A model generated the notes under the pieces. That model was not told the origin of the DNA, did not search any database, and worked only from the letters and a program-made list of their open reading frames with translations. The position numbers and the translations under genes are program-made. DNA of 64,000 nucleotides, taken from assembly GCA_914767715.1 (NCBI GenBank), contig OU612074.1, forward strand, positions 23,856,062 to 23,920,061. The letters are read 5' to 3'. The first letter of the stretch is position 1, and each line of letters opens with the position of its first letter. This stretch comes from Membranipora membranacea (Eukaryota > Bryozoa > Gymnolaemata > Cheilostomatida > Membraniporidae). Of the stretch, positions 1-64,000 are shown in pieces.

Positions 1-2110
1 TCTGTAAAATACCAGTACTTAAGAGATCTTCTAAAACTGCAACATCTTTTGAGTCTTAATCATTCCACCGACTTTATTGCTCCAGGTATGAGAGATATCC
101 AGTCAGACTCTGGTAAAAGTAGCCTCATGTTTGGGCAATACCCATGAGCAGAGATATTCATTGCTAAGTAGTGAAAAAAAATCTCAGCCAGAATGCCTTT
201 CATTTTGAATAAAGGGCGGTCATTCATGACATTGACAACAGGTCATACAATGTAATATTATTGGACCCTTAGGCGATATGAAATAATGAGGGGAAAAATC
301 CAAGCAAATCTTGCATAGTGCATAGACTAATACCTCCTCAAATATTCTCACCCATTGTTTGTAGGAAAAGGATGATACATTGGTGCGGAAGCTCAGATTC
401 TGAGGCAGACATTTAAGATGCTGCAGGAAACTATGTGATCATGTGGAGATAGCTTAGAACTTAATCCACCCTAGCCTGTCTTAACAAGCAAAGTATAACC
501 TTAGAATATCATAAATTAGCCAAAACAGGGGAGATAACTACTGATTTGTTAGAAATGTTAGTTTTTTCTATATATTATTAGGGAAGCTTTCACAGATTGT
601 ATTTTAGTTTCACTTGTTCAAACTTTCTCGATATTACAAAATTATGTCGGACTAGATATGGGAGGCAACTCATAAGTATGCAACTTCATGTACGATTACT
701 TCAGACCTTTTGACTTGCGGAGTGTATGGATTTTAATGTTAGCAGTTGGCGGTCAATCCATTACAGTGATAAAGTGGTGTGAGTTTAGCGAACTTTTCAG
801 CAGGCAGGCTGTCTAATGAAAGCTCGATGTACTTGAGTAGGAATGAGATCATTGTTATTAAAACAGTTTATAATTGAGTGATACATTGAGTTATTAGGAT
901 TTAGTGGGGATGGAGTTATTATCTCATATCATCTGTCATGGTTCCATTAATACCAGCATGTTGTGTTATTTGATAAGATAGGTCATATTGTTATATTTCA
1001 TTTGATATCTAAACCATAGTAGTATAATATTCACTCCTGTATAATATAATAGATGCAGGCAGAGCAGTTGTCTATTGTGGTGAAATAAAACACAAGTTAT
1101 CTGCTCCTGAATATAATCATCAGAAGAAAACGTTAGTTATATAATCAGTACATAATAATAATACAATATCTCACCAGGAGCTTGTTATCGAATATCTACC
1201 TGTGAGGTGATGACCTCTGGTAATCAAACTCCACAAATACATTTCCCAGTGTAAAAATGAAATTTATGAGAGAAAAGTAAAGGTAATATAGACAGTTACT
1301 TCATTCATATACAGTAAGCGTTCATACTTGGAGGATATACAGCTTGTGTATAGTTTATATATGTCAATTACAGTGGCTGAGAGGATATAATTGATGCGTG
1401 TATATCTTGTCTTATTTTCTCTGATATTAATATAGAAATGTAAAGATATCAGTGTTTCTTAGCAATGTGTTTGAGTGAGCAACCTTTGCTCAGCATTCAC
1501 ATCAGATCAGCGTTTAGCTGATATGAAATTTATGGTTCAGTAGATAGTTTGGTGTTTAGTTGACCGCGAGCTCAGTATCTTATCCTGTATATAGTGGTTG
1601 TACAGATCACACATTACTTCTTACTATCCATCTATGGTAAGTTTTAGGCTCTCCTACCTCGTGTCCATCACTGTCCTCAGTTCTCTGTACACAATCTAGA
1701 GATCAACAAGAAAAATAATGTTGATGTCGGTTGGCATTTACACTAATTAGATTTGTCTTATTGTCAGTTATGAGGTAAAACCAATGCAAGGAGTCAATCT
1801 GTTACCATATATGGTCATACAACTGCATTCATTCCAAAACTCTATAAATACTATGAGCTGCTTGGTAAACGCAACAATAACCAACAAACACTCTACCCCA
1901 CAAACACTGTGCCACTCAAACACTCTGTCCCACTTAGAGTGGAGATGACTTTAAAGCTCCACTTACCACTATTATCTCATCACTGACACTGTAAATCCTT
2001 TTAGATAAGTACTATATTACCAGCATTGACTCTTTCACTCAGATAGAAAAATCGCAGCAGATACACATAATGCACCAAACAATAGAACAAACATAGATAG
2101 ATAGTCTAGA
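1..2110. other. No gene recognised; A+T-rich flank downstream of gene A
   Basis: No open frame of note, no transposon protein and no tandem array is seen. The stretch would hold the 3' untranslated region of gene A if the TAA at 2111 is used, or one more small exon if the donor there is used. Confidence 0.5.
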
Positions 2111-3169
2111 TTACTTACCAGGTTGTTGCTCGATCCTCGTTGTGGTCGGATCAGGTAACACAGGATATCTCAGACTATCATCATGGTCTACTATCATCAA
2201 AGGCTCCAGATAGAACCTATTCCTGAGAAATGTACATCTTGTCTGAGGCATGGAGGCTACATAATTCTTTTCAGGATGCCGTCGGTCAGCTCTTGTTCTC
2301 AGCAGGTATTCTGTTCTCTGTACTCCAATCTTAGCCACCACCTGTCTGATCTATAGATATAACATAATCAATCAAAACTTGATGGATTCAAGGCTCATAT
2401 GATTGAGAAATATCCTGAGAGACATTTAAAAGCAAATTTCCAAAAAATGTTGCGTGGTCTACTTGAGAGTAGCCGCGTAGGAAACATGGACTGTTGTTAA
2501 AACTTACAGTCACTGCTAGTTCCTCCATATGATGTAGATGAGCATATTTGTAAAACACTGAGACCAGAGTTCGAATAAAACGTGAGCCCGTTCTCTCACT
2601 TCTCGGAGAGGAAAATGCTGAAAATAAGACAAATAAAACGATATGCATGAATATAACAGAATCAATATAATAAATAGCATATGAGAGTAACCATACATCA
2701 TTGTTATCATTCTGAACAAGCGATCAGGATTAGTTAAAGTGGCACTGATAGAAACAATCCCTGGAAGAAAGAATGAAAGAAGGCATACAGTTTCATAATC
2801 CTTATTGGCAAACTTTTAGGATAAGTTTAGGAGCGCCGACTGAGATTGAATTAATGACATGTGAAAAGATCCCTAGGTCATGGAGACCAATTACATGGAC
2901 ACTCGAAACAAAGCAGTTCTTCACCGTTTAGAGGGTATGACAAAAACCAAGATTTTCCAAATTTCACTGCATTGTATATGATAGTTGGCTTAGTGACTTA
3001 CACTCAAAACTTGACTGCATAATGAGAAAGTCAGCGGTAGAGATATCTTTATCAGCTAGATCTACTACGTCATCATCAATAGGAGGCTGCTGCTGGTGAC
3101 CTGCTCCAGGCTGATTCTGATTGGCCGGAGCCTGTGGAGGCGTGGCTGTTAGCAGCATTTCTCTTTTAC
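2111..3169 (-). CDS. Gene A exons 15 to 17: caspase p10-like subunit and C-terminus
   Basis: Exons 3169-3002, 2617-2508 and 2341-2111. After QACAGS comes a Pro/Gln-rich interdomain linker (ATPPQAPANQNQPGAG). The acidic DDDVVDLADKD stretch after it resembles a caspase processing site. ADFLIMQSS follows, then SPRSERTGSRFIRTL, which matches the SWR...GSWFIQ substrate-binding loop of caspases with Trp replaced by Pro. The last exon contains YVASMPQTRCTFLRNRFYLE, which corresponds to the C-terminal strand of the caspase fold (usually ending KK-L-F). About 30 further residues precede the TAA at 2111-2113. A gtaagt overlaps the stop, so a different last exon below 2,110 is possible. Confidence 0.85.
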
Positions 3170-6100
3170 CTGAATTGATATAAATACCGGGTTTATCTCT
3201 TTATGTACGTGCAGACATGCGATCATTTCGATGGAAAGTTTGATATAAATTTTATTAGTTATTCGCTATTTTCTGCCCCTTTTCCGAGCTGATAAGATTA
3301 TGCTCATCAGTGTGTCTGAATGGTCCTTAGTCTGCCTTCTAGATCCACAGCAGCAAGAGAAATAATTGTGCTTTTAAATATAAAACAATTTAAAAGTGCT
3401 AAAAATCATTTAATACCTTCAGATATTACTAACACTACTACTCACTGCCTGCACAAGCTTGGATAATGACAATCTTTAGCTTCCCTCTCATAGCAGGGAA
3501 GTTCTTGGGAGAGAGTAGATCTATGATCTCCATGATCTTAACTTGTTTCCCATCTGATCCACCTACAGATCCTTCATCTCCATGGGTCATAATGACTAAG
3601 ATAAACGATCTGAGATCTTTGTGTACAGATTCTCCTGTCTGATTATCAACCAGCTGTGTCTCCTTATGGATCTCTGTAACCATGCGCTATATAAAGGACA
3701 TAACGGAAATTGATCAACAGTTGGCTAATTAAACTGAGCCAACTAAGAATGATTTATTTCAAAAATATTTTTGTGGTCATGGAAGGATCTTACTTGTGCA
3801 GAATAACTCCTGTGACCTCCTAGAGTGACATAGCCAAGCTTATCCAGCATCTTCTTCATATTTATATAATCATACTGTGAGCCTCGTCTGGTGTCGTTGT
3901 ATGAGTTAGATATAATCAGGGCTCTTCCTCTTGTGAGAGAGATCGGTGATTCTCCCTGGAAAATGTTTATAATATATTATGGTCTTTGAATGTCTCTGCT
4001 ACCCAATTACAATGTTTAGGGACGGCATGTTTAGTGTTCTGCATGTTGGGTTCAAACATGAGTACAAATACTGGGTAAATTTGATATGCTATGTTATGGT
4101 TAATATGATATGCCTTCACATCAAGATGAATTGACCTGCCTTGTATATAGCAGCAGGATCCAAATAGATTGGCTCCAAGTCAATCAAAGCGTCATCAGAG
4201 GTCACTATACTGATAATCTCATCTAGTTCGGCTGGTTGTAAGGTGGCTGATGAAAGTGATTCTGCCGAGCCAGATGATACAGAGCCAGATCCTGGTTAAC
4301 ATAGTAGAACATAATACCGTGTATTACTATAATTTTATTGATGCTTGTTGATGAGGTTTCGTTTCCTGTAACCTAATCATGCACTGTGGTCTGTGCATTG
4401 GCTTTAAATTTTAAATGTCAACATCAAAAACATTCATTTGGTTTGCCTGAAAAATCTATGCAAAAAAGCTGATATAAGAGGTATGATACTATATTGACTA
4501 CCTTGAGAGTTGTTTTCTGGTACCATATATCCGATGTACTTGTCCAAAACCTGAACTCCTTTCTCTGTGATTCTTCCACCTAGCAAAGTAATGCAGATCA
4601 GTGTAAAATATATGTTGAACATGAACGAAGAGCACAACGACATTTTTAATAGATTTTCCGCTGATTGTTGAAAAGAAGACCTATCTCATCAATATCCTAC
4701 ACTTTTTAAAATTTAAAATTAAAAATGATACCAAAACTACCCGATAAGACAATCAGATATACTCACATGGGTATATCAGTGGATGTGGAACTGAAGGTCG
4801 ACCTTTGACACGTTTATCTTGTTTACATTCACGGACCTCCTCACCATCATACTCCATGTTAGATCCAGTCATCCATTTAGGGTTCACTTTAGTGATTGGT
4901 CTGTTCTGGTTTGTGAGCAGGCAGTGAGAGCAGTAGAATACTGTGTCATAGTGAGCCCCGGGCCACACCTCATTCAATGCCACTTTCAGCTGCTGTGCAC
5001 TTTCCAACTGATCTTTCCAAGACTTAGCGAGGTTCTTAGAGCTGGTCAATGCTAGAATGGTGATTTTCCTCTCAGGGTGGCTGTGGAACATGTACTTCAT
5101 TGTACCATTTCCCTCCTTTACACAAGCACCATTCTTCCCCGCTTCTATGGTGGCAAATTCTGTGATGTGGTGATCCAGATAGATTGCAGTGAGAAGGTGG
5201 TACACGTATCCCGGCAGTGGGAGACCATTCAGGGAAATGTCAAACTTCAGTGGAATGAAGTCCCCCGTTTCGACAACAGTGATCTCCCTCTGACTGAAGT
5301 ATGGGATAATGTAATGAAACTCGGATGTGTCCTGAATTGGGCCACAAATCAAATGAAAGACTTTCAGTGCTGAGATGGCAAGCTTAGGGGGCAACTCGGA
5401 TTCATCTTTGATCACTTTAGTTAGCAGTATTGAGTTCATCATTCCAGTTTCTTGAAATTTGACAATCATTTCTTCATATTCCCTCTTGTTTATCTTCTTC
5501 TCATTATTCTTCTCATCAGGTATGAACGGAGTGAAATTACTCAGTCGTTCTTCCCAGGCCTTTTGGCTTGAGTGATCAAAGATCAACTCCACTAGTTTTG
5601 TGAGGACTTCGATGCGGTGAAATACAATGTTGGCAAGATCTTCCCTCTTTTGATACCACAGCACTTTGCCTATTTCATGAAGGTATTGAAGTATCTGGTG
5701 GTCTTTCTCATGCGGAAATAATGCATCTAATTCCTCCAGTGTCAGATAGGGTTTATCTGTCTCCTGTGCACATGTCTGCATGATTTCATACCAGTTTTCT
5801 GGAATTTCTGTGAGAAGTGACAGCCCTATTGAGAGGAGGTTTGACTTCAGATCAACTATTGCCTTTCCCTTTGTTCCTTTACTGATAACTATAGGTTTGT
5901 GTGCCTTTAGAAGAGATTTTGATGTTGCGAGGAAGCTTTTCATAAGAAAGAAAGGGCTGTTAGATGGGGCCATGACCTCCTCCTCACCTATAACTCTCCT
6001 GCGTAAAATCTCTGTTGTATCAACCAACTGATTCTTCCTCATTGTAAATACTTTATCATCTTTGATACAGTCACGATGGGTCAGAACTAAAAGAGGAGGG

Positions 6101-9100
6101 CCAGCCTGGGGGCAGGAGAGGTAAAGATGGCAGAGCCAATCAAAACAAAGCTTCTCACAAGCCGCTTCAGCACTAATCTCAGTCACTAGTTTGTCAAACT
6201 CAGCTATGTCCACGACCAACAGAGGCACAAACTGGGATCTGAAGGACAGCTGGTAGGTGAAATGGTAGATCACCTGACCACCAAAGTCATGGAATACAAG
6301 CTTCGACCTCTCATTTATGTCAGCCTCGCACACCTTGAATACTTTGGTTGCCTCATCTAGCTTGTTCTTTGTGGTCCGCGTTGTCAAGGATCTTTTGTCA
6401 TTCTGTATAGATTTAACGAGGCTTGACTTCCCAGCCATAGTTTCACCAATAACAGTTACTGGGATGAACTGGAACTTGCTGTCACCGCATCTTTCAAGAT
6501 CAGCCAGATATTTGAATAAAACTCTGAGACCAAGTTGACAGATAGCATAAGGAGGACAAATCAGCGATCTACATCCATCCATTTCAAGAGTTTCCAGTTT
6601 GCTGAGTTTATGCAGAGTTGTAGGAAGTCTAGTTAAAGATCTATTCTGAATGACATTTAACTTCTCTAAACTCGATAACCCGGATATACTAAGAGAAAGG
6701 AGAACAAAGGAAAAGATCTCAGAATATTTGCTTGGGTTATGTGATATACGGAATCTGATAATATTTTCTGAATAATAATATAATTCTGGCAATAATATGG
6801 ACAATGCATACAAAACCAACAGAGTTTTACACAGTATTAATTGTAGATTTTACAAGTCATTTATATGCATTATGTGGCATAGGTTTTACTAAAGTAAGTT
6901 ATCATGCAAATAATTTTTCCCACGAATCAAATGGATGATTATAATTATCAAATTAATTGATAAAACTTTAATTCAATTGTAACCAGGTGTGATAAATGGA
7001 TAGCACCAAAGGCTGTGACGCCCGGGGATCAAATCCTGATTGGGGTTGTTCATTTTGAAGTGGGAAATAGAAGCATGGGAACTGATTATGCCTCATTGTT
7101 CAAGTGAATGGGATGTTTAAAATCGTTAATATAACTAAAAATAAATGTTTTTTTGTTGGTAGAGTACAAAATATGAAAAGCGAGACTGGATATGATGTTG
7201 AACGAGGCACCAGACCAGGTGATAAGGGAGTGTGCTCCAACACTTGACATGGGAAAAAAATGGTCTGTCTCAGAGGTTTTCAGAGATGCCAAATCACAAG
7301 TGGAGATAAGCGAGATTGTGGGTGCTGCTACAGTTGCACTTCGTGGCAACGGCTGAAAAGCAAACCGGTGGTTCTCGAAAGAATGCCAATAGGTAAGACT
7401 GGAGATGATAATTGATGAGGTGCGCAAGATGGAGGAGGATACTGTCGAATTGCCCGCAGAGCCTGGGAAGATACACGTATAGGCATAATCAAGTCCTGAA
7501 AGCGTTGTGTAATGATGAACAGCGGAGAATGGCAGGTGAGTTGCGACCTCACAGAGCAGCTCAGCATGCCACAGCATATAATAATCACAAACCAAAGACC
7601 AGACTTAATTGTCTGGTCTGACAAAGAAAATGCACTAATACTGATCGAATTTACGGTGCCATTGGAAGGAAATCTCTCATACACACATAAGAGAAAATTG
7701 GGAAGCTACAAAGATCTGGTGACACAATGCCACCGAAGGTTGGAAGTTGGCTGCCTTGGATTCATGGCTTGGCCCTCGCATAAGAGGCAGGCTCTGAGGG
7801 CTCGATGAGATTAATTGAGATGCTCATCAACACACAAGGGTCGCTTCATGCTGCTGGGGCCGGCCATGAGGAGGTTGTACTAGAAAAGGCCTCGAAACAG
7901 CACTTGACTCACGATGGTTTCTAGCTGAAGACCTGGTGTTGTGCAGTGGTACGCGGTTGTATCCCCCACTAAAAATAAATGTTGGGATTCTTAACGAGGC
8001 AGACAGTCCTACCTCAATATGAATGATGCTCATCAAAACTCATTATCCCTATATTATGTTATATTATTCTGTTATGTTATTCTTTAAACTTATCTATACA
8101 CAAACATTGTTTTGTGACAAATCACATACCAGCCGGAGTGAGAGTAGAATAACTAAAAATAGAAACAAACCTATTATGTGGCAATTGAACGCTATCAACA
8201 CTGTCCAATTTTTGCAATTACAACAAAAAGACAAGTCACATAGGGTTGTACTGTGATCAAAGTAGAGGCAGCATATAAAATAGCGGGGAATGATTTTGGA
8301 GGCGACAACAGTGGTCAGGGCTTGATGCATCTCGGGGCCTTGTACCAATTCAAGAGTGATGCAGTCTATCCAAATCCATAGTTCTGTCAAATTACTTTCC
8401 TATTCTTGCAACATAAAATTTTATAAAGAGATATATTGCTGCATTGGATGTCAGGAGTGGTCTGTTAGTTAAGGGTGCAGACTTGTGATCTATGAGGTCC
8501 AGGTTCAAATCCGGGTGCCGGCAGTCATTTCTGATTTAGTAATGGCCAGCCAATCATCCTAGCGAAACGGGACTATAAATCTCAAAGGTCCACTGTGTGT
8601 TTGCACACCCACATGCAGTAAAAAGATCCCCTTTGCCTCTTCGATAATAAGAGTAGCCGGAATTCCGGGGGGCAGGGGTATAGGGTGCGGCTTGAGTACC
8701 ACGGGTCCATATACCTGTACTCTGAAGGGGTAACCAACTCCTCAATGACGACTTAGACTTATTGCTCCATTGATATGTTTGAACAAATTCTTCAATAAAT
8801 TTCTAAGCTTCAAATTTTCGTAAAGACTGGAAGCTGACAATGACAAAACAAAACTAGAGGGGATCCAGCGCTCTGCTACTCGGATTATGCTAACATTCTC
8901 TGACAACTGTGAACAGAGACTTGACAATCTAGCACTGCCGCCCATAAAATTTTCCGGCTCACCTCTTGCGGTAAACAATCCACTGAAATAGCCGACAACG
9001 ATCATCACTCCCTGAACCGTCGCATTAGAATAAATGCAAGCAGAACATCCGTCCGTAGAGTAAAAATAGATAAATACAAGCCATCCAAGTGTAGAACAAC

Positions 9101-12100
9101 TAGAAGACAAAAACAATTTTTTTTGGAATTTTACGCACGATTTTTCAACCGATGCTGCTCAGACTCTTTTTTATTTTTTAATTTTACATTTATGTGCCGT
9201 ACATTTGATGCTATTAACCTATTATAAGATGGATGGATAATAATAAATCAAAAAACCAACTTCACACTTCAAACTCCAAGACCAAAATTCTGAGCTCAGA
9301 CTGAACCTGTGCTAGAGAGTGCTTACTTGTGAGTAATTTTTTATCCTGCACCAAACTATGATATAGTGCATGGTAATCGCCGAGCAAATATTATTGAATT
9401 CGATCCCCTTCAGCCAACTGCTGCCGATTTTTGTTAGGGTGTCATTGAGGCAACATGGATACTTTGTCAAGTTGGTTGAAAGGGGTAATATTGAACAATA
9501 CACATGATAACAATGAGAGTGTTGATTGTTAGCATTTGCTACAACTGTTAACTTATATTGTTGGTACAGCACTATTTGTCCTAACAGTCAATGGAATGAA
9601 TTCTATAGCAATATGGGAAGATAACTCTTACAAACAAACCCTTGTTCGTCGCGAACAAAATCTGTACTTTAACTTTTTCCAACCTTATCTGAATTTATTT
9701 TTGACCTGAGCGAGAGACATTTTAATAAGATAGCGAGTGATCCAGAACATCCACTTTTTAGTAGAGTAATACGAAACAATAACAGAACATCCTCTTGCTT
9801 AAATACTACTTTCCGACCCAAGACCTGCAAGACTCAAAAACATGCCAAATCTTTTTTCCAGCCTTAATGTCTTATTTTAACAACATACAACCTTAACCTT
9901 TCTTAGTCCATATATTAATTAATGTACACATTCAATTTTATCATTCTCATGATACCGAATGTACAAATAAACTGAAACTGAAACTGTAGTGTGTGGTATG
10001 TCACAACCGTCATACTTAATATGAGTTATTACACTAATAATCACACAGATAAGATGATGATCAAAATTCAGACCTAGATGGGTCTCGAACCCAGGTCCGA
10101 ATGCAATGCAGGCAATGCCGCTAACGGTATGTGGACCCAGATTCGAGTCCCAGTCAGGTCTAAATTTTGATCATCATCTTATCTGTGTGATTATTAGTGT
10201 AATAACTCTTAAAAAGTATGACAGTTGTGACGTACCACAGGGGAAACATCCGCTTATTCCCTATGCCGATTGAAGGTGATCACCCTGGAAGTTTGAGAGG
10301 CCATAACTTCCTCAATATCTGGATTCTTAAACTTGAATTCGCTCATATGATAGAATAAAATATGGAGAATAAGATGTGATACAAAATAGCAGCCTCAAAT
10401 TAAGTCTTTAATGGCAAGGCTGCAATGTCTGCGCCAGTTTTGCTCTCTGTTTGCAGGCAGATCAGAGCACACCTGGGGGACAACCAAATCCTACTGCAGT
10501 TGGCCTCCAGGCGTGCTCCGACCTGCCTGCAAACAGAGAGCAAACTGGCGGAGACATTGCGGCCTTGCCATTAAGGCAAAATAATTTTCGCCGCCCATGC
10601 TTCGGGATGTGGCGCGTGATATGACATCCGATTTTAATCAACCTTGAACCAGTTTTTCGTTGACATCGCCGGAACTTTGTCTGATATCAACCTCAAATCT
10701 GCTCTAACCGATCTACCATATGACAGTACACATTGCGCAAGTAAAACGCTGGCTGCGTAATATAGACACATCGAAGTCAACATGTGCATCAGACTTTCCC
10801 TCATAAGTCTCAAAGTATTGTTGTGAGGATTGGTGCATACCAATGTGGGATCTAAATAAACAAATGGACAGAAATGGTAGATGAAAAGAACTGTCACGCT
10901 GATCCTACCGCTTTCCTGGCCATGTCAAAGGCTTTTGACAGAATGGAAAAAAATAAAAGTAATAGAGAAGCATTCATCAAGAAAAGTTGACAAGGATCTA
11001 ATCTCTATTGTGCATGCTTCTTGGATGGCAGAGAGCGAAAAGTAAGGTTAGGCAACTCCATCAGCCTAACCTTGAAAACGAAAAATGGAACACCTCAGGG
11101 AACTCTCCTAGGACCAATTTTCTGGTTACTGTATATCGACTCACGGTCAACCAAGCACGGGACCATTGACAAGTATGGGGATGACCTCACCAAAACACCC
11201 AAGGTCAGCAGTGCTGCTAGGGACTATATATGATATTACCAACTGGTGTGATAACCACAATATGCCAGCCATTGCGATCGCACATCATAGATCAGACTAA
11301 AATTCTGATCTGACGTAGAGAAAAGCGCCATACTGGTGGAATCTAGGGTGCCTGGTGACACAATGCCTATACAAAGGATATAATTGAAAATAATTCCCAG
11401 TGGAAGTAGGCTTCCATGAAGATGCGGCTAGATCAGCTATCAATTTCGAGAATTGCGTTTTCAGACAAAGAACACAAACAGGCGATAAAAAGCGAGGTAT
11501 AAGTACTAAACTGAGAGGAGTAAGTGATCAGCTCCTTGGGTACTCAGGGTATTAGGTAGAGTTGGGATTGTGGCTCCAATACCCGCAAAAAAGATCACTC
11601 CCAAGGTGTCCTATAAAGATTTTCAGGCAAAAACAGAACGAAAATAGTAATTTTGCAGCCATTTGTTGATGGTCATAAGGGGACGTTGTAGCGAACTTTA
11701 GATAGAACAGTTAAAACATCATATCATATAAACAAGGAATGGGACTTAAACTGCGTTTTTTAACAAAGTAGATTATGTTGTATGACAGGGAGGAATTTTG
11801 AGTGTTGATGTAAATCAACATGATAATCTGAGGGGGGGAGGGGGTGGACTTTCTCAACTATCATTGAGATACCAATTGTGAAAAAAAAAACATTTTCACC
11901 TTAATACTACCCGATAAACAACTTAATTAATCAATCAGATGGGTGCAGTTCTTATGAGTAAAATAAAGGATTAATTTAGTTACAATAACAGTGTTTTGAA
12001 AACAACTATACTGTACTTGCCTCTCAGGTATCTCTGTTAGATCACAATGTCTCAGATCTAGCTTTTTGAGACACTTCAGATCCCCTATCCGGCTGGGTAA

Positions 12101-15100
12101 GGTATGAAGGTTCTTATTTCCATTCAAGTCCAGCACCTCTAGGTTTGTAAGTGATCCAATACTGTAATGAAAGTTATTAGATCTGTCAGTACGTACCCAG
12201 TTTTAAAGGAGCAGCAAAGCAGAAGATAATACAACAGTGCACCAATCTAATAGCAAAGTACATATGCAGGTACTGATCTTACTTTTGCAGGATAGGTGGT
12301 ATTCAGTGACAATAAAACACATAATAAATAAATAAAGAAATAACAAATATGATGGAAAAAAGCTAATGTATAATAACGTCAACTTGCAGTTCTTGAGACT
12401 GAAGCTATTATAAAGATCTATGTGATCTCAAACTGAGTTAAGAGTTTGGTAAAATATGATTAGATCATAACTTTGCATTGTCATATACTCCGCATGGGCT
12501 ATTCTTACTTTGGGGAATCACAGAACCATTGTTCTGGCCAAAAAAACAAGAGTGATTTTTGGTGTTGATCAAAATTCAATCTACATAACATTTCTATCTC
12601 ATTTAAATTAATATCTAGTGACCTTGAGGTCAGGTTATATTTGGTTTAGTGGTTGTCTGCTCTGCAACTGTTATCAGGTCCAATCACAGCTGTATTGAGG
12701 ATGACCCATAGGAAAAGAGCAAAGGTTTGGTGCTTTCTTATCCGCTTGATGACTCTATATCACCTATCATATTAAATTAATTACATACTGTGTAACACCC
12801 GACTGAGGCTGTTATGGTTCAGGTCATGTGATACAGGAGGCAGCAGCGGAAAATTTTGAGAGTGAACATCTTGAGACGACTATGAATCAGTTTAAACTTG
12901 ATATTCAGCTCTGTAGTGAATGATATTCTGTTCCAAAGAGCTGATTTCCTTACTGGCTATTCATTTAACATTTATAAATGGGTTGCCAGGGTTGTCTGCT
13001 ACTTTAACAAGCACTTTTTTATACCCGTCCTTTTAACAGAAAAATAATTAAAAAAAACTCAGCTAACATACCAGTAACCAATTCCATGTTGCCAATCCAA
13101 CAAAAGAAATATTCTGTCGATCAATACCACTCATGCGTTTACCATCAGCCAAAAATCTTTATTTAGTAACTTCATTTATGCCAAACCAGTACAGTCTGTC
13201 CGCCCAACTATTATGAAACTTGGCACACCTCAGCGAGATAGCTTCAATCTATGTATGTATGTATGTATATGATGCTCAAATAATGGTGTGGGAGAGAAGT
13301 TATTCATCAGTTGAAATGAAGCAACATGTTGTAGGTTTAAGTCCCTGGCCAATTTATGAGATACAAAAAAGATTGGCTTCCATAGACTTTACCTTTAGGT
13401 CTATTTTTGATACACAGCTTTCTAAGTATCCCTCGGAATATCCTCTCGGAAAAGATTGTATACACAAAAGGAGCCTAAGGGTCTTCAAATTATTTTGGTT
13501 GATTGATTATAGCTTGTAATTATACAACAAAATTTACCAAAAGCCATGAGGATCATTACACATTGGTAAGCTTAATTTTGTAGAGTGATTTGTCAATAAC
13601 CTTCAAATTGTGTAGTGACAAGATCACTTGTGGAGAAATGTCTAGTCTCCACAATTCAGGTTCTGTCCATTGGTCTGTTATATATTTGGTTATGCTATAA
13701 AATCCCACAGCGTTCATTGATCGGGACGGAAAACTACTGATTTAAACTCGTGAGAAAGAGGCTAGAAAGACATGGAGATATCTAAAACTTGGGTGACAAA
13801 TATTTCGTTGTATGGCAGGGAGGAATTTTGAGTGTTGATGTAAATCAACATGATAATCTGAGGGGGGGAGGGGGTGGACTTTCTCGACTATCATTGAGAT
13901 ACCAATTGTGAAAAAAAAACATTTTCACCTTAATACTACCCGATAAACAACTTAATTAATCAATCAGATGGGTGCAGTTCTTATGAGTAAAGTAAAGGAT
14001 TAATTTAGTTACAATAACAGTGTTTTGAAAACAACTATACTGTACTTACCTCTCAGGTATCTCTGTTAGATCACAATCTCTCAGAATTAGCTTTTTGAGA
14101 CACTTCAGATCTCCTATCCGGCTGGGTAAGGTATGAAGGTTCTTATTTCCAAATAAGTACAGCTCCTCTAGGGTGGTAAGTGATCCAATACTGTAATGAA
14201 AGTTATTAGATCTGTCAGTATGTACCCAGTTTTAAAGGAGCAGCAAAGCAGAAGATAATACAACAGTGCACCAATCTAATAGCAAAGTACATATGCAGGT
14301 ATTGATCTTACTTTTGCAGGATAGGTGGTATTCAGTGACAATAAAACACATAATAAATAAATAAAGAAATAACAAATATGATGGAAAAAAGCTAATGTAT
14401 AATAACGTCAACTTGCAGTTCTTGAGACTGCAGCTATTATAAAGATCTATGTGATCTCAAACTGAGTTAAGAGTTGGGTAAAATATGATTAGATCATAAC
14501 TTTGCATTGTCATATACTTCGCATGGGCTATTCTTTCTTTGGGGAATCACAGAACCATTGTTCTGGCCAAAAAAACAGGAGTGATTTTGGTGTTGATCAA
14601 AATTCAATCTACATAACATTTCTATCTCATTTAAATTAATATCTAGTGACCTATAGGTCAGGTTATATATGGTTTAGTGGTTGTCTGCTCTGCATCTGTT
14701 ATCAGGTCCAATCACAGCTGTATTGAGGATGACCCATAGGAAAAGAGCCAAGGTTTGGTGCTTTCTTATCCGCTTGATGACTCTATATCACCTATCATAT
14801 TGAATTAATTAGATACTGTGTAACACCCGACTGAGGCTGTTATTGTTCAGGTCATGTGATACAGGAGGCAGCAGCGGAAAATTTTGAGAGTGAACATCTT
14901 GATACGACTATGAATCAGTTTAAATTTGATATTCAGCTCTGTAGTGAATGATATTCTGTTCCAAAGACCTGATTTCCTTACTAGCTATTCATTTAACATT
15001 TATAAATGGGTTGCCAGGGTTGTCTGCTACTTTAACAAGCACTATTTTATACCCGTCCTTTTAACAGAATAATAATTAAAAAAAAACTCAGCTAACATAC

Positions 15101-18100
15101 CAGTAACCAATTCCATGTTGCCAATCCAACAAAAGAAATTTTCTGTCGATCAATACCACTCATGCGTTTACCATCAGCCAAAAATCTTTATTTAGTAACT
15201 TCATTTATGCCAAACCAGTACAGTCTGTCCGCCAAGCTATTTTGAAAATTGGCACACCTCCGCGAGATAGCTTCAATCTATGTATGTATGTATGTATATG
15301 ATGCTCAAATAATGGTGTGGGAGAGATGTTATTCATCAGTTGAAATGAAATGAGGGTAAAGAACTGACTTAGAACGCCAACCACCCTCTACCTTTTTAAA
15401 ATTAGCCCACAGGATGAACACTTTCCTGGATTTTAAATCCTGCCTATTCACCGAACTAAAACTTCCGAAAACTTACTTTCCTAATCAAATTACAAAGTGG
15501 TTGCAAAGTTTCCAATGTTAACATATATTAGGGTTTTCAAGAATAAATGATAGCTGATAATTTTGCTTGTTTTACTATTCTTGGCCCGGTCTCTAAATTT
15601 AAATCCTTGTACATTTTCAACCTGCAGGGTATTTTGGACATGGGTTTAGGTAGCCTGTCTCGACTAGGGTTGTTGTGGCAGATGCTTGCCCATTCCCACT
15701 GCAAAGCTTGTCAAGACAGGCTCAGATATAGGGTGCGATATGCAAAATAATAAGTACTAGCAACTGGACTTAAATGGCTCTCTGTTGATTCTGTTTTATA
15801 CATTAGGATTCGCAGAAGGAGATAAAATGCTTTTCTGACCTTAGAAGATTTTAATCAGACGGAAGTGTACTCTATCAAGCAACATGTTGTAGATTTAAGT
15901 CCCTGGCCAATTTACGAGATACAAAAATGATTTGCTTCCATAGACTTTACTTTTAGGTCTATTTTTGATACACAGCTTTCTAAGTATCCCTCGGAATATC
16001 ATCTCGGAAAAGATTGTATACACAAAAGGAGCCTAAGTTTTTTTAACTTATTTTGGTCGATTGATTATAGCTTGTAATTATACAACAAAATTTACCAAAA
16101 GCCATGAGGATCATTACACATTGGTAAGCTAATTTTGTAGAGTGATTTGTCAATAACCTTCAAATTGCGTAGTGACAAGATCACTTGTGGAGAAATGTCT
16201 AGTCTCCACAATTTAGGTTCTGTCCATTGGTCTGTTATATATTTGGTCATGCTATAAAATCCCACAGCGTTCATTGATCGGGACAGAAAACTACTGATTT
16301 AAACTGGTGAGAAAGAGGCTAGAAAGACATGGAGATATCTAAAACTTGGGTGACAAATATTCTGAGTCTCTACACTATTTTAAGTCCACTGACCAACTTA
16401 AGAATTAAAACTAAAGGCCTACATTATTCCTGACTTCTCTTCAAACTTACCCCTACTCACTCTCCCCTATGTAACGAGGCAATTTTGTGTCAACAAAATT
16501 CCTTCCCATGAATTTTGATGGCGGCATATTATAAACATTTCTGAATCTGAATTATTGTCATTACTTTCTAATGAATCAAGATTTCCCTTTTTACATTTCA
16601 AGAATTTAACAGTAGGGTCTAATGATCCGAAAACTTGTTAAACGAAAACAAAAGATAGCCATTCAATTATATGCACCTAGAAGTTGCAAGGCATTTAGTT
16701 ATCTTTGGAGGAGCCATGTCCAAATCCCTTATCTCTGCTCTAAAAAAAGCTGTGTACTTTGGATTTCTTATATCTGTATGATGTGATGATGCAGTTTAAT
16801 AAAATTTTTTGTAGCCAACCAGTAATTGAATCAAACACCTGAGTACTAGCAGCTGGACTTAAATGGCTCTCTGTTGATTCTGTTTTATGATGCCCTGTAT
16901 ATTGATTGCAGATTGTTTGAGTTACCGGAGCTTATTAGTTTAAATTGTTGATTTTGTGTGTTTGATAATTGTGTGGATTTACATGTAGCAGACATTATTA
17001 TGTAATGATTTTGAATTAACCTAAATTGTGCAGGCACTTAGTGTGCCCTCTCTGATTAATTGAGAGCAGAGCAGTGTTCGACTTGAGAGAGAGTGGACCT
17101 GCACCAGCGTGAATAAAGATCTTTTATCCTTTAAGTACGAGCTAGTGAATATGTAGACAGCATTATATAAATGTTTTTAAGACTTTCACCATGAACCTCC
17201 CTGCCTAAGACGGTGCGCCCCGCTCGACAGCACAGAGGTTGAGGAACATTAAAAGAAACAACCTTTAGTCGTTACATCCCCATATCTATAATGAAAGAGT
17301 GAAGACATCGGATCATATCAGGTGTGATTATTATTATTATTTGGACGCCTAACTCTAAACTCTTATCTGATTTTATTTTTGACCTGAGCAAGACACATTT
17401 TAATAAGATAGCGAGTGATCGAGAACATCCACTTTTTAGTAGAGTAATACGAAACAATAACGGAACATCCTCTTGCTTAAATACTACTTTCCTACCCAAG
17501 ACCTGCAAGACTCAAAAACATGCCAAATCTTTTTCCCAACCTTAATGTCTTATTTTAACAACATACAACCTTAACCTTTCTTAGTCCATATATTAATTAA
17601 TGTACACATTCAATTTATCTTTCTCATGATACCGAATGTACAAATAAACTGAAACTGAAACTGTAGTGTGTGGTATGTCACAACAGTCATACTTAATATG
17701 AGTTATTACACTAATAATCACACAGATAAGATGATGATCAAAATTCAGACCTAGATGGGTCTCGAACCCAGGTCCAAATGCAATGCAGGCAATGCCGCTG
17801 ACGCTGAGCCTAGTGGCGCAATGGTAGCGTCGTTGCCTGCAGGTATGTGGACCCAGACTCAGTTCATTAAAGTCAATTTGGGCAAATCTTAGGCTAAGAA
17901 GTTGTCTTCTCTTATTGTTGAAATTTGGTGGCTCATTTGCAGTATAGAGTTATCACCCTATCTATCTATCTGTGTAAAACATTTTAGTTTCAAGCATGTG
18001 GATAGACTGCTTCACAGAGTAAAGGGATTCAGAGTAAATTTTTAACAATAGTCAAGGAAAGAGTTTTTTACTCCTTGGTCAATGTACCTGCAAGCTTTGC

Positions 18101-21100
18101 GTCAAGGGGAAAGTTATGGGAAGCTTGATGCCAAAAACTCCTTTCATCTATTTGTCACAATTATGGGTTCTGGAGAATGAACTGAATTCAAAGTTTTGAT
18201 TACGGTAAAAAATAGAATATGCAGGCTCTCCCCTAAAAATTTCTCTTTGTACAGCCTTACTCCACAATTAGACATGAAGTTTTATGCTTAAATTACACCT
18301 AACTATCTTAGCTAAATTGATACGGTGGGTATAGCTAGGAAGGTAGTATTGTGGCAGTTTTTACAATAGGATTAACTATTACAATCCTTGAATGATGCTG
18401 CCACAATGTACCCTTGGTCTGTGCAATCATTGAACCTTAAATTTATCGAAAGGGCCTCATAACAAATGTATCTGCGGTCCATCGTTTACTGGGCTTTGGT
18501 TGGCACCCAGGTGTGCTCCGACCTGCCTGCAAACAGAGAGCAACCTGGCGCAGATATTGTGGCCTGGCCACTAAGGCAACGAATTTCGCCGCCTATGCTC
18601 CGGGATGTGGCTTGTGACAAGGCATCTGATTTAAATCAACCATCAATTTTAATCAGTCTTGAGACACAAAGGTTATCCTCAGGTTTTGATATTCTAATAT
18701 TACATTGCCTTTAAATCATTTGGAAAAGATAAACAAGGCACAACAGTAACAAATTCTTTCCCTGTAATGAAACACAGAGACTGCAATACAACTGGTTGTT
18801 TACAAATAAGATTTTCTTGAGGGATTAGAAAATTTACTCTGAGAAAACTATGTCTGTAATAATTACAGACATTGTTTTCTCAGAGTAAATTTTCTAATTA
18901 TTGCTCTAACTGATATCTTCATCCAGCTTAGGTCTCGATTGTACTTGGATCGTTTCAATGCACCGCGTGGAGAATTGCTTCAGATTTTGTTTGGAGGCCA
19001 TCTCAGATTTGTTGTTTATTGAGGCAGCCCACCTGTTTGGCTAACCGAATCCTCAAAAGTAACAACATTATACCTTGTTGCAGTATAGATGCAGTCCCAG
19101 TGCACCCTCTACTTGATTGTGCAATAACTCCCGGAAGAAGGTTTACCCGGCTAACAAGAGTGAAGTGATCGCAACCTTGTATGACTTTTTAGAAGCATGA
19201 GTAAAGAGAGTGTGGATAATTGAATGTCGACAAGGTGTCATGGTCGATTGCAAAAATGTAAATATATGAGTAGCCAGCCACTAGAGCCTATTGATTCAAC
19301 ATAATATGATATGATATTTTAGATGCAATAAAATTGGTATAAAAAAACGGGGCACTCAATATGGGCTAAATTTTTTGTATCAGAACTGGGGTTTTGGGCT
19401 TGGAATGCTGGTTGGAAAATTTGGACTGAGCAGGAATTACAAATTATCTAGCACTGGGCTTTGGTTGGAACCCAGGTGTACTCCGACCTGCCTGCAAACA
19501 GGGAGCAACCTGGCGCAGATATTGCAGCCTGGCCACTAAGGCAACAAATTTTGCCGCCTATGCTCCAGGATGTTGCTTGCGACAAGGCATCTGATTTAAT
19601 TCAACCTTCAATTTTAATCTGATGTAATAATGCTATAATACATAAATATCATAAGAAGCAACAAGTCTTGAGACACAAAGGTAATCCTCAGGTTTTGATA
19701 TTCTAAAATTACATTGCCTTTAAATCCTTTGGAAAAGATAAACAAGGCACAACAGTAACAAATTCTTTCCCTGTAATGAAACACAGAGACTGCAATACAC
19801 TGGTTGTTTACAAATAAGATTTTCTTGAGAGATTAGAAAATTTACTCTGAGAAAACAATGTCTGTAATTGCTCTAACTGATATCTTCATCCAGCAGAGGT
19901 CTCAATTGTACTTTGATCGTTTCAATGCACTGCGTGAAGATTTGCTTCCAATTTTGTTTGGAGGCCATCTCAGATTTGTTGTTTATTGAGGCAGCCCACC
20001 TGTTTGGCTAACCGAATCCTCAAAAGTAACAACATTATAACTTGTTGCAGTATAGATGCAGTCACACGGCATGATTTTTTTAAAAATTGTACAAATTCAA
20101 CCGTAACATGAATGCTGTCAATGGTTATTTCAGGACTGCAATTCCTTAATGGTGATAAATACACCAAGGTCGAACATACAGAAACCAGCTCACTGAAAAT
20201 GCAGCAGAATAATTCACATAGAATATCATGTGTGTTATTAAGGGTGAGCCCTCCAGACACACAGTTATCATAATCCTATACGCATCCAGCATAGTTACAT
20301 TAGTGTTTTTCAATAATAAAAATATTGGGATGACATTCGAGTAAAATTTAAGCTCAAACATTTGGGTGTAGTTTGGAAACGCTATCATTGAACAGTATAC
20401 ACTGAAAAAGCCAAATCCAAACCATGTTTCGGAATATTAACAATATTAATTATTTTGAGGTCTATAGTCATTCTGATAGAATTTGATAGGTGACTGATGG
20501 GTCACCACGATCTATACTGAAAACTTATATCAACCAACAGAAATATTCTTTTGTTTAAGTTCAGTATAGCATCTCCATTGTCATTTGTAAATTGCTCCAC
20601 TCCTTTGATAAAAGGCAATTAGAATTTGTTTGAAACTGTACACAATGGCATAGAAACTACAAATATATAGGCTCTTTGCACTGCCTTGCAACATTGCCAC
20701 TGCACTGATGGATGAAATAAACACCGTAATGAAAAAGTAAATCGCAATATTAAATATGTTAAAAAAATATTTCAAACATGCCCTCAAAAGCTCATTTAGA
20801 TAATGTGATGAACTGGTGCTCCAAAAAAAACCAGATCTCTGTGAGTTACCATGTCGAAGTGTAGTTCTGCCCAAACAGAAAAACACGAACTTGGAGATTT
20901 TTTGTCAGATTTGGAGTTTTTTGCAGAAAAAGATAAATGAATAGTTAGCTGATTGTCTAACGATCCAGGGGACCAAATGTGGTTATTCTGAATTAAAAAC
21001 TGTAGGAAGGAGATAGCTTTTGGAAAAGTAAGGAGGAGATAACTACAACTGAGCATTTTTGACTTTAAATAACTGAGGATTCGAGTCCCAGTCAGGTCTA

Positions 21101-24100
21101 AATTTTGATCATCATCTTATCTGTGTGATTATTAGTGTAATAACTCTTAAAAAGTATGACAGTTGTGACGTACCACAGGGGAAACATCCGCTTATTCCCT
21201 ATGCCGATTGAAGGTGATCACCCTGGAAGTTTGAGAGGCCATAACTTCCTCAATATCTGGATTCTTAAACTTGAATTCACTCATATGATAGAATAAAATA
21301 TGGAGAATAAGATGTGATACAAAATAGCAGCCTCAAATTAAGTCTTTAATGGCAAGGCTGCAATGTCTGCGCCAGTTTTGCTCTCTGTTTGCAGGCAGAT
21401 CAGAGCACACCTGGGGGACAACCAAATCCTACTGCAGTTGGCCTCCAGGCGTGCTCCGACCTGCCTGCAAACAGAGAGCAAACTGTCAGAGACATTGCGG
21501 GCAAAATAATTTTCGCCGCCCATGCTTCGGGATGTGGCGCGTGATATGACATCCGATTTTAATCAACCTTGAACCAGTTTTTCGTTGACATCGCCGGAAC
21601 TTTGTCTGATATCAACCTCCAATCTGCTCTAACCGATCTACCATATGACAGTACACATTGGGCAAGTAAAACACTGGCTGCGTAATATAGACACATCGAA
21701 GTCAACATGTGCATCAGACTTTCCCTCATAAGTCTCAAAGTTTTGTTGTGAGGATTGGTGCATACCAATGTGGGATCTAAATAAACAAATGGACAGAAAT
21801 GGTAGATGAAAAGAACTGTCACGCTGATCCTACCGCTTTCCTGGACATGTCAAAGGCTTTTGACAGAATGGAAAAAAAAAAAAGTAATAGAGAAGCATTC
21901 ATCAAGAAAAGTTGACAAGAATCTAATCTCCATTGTGCATGCTTCTTGGATGGCAGAGAGCGAAAAGTAAGGTTAGGCAACTCCATCAGCCTAACCTTGA
22001 AAACGAAAAATGGAACACCTCAGGGCACTCTCCTAGGACCAATTTTCTGGTTACTGTATATCGACTCATGGTCAACCAAGCATGGGACCATTGACAAATA
22101 TGGGGATGACCTCACCAAAACACCCAAGGTCAGCAGTGCTGCTAGGGACTATAGATGATATTACCAACTGGTGTGATAACCACAATATGCCAGCCATCGC
22201 GATCGCACATCATAGATCAGACTAAATTTCTCGTCTGACATAGAGAAATGTGCCATACTGGTGGAATCTAGGGTGCCTGGTGACACAATGCCTATACAAA
22301 GGATATAATTGAAAAAAATTCCCAGTGGAAGTAGGCTTAGATGAAGATGCGGTAGATCAGCTATCAATTTCGAGAATTGTGTTTTCAGACAAAGAAAACA
22401 AAAAAGCAATAAAAAGAGTAGTATAAGTACTAAACTGAGAGGAGTAAGTGATCAGCTCCTTGAGTACTCAGGGTATTAGGTTGAGTTGGGATTGTGGCTC
22501 CAATACCCGCAAAAAGGATCACTCCAAAGGTGTCCTATGAAGATTTTCAGGAAAAAACAGAACGAAAATAGTAATTTTGCAGCCATTTGTTGGTGGTCAT
22601 AAGGGGACGTCGTAGCGAACTTTAGATAGAACAGTTAAAAACATCATATCATTTAAAGAAGAAATGGGACTTAAACTGCGTTTTTTAACAAAGTAGATTT
22701 TGTTGTATGACAGGGAGGAATTTTGAGTGTTGATGTAAATCAACATGATAATCTGATGGGGGGGGGGTAGGACTTAAGCTGTAGCTCCACGTAACATTGT
22801 AATCACAGGCCGATGGCATGTCTAGACATGCTCGGCCGAGCTCACACTGCTACACAGGCCTATGAGTTAGTATACGATGGTCTAGTGAGTCATAGCGGCT
22901 CATAAATCAGATGCCTAGATTGACCAATGAACTCCCTCAGTTCAATCGATTGACCAATGATATTTAATGGGCGTGTTAACAAATGACCGGATATAGATGT
23001 CATATTAAATCCGGGTCTTTGTCACTTTGAATCTTCACCAAATAAAATTTCAGTCTTCTATAAAATTGATTTTCCTATGCTATACTATGGATGTCATGTC
23101 AGGACAGCTTCCATTTCCAAGTGATACAGCTATTACCTTCCATATTTTCACTTCAGCACCACTCCTATCTTTGTAGTTATGGTCATTTTATCATAAATAG
23201 GAGGATGTGATTTTACTACAGATATTATCAACCCCTCCATTTTTGATAGCCTGTCACGATTTGATAGATGACGTGTTTAACCACGTAATTATTGAAGCAA
23301 GCAATCAACAACCAATCAGCATAGATGATCGTCCACATCACTCGGGCAAAAGACCAACAAGTTCGATGTCCACTTAACACGAGTAATCACTCGTGCAGAT
23401 CAACCGATTAACCTCCCGTGACCCCAAATCGATGTAAAAATCGTGTCATGTAGCCATAGCTTTACTCGACTATCATTGACATACCAATTGTGAAAGAAAG
23501 AAAAACAATTTCACCTTAATACTACCCGATAAACAACTTAATTAATCAATCAGATGGGTGCAGTTCTTATGAGTAAAATAAAGGATTAATTTAGTTACAA
23601 TAACAGTGTTTTGAAAACAACTATACTGTACTTACCTCTCAGGTATCTCTGTTAGATCACAATTTTGCAGATCTAGCGTTTTGAGACACTTCAGATCTCC
23701 TATCCGGCTGGGTAAGGTATGAAGGTTCTTATTTCCAAATAAGTACAGCTCCTCTAGGGTGGTAAGTGATCCAATACTGTAATGAAAGTTATTAGATCTG
23801 TCAGTATGTACCCAGTTTTAAAGGAGCAGCAAAGCAGAAGATAATACAACAGTGCACCAATCTAATAGCAAAGTAAATATGCAGGTACTGATCTTACTTT
23901 TGCAGCATGGTGGTGGTATTCAGTGACAATAAAACACATAATAAATAAAAAAAGAAATAACAAATATGATGGAAAAAAGCTAATGTATAATAACGTCAAC
24001 TTGCAGTTTTTGAGACTGCAGCTATTATAAAGATCTATGTGATCTCAAACTGAGTTAAGAGTTGGGTAAAATATGATTAGATCATAACTTTGCATTGTCA

Positions 24101-27100
24101 TATACTTCGCATGGGCTATTCTTTCTTAGGGGAATCACAGAACCATTGTTCTGGCCAAAAAAACAAGAGTGATTTTGGTGTTGATCAAAATTCAATCTAC
24201 ATAACATTTCTATCTCATTTAAATTAATATCTAGTGACCTATAGGTCAGGTTATATATGGTTTAGTGGTTGTCTGCTCTGCATCTGTTATCAGGTCCAAT
24301 CACAGCTGTATTGAGGATGACCCATAGGAAAAGAGCCAAGGTTTGGTGCTTTCTTATCCGCTTGATGACTCTATATCACCTATCATATTGAATTAATTAG
24401 ATACTGTGTAACACCCGACTGAGGCTGTTATTGTTCAGGTCATGTGATACAGGAGGCAGCAGCGGAAAATTTTGAGAGTGAACATCTTGATACGACTATG
24501 AATCAGTTTAAACTTGATATTCAGCTCTGTAGTGAATGATATTCTGTTCCAAAGAGCTGATTTCCTTACTGGCTATTCATTTAACATTTATAAATGGGTT
24601 GCCAGGGTTGTCTGTAACTTTAACAAGCACTATTTTATACCCGTCCTTTTAACAGAATAATAATAAAAAAACTCAGCTAACATACCAGTAACCAATTCCA
24701 TGTTGCCAATCCAACAAAAGAAATTTTCTGTCGATCAATACCACTCATGCGTTTACCATCAGCCAAAAATCTTTATTTAGTAACTTCATTTATGCCAAAC
24801 CAGTACAGTCTGTCCGCCCAGCTATTTTGAAAATTGGCACACCTCCGCGAGATAGCTTCAATCTATGTATATATGTATGTATATGATGCTCAAATAATGG
24901 TGTGGGAGAGAAGTTATTCATCAGTTGAAATGAAGGTAAAGAAGTGACTTAGAACGCCAACCACCCTCTACCTTTTTTTAATTAGCCCACAGGATGAACA
25001 CTTTCCTGGATTTTAAATCCTGCCTATTCACCGAACTAAAACTTCCAAAAAATTAATTTCCTAATCAAATTACCAAGTGGTTGCAAAGTTTCCAATGTTA
25101 ACGTATATTAAAGTTTTCAAGAATAAATGATAGCTGATAATTTTGCTTGTTTCACTATTCTTGGCCCGGTCTCTAAATTTAAATCCTTGTACATTTTCAG
25201 CCTGTAGGGTATTTTGGACATGGGTTTAGGTAGCCTGTCTTGACTAGGTTTGTTGTGGCAGATGCTTGCCCCTTCCCACTGCAAAGCTTGTCAAGACAGG
25301 CTCAGATATAGGGTGCGATATGCAAAATAATGAGTACTAGCAGCTGGACTTAAATGGCTCTCTGTTGATTCTGTTTTATGATGCCCTGTGTATTGATTGC
25401 AGATTGTTTGAGTTACCGGAGCTTATTAGTTTATAATCTTTATTTTGTGTCTTAGATAATTGTGTGGATTTACATGTAGCAGACATTATTATGTAATGAT
25501 TTTGAATTAACCTAGACTGTGCATTTTATAGGGTGCGATATGCAAAATAATGAGTACTAGCAGCTGGACTTAAATGGCTCTCTGTTGATTCTGTTTTATA
25601 CATTAGGATTCGCAGAAGGAGATAAAATGCTTTTCTGACGTTAGAAGATTTTAATCAGACGGAAGTGTACTCTATCAAGCAACATGTTGTAGATTAAAGT
25701 CCCTGGCCAATTTACGAGATACAAAAATGATTTGCTTCCATAGACTTTACTTGTTGGTCTATTTTTGATACACAGCTTTCTAAGTATCCCTAGGAATATC
25801 CTCTCGGAAAAGATTGTATACACAAAAGGAGCCTAAGTTTCTTTAAATTATTTTGGTTGATTGATTATAGCTTGTAATTATACAACAAAATTTACCAAAA
25901 GCCATGAGGATCATTACACATTGGTAAGCTTAATTTTGTAGAGTGATTTGTCAATAACCTTCAAATTGCGTAGTGACAAGATCACTTGTGGAGAAATGTC
26001 TAGTCTCCACAATTTAGGTTCTGTCCATTGGTCTGTTATATATTTGGTTATGCTATAAAATCCCACAGCGTTCATTGATCGGGACAGAAAACTACTGATT
26101 TAAACTCGTGAGAAAGAGGCTAGAAAGATATGGAGATATCTAAAACTTGGGTGACAAATATTCTGAGTCTCTACACTATTTTAAGTCCACTGACCAACTT
26201 AAGAATTAAAACTAAAGGCCCTCATTATTCCTTACTTCTCTTCAAACTTACCCTTACTCACTCTCCCCTATGTAACAAGGCAATTTTGTGTCAACAAAAT
26301 TCATTCCCATGAATTTTGATGGCGGCATATCATAAACATTTCTGAATCTGAATTTTTGTCATTACTTTCTAATGAATCAAGATTTCCCTTTTTACATTTC
26401 AAGAATTTAACAGTAGGGTCTAATGATCTGAAAACTTGTTAAACGAAAACAAAAGATAGCCATTCAATTACATGCACCTAGAAGTTGCAAGGCAGTTATC
26501 TTTGGAGGAGCCATGTCCAAATCCCTTATCTCTGCTCTAAAAAAAGCTGTGTACTTTGGATTTCTTATATCTGTATATAATGAAAGAGTGAAGACATCGG
26601 ATCATATCAGATGTGATTATTATTATTATTATTATTTGGATGCCTAACTCTCAAACTCTCATGTGTATACATGGCTGAGTATTTAAGAATTTGACATGAA
26701 AACCTGGAATTACTATGCGATTAGTTAGTTTAAGTGCTCAAACTGTGCAAGATGCTGGTAGAGGCATCTCCTAAATCGTATTTCAAATTTCTAATGATGT
26801 TGGAAAACCCAGAGCTTTCAAAGTACAATCAAATTCACTCTTATCTGCCTTGTGGCTGTCTTTGTGTCGATAAAAACTCCTCGAGTTTTCCTTTTTAGGC
26901 AGTACCGTCGAAGATGATATTTGTTTTTTTTTCGCTGTTTCTTGGAGGAGTAACTCATTCCCGCAACTCAAAGGGTATGAGAGTTAACGCTATATAATCT
27001 GGTAGTATTATTATAGCCCTATGTGATTGTGTTATATAGTTACCTCTCTGGTATCTCAGTAAGATTACAGTTTCTTATATCTAACTCCTTGAGACTCTTC

Positions 27101-30100
27101 ATCTCCCCGATCCAGCTGGGTAGAGTACTGAGGCTGGGATTGAAGGATAAATCCAGCACCTCTAGATTATCCAGTGATCTGATGCTACAATGAGAGAAAC
27201 AATGAACCAATAATAAGGCGTGTTGATCAGTGATACATAATATAATAACATCTGTCTAATTTGACACATGGATTGAGCTGCACTATATGCCATCTGTACA
27301 AATATTAACCTTAAAATATTCTTATAGCTAGTTGTGAAAAGGATCTCTATTCATAGAAGAGTAAAATCAGGCATGCACAAGAGGTATTTTAGTATTAATC
27401 CTCTCTCTTATGATGGGGGCACAACTCCGATCAAATTAATGACTTCCTTGTAATTATGAGTGATCTGCTGCTACGATGAGATGTGTGGGACAAAGTAATA
27501 TAAATATTGTAGTTTAATGATTGGGGAAAATTGAGCTGAATCTGGATTCTGTCTGCGCACCTCACACATGCAAATTACTAGTCTAGAAAAATTTATATTT
27601 GTTACAAATTGCTGGAGACAGCAGAGACCATCACGTTTTTAGTATTCATTCTCTCTAAACTCAAGATTCAATGGTTTTCACAAAATTCTATTATTTGAAA
27701 CTGGAAGGCTAAAAGTTCAATCTCCTGAAATTGAGTTTTAATGTCCTGCACTACTAATAGGTAAATCAATACAATAACATATTATAAGAAAACGCCTGTA
27801 CAGTTACCTCTCAGGTATCTCAGTAAAATCACAGTGAGGTATATATAACTTATGTAGAGTTTTCATCTCCCCGATCCAGCTGGGTAAAGAACTGAGGCTA
27901 TAGAAGGATAAATCTAGCACCTCTAGAGTATCCAGTGATCTGATGCTACAATGAGAGAAACAATAAACCAATAATAAGGATGTTGATCAGTGATACATAA
28001 TATAATAACATCTGTCTTATTTGACACATGGATTGAATCCATTGTAATACATAAATTAATACAGTAACATATTATTAGAAAACACCTGTACAGTTACCTC
28101 TCTGGTATCTCAGTAAGATTACAGTTAATTACTATAAATTTACTAATACATTTAATACTATATTCTACTTGTTGCATATGCCCATTGGTAATAATTGTGG
28201 AGATAAATTATATTCCTAATCAAAGAGGAGGAGACAGCCAATCATTTCAGGTCATTCAACATTCATCCTCTCTTTTATATTGGGAGCACAACTCGAGATT
28301 CTATGTATTTCATGACTCACATTGTGAAATAAGGCTCTGAACACATTATTATATTCAATCATAGCTTCCTATAGCTTCTCGCAAGTGAATTACAAATACA
28401 TTTTCTTTCATAAAAAATTTCCGTGTTTGACAGCAGAGATAACCATAAATAACAAATAGTGATTTTGTTTCGTATTTGTTGAGAGAACACGCTGACATGT
28501 ACAGACTAGTGTCAGTCCTGGTGGTAGAAAGGACAGAGTTTACTCACTTCTCCAACTGATCTACATCAGTAACCCCTCCTATCTTCAGCTGTTTGAGATG
28601 AGGTGCTATCTGGTGTAGTGGTGGTATGTCTCCGTATATAGCCATATGTGTCACAGTGTGACCTTCTGTAGCTGATAATAACTCGTTTACAGCAAGTGTT
28701 CTGTAGGTTAGACCGTCAGGTATCTTATCTATATCAGGCTGACTTTCATGTCTGTACCAGATACGATACTCTGTAAGTGTAAATTATTACTAGAATTGAT
28801 ATATCAGGACCCAACTCAAACAGCGTAGGGGGTAGGGATGGAAAAGTATGGGGAGATCAACAGAATTTTATCTTGAGAGGCACGAATTCCACATGGTTTG
28901 TGGTTTTGTTTGTTTTACCGTTATCGGTGCCAAACCTGATAAGTGAAAAATTTGCTCTGAAGCTGTTGAGGAATTAACATAATCACTATGTCCATAGTAA
29001 TACATCTGCTTTGTTACAGAAAAGGGGATATTTTCTCATAAAGCGGTCGCTTAAGTTCCTGGTGTGCATGGTGATTCAACAAGACGAAGTCAACAAGATA
29101 CTTTTAAACATCATCTGCTAGCTGTGAATTTTCAGAAAACCTCAACAAACAAATAAATCCTTTGTTCAAGATACTCAATCGCCTATAAATATACCTATAT
29201 ATAACAAAGCCCTGTATGCTGTTGTTGGGGGAAACTGTCCCTCCCTAAATCATACAACAGCAACTTTGATCATAATCATACTTTGTTGTCACCTTCTCAC
29301 CAGGTTGTCTGCACAGCCTACCAAGCCTTGGCAGTTTGTCTCATACCCTATGTGTCTGCAGAGGTCACACACCCCAATGGGCTTTTATTTCTAGCTACTG
29401 ATCTAATAATCATCAAACATGTAGGGACTATACTGACATGGCCTGTTTCTGGTATTACTGGCTATAAACTCAAACAGACAGACACACTTACTTTTTCTAC
29501 TATCACTGCCTTCACTGTACTGTACTGAGAGAGTCTCATCTACATATAGAGAGGAGAAGGTTAAGTTGTTTTAGTCAGTTGTTGAGATACTACAATTTAA
29601 CTTGAAGTGTAGAGTTGATAAATATGTAAGAACTGTGTTAGAGCACATTGCATCACATTTTTAAATAAAAACATTTTCTGAGTATCATTTTTGAAACGGT
29701 ACAACACTGCAACATCTTTATATTATACAGTATTTTAATATTTTTATTATGAGCTCAACAGACGCTTTTATTTCTCAATCACTTGGCAGAGACAGAATAA
29801 ATTATCCTATCCTATCCTATATATTAACTGAATTGTGTTTTGTCCTCTCTGTGTGAGTCATGGTGAGAGAGCAGGTAGAAGTTATCAGATAAAACAAGAT
29901 CTGTATTGTAGGTAAGCTATAAAACACTTTATCCAGGTAATTATTTTCGTAAATCAAAATATTGATTCAATTTGAATAAAGATTGGTATTTTCATACTTT
30001 TGAGTTGCCCTGCCATATTTAAGAATCAAATGTACTGCAATACTACTTCTGACTAAGCTCAAGCACTTAAAATGTGTTGGGATATCATGCTACTAACAGC

Positions 30101-32353
30101 TATCCTGACACAGTTTGAACGCTAAAACTACTTCTGACTCAGAGTTATTATTCTGTATGATGAAAGTTTAGGATAAAGTCACAGTTCTGGTACATTGTGT
30201 TATGTAAAGTAACCAGGCTCACCTGATGTTTGTGTCAGTGTGGTTGCGTCAGCTAAATGTTCCACGGATATATCTAGTGGTTGGGACTTTTGATCACTTA
30301 TCACCTGCTCCTCTCCCTGCTCCTGTTGGTTTATCTGGTTGTATGTACCTCTGTACTGAGTATAGCCCTGTGAAGGAGAAGTCTGATGAGAGATTGGTAG
30401 AGCTGCCTGAGAAGTGTAACCAGGGAGAAATCCTCTCTGGTTGTATGTACCTCTGCACTGAGTATAGCCGTGTGGGGGAAAAGGCTGATGAGCGATTGGT
30501 AGAGCTGCCTGAGAAGTGTAACCAGGGAGAAATCCTCTCTGGTTGTATGTGCCTCTGTACCGAGTATAGCCGTGTGGGGGAGAAGTCTGATGAGAGATTG
30601 GTAGAGCTGCCTGAGAAGTGTAACCAGGGAGAAATCCTCTCTGGTTGTATGTACCGCTGTACTGAGTATAGCCGTGTGGGGGAGAAGTCTGATGAGAGAT
30701 TGGTAGAGCTGCCTGAGAAGTGTAACCAGGGAGAAATCCTCTCTGGTTGTATGTACCTCTGTACTGAGTATAGCCGCGTGGGGGAGAAGTCTGATGAGCG
30801 ATTGGTAGAGCTGCCTGAGAAGTGTAACCAGGGAGAAATCCTCTCTGGTTGTCTGAAAGTAGAAAACCAGTACAAAATATTATTAATGTATTACCACAAC
30901 CAAACCAAGACAATGAATTCCCTTAAGCCAAGGTCATATTCTTGTTGAATGTATTGTATTTCACAATTGATCACAGGCACTGTTGTGAGAAAGTTTAAAT
31001 TGCGGAGCAAAAATTTACTGTCCTGGTCTCCATTCAGGGGTGTACATCACTGTCATCACTCAGGGGTGTACATCACTGACTTCACTCAGGGGTGTACATC
31101 AATGACTTGACTAAGGAGTTGTACATCACCGGCGCCACTAAGGGTTGTACATCACTGTCTCCACTCAGGGGCGTACATCACTGACTCTACTCAGGGTGTA
31201 CATCACTGACTCTACTCAGGGTGTACATCACTGACTTCACTCAGGGGTGGACATCAATGACTTGACTAAGGAGTATACATCACTTACTCTACTCAGGGTG
31301 TACATCACTGTCTCCACTCAGGGGCGTACATCACTGACTCTACTCAGGGTGTACATTACTGACTCTACTCAGGGGTGTACATCACTGACTCTACTCAGGG
31401 GTGTACATCACTGTCTCTACTCGGAGTTGTACATCACTGTCTCCACTCAGGGGCGTACATCACTGACTCTACTCAGGGTGTACATCAATGACTTGACTCA
31501 GGAGTGTACATCACTGGCTCCACTAAGGGGTGTACATCACAGTGTCACTCAGGGGTGTATATCACTGTCTCCACTCAGGGGTGTACATCACTGTCTCTAC
31601 ACAAGGGTGTACATCACTGTCTCCACTCAGGGGTGTACATCATTGTCTCAACTCAGGGGTGTACATCACTGTCTCTACTCAGGGGTGTACATCACTGTCT
31701 CTACTCAGGAGTGTACATCATTGTCTCAACTCAGGGGTGTACATCACTGTCTCTACTCAGGGGTGTACATCACTCTCTCTAGGGTGTACATCACTGTCTC
31801 CACTCAGGGGTGTACATCATTGTCTCAACTCAGGGGTGTACATCACTCTCTCTACTCAGGGTTGTACATCACTGTCTCCACTCAGGGGTGTACATCACTG
31901 CCTCTACTCATAGGTGTACATTACCTGTCATCACTAAGGGGTGTACATCACTGACTCCACTCAGGGGTGTACATCACCGTCTCCACTCAGGGGTGTACAT
32001 CACTCTCTTTAATCAAGGGTGTACATCACTGACTCCACTCAGGGGCTTACATCGATGTGTTCACTCCTGAGTGTACATCACGGTTTACACTCAAAGGTCT
32101 ATGTGACTGTGAACACTCTCTCTTAGAATCTAAATCAGGTTATTGCCACTTTCATCAATCATTACGTTTATTGGAATGAACCTGTAGCCTTAAAACTCTT
32201 AATCCATCTGTACAACAAACAGTACAAACATTCTCTGAAGGTTATTATAATACACCACTCACCACCAGCAGCAAAAGCAGGACGGTCTGTACCTGAGGCC
32301 TGACCTCCATCGTCTCCTTCACTTTCGAGTCTTCTCTTCTTTGGTGGATCCAT
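2111..32353 (-). CDS. Gene A: LRR-Roc-COR GTPase fused to a C-terminal caspase (whole gene, at least 17 exons)
   Basis: Predicted large signalling protein joining a ROCO GTPase to a cysteine protease. Exons, 5' to 3' on the minus strand: 32353-32263, 30852-30223, 29539-29492, 28770-28548, 27945-27808, 27184-27044, 23776-23636, 14190-14050, 12161-12021, 6688-4767, 4579-4502, 4291-4136, 3951-3794, 3686-3446, 3169-3002, 2617-2508, 2341-2111. All splice phases agree and the sum is 4,758 nt (about 1,585 residues) with no internal stop. Approximate domains: basic N-terminus 1-30, 34-residue repeats 31-240, pre-LRR 257-330, LRRs 331-600, Roc 640-810, COR to about 1150, Ser-rich linker 1210-1280, caspase 1285-1560. 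ROCO proteins use LRRs for recognition and Roc-COR as a GTP switch; caspases cleave after Asp. The combined role (ligand sensing coupled to protease activation) is inference. The 3' end could continue into an unseen exon, because a donor-like gtaagt lies just before the TAA at 2111. Confidence 0.85.
3446..3951 (-). CDS. Gene A exons 13 and 14: caspase p20-like catalytic subunit
   Basis: Exons 3951-3794 and 3686-3446 encode the large caspase subunit. Visible elements: the opening strand RGRALIISNSYN, the RRGSQYD segment that supplies the first P1-binding Arg, the helix MKKMLDKLGY, the catalytic His in MTHGDEG (codon 3582-3584) and the catalytic Cys in QACAG (codon 3453-3455). Canonical caspases have QACRG; the Arg here is Ala, a change that is tolerated in some family members. 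The catalytic dyad is intact. The split between the exons is phase 0; the final donor is phase 1. Confidence 0.9.
4136..4579 (-). CDS. Gene A exons 11 and 12: linker between COR and caspase
   Basis: Two short phase-1 exons: 4579-4502 (78 nt; ITEKGVQVLDKYIGYMVPEN) and 4291-4136 (156 nt; Ser-rich GSGSVSSGSAESLSSAT, then acidic LDEIISIVTSDDALIDLEPI). The second contains Asp-rich stretches that might act as a cleavage site, as in caspase prodomain linkers (inference). No CARD, death or death-effector domain is recognisable. The donor of the second exon (GCAG|gtcaat) is weak, and its partner acceptor is ambiguous between cag at 3956 and ag at 3952; only the latter keeps the frame. Confidence 0.75.
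4767..6688 (-). CDS. Gene A exon 10: last LRRs, Roc GTPase and COR domain
   Basis: A 1,922-nt exon (acceptor ctcttag at 6689-6690, donor CCCAT|gtgagt, phase 1). The first 75 residues are LRR-like (LSSLEKLNV, LSKLETLEM). Roc follows: P-loop GETMAGKSS (about 6424-6447), switch DFGGQ (6274-6288) and the THRD version of the guanine-specificity loop (6070-6081). COR follows, with typical hydrophobic PENWYEIMQ and LHEIGKVLWY stretches. The exon closes with a Cys-containing YCSHCLL motif and a VPHPLIYPC end, which I know from invertebrate ROCO-like proteins. There is no kinase domain, unlike LRRK1/2. The reading frame is open another 130 nt upstream of the acceptor, but that part has no LRR character and is intron. 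Confidence 0.9.
6990..7060 (+). repeat. tRNA-like sequence, possible SINE head
   Basis: Contains a box-A-like TGATAAATGGATAGC and a box-B-like GGATCAAATCCT about 30 bases apart, the layout of a tRNA-derived promoter. It is not foldable into a full tRNA by eye. It lies in the long intron 5' of the Roc-COR exon. Confidence 0.3.
7180..7810 (+). pseudogene. Fragment of a non-LTR retrotransposon C-terminus with restriction-like endonuclease
   Basis: Translations in shifting plus frames match the C-terminal region of retroelements with a PD-(D/E)XK endonuclease. The order is a VSEVFRDAKSQ-like segment, then LGRYTYRHNQVLKAL, then WQVSCDLTEQLSMPQHI, then the endonuclease core RPDLIVWSDK...LILIEFTVP and a KLGSYKDLVTQC helix. 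At least two frameshifts and several stops are present, so it is dead. It lies in an intron of gene A in the opposite orientation. Family assignment is from memory of the motif order; the exact clade is not certain. Confidence 0.7.
8451..8755 (+). repeat. tRNA-derived SINE, copy 1
   Basis: Begins TCAGGAGTGG and has a box A (TGGTCTGTTAGTTAAGGG) and a box B (GGTTCAAATCC) at tRNA spacing. A shared body follows, with CCACTGTGTG, CACATGCAGTA and GCCTCTT..GATAA. A second copy lies at 40,081-40,320. Confidence 0.7.
9687..9990 (+). repeat. 3' end of a LINE with GAAACT tail (copy 1)
   Basis: A short coding remnant (HPLFSRVIRNN-like, then PKTCKTQKHAKSF) is followed by a 3' tail with AATAAACTGAAACTGAAACT. 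This is the form of a non-LTR retrotransposon 3' end. A near-identical copy lies at 17,365-17,670, because the whole surrounding block is duplicated. Confidence 0.6.
10023..10207. repeat. Foldback made of two head-to-head tRNA-SINE fragments
   Basis: Arms of about 70 bp (outer parts GAGTTATTACACTAATAATC and its reverse complement) enclose two oppositely oriented tRNA-like box-B sequences (GGGTCTCGAACCC reversed, and GATTCGAGTCCC forward). The arms share the tail TTTTGATCATCATCTTATC. It can form a long hairpin. Confidence 0.65.
10420..10640. repeat. Inverted repeat (MITE-like) with GCCTGCAAACAGAGAGCA arms
   Basis: Arms at about 10,427-10,475 and 10,515-10,572 are reverse complements containing TTTGCTCTCTGTTTGCAGGC. 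The unit recurs as an inverted pair at 21,352-21,500 and as single arms near 18,505 and 19,465. Confidence 0.6.
10890..11310 (+). pseudogene. LINE reverse-transcriptase fragment, copy 1
   Basis: The plus frame reads AFLAMSKAFDRM (usual AFLDMSKAFD), then FLDGRERKVRLGN, GTPQGTLLGPIFWLLYID and KYGDDLTKT (degenerate YADD box). Motif order and spacing are those of a Jockey/CR1-like non-LTR reverse transcriptase. Frameshifts and stops separate the parts, and both ends are missing. Copy 2 is at 21,815-22,235. Confidence 0.7.
11774..13325. repeat. Duplicated LRR-exon block, copy 1
   Basis: From GTTGTATGACAGGGAGG to GTTGAAATGA this segment aligns almost base for base with 13,811-15,345 and, apart from one insertion, with 22,704-24,930. 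It includes LRR exon 5. The next 475 bp (13,322-13,800) match 15,878-16,360 and 25,678-26,160, so copy 1 has lost about 530 bp between the two parts. Confidence 0.9.
12021..12161 (-). CDS. Gene A LRR exon 5 of 5 with a GC splice donor (duplicated block copy 1)
   Basis: A 141-nt phase-2/2 exon encoding LTNLEVLDLNGNKNLHTLPS and RIGDLKCLKKLDLRHCDL, ending TEIPE. The donor is GAGAG|gcaagt, where the two sibling copies have gtaagt. AG|GCAAGT is the known consensus for functional GC-AG introns, so the exon is probably still spliced, perhaps less efficiently. Because the exon is phase-symmetric, skipping it would keep the frame. Confidence 0.8.
13811..17364. repeat. Duplicated LRR-exon unit, copy 2
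   Basis: Includes LRR exon 4 (14,050-14,190), the block shared with copies 1 and 3, the 15,350-15,870 spacer shared with 24,935-25,670, and the 15,878-16,560 part shared with copies 1 and 3. Near 16,500-16,560 the remnant GCAATTTTGTGTCAACAAAA recurs in copy 3 at 26,280. An extra stretch at 16,560-17,290 carries short internal repeats of GAGTACTAGCAGCTGGACTT. Confidence 0.85.
14050..14190 (-). CDS. Gene A LRR exon 4 of 5 (duplicated block copy 2)
   Basis: A 141-nt phase-2/2 exon with the same splice sites as copy 3. It encodes LTTLEELYLFGNKNLHTLPS and RIGDLKCLKKLIL, then CDLTEIPE. It differs from the 23,636 copy by only a few bases in the KKLILRD stretch. The near identity includes introns, so the duplication is recent or maintained by gene conversion. 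Confidence 0.85.
17858..21077. mobile_element. 3.2-kb insertion with 19-bp terminal inverted repeats
   Basis: Left end CTCAGTTCATTAAAGTCAA and right end TTGACTTTAAATAACTGAG are imperfect reverse complements. The empty site is visible at 10,130-10,145 (ACCCAGATTCGAG), which implies a 2-bp GA target duplication. No transposase is recognised inside. Two 600-bp near-identical direct repeats (18,466-19,090 and 19,444-20,062) lie within it, each containing the GCCTGCAAACAGAGAGCA unit. Confidence 0.65.
18466..20062. repeat. Two direct 600-bp repeats, the first with an added hairpin
   Basis: 18,466-19,090 and 19,444-20,062 match closely. The first copy contains a perfect-looking hairpin (about 18,824-18,900; arm AGAAAATTTACTCTGAGAAA around ATGTCTGTAATAATTACAGAC). 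In the second copy only one arm is present and the text reads straight on into GCTCTAACTGATATC. Confidence 0.7.
21815..22235 (+). pseudogene. LINE reverse-transcriptase fragment, copy 2
   Basis: Same motifs as the copy at 10,890: here AFLDMSKAFDRM with the usual Asp, then GTPQGTLLGPIFWLLYID and KYGDDLTKT. It arose by duplication of the whole block, not by independent retrotransposition, because the flanks match too. Confidence 0.7.
22775..23463. mobile_element. 689-bp MITE-like insertion in duplicated block copy 3
   Basis: This stretch interrupts block copy 3 relative to copies 1 and 2. Ends are imperfect inverted repeats (TAAGCTGTAGCTCCACG on the left; AAAGCTATGGCTACATG as reverse complement of the right), and ACT flanks both sides as a likely 3-bp target duplication. 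It encodes nothing recognisable. Confidence 0.6.
23636..23776 (-). CDS. Gene A LRR exon 3 of 5 (duplicated block copy 3)
   Basis: A 141-nt phase-2/2 exon (acceptor ttacag, donor GAGAG|gtaagt). It encodes LTTLEELYLFGNKNLHTLPS, then RIGDLKCLKTLDL and CDLTEIPE. It is nearly identical to the exons at 14,050 and 12,021, and the surrounding intron is also duplicated. A 689-bp MITE-like insertion lies just 3' of it in the intron (22,775-23,463). Confidence 0.85.
27044..27184 (-). CDS. Gene A LRR exon 2 of 5
   Basis: A 141-nt phase-2/2 exon (acceptor tgtag, donor GAGAG|gtaact) encoding LDNLEVLDLSFNPSLSTLPS, then a WIGE repeat, then LKELDIRNCNLTEIPE. It gives two LRRs. Its flanking introns (27,190-27,260 and 27,950-28,030) are similar to those of the exon at 27,808, so this pair arose by local duplication. 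Confidence 0.85.
27808..27945 (-). CDS. Gene A LRR exon 1 of 5 (two leucine-rich repeats)
   Basis: A 138-nt exon, phase 2 at both ends (acceptor tgtag, donor GAGAG|gtaact). It encodes two 23-residue leucine-rich repeats with LDTLEVLDLS and LPSWIGEMKTLHKLYI, ending LTEIPE-like (here FTEIPE). It is one codon shorter than its siblings. LRRs form a curved solenoid that binds protein or ligand. The WIGE subtype is shared with the exon at 27,044 and with the gene B exon at 51,557. Confidence 0.8.
28098..28135 (-). pseudogene. Relic of an LRR exon (3' end only)
   Basis: The minus strand keeps the end of an LRR exon (NCNLTEIPE, then donor gtaact) and about 50 bp of flanking intron that match the neighbouring LRR exon region at 27,760-27,830. 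The upstream two-thirds that should encode the LxxLxxLxL core is not recognisable. It is best read as a truncated duplicate skipped in splicing; including it is not needed for phase. Confidence 0.5.
28548..28770 (-). CDS. Gene A exon 4: conserved pre-LRR segment
   Basis: A 223-nt exon (acceptor ttacag; donor GAGAA|gtgagt, phase 2). It encodes a segment with SQPDIDKIPDGLTYRTLAVN, the Thr/His-rich ATEGHTVTHM, and DIPPLHQIAPHLKQL. The last part looks like an atypical leucine-rich repeat cap. Gene B has an exon of exactly the same length (50442-50664) that encodes most of the same residues, which shows selection or recent duplication. The phase-2 end fits directly onto the LRR exons. Confidence 0.8.
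29492..29539 (-). CDS. Gene A exon 3: short acidic Ser-rich linker exon
   Basis: A 48-nt exon (acceptor atgtag, donor AAAAA|gtaagt) that encodes about 16 residues including ETLSVQYSEGSDSRK. It keeps phase 1 on both sides, so it could be skipped without a frameshift. The related position in gene B (about 49,632-49,646) keeps GATAGTA-type sequence, but its donor has changed from gtaagt to gttagt. Confidence 0.6.
29785..29822 (+). repeat. Short (CCTAT)n LINE-type 3' tail
   Basis: GACAGAATAAATTATCCTAT followed by two more CCTAT units. This form is typical of the 3' end of a truncated non-LTR retrotransposon; no coding part is left. Confidence 0.35.
30223..30852 (-). CDS. Gene A exon 2: five tandem 34-residue Gln/Pro/Tyr-rich repeats plus acidic tail
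   Basis: A 630-nt exon between acceptor ttcag (30853-30855) and donor CAG|gtgagc. It encodes five tandem copies of a 102-bp (34-residue) unit starting NQRGFLPGYTSQAALPI and continuing with a Ser/Pro/Tyr-rich half. An acidic Gln-rich tail follows. The unit has no Cys and is rich in Gln, Tyr, Pro, Ser and Gly, as in disordered or prion-like linkers; no known domain is recognised. The 102-bp period leaves several frames open on both strands (about 190-240 codons each). This frame is chosen because it alone joins exons 1 and 3 in phase; the other minus frame hits a stop before the donor. The DNA copies are nearly identical, so copy number may vary between alleles. Confidence 0.75.
31028..32090. 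repeat. 26-bp minisatellite in gene A intron 1 (about 40 copies)
   Basis: Tandem units close to GGGGTGTACATCACTGTCTC plus TACTCA, with point variants and occasional deletions. All three plus frames stay open over long stretches (up to 235 codons) only because the unit lacks stops. There is no splice or start support for coding. Confidence 0.95.
32263..32353 (-). CDS. Gene A exon 1: start codon and basic nuclear-signal-like N-terminus
   Basis: ATG at 32351-32353 begins the peptide MDPPKKRRLESEGDD. It ends at a GGTG|gtgagt donor (last exon base 32263, phase 1) that joins in frame to the repeat exon at 30852. The KKRR cluster resembles a monopartite nuclear localisation signal. The start is supported by gene B, whose first exon also begins with Met followed by a basic run and LE. 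A splice acceptor (ttctag) about 60 bases upstream suggests a further 5' untranslated exon, which I cannot locate. Confidence 0.75.
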
Positions 32354-34117
32354 GATCTTCTTTCAGGACTAGTGTTGTATTTTGAAGTCCAGACAGGTTG
32401 GAAAGGCAAACTAGAAATCAACATCATAATTATTTGGTTAAAAACAGATCCATTATGTAAGTGAATGATATACCCCTCTCATTTAATCCGAACCTAGAAC
32501 TACTCTAGTATTATATGATCATATGGAGAGGATATCGTTTACAGGGTATGGAAGAAATAGTATTTCAACCTATATGGGCTTTGTTGATCTAGTAACACCA
32601 ATGAGCTCAACTTGGTGATATTGGTGTTTTTACAAAACTGATTAGCAGCGGCTATATGGAAATCAGAAACGAACCCATCTTTTACCAGCCATAATTAATA
32701 CATGCATATGAGCTTGTATAGCATGGGTTGACGCAGTGAAACTATAGACCATGGTACAATTTGAAGTCTCATAAATCAACAGATTGTGAAAAGATAACAA
32801 GAAATCTTTGTCATGAGGTCAGAAGCATCCTCAGTTGAAGAACTACAGTTGCTGACCTCTGACACGCTGCCAATTTAGTTTGTCATCATGTATGAGGCAT
32901 TGGGTTAATCTACTAGTCACCGATTGTGGAATGTTGTAATGCTGATAAGAGCGCTGTATGCCCCACTGCTCCAAGGTTAATTTTTTGTTATCATCAATAA
33001 GAATTTGCCACATACATGAACAGCCATGCGGGCTTACAACCTGCCAAAAATCTCCAATTTCCTTCACAGCTCTTGCAGTGAACCCTTCACCAAACCCGCC
33101 AACATCAATCACGAACCCCTGATATCTCATATTAAGGTGAATACATACAGATCATCTGCCCCTCCCTCTCCAATCTGTACTCACTTCTTACTTCTAGTAT
33201 GATTGCCAACTTCACTGTTGGAGGTCCCAGTGATGTGGCAAGCCGTCGGTCGGTAATTGGTCCAGTATAATCAACGGAAACCATTATGGACCAAGTAGCT
33301 GTCAGCTACTTGGGGGGGGGGGGGCGGAATCCTTGTCTTATGCTGTAGCAACAAAGAAACTCTTCTGATTGGACTTTTGTCCACGCACACAGAGAGAATA
33401 TAAACAGATGGTCAGATAGATGAACTACTTACATACAGACTGACAACCAACTAGGAGTTAGTTTGATTACATTTACTTCACCTCCCTTAGAACAAGCAAC
33501 ACAATATCCTTCATCTAACAATCTATATCTACAAGGTGTACTCACCTTCCATTCTAGTTACTGAAACATCCTCACAAGCTCATGTGATCTGGTCTGTTTA
33601 TAAGCAGTGAATGACTAACACACTTTATCAGTACTAACTCAAGTACTAAATTAAAACTTATCTCATAGTCCATTATACAGCGCACCTCAAGCAGGTCACT
33701 GATAAGGAGTGCAAACAGACAAGTAGCCATGACAAGGTAGTATACATGTACTGAAAGTGACACTAACACTCCACAAACACTCTATGGGGAGAAAATTTGT
33801 AATTTTCATACCTGCTCACTAGACCTAACCAAATTTAATTGTGGTGGGGATACATGTGTCCCTGGCCTAATGAATAGCATTGCATGTCCATACAAAATTT
33901 ATAGTTTTCTCAATTTCAGAACTTTGCCGACGTGCAACTAAAACTACAGATGTGGCCAAGAATTTCTGCTAATTCTCATTAATTTCAGCTTGTTTACGAA
34001 TGTTATCACTAAGTGATATTAGAGCATAGGTAATACTTATAGCATCATCAAGGTTTTAATGGTCACTTGTGGTATTAATCATAATAAAATAATAAAAAAA
34101 AAACATGTACAAATAAA
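32354..34117. other. Upstream flank of gene A; no gene recognised
   Basis: Should hold the gene A promoter and a 5' untranslated exon. It contains a G12-13 run at about 33,311-33,324 beside a short palindrome (CCAAGTAGCTGTCAGCTACTTGG is 23 bases; its key half is CCAAGTAGCTG). A 95-codon minus frame at 32,843-33,130 matches nothing I know. Confidence 0.45.
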
Positions 34118-34706
34118 GCGGTAACTGTACATTGCTGAACAGGCTGAACGGACTGAACAGCTGAATAGAATTTCTCAGACTATTATTTGTATGATTCTCT
34201 TAATGATTAGCTATTTTTGCACAAGCGTGGACAATCCCTTATCCCTTATAGTCTGCTCATTAATTTATTTATTTTGAGTTTGCATTTGCTTTGGTTTCTT
34301 TCAATGTTTTTAGCAGTAAATGTTTCTGCATTACACCAGTGACTGGATGGAAGGTAGCTCGTTTTGGCAAGCTTTGTTGGGGAGGAATCCCTAGCCCTAC
34401 CCCACAACAAAGCTTGTCAAGACTAGCTAGATGAAAGGTTGTGCTGCATAATGTTTCTGGTTTCCTGAACAACCATCAGATTATGCCAGCATTGGCAAAA
34501 TGATCGCTACATTTGCTTGCCCTAATTCAGTTATATTAGGTGCCAACAGGAACATAGTGACTCATCAAATCACATGGCTAGGAGGAATGTGTTTGAGAAG
34601 TGATAGTGATCGTCCAGAGAAGAGAATACAAATAATAATTCTAGTCTGAGAAATTCTGTTCAGCTGTTCAGTATGTTCAACCTGTTCAGCAATTTACAGT
34701 TACCGC
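34118..34706. mobile_element. 589-bp MITE with about 85-bp inverted repeats and AAATAAA target duplication
   Basis: The left arm begins GCGGTAACTGTACATTGCTG and the right end is its reverse complement (CAGCAATTTACAGTTACCGC). Homology continues inward for about 85 bp, including TTCTCAGACTATTATTTGTA. The element is bracketed by AAATAAA at 34,111-34,117 and 34,707-34,713 (8 bp if the shared G is counted), which suggests hAT-type mobilisation. An inner palindrome around CAAGCTTTGTTGGG lies at 34,368-34,422. No coding capacity. Confidence 0.8.
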
Positions 34707-35149
34707 AAATAAAGGCTACAAAGTTAAGCAGATGACTTTTTAAACTATCTGTTTTTTCGCCTTCATATTTGCTTTCATCAGATATTATAGCCATTCATCG
34801 TTCTTTTGTTTAACATCCGGTAGCCACTTAATCCTTACACCAAACACTCTTGAAAGATTAGAGTATTACACAGTGTGAACCAAATAGCCAGATAAAGATT
34901 CTATCGCTTCCTGTATAGAGTGGATAAAATATTATTATGGTGAATGCCATGAGAATCTTGTTTTGAATGAATGCAGTAGACAGTCCGCTCAATCTGCACA
35001 CAAAAGTTTACATGTTACGCACTTTTCTTTTTTGCAAAGGAGGATAATCATTCCTCACTGATACCAAAGGCTCTTGAAATAGACCCAAACATTCTATCCG
35101 ACTGACCTATCTTTTTTTATCATCATAAGAGAAGCGCGACAACTTGGCC

Positions 35150-35430
35150 GGAGCCAAACAAAGATATTAATCATGGCTCATAAAACCGTCCATCGTCCCT
35201 ATCTCATCCCTTCCTACATTTCTAATCGTTCACAACTTCTAAGCATGCCCGAACCACTCGTTTCAACTTAGTCAACACTCTTGCGAGCAATTTTTTTATT
35301 GTAGACTGAAAACAGTGGATGGGCAATCCATTAAATCCATTTTACCAGATGTGTGGAACTCCTTACCATCCTACCTTTGCAATCTCTCTTCCACCTCCTC
35401 ATTTAAATCACATTAAATGTTCCGTGAAGC
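35150..35430 (+). pseudogene. LINE C-terminal fragment
   Basis: The plus strand reads a broken version of the end of a Jockey/CR1/L2-type ORF2. The last part, VWNSLPSYLCNLSSTSSFKS, corresponds to the conserved WNSLP...F motif just before the ORF2 stop. Stops and frameshifts are present. Confidence 0.55.
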
Positions 35431-35739
35431 ATATACCGGGTATCTGTAGGTTTTAAAGTGGATTTTTAGGTGCTGGGCAGTTACAAGTTGTAGGTTTCAA
35501 TTATTTTATCCTCCATCATATTTCCTCATGTTGTTAATAATTTTATGATAACAAAATTATAATCAATTTAATTTATTTTACCAGCCACAGGCTTATTTCA
35601 TAGTATATGTTTCTATTTTAACGCTAAGAAATCATTGTGTTTAAACATCTTTATTAAACCTTTCATAAATAAACTTAATTATCGTTATTCCCTGTTGATT
35701 TCCTCAGCTCTTCAGCCAGTGATATGTTGGTATCGGGTT

Positions 35740-37326
35740 AGGACCCTTAACCTGGGACATCCTTTCTCTGTATTCTTGCCGATCCTAGTAGAGCAGAGAA
35801 CTGCACTCCGTCTACTTCCTTCTTCTCTATCTCCAGCATCGCCATTTGTTCATGTAGGTTAGCCACAGCTCCTAGTGCTCCTACAATGATTGGTATAACT
35901 GTCCCTGATGTGTTTAATATTTTTCTTATTTCTCTCGCCAGATCCTGATATTTTTCCACCTCCTCCCTCTCCTTTTCTGTGACTCATGCATCTCCTGGGA
36001 CGGCTATAACAATGATCCAAGTGTGGTTGATTTCTTTGTCTTGCACAACAATGTCTGGCCTGCGGGCTTGTATGATGTGGTCTTTTTGAATTGTTAAGTC
36101 CCACAGGGTCTTTGCTTTCTCATTTTCTGTCACTCTCTCTGACTGTTGTTCGTACCAATTTCTCCTGTGGTCTAGTTGACATCTCTTGCACAAATTCCAA
36201 TGAATCAGTTGTGCCACCTTGTCATTGCGTTTCTTATACTCTGTCTGTGCTATTTTTGAACACTCACTGAGTATATGAAACACGGTCCCTTCTCGTTCAT
36301 TACACATTCTACACAGTGCTGTACCTCCTCGTTTCTCTATATGTACTTTCTTCCATCGAGTTGGTAAAGCCTGATCCTGTGCAGCCATGAGAAGTCCTTC
36401 TTTTTCTTTCTTCATGTAGCCATTCTTTATCCACTTGTACGTTTTCTTGGTGTCTGTTCGATCTTGTGTACTGTCCATATAATGCTTTGTTCTTCCATTC
36501 CTGTTGTTTCTCTTCCATCTTGCGGTCTTTATACTCTCGTTTGGTTTCTTTCTTCTCAAAACTCTTGAGGTATCTGTTGAGTCCTTTGTCTTCATGTGTT
36601 ACGTAATCTGAAAGTCCGTGTTCCTCCGTCCTGATAGTTTCTTCCACTGCTCTCAATCATCTTCCTCTTTCATTTCTTGCCAAATAATGCCTTGCCACAC
36701 TAGCTCTCGGGTGTAGCGCTCTGTTTATAGTCATAAGTTTTTTGGTTTTTCTGTCCATAACCCCAAACTCCTCCTGTGTCCAGTCAAGTATTCCTCCAGA
36801 GTATCTGAGGACAGCAACTGCTCGTGTGTTTACTGCTTTGATGAATTTTCCTCCATTCATCTTTGATTCCAATAGTAGTCTTAATCTTCTGTAATACTCT
36901 TTCCTTACTTTCTCCTTCATCTTTTTCATTTTTATGTCGTCAGCTTCAAGCACCCCCAAGTAATTGTAGTCCTGTTCTCCTAAGTCTTTCATCAGCTCTC
37001 CATCAGGTAACAATATCCCCTCATCCTCTTCACGTTTCCCTGTCTTCATCACTACTGAAGCACACTTCTGTATTCCGAACTTCATCTTTATATCCTGGGT
37101 GAAAATTCTGACTGTTTGTACCAATGACTCCAGTTCTTTTTTTGTTTTTGCCGTATAGTTTCAGGTCATCCATGTAGAGCAAGTGGTTTATTTTACCTGA
37201 CTGAGGTTTTGAAAGTGTATACCCTTGTTTCGCTTCTCGTAGTATCACACTCAGAGGTATGAGGCCCACAATGAAAAGCAGCGGCGATAATGAGTCACCT
37301 TGGAAGATCCCCCTCTTGATGTTCAT
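35740..37326 (-). pseudogene. 5'-truncated non-LTR retrotransposon with CCHC knuckle and restriction-like endonuclease
   Basis: Minus-strand frames in sequence: reverse-transcriptase palm (RGIFQGDSLSPLLF, then LLYMDDLKLYG, about 37,326-37,030), thumb (KMKFGIQKCASVVMKTGK, YLGVLEADDIKMKKMKEKV, NTRAVAVLRYSGGI, about 37,124-36,657), basic connector, a CCHC-type finger (CRMCNEREGTVFHILSEC), and a restriction-like endonuclease (RRPDIVV...WIIVIAVPGD). The C-terminal helix includes EVEKYQDLAREIRKI. This order is that of R2/R4-group elements. It is inactive: several frameshifts, a TGA after VPGDA, loss of everything 5' of the FQGD box, and the second catalytic Asp of PD-Xn-D replaced by Val. An inverted repeat (TTGATGTTCATTATTGAACATCAA region) marks the broken 5' end. 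Confidence 0.8.
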
Positions 37327-39040
37327 TATTGAACATCAATTTTTATTGATGTTCAATTGTCAGCTTAAGGAGTGTAGTGTCGCACATTCGACCCACTTGG
37401 TGCTGAATATCCGAGCAAAACAGACACCACTATTTCATTCATTTTGCTCATGTTAATTTTGTATGGAGTTAACTTCTTCCTGTTGAGGAAGAAGACAACT
37501 CCATTGGTGGTGGTCCATTCTCTTTATCTGAAAACTCCTGAGCTGTGAGAACTTGAGATCTCACAGCTTCTGCCCTCCCTCCTGAGTCATCCGAGAAAGC
37601 TGTGAGGCCTACTATGATGGACAGCGTCAGATAAAACCGGTTTCAAAATAGTTTGGTAAAAAGTCTAGGTTGGTGAATTCATTGATTGGTGGTAATATAT
37701 GCAGTATGGCTTTTTGTGGAGAAATTACATTAGTATAGCTTTGTGTCAGTAATTGGATCTAGCTAAAATCCATTTATTGAGTTTTTATAATAATAAAATG
37801 TTATTACAGCATATTAAAGACAGAGTTTCCTGACTGCAAGAAGCTTTAAATCTTTCAAAGTAGATAGCCTTGTTTCCTATCCAGGTATGGGTGGATAAGG
37901 TTCTACAGCATCTCCACATGACCACATAGAGCACAATGCAGCACCTTTAAATGTCTCCTTCACACTCTGAGCTTCAACTGCAGGTCACTGCAGGATCAAG
38001 AACAGGGTCACCTAATTGCAACTTTTAAAAACCATTTCCTATGCAGCACCAAAGCACATGAATTGTTTGGCACAGAAGACAGCAATAAAATATCTTTTAC
38101 AGAGTTGTCCTCCTTTCTAACACGTGGGAATAGCTAAAATCTAAGGAAAATAAAACAAATAGAATTGTAACAACTTCAAATTATCACCCCAAACTCACTA
38201 TTCGACAAAGTATCAACTTCTATCAGTAGGAACCAACATTTACTCTTTTGACAAACGCAAAAACAGTTCATTCAGACAATTATTATTTTGATGTAAATAT
38301 AGAAATAATGAAAAAAATTGTGTGCTAAGCTAACAGGAAGACAGAGTGTCCTTACTGGCCTCCTGAGTATCGTGACTTATCCTCCCATTTCTATCATGAT
38401 ATGACAGCAGATATGGATATATGGTAGGAATGTCAGGTGTGCTCAGGTATGTATGTAACATGGCGTAACGATATCCGGTCTAATCCAAACAGTGAGCCTG
38501 AAACTTCTGATTTTCCCCGGCCGGGGAGGCGGGGGTGGGAAGGCATCAGACAGGGGCAGGCAAAAATCTGGGGAGCTCTGACTACTTCCTGATGCTGTTG
38601 TGTTGAATTCTTGTATTTTCTCTTGCCTTACTATTTTTGAACAACCAGTTGGTCTGTCAGAATAGTTGCGTATCCACATATCCAGGCACCTATGTATGCA
38701 TTTGATGACTTTAGTGGTGGGACGGAATGCCAGCTACAGTTTTGTAAGCCAGTATTCACAGATTTTGCAAAAAATCTATAACCAGACAAAAAAAAGTTTC
38801 CACACAATGTGTCATTTTGGTTTAACACAACATTCCAGTTAAAGTAGTAATGTTACCAGGAACAACCACACGATGAGATTAAAGCTCTAGTTCAGAACAA
38901 GCCACTAAAACCGAGTCATGCTCTGGTTTTATAGATGATTAACAGAACTTTACTGTGAAGTGTGACTATGACATCATGCAATAACAATACTTCCAGCTTA
39001 TCTCACAACATTGAATTACCAGCAACAGATAGAAAATTTG
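37327..39040. other. No gene recognised
   Basis: 37,330-37,660 has several small palindromes and may be a scrambled remnant of the adjoining retrotransposon; I cannot align it. The rest is A+T-rich with one GC-rich patch at 38,515-38,540. Confidence 0.35.
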
Positions 39041-39046
39041 AGCTCT

Positions 39047-39305
<259 letters not shown>

Positions 39306-39963
39306 ACCAGAAAATTCTGTATTGTATAATAGTATGTCTCTCAGATTTGACCCTTATTTGTTGTCCATGAAGGTTCTCTAAACCCTTAACTGAATCTATT
39401 CTCTGTGATGTATAATAAGAAATCCTATTAATTCACAATTAACCACATTCATGCTGTCAGGGCTTCATGTACTTTATTATATTGTGTTTATCTGTATTTT
39501 TTTATAACTTTTTCTGTAACTTTTATGGTTGGCTTTTTTGCAATCAACCTTTGAACTCTGTACGCTTAAATTGGGATGAAAACCAAACTAGTGACTACCA
39601 GTAACCTTACAATCAGCATATAAAACCAGCATACACTGGTGAACATGCAGATAATTCATTGCGATTCAGGAGAGGCTTATGTTATGATCTAACTGTTAAT
39701 GGACTTATCTCTTATTTTACTAGATTCTGTCAGCCTTGTATATCTCTGGAGCTTCATCAGTGGTATGTATACATAAGACTTCTAAAATTCATCTCAAACT
39801 CAGCTGGAAATGTGATGGATAGTAGACATGGTTTATATTCTCTTTTAATGTTAGTGATACTTGATTGTGGTCTTGTGTAGCCGTTATTGTATTGTGTTTT
39901 TCTCATCCCGTCGCCCACATGATAACTTTTTGGAGGCTCTAAATCGGGTGAAGTAAGAATAAC

Positions 39964-40027
39964 ATAATACATTGTCACCTATATAATACATAGTCACCTA
40001 TATAATACATAGTCACCTATATAATAG
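39964..40027. repeat. Three tandem copies of a 21-bp unit
   Basis: GTCACCTATATAATACATA is repeated three times with no other feature nearby. Confidence 0.8.
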
Positions 40028-40080
40028 TATGTGCCTATTTTAGTTTGATATTAGTAACATGTATAGTCAACCAGTTGGAG

Positions 40081-40320
40081 TCAGGAGTGGCCTGATGGTT
40101 AAGGGCGCAGACTTGTGATCTGTGAGGTCCAGGACTAAAAATACCGGAGGTCCACTGTGTGCTTCCAACCCCACATGCAGTACAAACATTTTCCTCCGCC
40201 TCTTTGATAAAAAGGGTACAGGGTATAGGACGCTGCTTGAGTAACATGGGCTCCAGTACCTGTACTTTAGGATTACAGCCCTCTCCGCAATGAAGAATTA
40301 GACTTGTTCGGGATACAGTA
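40081..40320 (+). repeat. tRNA-derived SINE, copy 2
   Basis: Shares TCAGGAGTGG, box A (GGCCTGATGGTTAAGGGCGC), CAGACTTGTGATCTGTGAGG and the 3' body with the copy at 8,451. The box B region here is interrupted (about 35 bp are missing after GGTCCAGG). Confidence 0.7.
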
Positions 40321-43300
40321 CACACCTTCACAGAAAGAACTTTTCATCCATGAAGTATTTTATATTTTTAGTGGCCGACCACCTGCGGCTAACTAGCTCT
40401 CAGATACCCAGGGGGAGAGTGGGATTGTGAGATGTACGAGAGGTTGCGCTTATTATTAACTGTCAAGCAATTGGTGCTACAGGACTTGTGGGGGAGCTTT
40501 CAAAAATGAATGATCCGCACCCCTTCCAGCACCCCGTCCAACACCCTGGGTGTATATAACTACAGCATTTCTGCATTTTGTAATCAAATTATTGTCCATA
40601 TTTATTTGCCCTAACAGGATGACAGTTAGCATCCTTAGCACCCTTAGCACCCTTAGTCATGGATTAGTTCAGCTTACCACAAAAAAATGAGGGGTAATCA
40701 CCTGCAATGGTTTCATCGCTCCTCAAGAGTTCAGAAGTTTCTAAAGATAAATTACATAGTCTGATCTAGAAAGCTTTCATTTCCATGGTTACTTACACAT
40801 AAAGCCCCAAATTGAAGTCCAGCTGATATAAGATTATGTTTTATCTTCCAAAAGAGAATTCCAGTTGATGATAAAAGTAAATGACTTTTGTGTGAACAAA
40901 TTATCAATGATACAGTCATATCATCACTAGGCGACTGCAATGAAATGATTTTGTTTGCATGCCTGCGGTGGGAGATGGCGGATAATATGATTAGGTTTTA
41001 CTATTGGTTTGTTTGCTAACCCTAACAGAATCGTATAGTATTTCTTTCAACTTGTTTTGAGCTTGAATGGGAAAAGTCAATTTGAAATTGTACCCACCGC
41101 CAAGTTTCTTTGATGGCCAAATGTCTATCACATCTGACAGTATTAAAGCCAGGGAGATCTACCACTGAATCAGGTATAGGTTTGACCAGACACTAAGAAA
41201 ATGTCAATAGCGTTTCATAAAGCTGAACTTTCCTGTAATGATATAACGTGATTATAGAGGTGAATGTTGTATTTGAGGATATTGAAGTAATTATTTTACA
41301 ATGGTTTCTTAGTTGAGTTATGCCAATGACTATGACATGACACTCCGGCTGTTCCCTGTCCACAGCAATTCAAGCGTGAAAACGAGTGTTTGTCAATTTA
41401 GGATGCTGTGCTCGCTTGCTCTGTTTATATAAGATTACAAGTAGAAATGATTTCTTTCTGCAGACATAGCCTTACTTATTTCAGATTTGCCTGAGAATGG
41501 TTCATGCAATTCTCTTGATTTTTTTTACATGTGTTACCAGAACATATGGGCCACAGTCTAGGCATTTATTCATGTAGTCAGTCAATGGATTTTGCAGATA
41601 TATTTGATTTAGTGGCTAACATTCCTTTGTGAGATGAGTAAGACAAGGTACACACAATACTAGATAGCCCTTACATCAAACACAGTTTCCTATGACCAAC
41701 AGTCATTTTAAGCTGACCAAAGGAAGGTGTCAGATTTATGAAATCTGTCATTCACAAGCTGAAAACTAGATAAAAACAGCCCAAAACAGCATTCTTTTCT
41801 CCCTCCCCCTCCCCCTCCAACATACTCTTTTTGTGAACCATGAAAATAATCATCATTACCAATCACCTCAATCAAGATATTTACTTGAGAACATTTGCTC
41901 CAATTTAAGAGGTAAATGTGGCTATAGAGACGGCCCAAAAAGTGTCCAGTTCATAGCGCCATATGGACACGTCTCTTCTATACATATGCTAAGCAAAAAT
42001 TACCCAACCATCTGCATGAATGATGGGGCCTTTATTTTAGATTGAGCTTAGCGTTATAACATGAAAACTCAGCTCCATACTCTAGTACTCAACTACATCA
42101 GTGAAACTCCACCCATAATCTCAGCTATCATATAGTTAACCTACCAGGCGTTTAGTCGCTGGCAAAATAGTAAGCGGTAAGATCACCACAGTTGCATTTA
42201 TATCACCTTCCCTTGGTAGTCAAACTATCGTTAGTCATGTTGCCCCTCAAACGCTATGATAAGGCCAATGTCACTTAGTTGATCCTACAGTGTACTTTAT
42301 AGTTTTTCACCAAATCTTGCAATAAGATCCTACAATATCCTCTCGAGTAAGATCCATACTAACTCGATACTCAAAAATTTGAATTCATTTTCAAAGAAAC
42401 TGATCTGTGCATTGACATAGACTGCACTTATTCAGTAATATTGAAAGTTCATGTTTAGATGTGCTGAGTAACTGTGGTGCACAAATGGACAAGATCTGAT
42501 GCCACAAAACAGAAAGCTTCTCCAAGTCACCCACTGCTAACACATTTCAATACTACTCTGTAGGAGGCCGTCAAATTCATTTGGATTTTTTATCACCCTG
42601 AAGACTGAAATAACTAGATGACACATTTATTTACATGGATCTACTTTAAGATATGCAAATACTAGTTTTTGATATAAAGAGAACTGTTTATCTGAGTAAG
42701 TCTTGTGTGTCAAAACATCTTAAAGTTTGTAAAGATTGCTAAAAAAAATCCTCAAAACAAAAAAATCACTTGTTAGTAATCATCACATGATTTAGATTTT
42801 TACATCATTGAGATGCCTGAAATGTCTAGGTCTAAAATATTTTTATTTGAAGTTTCAGTGAAATTTGGAAACACATAATTTTCATGAAAAACAAAGAGGC
42901 TACCAGTGTAAATCTTGAATTTCCTATTGAAATTCTATTGAAAGCCACTAATCATAAAGCTCATACTTGAAGCGTAACACTCGTTTTCATGCGGCCGCTT
43001 GCCTATTCAACTGAAGACCGCAGTTTGATAGGAGTGTCATATCTTAGTAGTTATAATCTTTGGTTATGCCGTTAGCCGTCGTTTGTTTTATTCTCTCTAC
43101 ACACAGAATGAGTCTATAGCAGATTGGATCGGGTAGTTGATCATTTTTAATTGGTAGACAAACTTTACTGCCATGTAATAGATCTGTCATCCTGAACCAG
43201 ATTATTTGCTCAATTATGTGTTGACTGCGATAATTTGACGATGAATTTTTTGTTTGGTGATTTTAGGGATTTGTCATGACTATCAGTTCAGTTTTTCGGC

Positions 43301-44041
43301 AACTCTAAGGCATCATCTTTTAATGTGGAAGAATTATGCATTTTTGAGGTTCAAAAGCAGGGTCTACATACGATTCAGGTCACGCTGCTTTCAGTGAACA
43401 ACTGTCCATGTTTTCCGCTCTAGTCATGAAGGTCAGCATAGAATGGCTGGTAGGAGGTGAAGTTATGTCGCTCTCTTGGGTTCCGGTGCTGAGTGTTAGC
43501 AGCATGGCAACTCGTTGTCAAGCTAGTACTTGTATTTGCTCTCAATGTTGATGGTTTTGAATAGTTTTTTATCCATTTATATGATTATTTAGAGCAGCTT
43601 CTTCGGTTTTAAATCATTTGTGCTTGGGTGATTTATACTCAATTTTTATCAAGTCAAACATAGTGGCCAGCCAGTACTGCAAAGAAATAAAAATTTTTTG
43701 CCGGATGGTTGAATTATAGTCTCATAATCGCAGGAATTATTATCTAGCCGTAAATAGAGATTAGTAAGAAAATGTTATAACATTATTCCGAATAAATTAT
43801 CTCATCATAAGTTCTTAATTTATTGATATCATAAGCTGTAAATTACTGATTAGCAGTCATAATCATACAATACTGTGAAACTTGGGATAAAGGGGGGGGG
43901 GGGGGTAAAATGTTGATGTCACATGACTTTATGATGAGTGTTTTAAAATCTTTTTTTTGGGCAACGCAGTTAGTGTTTTTAAGATATTCGATGTTTAATG
44001 GCAAGTAACTTATACAGATTATCTAGTGTATCATTGTATTA
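40321..44041. other. Long stretch with no gene recognised
   Basis: Only short open frames without similarity to anything I know. Small features: a triple CCTTAGCACC repeat near 40,630, a G14 run at about 43,893, and an A+T-rich composition overall. Confidence 0.5.
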
Positions 44042-44046
44042 GTATC

Positions 44047-46582
44047 CAGGGGCGGATTTTCAGAATATTCAATAGGGGTCTTGACCAGGAATTTTAGTGT
44101 TTCTCTGAGGTGCGAAGCGCCTCAGCCGAGGGCGCGTAGCGCCCGAGCCAACCCAGCTGGGGGTTTTGGGGGCGCCGGCCGGCCGCCAAGGCTTTTTAGG
44201 GTGTATTTTGGGCTCAGGAGGGGTATTTCGGACATTATCAGCTAAGCTATGCCACACTGGCAAATGGTCAACAAAACACAGACATACCTAAATCGTCAAT
44301 AAGTGTTGTGTAGTCAAATCAGCTGGGGGGTTTGGCCGCTGAAGAATTCAACAAATTTCAGAGCTCTAGATTTTAATGTAAGCTTGGTAAAGCTACATAC
44401 CTGATGATTGATATACATGAGACATATGATGAGATTGTGATACTTTTAATATAGGATAATACTTTCCATCGATCTCCAAAACAAAAGAAAACATGAATTA
44501 ATATTGATGCCAGAAATGTTGGTATGATAAGCATGACAGGTGTCACTACTCCGCTAGTGGATTAAGCAGGAGTAACCTCCTTCTCTTCATTGCTATAAAT
44601 GAATTTACAAGAGTTTTGCCATCGAGGCTCTGAAGAATGTCCCTGTGTTTATAACCTAGCACCTGCTGGTTGTGCTCAGCTGTCTCCTGTTGACCCTTCG
44701 ACAGCTTTTCCTGAATTGAATTCTTTTGACCGCTAAATACACCCTCTAACGACTCCATGCGAGTCTGAAAATATATCAGCATTGTAAGTTCCAGCAACTT
44801 ACATTAGTACTGTAAACACTATGTTACTTCCTGCTATGGGTACCAGTGCGAAATATGGTCATTGGGGCAAAATACTTGCCGTTTTGTAACTATGTCTACT
44901 CATAGAAATTGTTTTAGTAAAATTTGTAATGTGAGGACTCACCACACAATGGAAATGACTTCTGTTACTGTCCGAGGTGTGCAGCTTTATTCTATCATAG
45001 AATTTCTTCCAGTTATTAAAGGGCTTGTTTACTAACTGTTCAGGTTTACGTCCTCTGTCATCTCCTTGTGTTGGAAATAGGCGACAAGGGACACAGTATA
45101 CCCCATCATCCTTCTTACTGTAGGCTAGAAACGGATAGGTTTTAAGTTTATCCACAGAACACCTTCTCTTCGTAACCCCACGGCTGTTTCTACTCTCCGT
45201 GAATTCCCGATCTGGGAACTGATAACTGTAAAATATTAGAATATGATATAATATATGATGGTCACTATATGTGGTGTGTTACAATTTTCATGCTAAAGAC
45301 TGACTTTCACAAGTATGCTTACTCTTCCATGATCTGGGCGGTTATCAAAGTTTGGTCATAAAGGTTTGTCACTGGCAAAAAAAAAAACTAGGTCTGCAAT
45401 CATATCACGTTGACCATACCTGGCATCATAATACGGCTTGTTCTTTATGAAGCTATACTTTAGGGCAGGTTCAGATTTGGATGTGATGGATGTTATATCA
45501 TTGGTGTCAGATTCAGCGGTGTCTGCTGATGTACCCTCCAGTGGTTCCTCTACTATTTCCTCAATCTGCGGGACAGCCACATGGACACTGCCACCTTTGT
45601 CTGTTTCATCTATCATACAAAGAAAGATTAGACAGAAAGCTATAATATATTGTGAATGGTGATCGCCTCTGACTGAGAATGTCGGCCTATGTAAAGCAAA
45701 CTATTCTTTGCTTGAGCATTTCAGCTGAGCTGGCTTGGTATGATCTGTAAAAGGACTCCATCAGGCAATTTACAATCAAAGTATGTAGTGAAGTATATAG
45801 AACATGCAGGAACATGCAATCAAGCAGCAGCAAACTTTGTAACTACTTTTACCTGATCTTTCTGCTATGGTAGCTGAGCTTATATAATGGATATGATGTT
45901 ATGATCCATGTTATGAGGCATGAGACAGGTGTAAAGCAAGGATAACCAAGAATCATAGTAGAGCTCTTTCAATTATGCATTAAATCAGAGGATTGAATAG
46001 AACAGTTTACAATCTCTCTTTAGTTTTTTTAGGAAGAGGATGATAGTAGTCTTATTAACTGTAGTTTAGTAGCTTGATGATGTAGCAAATGATCTATTGC
46101 TGTGATGATGCTATGATCAGGCTTTTAGATCTATCTTATGCTAACTTTCTGTCAACCAACAATACAGATGACCTTAAACACATATTTGGTATCAGAAGAT
46201 CCCAGTAACATACCTTGTGAAGAAGTTTAATAAAGTCTTTTGCTTCTTTCTCTGTGGTTCAGACATGGCTCCCAAGTCTGGATGGCTCTAGAAGAAGTTA
46301 ACCTTGACCTGGGCTTGACCTAATAAATCTAGACAAGAGTAGCTTCAAATCTTTCAGTTTTGGTAGAGCAGTTCAAATAGAGCCCTGGATTCTTTGAGGA
46401 TTACTGGCTATAAAATTGCTTCCTGTTAGTTGCTAGGAAACATTGGAAAAACCCACACTAAATTATAAACAAATCACTCGAGCAGTTGCAAGCAATGTGA
46501 AAACATGGAAAAAAATTTTTTTTTTTTTACAAATGAACATGGGTTCGTGGGACCCATGCGACCATAGCAAAATCCGCCCCTG
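44047..46582. mobile_element. 2.5-kb hAT-like DNA transposon with TIRs
   Basis: Left end CAGGGGCGGATTTT (44,047-44,060) and right end AAAATCCGCCCCTG (46,569-46,582) are perfect 14-bp inverted repeats. CAGGGGCGGA-type ends are known from hAT elements. GTATC flanks both sides (44,042-44,046; 46,583-46,587) as a 5-bp direct repeat. GC-rich short hairpins lie just inside the left end (44,105-44,150). Inside is a small gene with a TTF-type zinc-finger exon. No DDE transposase core is visible, so it is probably a non-autonomous derivative. Confidence 0.75.
44546..45616 (-). CDS. TTF-type zinc-finger protein gene inside the hAT-like element (partial model)
   Basis: Minus-strand exons: about 45,616-45,356 (acidic; IEEIVEEPLEGTSADTAESD, ending near PYYDARYGQRDM), about 45,226-44,942, and about 44,800-44,546. 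The middle exon begins YQFPDREF and holds TYPFLAYSKKDDGVYCVPCR and NKPFNNWKKFYDRIKLHTSD. These are the WL.YS...D.vyC..CrlF and F.nWkk....H..S signatures of TTF/ZMYM-type zinc fingers found at the N-terminus of hAT transposases. The last exon is Glu/Gln-rich and helical, and ends at a TAG/TAA-type stop at 44,546. The catalytic RNase-H-like part is missing. First exon and start are uncertain. Confidence 0.5.
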
Positions 46583-46834
46583 GTATCAATTTGGTTTTTG
46601 TAGAAGATCATTTTAGTTTGACGTTTGAGCACAACACAATTGTTATAGTGTTTCGGATAATTCAATGATTGAATTAGTTTATGCATTATCCCAATAAGGG
46701 TATTAAGTACACTTTAAAGAAATCATAATAAAAATGTTAAATTAATTTCTTTATTTCCAGACAAAATCCTTTAAACAGATTATGAATCGAGCAAAGAGAA
46801 GAAAACTTGAAGGAGAAGAAAATAAAGTAGGCCA

Positions 46835-48268
46835 TGTAACACAGTCCTGCTATTGGTCAGACTATGTAACACAGTCCTGCTATTTGTCAGACTATGTAAC
46901 ACAGTGTTACTATTGGTCAGACTGTGTAACACAGTGCTACTATTGATCACTCTATGTAACACAGTCCTGCTATTTGTCAGACTATGTAACACAGTGCTAC
47001 TATTGGTCAGGCTATGTAACACAGTCCTGCTATTGGTCGGACTATGTAACACAGTCCTGCTATTGGTCAGACTATGTAACACAGTCCTATTATTGGTCAG
47101 ACTATGTAACACAGTGTTACTATTGGTCAGACTATGTAACACAGTCCTGCTATTGGTCAGACTATGTAACACAGTCCTGCTATTGGTCAGACTATGTAAC
47201 ACAGTCCTGCTTTTGGTCAGACTATGTAACACAGTCCTATTATTGCTCAGACTATGTAACACAGTGTTACTATTGGTCAGACTATGTAACACAGTCCTGC
47301 TATTGGTCAGACTATGTAACACAGTCCTGCTTTTGGTCAGACTATGTAACACAGTCCTGCCATTGGTCAGACTATGTAACACAGTCCTGCCATTTGTCGG
47401 ACTATGTAACACAGTCCCGCTATTGGTCAGACTATGTAACACAGTCCTATTATTGGTCAGACTATGTAACACAGTGTTACTATTGGTCAGACTATGTAAC
47501 ACAGTCCTGCTATTGGTCAGACTATGTAACACAGTCCTGCTATTGGTCAGACTATGTAACACAGTCCTGCTATTTGTCAGACTGTGTAACACAGTGCTAC
47601 TATTGGTCAGACTATGTAACACAGTCCTGCTATTGGTCAGACTATGTAACACAGTCCTGCTATTGGTCAGACTATGTAACACAGTCCTGCTATTTGTCAG
47701 ACTGTGTAACACAGTGCTACTATTGGGCAGACTATGTAACACGTCCTGCTATTGGTCGGACTATGTAACACAGTCCTGCTATTGGTCAGACTATGTAACA
47801 CAGTCCTACTATTGGTCACTCTATGCAACACAGTCCTGCTATTGGTCGGACTATGTAACACAGTCCTGCTATTGGTCGGACTATGTAACACAGTCCCGCT
47901 ATTGGTCAGACTATGTAATACATTCCTATTATTGGTCAGACTATGTAACACAGTGTTACTATTGGTCAGACTATGTAACACAGTCCTGCTATTGGTCAGA
48001 CTATTTTACACAGTCCTGCTTTTGGTCAGACTATGTAACACAGTCCTGCCATTGGTCAGACTATGTAACACAGTCCTGCCATTGGTCAGACTATGTAACA
48101 CAGTCCTACTATTGGTCAGACTGTGTAACACAGTCCTGCTATTTGTCAGACTATGTAAACAGTCCTATTATTGGTCAGACTATGTAACACAGTCCTACTA
48201 CTGGTCAGACTATGTAACACAGTGCTACTATTGGTCAGACTATGTAACACAGTCCTGCTATTGGTCGC
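46835..48268. repeat. 30-bp minisatellite in gene B intron 1 (about 48 copies)
   Basis: Units close to TATTGGTCAGACTATGTAAC plus ACAGTCCTGC. Two main variants (CCTGC and GTTAC endings) recur in a higher-order pattern. Because 30 is a multiple of three, long frames stay open on both strands (up to 444 codons), but these are repeat artefacts. The array starts within 10 bases of the exon 1 donor. Confidence 0.95.
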
Positions 48269-50441
48269 CAATAAACTGCTTTCTTATGTTATCTTAGTCA
48301 ACAGCTTACCTTTCTGTTCTCTCTCGTTACCAGATACCCGAACTAAGTGTGAGTCAGATGAGGATGGTTAGATGGTGCAATCGTTTAAGGAGCTTGCAAT
48401 TCACTGCCAGGCGATTGGTGTTGCTACTGACAGCAGATATAGCGATAAAAGTAAGTTGGTCTGTGTTTATAGCCACAGCGACACAAGAAACAGGACATGT
48501 ATATTCCCTACATATTTGATCAGTAGATCAACAGCTGTGCATAAATGACCCCTGCATATAGAATGGGCTACCCTGGTGGCTTGCCGCAGGCCTTGTCTAT
48601 TGTACGTTGTACAAGGTGCAGAGAACTTAAAAAACAATTATTCATCCACGTATATTAATTTATATGTTTTCTGCCTCTTGTAATTGACTCCCACAGAGAG
48701 AAACCACAATAAAGTCAAATTATAAAATTTTATCACCATACTAAAACAACTAAACCTTCTGTTCTTCATATTTAGGCGGGAATCTTTCATCACAAGGTAA
48801 CCAATCACAGCCAGAGTCAATACAAGATAGCCAATCACGGCCTGAGTCAGATATCAGAACTCAAAGTAAGATGGATTTCTCTGTTACTGACACAGATCAG
48901 GGATCTTTCTATGGAGATCACGGTGTGACTGATAGCAGGAATAGTAACAGCAGAGATAGTGACAACAGACATATTAATATAAGTAAGAAGGTCTGGGTTT
49001 ATAGCCATTGATCCCTACATGTTTACTGAGTAGATCAATAGCCGTGAGTCGCGAGACCCAATCGCGACGTCCGGCCGCTGTAGAGACATCAAGCTCCTGG
49101 AGTTATGTACAGCAATGCTTTTCATGTGTAGGGGTTGGGCACTGTATATTCATGCACAGAGTTGCTAGCAGTAGTTGTATGAGCTATTAGGGTCAGTTTT
49201 CCCCCAAAAAATAGCTTAAGTTAATTCTGTGCAATTAATAGGTACATTTCTTGGCGATAGAATATAGAATATATTTATTCAGCATATCCGAAAATTAACA
49301 GCTAACAATTGGATTTGATGTTAAAAATTAATCAGCGAGCCTTGTAGGAGATGACTTAGTTCAGAGAGTACCATTTATAAAATAGATAGAAAAGAGAAAG
49401 TTAATTATGAGTCACACCAGGAGAATGGTCATACATTGATAATAACATATCAACAGTACTCTTTGGATGTGCACGTGTCATGTGACATTCTTCATGGAAG
49501 GGCAACTCCGAACTGTGACTTATTCATTTGTAACACATTTAACTTTGCAAGCATCCCTTCTGAGAGTAAACTGAAGTTCAATGCAGCAGTTTCTCAACTT
49601 TTTGTGAGATTATATCAATCTGTCCCCCTCAGAGATAGTAAGAATAGTTAGTGTGTCTGTCTGTTTGGGTTTATATCCAGTCATATCAGAAACAGGACAT
49701 GTCAGTATAGTCCTTTCATGTTTGGTGAGCAGGTAAATAATCAATAATAAAGCAATGTCACGGTGTATGGTCACTGCAGACAGATCAGGCTTTCCTGGTT
49801 TCTTGCTGCAGGTCGTTTCATGTGTAGAAGTTTGATGTGACGAGGCCAGAGACTTGTGGGCTGTGCATAGCGCAGACAACCCAGTGAGAAAGGTGACAAC
49901 CAAATATAATTATGATCAAAGTTGCTGCTGTATGATTTAGGGAGGGCCAGTTTCTCCAACAACAGTATACAGGGCTGTTTTATCTATAGGTACATTATTT
50001 CTTGGCGATTTAGTATCTTAAACACTTATTTATTTGTTTGAGGAGGTTTTCTGAAAATTCACAGCCAGCAGATGGTGTTAAAAAATAACCTGTTGACATC
50101 GTCCTGTTTAATCATCATGCACACCAGTAACTGAATTAATCTCTTTAAGAGAAAATATCCCCTTTTATAAAACAAAGTTAATGGATAATGGTAATAATGA
50201 TTATAATAGCTCCTCAAAAACCCCAGAGTTAATTCTTCTCATATCAGGTTTGACACCAATGACAGTAAAATTAACAAAACAACAAACCATATGGAATCAT
50301 GCCTCACAACAGAAGATTCTGCGGATTTTTGAATTTCCCTGAATCAGCGTGTGTAATCAAATTTAATAAGGGTTGTCATTGATAATAATAGTCACAGAGA
50401 AAATGAAGAAAGCAATCAATAATAATATGACTTATTTACAG

Positions 50442-50664
50442 AGTATAGAGTCTAATACAGAGATTATAGTCAGCCTGATATAGATAAGATACCTGACCGG
50501 CCAGACTTCAGCACACATACTGTAAATGAGTTATTATCAGCTACAGAAGGTCACACTGTGACACATATGACTATCTTGGGTGACATACCACCACTACAAC
50601 AGATAGCACCTCATCTCAAACAGCTGGAGATAAGTGTGTTTACTGATGTGCATCAGCTTGAGAT
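50442..50664 (+). pseudogene. Gene B pre-LRR exon with in-frame stop
   Basis: Acceptor tttacag and donor GAGAT|gtgagt give 223 nt, exactly the length of gene A's exon 4. It encodes SQPDIDKIPD, NELLSATEGHTVTHM and DIPPLQQIAPHLKQLEI. TAA at 50,453-50,455 replaces the Trp codon of gene A. Flanking intron sequence is also shared, in inverted orientation, with gene A's 28,780-29,490 interval. Confidence 0.8.
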
Positions 50665-51556
50665 GTGAGTAACATAGACTCTGACCTTTCTAGCAGCAGG
50701 GCTGACACTTGTCTGATATTATCACTGTGATTTTCCTTTTCATATGGGTTGCAAAAAAGTTAAAATTCAAACTTAAAACAAGTAGTACTCAAATCATAAT
50801 TTGAAAGCATTAGGCCTGTGAGATTTTTAGTTTTTGGTTTAATATTTTAAAAATCTGGTGGTAGCTAGGATTTTACAATGTATCCTAACATGTGATACCT
50901 GCTGATAGGAAAATGGTCGTTTAGATCAGGGGGTGGTGTCACCATTATAATACATAATATTTAATTGTTACAAAAATGTTACTTTTTGTGGCGATATTGT
51001 AGTCAGTAAATATAATAGAGTAATTTTTAAGCAGTAATTTGCGCTAAATGCTACCGAGTACCAGTTGAATAGTACCAGTTGAATAGTACCACAAAACCCA
51101 GAATTGCTTTGAATGTAGTCTTAGAAATTCAGTACAAAGAGATCTATGTTTAACACGATTCTATGAGGCAGACTGAGACTGCTTACTGTTGAGAAGTTTG
51201 GAGAGAATTTCATCTTATCAGTGTAAGTCTCTCTTACCATCTTATCAGTGTAAGTCTCTCTTACCATCTTAGTTGAAGATTTTAAGACCTCTGAAGAGAA
51301 CCTTCCATTCCTGCATGGCACAGATTTACGAAAATATTCACGAGCATCATATCAGTTACAATTTTCTAAGAGGGTAATTTCAACTCTATTACATAATGAA
51401 CCATTAAATCACATCAGTTTTAGTCAACGACAATGTGAAGAAGTGAAAAATTAATTTTGAATGGTCAAATTCTGATAACGGGAAGACGAATTTAAAGAAC
51501 ACCTATTACTCCTATTATTTGATAAATACTTGATTTCAAACGTTTTCTAATTGTAG

Positions 51557-51694
51557 CATCAGATCACTGGCTAAACTAGAGGTGCTGGATGCTATCTCAC
51601 ATAGATCCCCTACTCTACCCAGCTGGATCGGGGAACTGAAGGGTCTTAAGGAGTTAAGTTTAAGATTCTGTGGTCTTACTGAGATACCAGAGAG
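51557..51694 (+). pseudogene. Gene B LRR exon
   Basis: A 138-nt phase-2/2 exon (acceptor tgtag, donor GAGAG|gtgact) encoding LAKLEVLDAISHRSPTLPSW, then IGELKGLKELSLRFCGLTEI. It is open and its splice sites look intact. It belongs to the WIGE subtype of gene A's exons at 27,044 and 27,808. Confidence 0.8.
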
Positions 51695-52119
51695 GTGACT
51701 ATAAATGATTTTGCAATTCCGGTTGTTTTGCTGTCAGGTTCATCTCTGCAGCACATCAATGGTGGTGCTGCTTCTTTTTTAAATCGCAATGTTGTGTTTC
51801 TTTCCGAAGACTCAGAAAACAAGTAGGCTTTAGGGTAATCGCGAAAGTACCGTGGCTCATTTCTGCCATGCAGTGTTTTGGAATATTCGGAAGCAGGTGC
51901 CTAGAAATTAAATGTGTTTCTTTAATAGTCGAGTAGCTACCTGAAAACAAAATAGCCGTTGTAAAATTAGCATTTGGCTGCGTAAAAATATAATGTGTTT
52001 CTTAAATATCCGAGCAGCAGCCTAAAAACAACAGATACCTTAAAAACTTTCAATGCAGCTTCCTACAAATAAATGATAATTCCTAGAATTATCTACCCAC
52101 TACCTAAAAAATCACAGAG

Positions 52120-53010
52120 GCTTGCCTAGCAATAAACCATGGGTTCCCTACAATCATCATTATGCTCCCTACATAAGTTGCATGCTTGCCTAGAAATATA
52201 CAGGCCTTCCTTATAATGCACGCTTGATTGAGTTTATAGACAGACCAGACTTGCCATACAATGGTCAAGGCACAGCTGAAATCAGCCTTCTTAAAAATGA
52301 TTTACAGCCCCCAGGCTATCTCACGTTTGGTGTACTATTGTGGGTCTTGAAGCGTTGAGCAGACAACTCTACTGTGTTTTAGTATGGAGTCTTACTTCGT
52401 AACTTATTAACCAGTTTTTTTGAATGAAGAGAGAATACGTCGGAAATAGATAAAATAATAAAAAAGTGATACTACTGATAGTAAGCACTTTTACAGTTAG
52501 TAAATAGATTAACAGCGAGTCGCAACCACCAGAGATTGGTGACCCCTCTATCATCAACACTTTCCCACTACTAATATAATAGGATAAAATATTATATAAT
52601 TCAATTTAAAATATTTTTCTTATTATTATGGTTATTAATATTTTGTGACTAATAACCTACCTAATAACAAGCTTCCTGTTTTATCCAATGTCACTGTGCA
52701 TTTTATAAAAAAAAATTTTGGGCTTTGTTGTTCAGTTGATAAGATCATTTATTGCAAGCGGGTCGGGCCCCTGCAAGCACCACAACCCGCCGCCCCCAAA
52801 GTCATCTTTCAGTCGATTCTAGTTTATTAAAGCTCAGTAAATTGGAACATAATCTGCTTTGCAGTAATTATTTATGGCAGGTCTGTTCTGTCTATAAACT
52901 CAATCAAGCATGTATTATTAATAAGGCCTTTATATTTCTAGGCAAGCATGCATCTTTTGTAGGGAGCATAATGATGATTGTAGGGAACCATGGTTTATTG
53001 CTAGGCAAGC
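52120..53010. repeat. Inner inverted repeat with about 140-bp arms
   Basis: 52,120-52,260 and 52,868-53,010 are reverse complements (GCTTGCCTAGCAATAAACCA, CCCTACAATCATCATTATGC, GATTGAGTTTATAGACAGA). They enclose 600 bp with no recognised gene. The motif CTAGAAATA is shared with the outer 51.85/62.83-kb repeats, so it may be an internally deleted relative. Confidence 0.75.
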
Positions 53011-53256
53011 TGTTGTGTCCTCATGTGCAGTGACCACTAATTAAGTCACGTGCTCATTTAGCATGCTGCCGATAGTATAAACAGGCAGGCATCACAATCA
53101 TAATCAGTTGATGTACAGTTGATATACAGTTGATATACATTTGATATACGGTTGTTATTAGTCATGTCATTTATAAGTCATTGACACAATGGTCACATAA
53201 TAAATGTACACGCTCCAATTTGATTTATATACAACCAACAAAACACAAAATGAACA
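53011..53256 (+). repeat. 5' LTR of Ty3/Gypsy element
   Basis: Begins TGTTGTGTCCTCATG and ends ...AATGAACA, with TG...CA termini. A primer-binding-type TGGCGACGGGGAT follows at 53,258-53,270. The start matches the 3' copy at 57,660, and the TTGATATAC / CATTTATAAGTCATT stretch near 53,115-53,182 matches 57,805-57,870. Confidence 0.75.
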
Positions 53257-53426
53257 TTGGCGACGGGGATAAAACTCAAAAAGATTGAGGTGGAAAGAAG
53301 GAGACTGTGCCAAAGAGGGTGATAGATCCATAAACAGACGGTACTCAGCCAAACACAGACACAGACTAAGCGAAGAACAAAAACCTATGACAGTGACGGA
53401 GACAGAAATGACTTGAACCGCATTTT

Positions 53427-54402
53427 TTGGTAAAACCAAATAAAAGGTTCATGCGTCATGTGTTTAGGCAAATGCGTCAGACTGCAGGTGAGACGATAGC
53501 TCAATTCGTAGGTAGACATAGGAAAGGTTCTGTAGGCTGTGAGTGCGTTGATGTTAATGACTCGATAGTTGATCAGATTGTTTCAGGCTGCTATTACGAT
53601 GCTCTTAGAGAAAAATGCTTAGAATCAGGGGCAACCCTTGACCTAGCAAAGCTAATGAGTATTTCAGCATCACATGAAGCGGTCGAAATGCAAAATAGGG
53701 AAATGAGAAATGGTCAAAACCCTTGTGCTAGCGCTCATGCTAAAAGTAACGCTCATGAATTTCCCAATGCAACAGGTGGTGTCAACCGATTAGGCTCATT
53801 TGTTAGGCATGGACATAGTGGCGGCAAGCCAAAACCCAGATATGAAAACTCCGATGGTAGTAAATCCTACAGGTAGAGGTACATCAAATCGTAAGTCAGC
53901 TGAATCATGCTATAGGTGTGGTTCTTCCAATCATATCGGTAGTGATACTAACTGCCCAGCTAAGGAGAAACAGTGTAATAAATGCTCAAAAATAGGTCAT
54001 TCTGCTATTGTGTGTAGGAGTGTTGAACCTAAGAAAAACGTGCATTCTATATTGTCAGCTGGTAGTCGAAAGGCTGATGAAGGTCAGGCAGCATTTCAGT
54101 GCAAAATTATCAGGCCGAAGTTTAATCTAGACAAGCTTGAAATCCGAGTAGGAAACATTCCGCTTGATGTGCTTGTAGAATCTGGCTCACAGAGCAATGT
54201 GATTAGTAAAGACACATTTGATTTACTTGTGTCAAGAGGTCTTAGAGCCGAAGTAGAGCCAACAGACCTGAAACTGTTTCTGTATACTGCTGATAAGCCC
54301 TTAGACTTGTTGGGATGCTTCAATGCGGAACTAGAAGCAGGAAATCAGCGGGCAACAACTGAAATAATAATTATTAATGATAGGGATCAGACTCGTTGTT
54401 GA
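53427..54402 (+). pseudogene. Gypsy gag remainder, zinc knuckles and protease
   Basis: The C-terminal gag part (FMRHVFRQMRQTAGETIAQF through ALREKCLE) is in one frame to 53,876. A +1-type shift then leads into the frame with two zinc knuckles (CYRCGSSNHIGSDTNC; CNKCSKIGHSAIVC) and the aspartic protease (LDVLVESGSQSNVIS). The protease active site normally reads DSG or DTG; here it is ESG, a probable loss-of-function change. The N-terminal half of gag is missing. Confidence 0.8.
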
Positions 54403-54464
54403 GTAATGATACATCTCATGCACTAAAACTAATCAAAATAGACTACAACGTAGGAGTAACAGCT

Positions 54465-55870
54465 TAGATTCTAATACCAGTAATGTCAGTAATTACGGTA
54501 GTCTGCTAGATAACTATAAGAATATATTTTCAGGCGTAGGTAAATTCAAAGGCCCAGGTATGAAAATAGGAATAGATCCTAATGTAGCTCCAGTGTGTCA
54601 ACCATATAATCGAGTTACATTCGCACTGAGGCGTAAAGTAGAGGCTAAACTAGAACAGCTAGTTAAATCAGATATCATAGAGGTAGTAGCAAAGCCTACA
54701 CAATGGATTTCACCTTTGATTTCTGTACCTAAGGCTAATGGTGATAATAGGCTATGTGTTGATATGCGTAGGGCAAACCAGGTAATTATTAGGGAAAGAC
54801 ATCCCATGCTGACTGTTGAAGATTTATTACCGGATATGAATGGCAGCAAGGTTTTCAGCAAGTTAGACATGAAGGAAGGTTTCACGCATTTTGCGCTGCA
54901 TCCTGATTCAAGGGATATCACAACATTCAGTTGTCACATTGGCTTATACCGATATGAGAGGTTATTTTATGGTTGCTCTATGGCTCCAGAGAAATTTTAT
55001 GCAGATATTCATAGTTTGATTCAAGGCATTCCAGGTGTAGCAAACCTTGCTGATGATATCATTATACATGGCTCAGACAGAGCTGAGCATGATGCTAGAT
55101 TGATACAGGTCCTAGACAGGCTCAGAGCAGCAGGATTGACACTCAACAGGTAGAAGTGTACATTTGGTGTTGATGAGATAGAATTTGTAGGTCATAAACT
55201 ATCAGCAAAGGGCATCGATTCGATAGCTGGTAAAGTTGATGCTATAGTAAACGCTAAGGAACCAACATGCATAGAGGAGTTGCGTTCGTTCTAAGGATTA
55301 GCTAATTATTGTAGCAAGTTCACACCAGATTTCTCGACCAAGACAGAACCACTGCGCAGACTGAAAAATCAGCCAGTAGATGGCAAGCAGAAAGGTGTCA
55401 AAGAAAAATTTGTTCTCAACCAAGAGCAGATAGTAGCGTTTGAGAAAGTGAAGAAAAGTCTAGCCAGTAGTGAGACTTTAGGTTATTTTGATCTCAAATA
55501 TCCGACTGAGGTGGTAGCTGATGCAAGTCCTTTAGGTTTAGGTGCTGTTCTTATCTAGGATCAGGAGGATGCACCACGGGTTATTAGCTATGCATCGAGA
55601 AGTTTGAGTGATGTTGAATCTAGATACCATCAGACTGAAAGGGAAGCTCTAAGTTTGGTGTGGGCATGTAAAAGATTTAAGCCATATTTGATTGGCAATA
55701 AGTTCGAATTGGTTACAGATAATGAGCCACTGAAGGTTATTTATGGTCCGCGTTCAAAACCATGTGCTAGGATTGAACGCTGGGTGTTACGTCTTATGCA
55801 ATATGATTACTCTGTAGTTTATTGGCCAGGTAGCAAAAACTTAGCAGACCCTCTCTCAAGGCTCTCAGAA
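54465..55870 (+). pseudogene. Gypsy reverse transcriptase and RNase H
   Basis: RT blocks in order: WISPLISVPKANG, LCVDMRRANQVI, FSKLDMKEGF, LYRYERLFYGCSMAPEKF, and NLADDIIIHG for the YxDD box. RNase H follows: ADASPLGLGAVL, SYASRSLSDVE, TEREALSLVWA, VTDNEPLK, and SKNLADPLSRL. In-frame stops occur after TLNR (55,151), after LRSF (55,291) and after GAVLI (55,556), so it cannot make a full polyprotein. Confidence 0.9.
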
Positions 55871-56199
55871 AGTAAAGTTTGTGATTTGTCTCTCGCAATC
55901 AAGGCTGAAGCATATGTTAGATTTGTAGCTTTAAATTCTGTACCTATAGCTATTACCGCTAAAGAGATAGAGATAATTTCTGTAGACGACGAGGACTTAT
56001 CCATTGTTAGGAAATACATAAAGTCAAATAATTTTGATCTTAGTGGTGTATCAAAGTCGTATAAGCTAATTAGTGGTGAATTGTGTGCGATAAGAAAACC
56101 CAGTATTGAGAGGCAGCAGACTAGTCATACCCTCTCAACTCAGACCACATGTTTGAAATTTAGCTCATACAGGACATCTAGGGGTTGTTGGTACTAAGA

Positions 56200-57347
56200 G
56201 AAATTCGAGGACTTAGGTTTGGTGGCCAAACATTGATAGCGATGTGGACAAACACATCAAAGCATGTCATGAGTGTCAATTAGTAGGTAAACCAAGTTCT
56301 CCGGAACCCATGTTGAGTTCTGACCTCCCAACAGCGCCATGGAAGGAAGTTGCGGTAGATCATTTTGGTCCATTTGGTCATTCTAGCCAGTACTTGCTTG
56401 TTGTTATTGACTATTATAGTAGGTATTTTGTGTGCATTCCGGTGAAATCGACTAGTGCTGCAACCACACTAAAGATATTAGATGAAGTTTTTCAAACTCA
56501 TGGAACCCCACAGTACTTGTAAAGTGATTCAGGACCAGCTTTCATATCGGAGGATTTTAGGCAATTCTGTGATAATTTGGCAATTAAACACAGCAGGGGT
56601 ACACCTAAGTGGTCTCAAGGTAATGGTCTTGTTGAATCATCGATTAAGTCCATAAAGAAAAGGCTTCAAATAGCTGTGACTACAGGGAAAGATTGGGGAA
56701 GTGAACTCCTCAAGTATTTATTTTCTTATAGACATACACCCCATCCTGTGACTGGTAAGAGTCCAGCAGAATTATTATTTGGTCGTAAGCTGCGTACCAA
56801 ATTACCCATGTATGATAATGATAGTAAGTTAGATGATATTCAGGTCAGACAGCATGACGCTGAATATAAGGCTAAAGTAAAAGAATACACTGACCGTAAG
56901 AGCAAGGCTGCAAACTCTAGTATTTATATCGGTGATGAAGTTTTACTCATCAGAGATCAAATTTCACAAAAAGCTGACACCCGCTACTACAATGATATTT
57001 ATGTAGTAGTGAACAAAAATGGGTCACAAGTAACTGTACGATCCTCAGATGGACAAGAATTTGTCCGTAACAGCTCCCATCTGAGACCCTACAAGAGAAC
57101 CCATGAAATCATACACTCTTCTTTTGTAGATGCCGGTATCACAGGCACCACAGAGGAAGAAAAGAGGGAAAATAGTGTCAGAAGATCGCCACGCCATAAG
57201 AACACTCCAGACAGATACACTAACTATCTAAGCAGTCTCAAGGATTACTACGACTTCTGTTTCACATATTATCAAGGAACTCAGCCTGATATGTCATGTC
57301 AAAAGTGCCCGATGCACTGCAGCACAACAGAGTCGAAAGGAGAGTGA
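56200..57347 (+). pseudogene. Gypsy integrase
   Basis: The zinc-binding end (HIKACHECQLVGKP) is followed by the DDE core: first Asp in EVAVDHFGPF, second in SDSGPAF (a stop at 56,519 precedes it), and Glu in GNGLVESSIKSIKKRL. Then YRHTPHPVTGKSPAELLFGR and a basic C-terminus (RRSPRHKNTPDRY). A frameshift separates the first zinc-binding residues from RNase H. Confidence 0.85.
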
Positions 57348-57643
57348 ACTCCTGCGGTTTCATGCCAAGGCAAATCCTACCCCCACTGACAACGCGAATA
57401 TCAGTGGTGCTTGTTCTCTATTTTCCCATAAATAGATTATGGTTTTTTTGAGGCAAGGATGGCACGGTAGCTGCTGGCCGCAATTGACTCTGAACATCTC
57501 TACACTTTTCCATTGAACTATTATTTACATTCTGAAATATATTATTGCTGACAAATTTTATAAATAAGACATTTATGTTGCTATAATATTTTATGCTCGC
57601 TTTTTGTATGTAAAGTTTTCAGATAATTACTCATTCAAGTTTA

Positions 57644-57870
57644 ATGAGGAAAAGAGGGATGTTGCGTCCTCATGTGCAATGACCACTAATTAAAGAGGTA
57701 GGAATCGAAGGGGGTGCACGGGGATTAATCATGTGAAGTGACAGGCAAGACCATTGGCTGATCAATGTAATTAGAGGCGGAGAATGGCCTTGGTCTCCGC
57801 CTCTAATTGATGTACAGTTGATATACAGTTGATATACGGTTGGTATTGGTCATGTCATTTATAAGTCATT
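57644..57870 (+). repeat. Polypurine tract and 3' LTR (truncated, divergent middle)
   Basis: GAGGAAAAGAGGGA precedes TGTTGCGTCCTCATGTGC. The start and the last 70 bp match the 5' LTR, but the middle differs and includes a hairpin of AGAGGCGGAGAATGG and its inverse. Homology stops at 57,870, about 75 bp before the end of the 5' LTR. Confidence 0.7.
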
Positions 57871-58547
57871 AGAGAGGTTGCGAAATCTCGTAATTGTCTT
57901 CTCCTGGAACGTGAAGTTGTCGTCACGTATACGTTTCACGTTTTAGGTAGATGGTAATTTTTGACACTGACGTGATACGAGCCCATAGCAACAACCTTGA
58001 ACTTGTAAACATTTTTGACTACACCATCTATGTCAAATTTCTGCTTGAATTGCTCCTCCCTCCTGATGTTAATTTTACAAGGGGTAACTGTAACTACTTG
58101 GTTTTATCTTGCACAGCATAAGTGAGTAGTAAGTTCTAACATTTACACCACACCAGACTATTTGTTGAATAGTCAGCTTGGAATGTAACTCTTACTGCAA
58201 GAAGACTAGGTAAGTCACAATTTTGTTCCTAGTAGTACATCCACACACTAATCCTTGCTCAAATATAATAATGCCCCCCAAGTCCAATTCAAATGAAATT
58301 GATTTAAATGACCTCAATTAAGTTGTCCTGACCTGTGTGAGCTGAGCACATGGTAACAATCCTTCCCTTATCCCTCATGGGTCACAGTTTGTATTCATGG
58401 ATATCAAGAATGGAAACATAGCATGACTATTTTCAGGTCTGTCATTCAGTTCTACAGCCTCTATGTTTGATCACATACACACATTAGAGGTAAAAACATT
58501 CATTCATTCATTACAGATCGGATTGCTGTTTTTCTCACACACAAGCA
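57871..58547. other. No gene recognised between the Gypsy 3' LTR and the Harbinger transposase
   Basis: Probably 5' flank of the transposase gene. It contains a short palindrome near 57,910-57,945 (AACGTGAAG...CACGTATACGTTTCACGTT). Confidence 0.4.
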
Positions 58548-60015
58548 ATGGCAAAACGCGCAAAAAAGTGAGTGGGCTTCTAATTTTCTATATGAGGACA
58601 TGCTTGAATTGACTGGAATATTTACTTTGATATTCAAATAGCTGGCATTGAGCTCTTTGGATCTCATGAGAGTACTGCTTTTTGTTTCATCTGTACTGTG
58701 TCATAGGTTTTGTCTGTATGTTAACATCTGTGACGGAGTTATGTTTCAGGAGAGAATTGAATGAATTGCTTGCTGTGTTCATGATGGAATCCGATCTTGA
58801 TTCTGAAGAAGAAGAAATAGTTACGATGCTTTCCGCTGAGCTCAAAAAGTTCACTAAAGAAGAAATTCCGAAGGAGAAGTTTGATGCAAGCCGTATGTCT
58901 GACAATTGGTTCGTGGAAAACACTAGGTAAGATACAAATACCCCTCACTGTCAGTACCCAGAACCCATCGGCATTCAGCCAAGGTACACACATACTGTTG
59001 TAAAATAAGCAGTGAATTGTCTGTCGGCCAACAATCGAACGTTAACAGGGGGTTGTATTCTCACGATGATGGATAAGACAATCTCCTCAAACTCATTATA
59101 TTTGTTCCACTCATTTATTTCCAGGTTTACATACGCCGACATCACGCTACTCGTTGAACTTTTAAAGTGTCCAGCAGAATACAAACTGGACAATCAATCA
59201 AGATTCAGGCCTGAGGAAGGATTGATTATTACACTGTGCCGATTGGCCTATCCGAACCGCCTCTCTCAACATGTGTCGCTGTTTGGAAGGTCCAGATCAA
59301 TGATTTCAAAAATATTTAATTGCTTTATTGAAGACATTGATAATCGTTCGAAGTTTTTACTATAAACCATCCAGCATCCATCATATAATCTAAATGATCT
59401 AGCCGAAATTACTGCAAGGCAATGCCCCCTCACAACCTGTATAGGATATGTAGATGGCACTGTTCGACCTATGTGCCAGCCAAGCAGGTTCCAGGAGATG
59501 GTATTCAATGGACACAAATGAAAGCATGCTCTAAATTACCAGAGCATAATGTTAGTCAATGGTATCATGATCCTACATGGTCCTTTTGAGGGAGGAGGCA
59601 CGATAGCTTTCTTATGCAGGAAAGTGAGATTGACGGTCAACTAGCACAGCTGCCTCGAAGACCAGATGGTTCTCAGTACGTTATATATGGCGATCCTGCA
59701 TATGCTCTGCAGGCACAGGTGGTATGCCCATACCCCCAGCATATCAATTATACACCAGACAAGCAGCTTTTTAATGAATCCATGTCAACTGTCAGACAAA
59801 GCGTAGAATATGGTTTCGGCAAGACAGTGCAATATTTTAGTTTTCTCGATTTTGCCAAGGGGCAAAAGTCACTGCTGTCACCTATTGGCAGGTATCATAG
59901 AGTAGGGGTTCTGTTATCCAATATTCATACTTGTTTGTATGGCTCAGCAGTGACCTCCCTTCTCAGGTCACAACCACCTCATATCAGGGAATACCTGAGC
60001 CTAGTGGGAGATTAA
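58548..60015 (+). pseudogene. PIF/Harbinger transposase gene, decayed
   Basis: Exon 1 58,548-58,567 (ATG, then AKRAKK), exon 2 58,750-58,926 (acidic DSEEEE), exon 3 from 59,125 to the TAA at 60,013-60,015; phases agree. The helix-turn-helix-like RPEEGLIITLCRLAYPNRL precedes the DDE core: first Asp in GYVDGTVRP, second in HDSFLMQ, third in YGDPAY. These are the GFxDGT, HD and GDxxY landmarks of Harbinger (HARBI1-type) nucleases, which cut and paste DNA with 3-bp target duplications. Breaks: TAA at 59,363-59,365, TGA at 59,519-59,521 (Arg codon by family comparison), and a frameshift near 59,600 just before HDSF. Catalytic residues are otherwise kept, so decay is recent. Confidence 0.85.
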
Positions 60016-60254
60016 GTGCCTGCTAATTTCCTTCCCCATAGCAGTCATACCTCATTATTAGTTTGTTCTTGAATTATCTGTCTTATTTTTGTATCAATAT
60101 TGACTTAGGCCATGTTGTAAGAATTATGATCAAAATATTACTAATAATTTGAACCCTATTTTTTTATCCACAGATAAGGTGCGCACTCTGTTTTGTACAT
60201 AAATACATAATCTGGGTGAAGAAATATGACATTTTTTAATAAATAACAATATAA

Positions 60255-60565
60255 CAAAAAACATTCTTTTATACAAAACAACCTCATAACATTCAACAAA
60301 AACAGCATTAACCAACAGTTTTCATTTATAAAAAATAAATAATAGCTCATTTACTTAGTCATTACAGTCATTTACAGTATTCATTATATATAAATATACA
60401 AAGAAAAACTACAATCATTTAACCAATAACACAAAACAACCTGATAACATTCAACAAAAACAGCATATCCGAATCATTCAAGTTAACAAAAAATAGTTCA
60501 TCGAGAAAGCCCAACAGAGATTAACCAACAGTTCTCATTTATAAAGTAATAGCTCATTTAGTTAG
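60255..60565. repeat. Direct repeat of a 100-bp A+T-rich unit
   Basis: 60,255-60,362 and 60,430-60,565 share ACAAAACAACCT, ATAACATTCAACAAAAACAG, TTAACCAACAGTT and AATAGCTCATTTA in order. It lies between the convergent 3' ends of the two Harbinger genes. Confidence 0.7.
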
Positions 60566-60640
60566 CCTAACAGTATTCATTATACAAAAAAAAAAGAAAG
60601 AAAATTTTCGATTATGTACAACACTATGAATTGAAAATCA

Positions 60641-61340
60641 CTACTGCTCCATCGATGGATTAAAAGATTGAAAAAAATTGTTGGGGTTCGAATTGTTTGG
60701 TTGTTCATTTTTATCTTGCCTAGCTAGTAAAGTCATGATTAAATCGTTTTGTTGTTTCCATGATTATGATTCTTTATTTTTTCATTTTCTGCTTCAGCTT
60801 TTCTTACTTCCAGCTCCTTCTACCTTTATCAGCAGCAGCAGCAGCAGCAGCAATACTGCTACTTGATGAGCTCTTTTTCGACTCTGGCTCACCCTCATGA
60901 TTCTTTTCTGAAATATAATACAATATATACAATACAATATAATCTACATATATCCCATAGCATGCAGAAATCTTTCAATGAATCAGTTCGGAGTTTGGTT
61001 AGTTACACCAGGAGTGCCAAACTCCCTGGTTACACAAACTTACATGTGCTCAATTGATTGTAGTTGTCCTGTCATGTAACACGAACAGACAAGAACAGAC
61101 TTAGAACACTCACTTTGCTATATTCCGTCTGTGACCGCCTCTAAATTTTCGTAAGGCCGACTCGAAATGCTCCCGACAATTCCTCTTTGTTATCTGAACC
61201 CTTGGTGAGAGCTCTTGATTCAGTTGGCTACTTACGGCCTCCCACTCCTCTTGGGACTTTGGTTTTGAGGCATTCACAGCCTTATACAACAAGATTTCTG
61301 ATTTTATGTTCCAACGAAAACACTGTCTTATTGAAGCCAT
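60641..61340 (-). CDS. Myb/SANT-like DNA-binding protein of the Harbinger element
   Basis: Exon 1 (61,340 to about 61,119) starts ATG and encodes a Myb/SANT-like domain: CFRWNIKSEILLYKAV, EEWEAVSSQLNQEL and KRNCREHFESALRKFR, with the spaced Trp residues of the fold. Donor GCAAA|gtgagt. The next exon (from about 60,905) encodes EPESKKSSSSSS with a poly-Ala run from a (GCA)n, then ELEVRKAEAENEK, and after a one-base shift LARQDKNEQPNNSNP to the TAG at 60,641. In Harbinger elements this partner protein binds the ends and brings the transposase to DNA and nucleus. The C-terminal frameshift suggests this copy is also inactivated. Confidence 0.7.
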
Positions 61341-61699
61341 CTACAAACAAATAAATAATGCCTAGAAAGTGATTATATACAAAAATTTATTTCACCTTGT
61401 TTGTATGAGGTAATAGTCAACTGAGCTGATACACTGCTGATGGGATGGCATCAAGTTATTGTGAGTGACGGATAGAATAAAATTTAAAAGCTGACTAATG
61501 ATGATTTCAGATTTGTGCGACGAAAACCCATTTTAGTGATACTAAAATACTACTCATGATAGTATGAATTTATATGACATATGCGCAAGGTATTCTATTT
61601 ATCCTAAGCCTACAAAAGTTCAAATACTCCCTCAACTCCTCTTCGCCAGCTAGTAGGTTCATTTAAAAGCCAAAGTACAAGATAACCCCTATATGAATA

Positions 61700-62040
61700 G
61701 CGCAGCCTCTTTCACTTGGGCTTAATCAAGGTGTCTCTCCCACACCTTCCTTGGACCAATGAAGAGGGAGTTCATTGCTTGGACCAATATAACTACCCTA
61801 CCTATATATATATATATATGTATATTAATATTCTCTTGTTGTTCATTCAACCAAGGAGTAAGTCCTTGTTCCAACATACAGACACTAGACCAATGAACTC
61901 CCTCATTGAATAGTCCAAGGAGTCCTCTTACTCTTCGGTATATCCAAGGAGTTAGAGAACTAAATCAAAGTCCTTGGTTGGAGCAAGGAGGAACACCCTG
62001 TTACTCCTTGGTTGGAAGTTTGATTAATCCTAATAAACTA
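61700..62040. repeat. Cluster of CCAAGGAGT / ACTCCTTGG motifs
   Basis: Short direct and inverted copies of CCAAGGAGT, CCTTGG and GACCAATGAACTCCCTCA fill this stretch. The last motif also occurs inside the MITE-like insertion at 22,923. A (TA)n run lies at 61,803-61,818. Confidence 0.5.
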
Positions 62041-62828
62041 ACTGAACCAACTTATGTAGGCACGTACCCTGGGACTGATTGGAGCATCATGATCAAAACA
62101 TTGATAACACCCATGCTTTACCAACTGAAAACTTATGGTTTATGATCTGCTAGAGGAGAAGTGTCTACCAAACTTAGAAAAATATCCAAATTCTAACAAC
62201 AAGGACTTGCAATGCAAGTGAAAATAAAATACTTGTACATAAAACTGTTCTGCACTGAAACTAGCGAAGATATCCCAGTAAAATTTTGAATGTCACTCCC
62301 TGATAACACTAGTTACATAGGCCTATGTACAGCTAAATAGATACCTTAATAACACACAGTTGATACCACAATCTGTAGAAGTACCAGTGCAAAATCAGTC
62401 TGAAGTAGGCCTACTGCTATGTAAGTTGATAATCATCAATCTTATACTGACTCTGAGTTACTAGTTAGAAAGGTCATCACTTGAGTACATATAACTGATG
62501 AAATATTATACAAACTTTGTCCATCATACTCTAATTTTGTACCAACACATACAGTTATGATCTTACTTTGCTCAATGATGAATGGTATGAGGCTAAAGGT
62601 GTCTCTTACTCTGAAAACAACAGCACAACAAGATTTATCGCTTGACTTTTTAGGTAGCTGCTCTTTTATTTAGGAAACACATTATATTTTTTGGCAGCCA
62701 CATGTTAACATTACCAAGCCTCCTAAGGTTTTAGGTAGCTACTTGATCATTTAAGAAACATATTTTATTTCTAGGCACCTCCTTCCTAATATTCCAAAAC
62801 GGTGCATGGCAGAAATGGGCCAAGGTAC

Positions 62829-63659
62829 GAGAGGAAACTCCTAGAATTCAAAGTTATGAGATCCCAAAACTAGTTTTTCAATGAGGTTCATATTTTTCTT
62901 ATATATAAATTTTTCGTACATATATAAATTAGGGGTTTCAATTGTCTACCAAAAATAGTGTAATAGAAGTAATATTGTGGAATGTGTGAAGGTTTGTTAA
63001 TCGCACACACAGCATCCAGGTACGGCCAAATTTACTTGGTTCAATATAATACAACATTTATTATATTTGTCCAATTCATCATTGACAAACTAACATTATT
63101 AAATGGGAAGACGTAAATTTAAAGGCTTGAATTGAACATCTACTAAGAGAGAGAGGATAAATAATAAATACCTCATATGCTGGCCTGTCTCTGCTCTTTT
63201 GGTTGGTTGGTTTATTTTATCACAAACATGAAGTATGCTGCGAGATTGATTGTTTATACTGTTACATGGGTAGGGAATACCAAAAAGAAACATAAACAAA
63301 ATGAGTAAAGTAAAGTCTGACTTCTAGTGGATTAAAAAATATCTTGTAATATCAAAATCAAATGTCTGAGGAAGGAGTCTTTACCTCAGGCAGTTCTGTA
63401 TTTAAGGCTGCGGTATCTGCCTGAGGGGAGTTTATTAAGAAAATTGTTCGTCATCATGTATTATCTGCAGGGCCAGGTTCTTTGTTTGTTTTGATATGAC
63501 AAAATCTAGGTCCCCAAGATCAAGACCTAGTCTGTCGCCCCGCACAGACAGCATAGAGTGTGGTTTAATCCATGCAATAAAAAAAGACAGATCTGAAACC
63601 ACTGCTGCCACACAGTCAAATGTGTGCTTATAGAATTCTGTGTAGCTCAAAACTAATAT
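62829..63659. other. No gene recognised at the right flank
   Basis: No continuation of gene B (no LRR, Roc or caspase exon) is seen beyond the transposon nest. A short hairpin with CTGAGG arms lies near 63,365-63,425. Confidence 0.5.
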
Positions 63660-63895
63660 CATGAGGCTGCAATCTCAGCATTGTCACATAATGAGCAAAT
63701 AATTTGCACAAACTGATCATCAAAATTAGGGTATGAAATTAATTTATCTACCGCATCAGGTGAAGTAGTTAGCGTCTTACTAGTGCCAACTGTACACGTC
63801 ATAAGCTGGTGCTTAGATTTCATGCCTTAATTTTGAAGATCAGTTTGTGCAAATTATTTTCCCATTAGGTGACAATTATGAGATTTAAGTCTCAA
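63660..63895. repeat. Foldback repeat, about 75-bp arms
   Basis: 63,662-63,738 and 63,815-63,893 are imperfect reverse complements (AAATAATTTGCACAAACTGA, TCAAAATTA, ATGAAAT) with a 75-bp spacer. It may be a small MITE; no clear target duplication. Confidence 0.7.
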
Positions 63896-64000
63896 TTACT
63901 GGAGCTATGCAGAAATTCAATAAGCAAAAATTTGCATGAGTAGCAGTATTCTAAAATTATTGTTTATCTCAGACAAATACATCTCATTACTTTTTTATTC

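Follow-up and report, generated by a model that had tools for sequence, protein, structure and literature searches.

A probable family of single-chain LRR-Roc-COR-caspase proteins in the genome of the bryozoan Membranipora membranacea

Background

Can a single animal gene encode LRRs, a Roc-COR switch and a caspase? This question is raised by a stretch of 64,000 nucleotides from the bryozoan Membranipora membranacea (contig OU612074.1, positions 23,856,062 to 23,920,061 of the forward strand), which is called "the window" in this text. The original prediction, made from the letters of this stretch, placed a Roc GTPase domain, a COR domain and a complete caspase in one frame-consistent chain of exons. 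It regarded the combination as foreign to the known animal ROCO classes. We analyzed the gene itself, its paralogues in the same genome and the similarity of its domains to known proteins. The genome searched comprises 339,339,785 bases in 18 contigs, and the window corresponds to C10:23856062-23920061. A search for Wnt exons gave 47 matches in it, several of them grouped on C1, which points to an animal, probably a cnidarian or bilaterian; a sponge, considered early on, was rejected.

Gene model

A frame-consistent model of 18 exons was obtained on the minus strand of the window, from 32353 to 1607. It reads as a single ORF of 1,615 aa. Thus the proposed chain from Roc through COR to the caspase is confirmed and extended; the motifs placed within 2111-6688 stand, and the gene reaches beyond that interval. 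From the N- to the C-terminus the predicted protein includes repeats, LRRs, Roc, COR, a short linker and a full caspase domain. Fifteen introns are of the GT-AG kind and two are GC-AG, and the chain remains open and in frame across all 18 exons. Pfam detects LRRs in the spliced protein with a best E of 6.5e-40. The exons are as follows (window coordinates).

Exon 1, 32263..32353, minus strand: start codon and a basic KKRR stretch (gene model)
Exon 2, 30223..30852, minus strand: a 102-bp coding repeat present five times (gene model and repeat comparison)
Exon 3, 29492..29539, minus strand: coding exon of the gene model
Exon 4, 28548..28770, minus strand: conserved module upstream of the LRRs, with matches in L046, L047 and at 50441-50662 of the plus strand
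Exon 5, 27808..27945, minus strand: LRR cassette, 138 nt, phase 2-2 (gene model, Pfam)
Exon 6, 27044..27184, minus strand: LRR cassette, 141 nt, phase 2-2 (gene model, Pfam)
Exon 7, 23636..23776, minus strand: LRR cassette in a recent block duplication shared with exons 8 and 9
Exon 8, 14050..14190, minus strand: LRR cassette, recent duplicate block
Exon 9, 12021..12161, minus strand: LRR cassette, recent duplicate block, GC donor
Exon 10, 4767..6688, minus strand: 1,922 nt; last LRRs, Roc and COR, with a conserved phase-1 donor at its end
Exon 11, 4502..4579, minus strand: linker 1 (GRITEKGVQVLDKYI), kept in paralogues; donor weak in the window copy
Exon 12, 4140..4291, minus strand: linker 2 (LQPAELDEIISIVTSDDALIDLEP), conserved; GC donor in the window copy; fixes the caspase frame
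Exon 13, 3794..3955, minus strand: first part of caspase p20, with the substrate-pocket Arg (TRRG)
Exon 14, 3446..3686, minus strand: second part of p20, with His (MTHGDEG) and Cys (QACAG)
Exon 15, 3002..3169, minus strand: Asp-rich p20/p10 loop
Exon 16, 2508..2617, minus strand: caspase p10, with the second Arg (SPRSERTGS)
Exon 17, 2119..2350, minus strand: end of p10 and start of the tail
Exon 18, 1607..1695, minus strand: C-terminal tail and stop

A further candidate exon, 2760..2692, was dropped as unneeded because exon 15 joins exon 16 in phase directly. Retroelement-like frames are present near the gene.

Caspase domain

Pfam Peptidase_C14 matches the spliced protein with E 4.6e-29 over profile positions 1-233 of 233, so that a complete p20 and p10 region is present in the predicted protein. 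Among solved structures the domain aligns with caspase-9, CED-3 and caspase-1 (1.2e-14 and weaker). Both Arg positions (TRRG, SPRS), the His (MTHG) and the Cys (QAC) coincide in the CED-3 alignment; the His region, the Cys region and p10 align with caspase-9. Hence the predicted domain has the His and Cys, which we take to be catalytic, and the two Arg, which presumably form the Asp pocket. The original prediction of a caspase complete in these four residues is borne out, with MTHGDEG and QACAG in exon 3686..3446. The domain departs from the usual form in having QACAG where QACRG is usual and SPR where SWR is usual, and thus it has no usual Trp at that place.

His, Cys and both Arg are retained in all paralogue exons matched, down to about 31% Roc-COR identity, the His and Cys motifs being found in every matched p20 exon. 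The acidic residues of the exon 15 loop are retained wherever exon 15 was matched in paralogues. In the spliced protein Pfam found no CARD, DED or death domain at E up to 1. The linker piece searched alone (with an inexact first residue of the query) gave no Pfam family at E up to 10. No kinase domain was found in the spliced protein either (Pfam, E up to 1), and the protein does not fall into the LRRK or DAPK class.

Roc and COR domains

The motifs GETMAGKSS, DFGGQ and THRD all lie in exon 6688..4767, where they had been predicted. The profile searches proposed with the prediction gave a Roc match above the Pfam cut-off on the spliced protein (E 7.2e-7) and a COR-A match of E 2.6e-6 and 27.8 bits, which is below the cut-off of 35.3. 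A Roc GTPase domain is present in the predicted protein on this evidence. For COR we compared profiles. The prokaryotic profile was built from 20 Roc-COR proteins out of 26 loci found with a CtRoco fragment; L006 and L022-L026 were excluded as incomplete or as having no Roc (L025 and L026 gave no Roc match, and L022-L024 are short pieces). This profile matches the window exon with 98.6% probability (6.8e-16), spanning Roc and COR-A. A family profile of 13 members (the window gene, L035, L037-L047) matches the prokaryotic profile with 99.7% probability and E 1.1e-25 over 438 columns, from Roc through COR-A into COR-B. A predicted COR domain directly C-terminal to Roc, weak by Pfam alone, is thus backed by profile-profile comparison.

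Other searches speak against COR. At E 0.001 Pfam detected Roc in 13/13 family members, COR-A in 4/13 and COR-B in 1/13. Against solved structures (PDB) the Roc part of the 13-row family profile was matched, and no COR match was obtained. The Roc-COR exon of the window gene gave weak matches (8.2e-5 to 5.8e-4) to Roco structures that we take to come from prokaryotic species, and searches with it found no relative in GTDB or in viral contigs. An alignment-free structure model of Roc-COR was discarded (mean pLDDT 31). All 12 complete Roc-COR exons of the paralogues (L035, L037-L047) have the P-loop and THxD and no stops. The DFGGQ/H pattern was found in 6/12 of them; the pattern search missed the other six, and D-x-G-G is invariant in the alignment.

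Junction between Roc-COR and the caspase

The reading frame would be lost if exon 10 were spliced directly to exon 13; exon 12 with its GC donor is required. This donor, immediately before the caspase exon, is AAG|GCAGGT in phase 0. Within the window alone the linker exons are modestly supported by codon scoring (P 0.022 and 0.0056), exon 11 scoring higher in another frame. Splice scores are low for the linker 1 donor and for the three junction-intron acceptors; these scores, derived from 14 introns of this very gene, are over-fitted, and we used them as proof neither way. In-frame ATGs and an open stretch directly before exon 11 would permit a second start. Together with the modest codon scoring they left a model of two genes open before the genome comparison. 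No ATG with a subsequent phase-0 GT donor (score >= 2) is found in 4,766 to 3,966.

The genome comparison began from the caspase exon, for which the search gave at least 145 matches (140 of 515 candidates were scored), merged into 135 groups. Around such matches we selected 17 regions, L035-L051: ten by eye (near the window, and weaker matches), three from the end of the list and four for other chromosomes. A Roc-COR exon lies upstream on the same strand in 17/17 of these regions. Among eight short caspase loci it was found in three (L029, L030, L032), and five have none within about 1.5 kb.

The Roc-COR exon ends in a phase-1 GT donor at the homologous codon in 19/19 distinct paralogous loci (the comparison has 20 rows for 19 places, since L032 and L035 coincide). 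There is no shared stop codon downstream of this donor across the 20 rows. We read the linkers by eye in eight paralogues, namely L035, both copies in L036, L037-L040 and L044 (in L044 the beginning of linker 2 could not be placed). In 8/8 paralogues the phase-1 codon is completed by linker 1, and the caspase exon follows in frame, beginning in phase 0. Linker 2 keeps a motif like QLDDIVxIVNS..ALIDLEP in the paralogues read. The donor before the caspase exon is GT in 7/8 of them; the near copy in L036 shares the GC of the window gene. The eight readings are not independent because the linkers of L035, L038 and L039 are nearly identical.

Pairing of Roc-COR and caspase exons in the genome

Because L035-L051 were chosen by their caspase, the unbiased count of pairing comes from the genome-wide search with the Roc-COR exon. 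In this search 69 of 288 candidates were scored, and 0/69 have internal stops. A caspase exon recognized by Pfam lies 0.7-3.0 kb downstream on the same strand of 39/69 scored Roc-COR exons; among the caspase matches scored, no Roc-COR exon (0/69) has one in a wrong position within 6 kb, whether upstream or on the opposite strand. The pairing is more than chance. The copies of the family lie expanded in clusters.

The 30 unpaired Roc-COR exons, with no PF00656 match in the caspase search, are distributed as 25 on C3, four on C1 and one on C10. We opened two of these 30 loci and found a divergent caspase in both, in one by Pfam and in the other by eye. In L053 (C3) the motifs SIMSHGTAG and QAC are present, and Pfam scores its caspase matches at 17.0 and 27.0 bits against a cut-off of 21.4. 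Exons of this kind were also recognized by eye in L052 (C1). Since both loci hold divergent caspases, the missing matches are at least partly a matter of search sensitivity.

LRR cassettes, selection and recombination

The LRR cassettes of exons 5-9 measure 138 or 141 nt and have phase 2-2 throughout. Exons 7, 8 and 9 lie in duplicated blocks that are 96-97% identical. These exons differ pairwise at 6, 12 and 11 of 141 positions, and their flanks at 20/1258, 35/1259 and 30/1263. The exons are thus more diverged than the flanks (Fisher P 0.040, 0.0016 and 0.0016; the three pairs are not independent). Amino-acid changes fall on the concave face at seven of eight codon positions, this face taking up 10 of the 47 residues of the unit (binomial P 1.3e-4), and 0/3 silent changes fall at concave sites. 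We presumed the concave-face positions from the LRR consensus. LRR entropy, computed over six units only, lends weak support, with P 0.0026 and, compared with non-hydrophobic sites, 0.033. A ligand surface under diversification would be expected to show the pattern of changes seen here in three exons; gene conversion, with diverged cassettes as donors, could also have produced it.

For the Roc-COR part, dN/dS between the window gene and L037, L038 and L040 is 0.11-0.13 with dS near saturation; it is 0.14 with L035 and undefined with L044. The p20 exon gives 0.10-0.21 with L037, L038 and L040 and 0.07 with L044. For L045-L046, a less diverged pair, the Roc-COR value is 0.21. Pairs with few changes have higher values: 0.37 for p20 of L035, 0.58 for p20 of L045-L046 and 0.63 for Roc-COR of L038-L039.

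Two sources are joined in L035, a chimaeric locus. The caspase half agrees with the window gene at about 94-95% identity, the linker and Roc-COR half with L038 at 95.8%, and the break lies in the junction intron, 13 bp before the p20 exon. As read from these alignments, the locus documents one recent exchange of Roc-COR and caspase halves. Some copies are incomplete. A plus-strand partial copy at 50441-51692 has an in-frame stop, and the match of the near copy in L036 is limited to the Roc-COR end, with a stop in the aligned piece.

Discussion

Judged by its DNA sequence, the window gene is probably a member of a large single-chain LRR-Roc-COR-caspase family in an animal genome, with a sensor-switch-protease mechanism. 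At this level the domain order, the retained GTPase and protease motifs, the junction conserved among paralogues and the clustered expansion are established. That Roc-COR and the caspase form one gene, as originally predicted, is strongly supported by the conserved donor, the linker exons with their phases and the genome-wide pairing, and we regard it as almost certain.

The weak or GC linker donors of the window copy, and the in-frame ATGs and open stretch right before exon 11, could also be understood if an LRR-ROCO gene stopped near 4,750 and a neighbouring, independent caspase gene began in or upstream of exon 11. Such an arrangement is very improbable: paralogues share the phase-1 donor at the same codon in 19/19 distinct places with no shared stop beyond, linker 1 completes the codon and the caspase exon is in phase 0 in 8/8 cases read, 4,766 to 3,966 is free of ATGs that lead to a phase-0 GT donor (score >= 2), and the two exons are paired genome-wide. 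Because donor, linkers, phases and pairing are conserved, a transcript end or start between 4,767 and 4,136 is unlikely. We give hardly any credence to the view that most copies are pseudogenes of a family in decay or dispersed by mobile elements. The stop in the partial copy 50441-51692, the near copy in L036 that matches the Roc-COR end only and has a stop, and the retroelement-like frames nearby would suit it; the lack of internal stops in 69 scored Roc-COR matches and the dN/dS of about 0.1-0.2 in both halves of diverged copies speak against it.

A different question is what the fused protease does. It could be a regulatory or non-apoptotic enzyme rather than a death effector and process, for example, its own chain or a transcription factor. 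QACAG in place of QACRG, the altered SWR motif and the N-terminal KKRR stretch would agree with this, as would the autopeptidase activation proposed for one bacterial system (Kaur 2021, PMC8195603, consulted in part). This reading is set against the four residues kept in paralogues down to about 31% Roc-COR identity and against the change at concave LRR sites, which suits the sensing of non-self, and we hold it to be unlikely.

Under the preferred reading of a sensor, a switch and a protease in one chain, the predicted caspase is likely to be active. Activation controlled by GTP is a reasonable expectation, and a role in immune sensing is favoured to a similar degree. The LRR fan would bind a ligand (a microbial or danger signal), and the binding would change the nucleotide state of Roc and the dimer state of COR. 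This change would bring together or release two caspase domains, which would activate by proximity. They would then cut the Asp-rich p20/p10 loop of exon 15 and become active on Asp-containing substrates, and the outcome would be cell death or inflammation. The switch may work in either direction. GTP reportedly favours monomers in CtRoco, and therefore activation could be by release. A single mRNA, GTP control, proteolysis, the ligand and the outcome are our inferences. A GTP-switched sensor-protease that would take the place of an apoptosome, the functional idea of the original prediction, fits the anatomy of the predicted protein.

We lean slightly towards a broader view. In it the clustered receptor-protease family (69 Roc-COR exons scored of 288 candidates), whose LRR cassettes would diversify at the ligand face and whose caspase halves would swap via the phase-0 junction intron, is a GTPase-based counterpart of NLR inflammasomes. 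If so, animals would combine a sensor, a switch and an executioner protease in a single polypeptide, as has so far been described for bacterial conflict systems, and detection and the start of proteolysis could occur in one molecule without the usual adaptor complex. The family offers a direct test of whether a caspase can be triggered by a Roc-COR switch in the absence of an apoptosome or inflammasome. Being expanded and locally recombining, it would be a new system for the diversification of innate receptors. It also bears on how the GTPase signal is transferred to an attached effector in ROCO proteins such as LRRK2.

Comparison with known systems

CED-3, caspase-9 and caspase-1 have the full p20/p10 region and the catalytic and Arg positions of the window caspase. 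Unlike them, the window protein has no CARD, DED or death prodomain by Pfam, and its N-terminal part is that of a ROCO protein. NLR, apoptosome and inflammasome receptors have sensor repeats and an NTP switch upstream of a caspase. Their likeness to the window protein (repeat sensor, nucleotide switch, caspase) is one of analogy. In contrast to NLR-type receptors, the predicted switch is a Roc GTPase and not a STAND ATPase, the effector is in the same chain, and no adaptor death fold was found.

MFHAS1 belongs to the LRR-only class of ROCO proteins. The animal classes are LRR-only proteins, LRRK kinases and DAPK1, which carry a kinase, a death domain or no further domain at the C-terminal end, according to the parts consulted of a review (PMC6337361). 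They share the LRR-Roc-COR core and Roc motifs with the window protein, but they have no caspase end; the word "caspase" is absent from the main text of that review as consulted. Amphioxus LRR-caspase and TNFR-caspase hybrids have been described (PMC2575513) and likewise join recognition repeats to a caspase in an animal; Roc has 0 occurrences in the text consulted. Brown algal ROCO genes with shuffled phase-2 LRR exons are proposed immune receptors (PMC11378527). As far as consulted, they have 72-bp exons of one LRR each, against 141-nt exons of two LRRs each in the window gene, and they encode LRR-ROC-COR without a caspase.

The same architecture is described in bacteria. LRR-AP-GTPase(Roc)-COR conflict proteins have variable C-terminal effectors, with the caspase among at least 24 domains (Kaur et al. 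2021, PMC8195603). From the parts consulted, several copies per genome are possible, sensing of invaders is predicted, and activation by autopeptidase action of the caspase domain is proposed for one system. Their order of LRR, Roc GTPase, COR and C-terminal effector is that of the window protein, which accordingly has, by gene model and comparison, the bacterial-type architecture of LRR-Roc-COR and a C-terminal caspase in one protein. Among our 26 prokaryotic loci Pfam found no caspase at E 0.001; TIR C-termini occur in four and EAD in two. In contrast to the bacterial proteins, the window family consists of intron-rich animal genes, and its caspase is nearest to animal caspases among solved structures.

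We found no animal ROCO-caspase family in the open-access literature by title or abstract opening. The original claim of novelty holds in that the ROCO review lists no caspase class in the parts consulted (PMC6337361). It is narrowed because bacterial LRR-ROCO caspase effectors (PMC8195603) and amphioxus LRR-caspase hybrids (PMC2575513) have been described, both sources being consulted in part. The kind is thus already known from bacterial LRR-Roc-COR-caspase proteins, and it is the animal family that appears to be new.

Exchange of effector halves

Locus L035, from the same genome, is a recent chimaera of two family members. Its breakpoint lies inside the intron that precedes the p20 caspase exon, between the Roc-COR/linker half and the caspase half, and we regard the chimaera as a sign of swapping of effector halves. 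The genome also contains a second, divergent ROCO-caspase clade with the motifs SHGTAG and QAC, represented by two loci on different contigs:

L053, 846-1884, + strand, contig C3: divergent ROCO-caspase locus
L052, 2092-883, - strand, contig C1: divergent ROCO-caspase locus

In L052, a single long open frame holds both the LRRs and Roc-COR.

Features of the window gene and its surroundings

The end of COR carries an F-x-C-x-H-C ... C pattern, spanning residues 584-621 in the 640-residue translation of exon 10, that is invariant in 13/13 family rows of alignment A2 and is perhaps a metal site. Two of the 17 introns are of the GC-AG kind (12021 and 4140); at 12021 sister exons carry GT. The other features of the window are as follows:

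30223-30852: coding tandem repeat in exon 2, 102-bp unit
31026-32090: tandem array within intron 1
36657-37335, - strand: ORFs carrying the reverse transcriptase motif YMDD
46826-48297: long tandem array, 30-bp period
50441-51692, + strand: broken partial paralogue
53412-57347, + strand: Gypsy-type LTR retrotransposon-like reading frames
59009-60015, + strand: transposase-like ORFs

The partial paralogue, divergently oriented on the strand opposite to the window gene, comprises one LRR cassette together with an exon-4 module whose reading frame is interrupted by a stop codon. The three mobile-element-like features were judged by eye: the YMDD ORFs are probably a non-LTR element, and the Gypsy-type frames resemble a zinc knuckle, reverse transcriptase and integrase spread over several frames.

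Bacterial Roc-COR proteins

Three bacterial LRR-Roc-COR proteins (L008, L011 and L012), all encoded in one Aminicenantes MAG, have C-termini that match the Pfam calcium uniporter family MCU (2.9e-10, 2.5e-4, which is below the cut-off, and 6.4e-12, respectively). By this sequence match, their C-terminus is a possible membrane effector.
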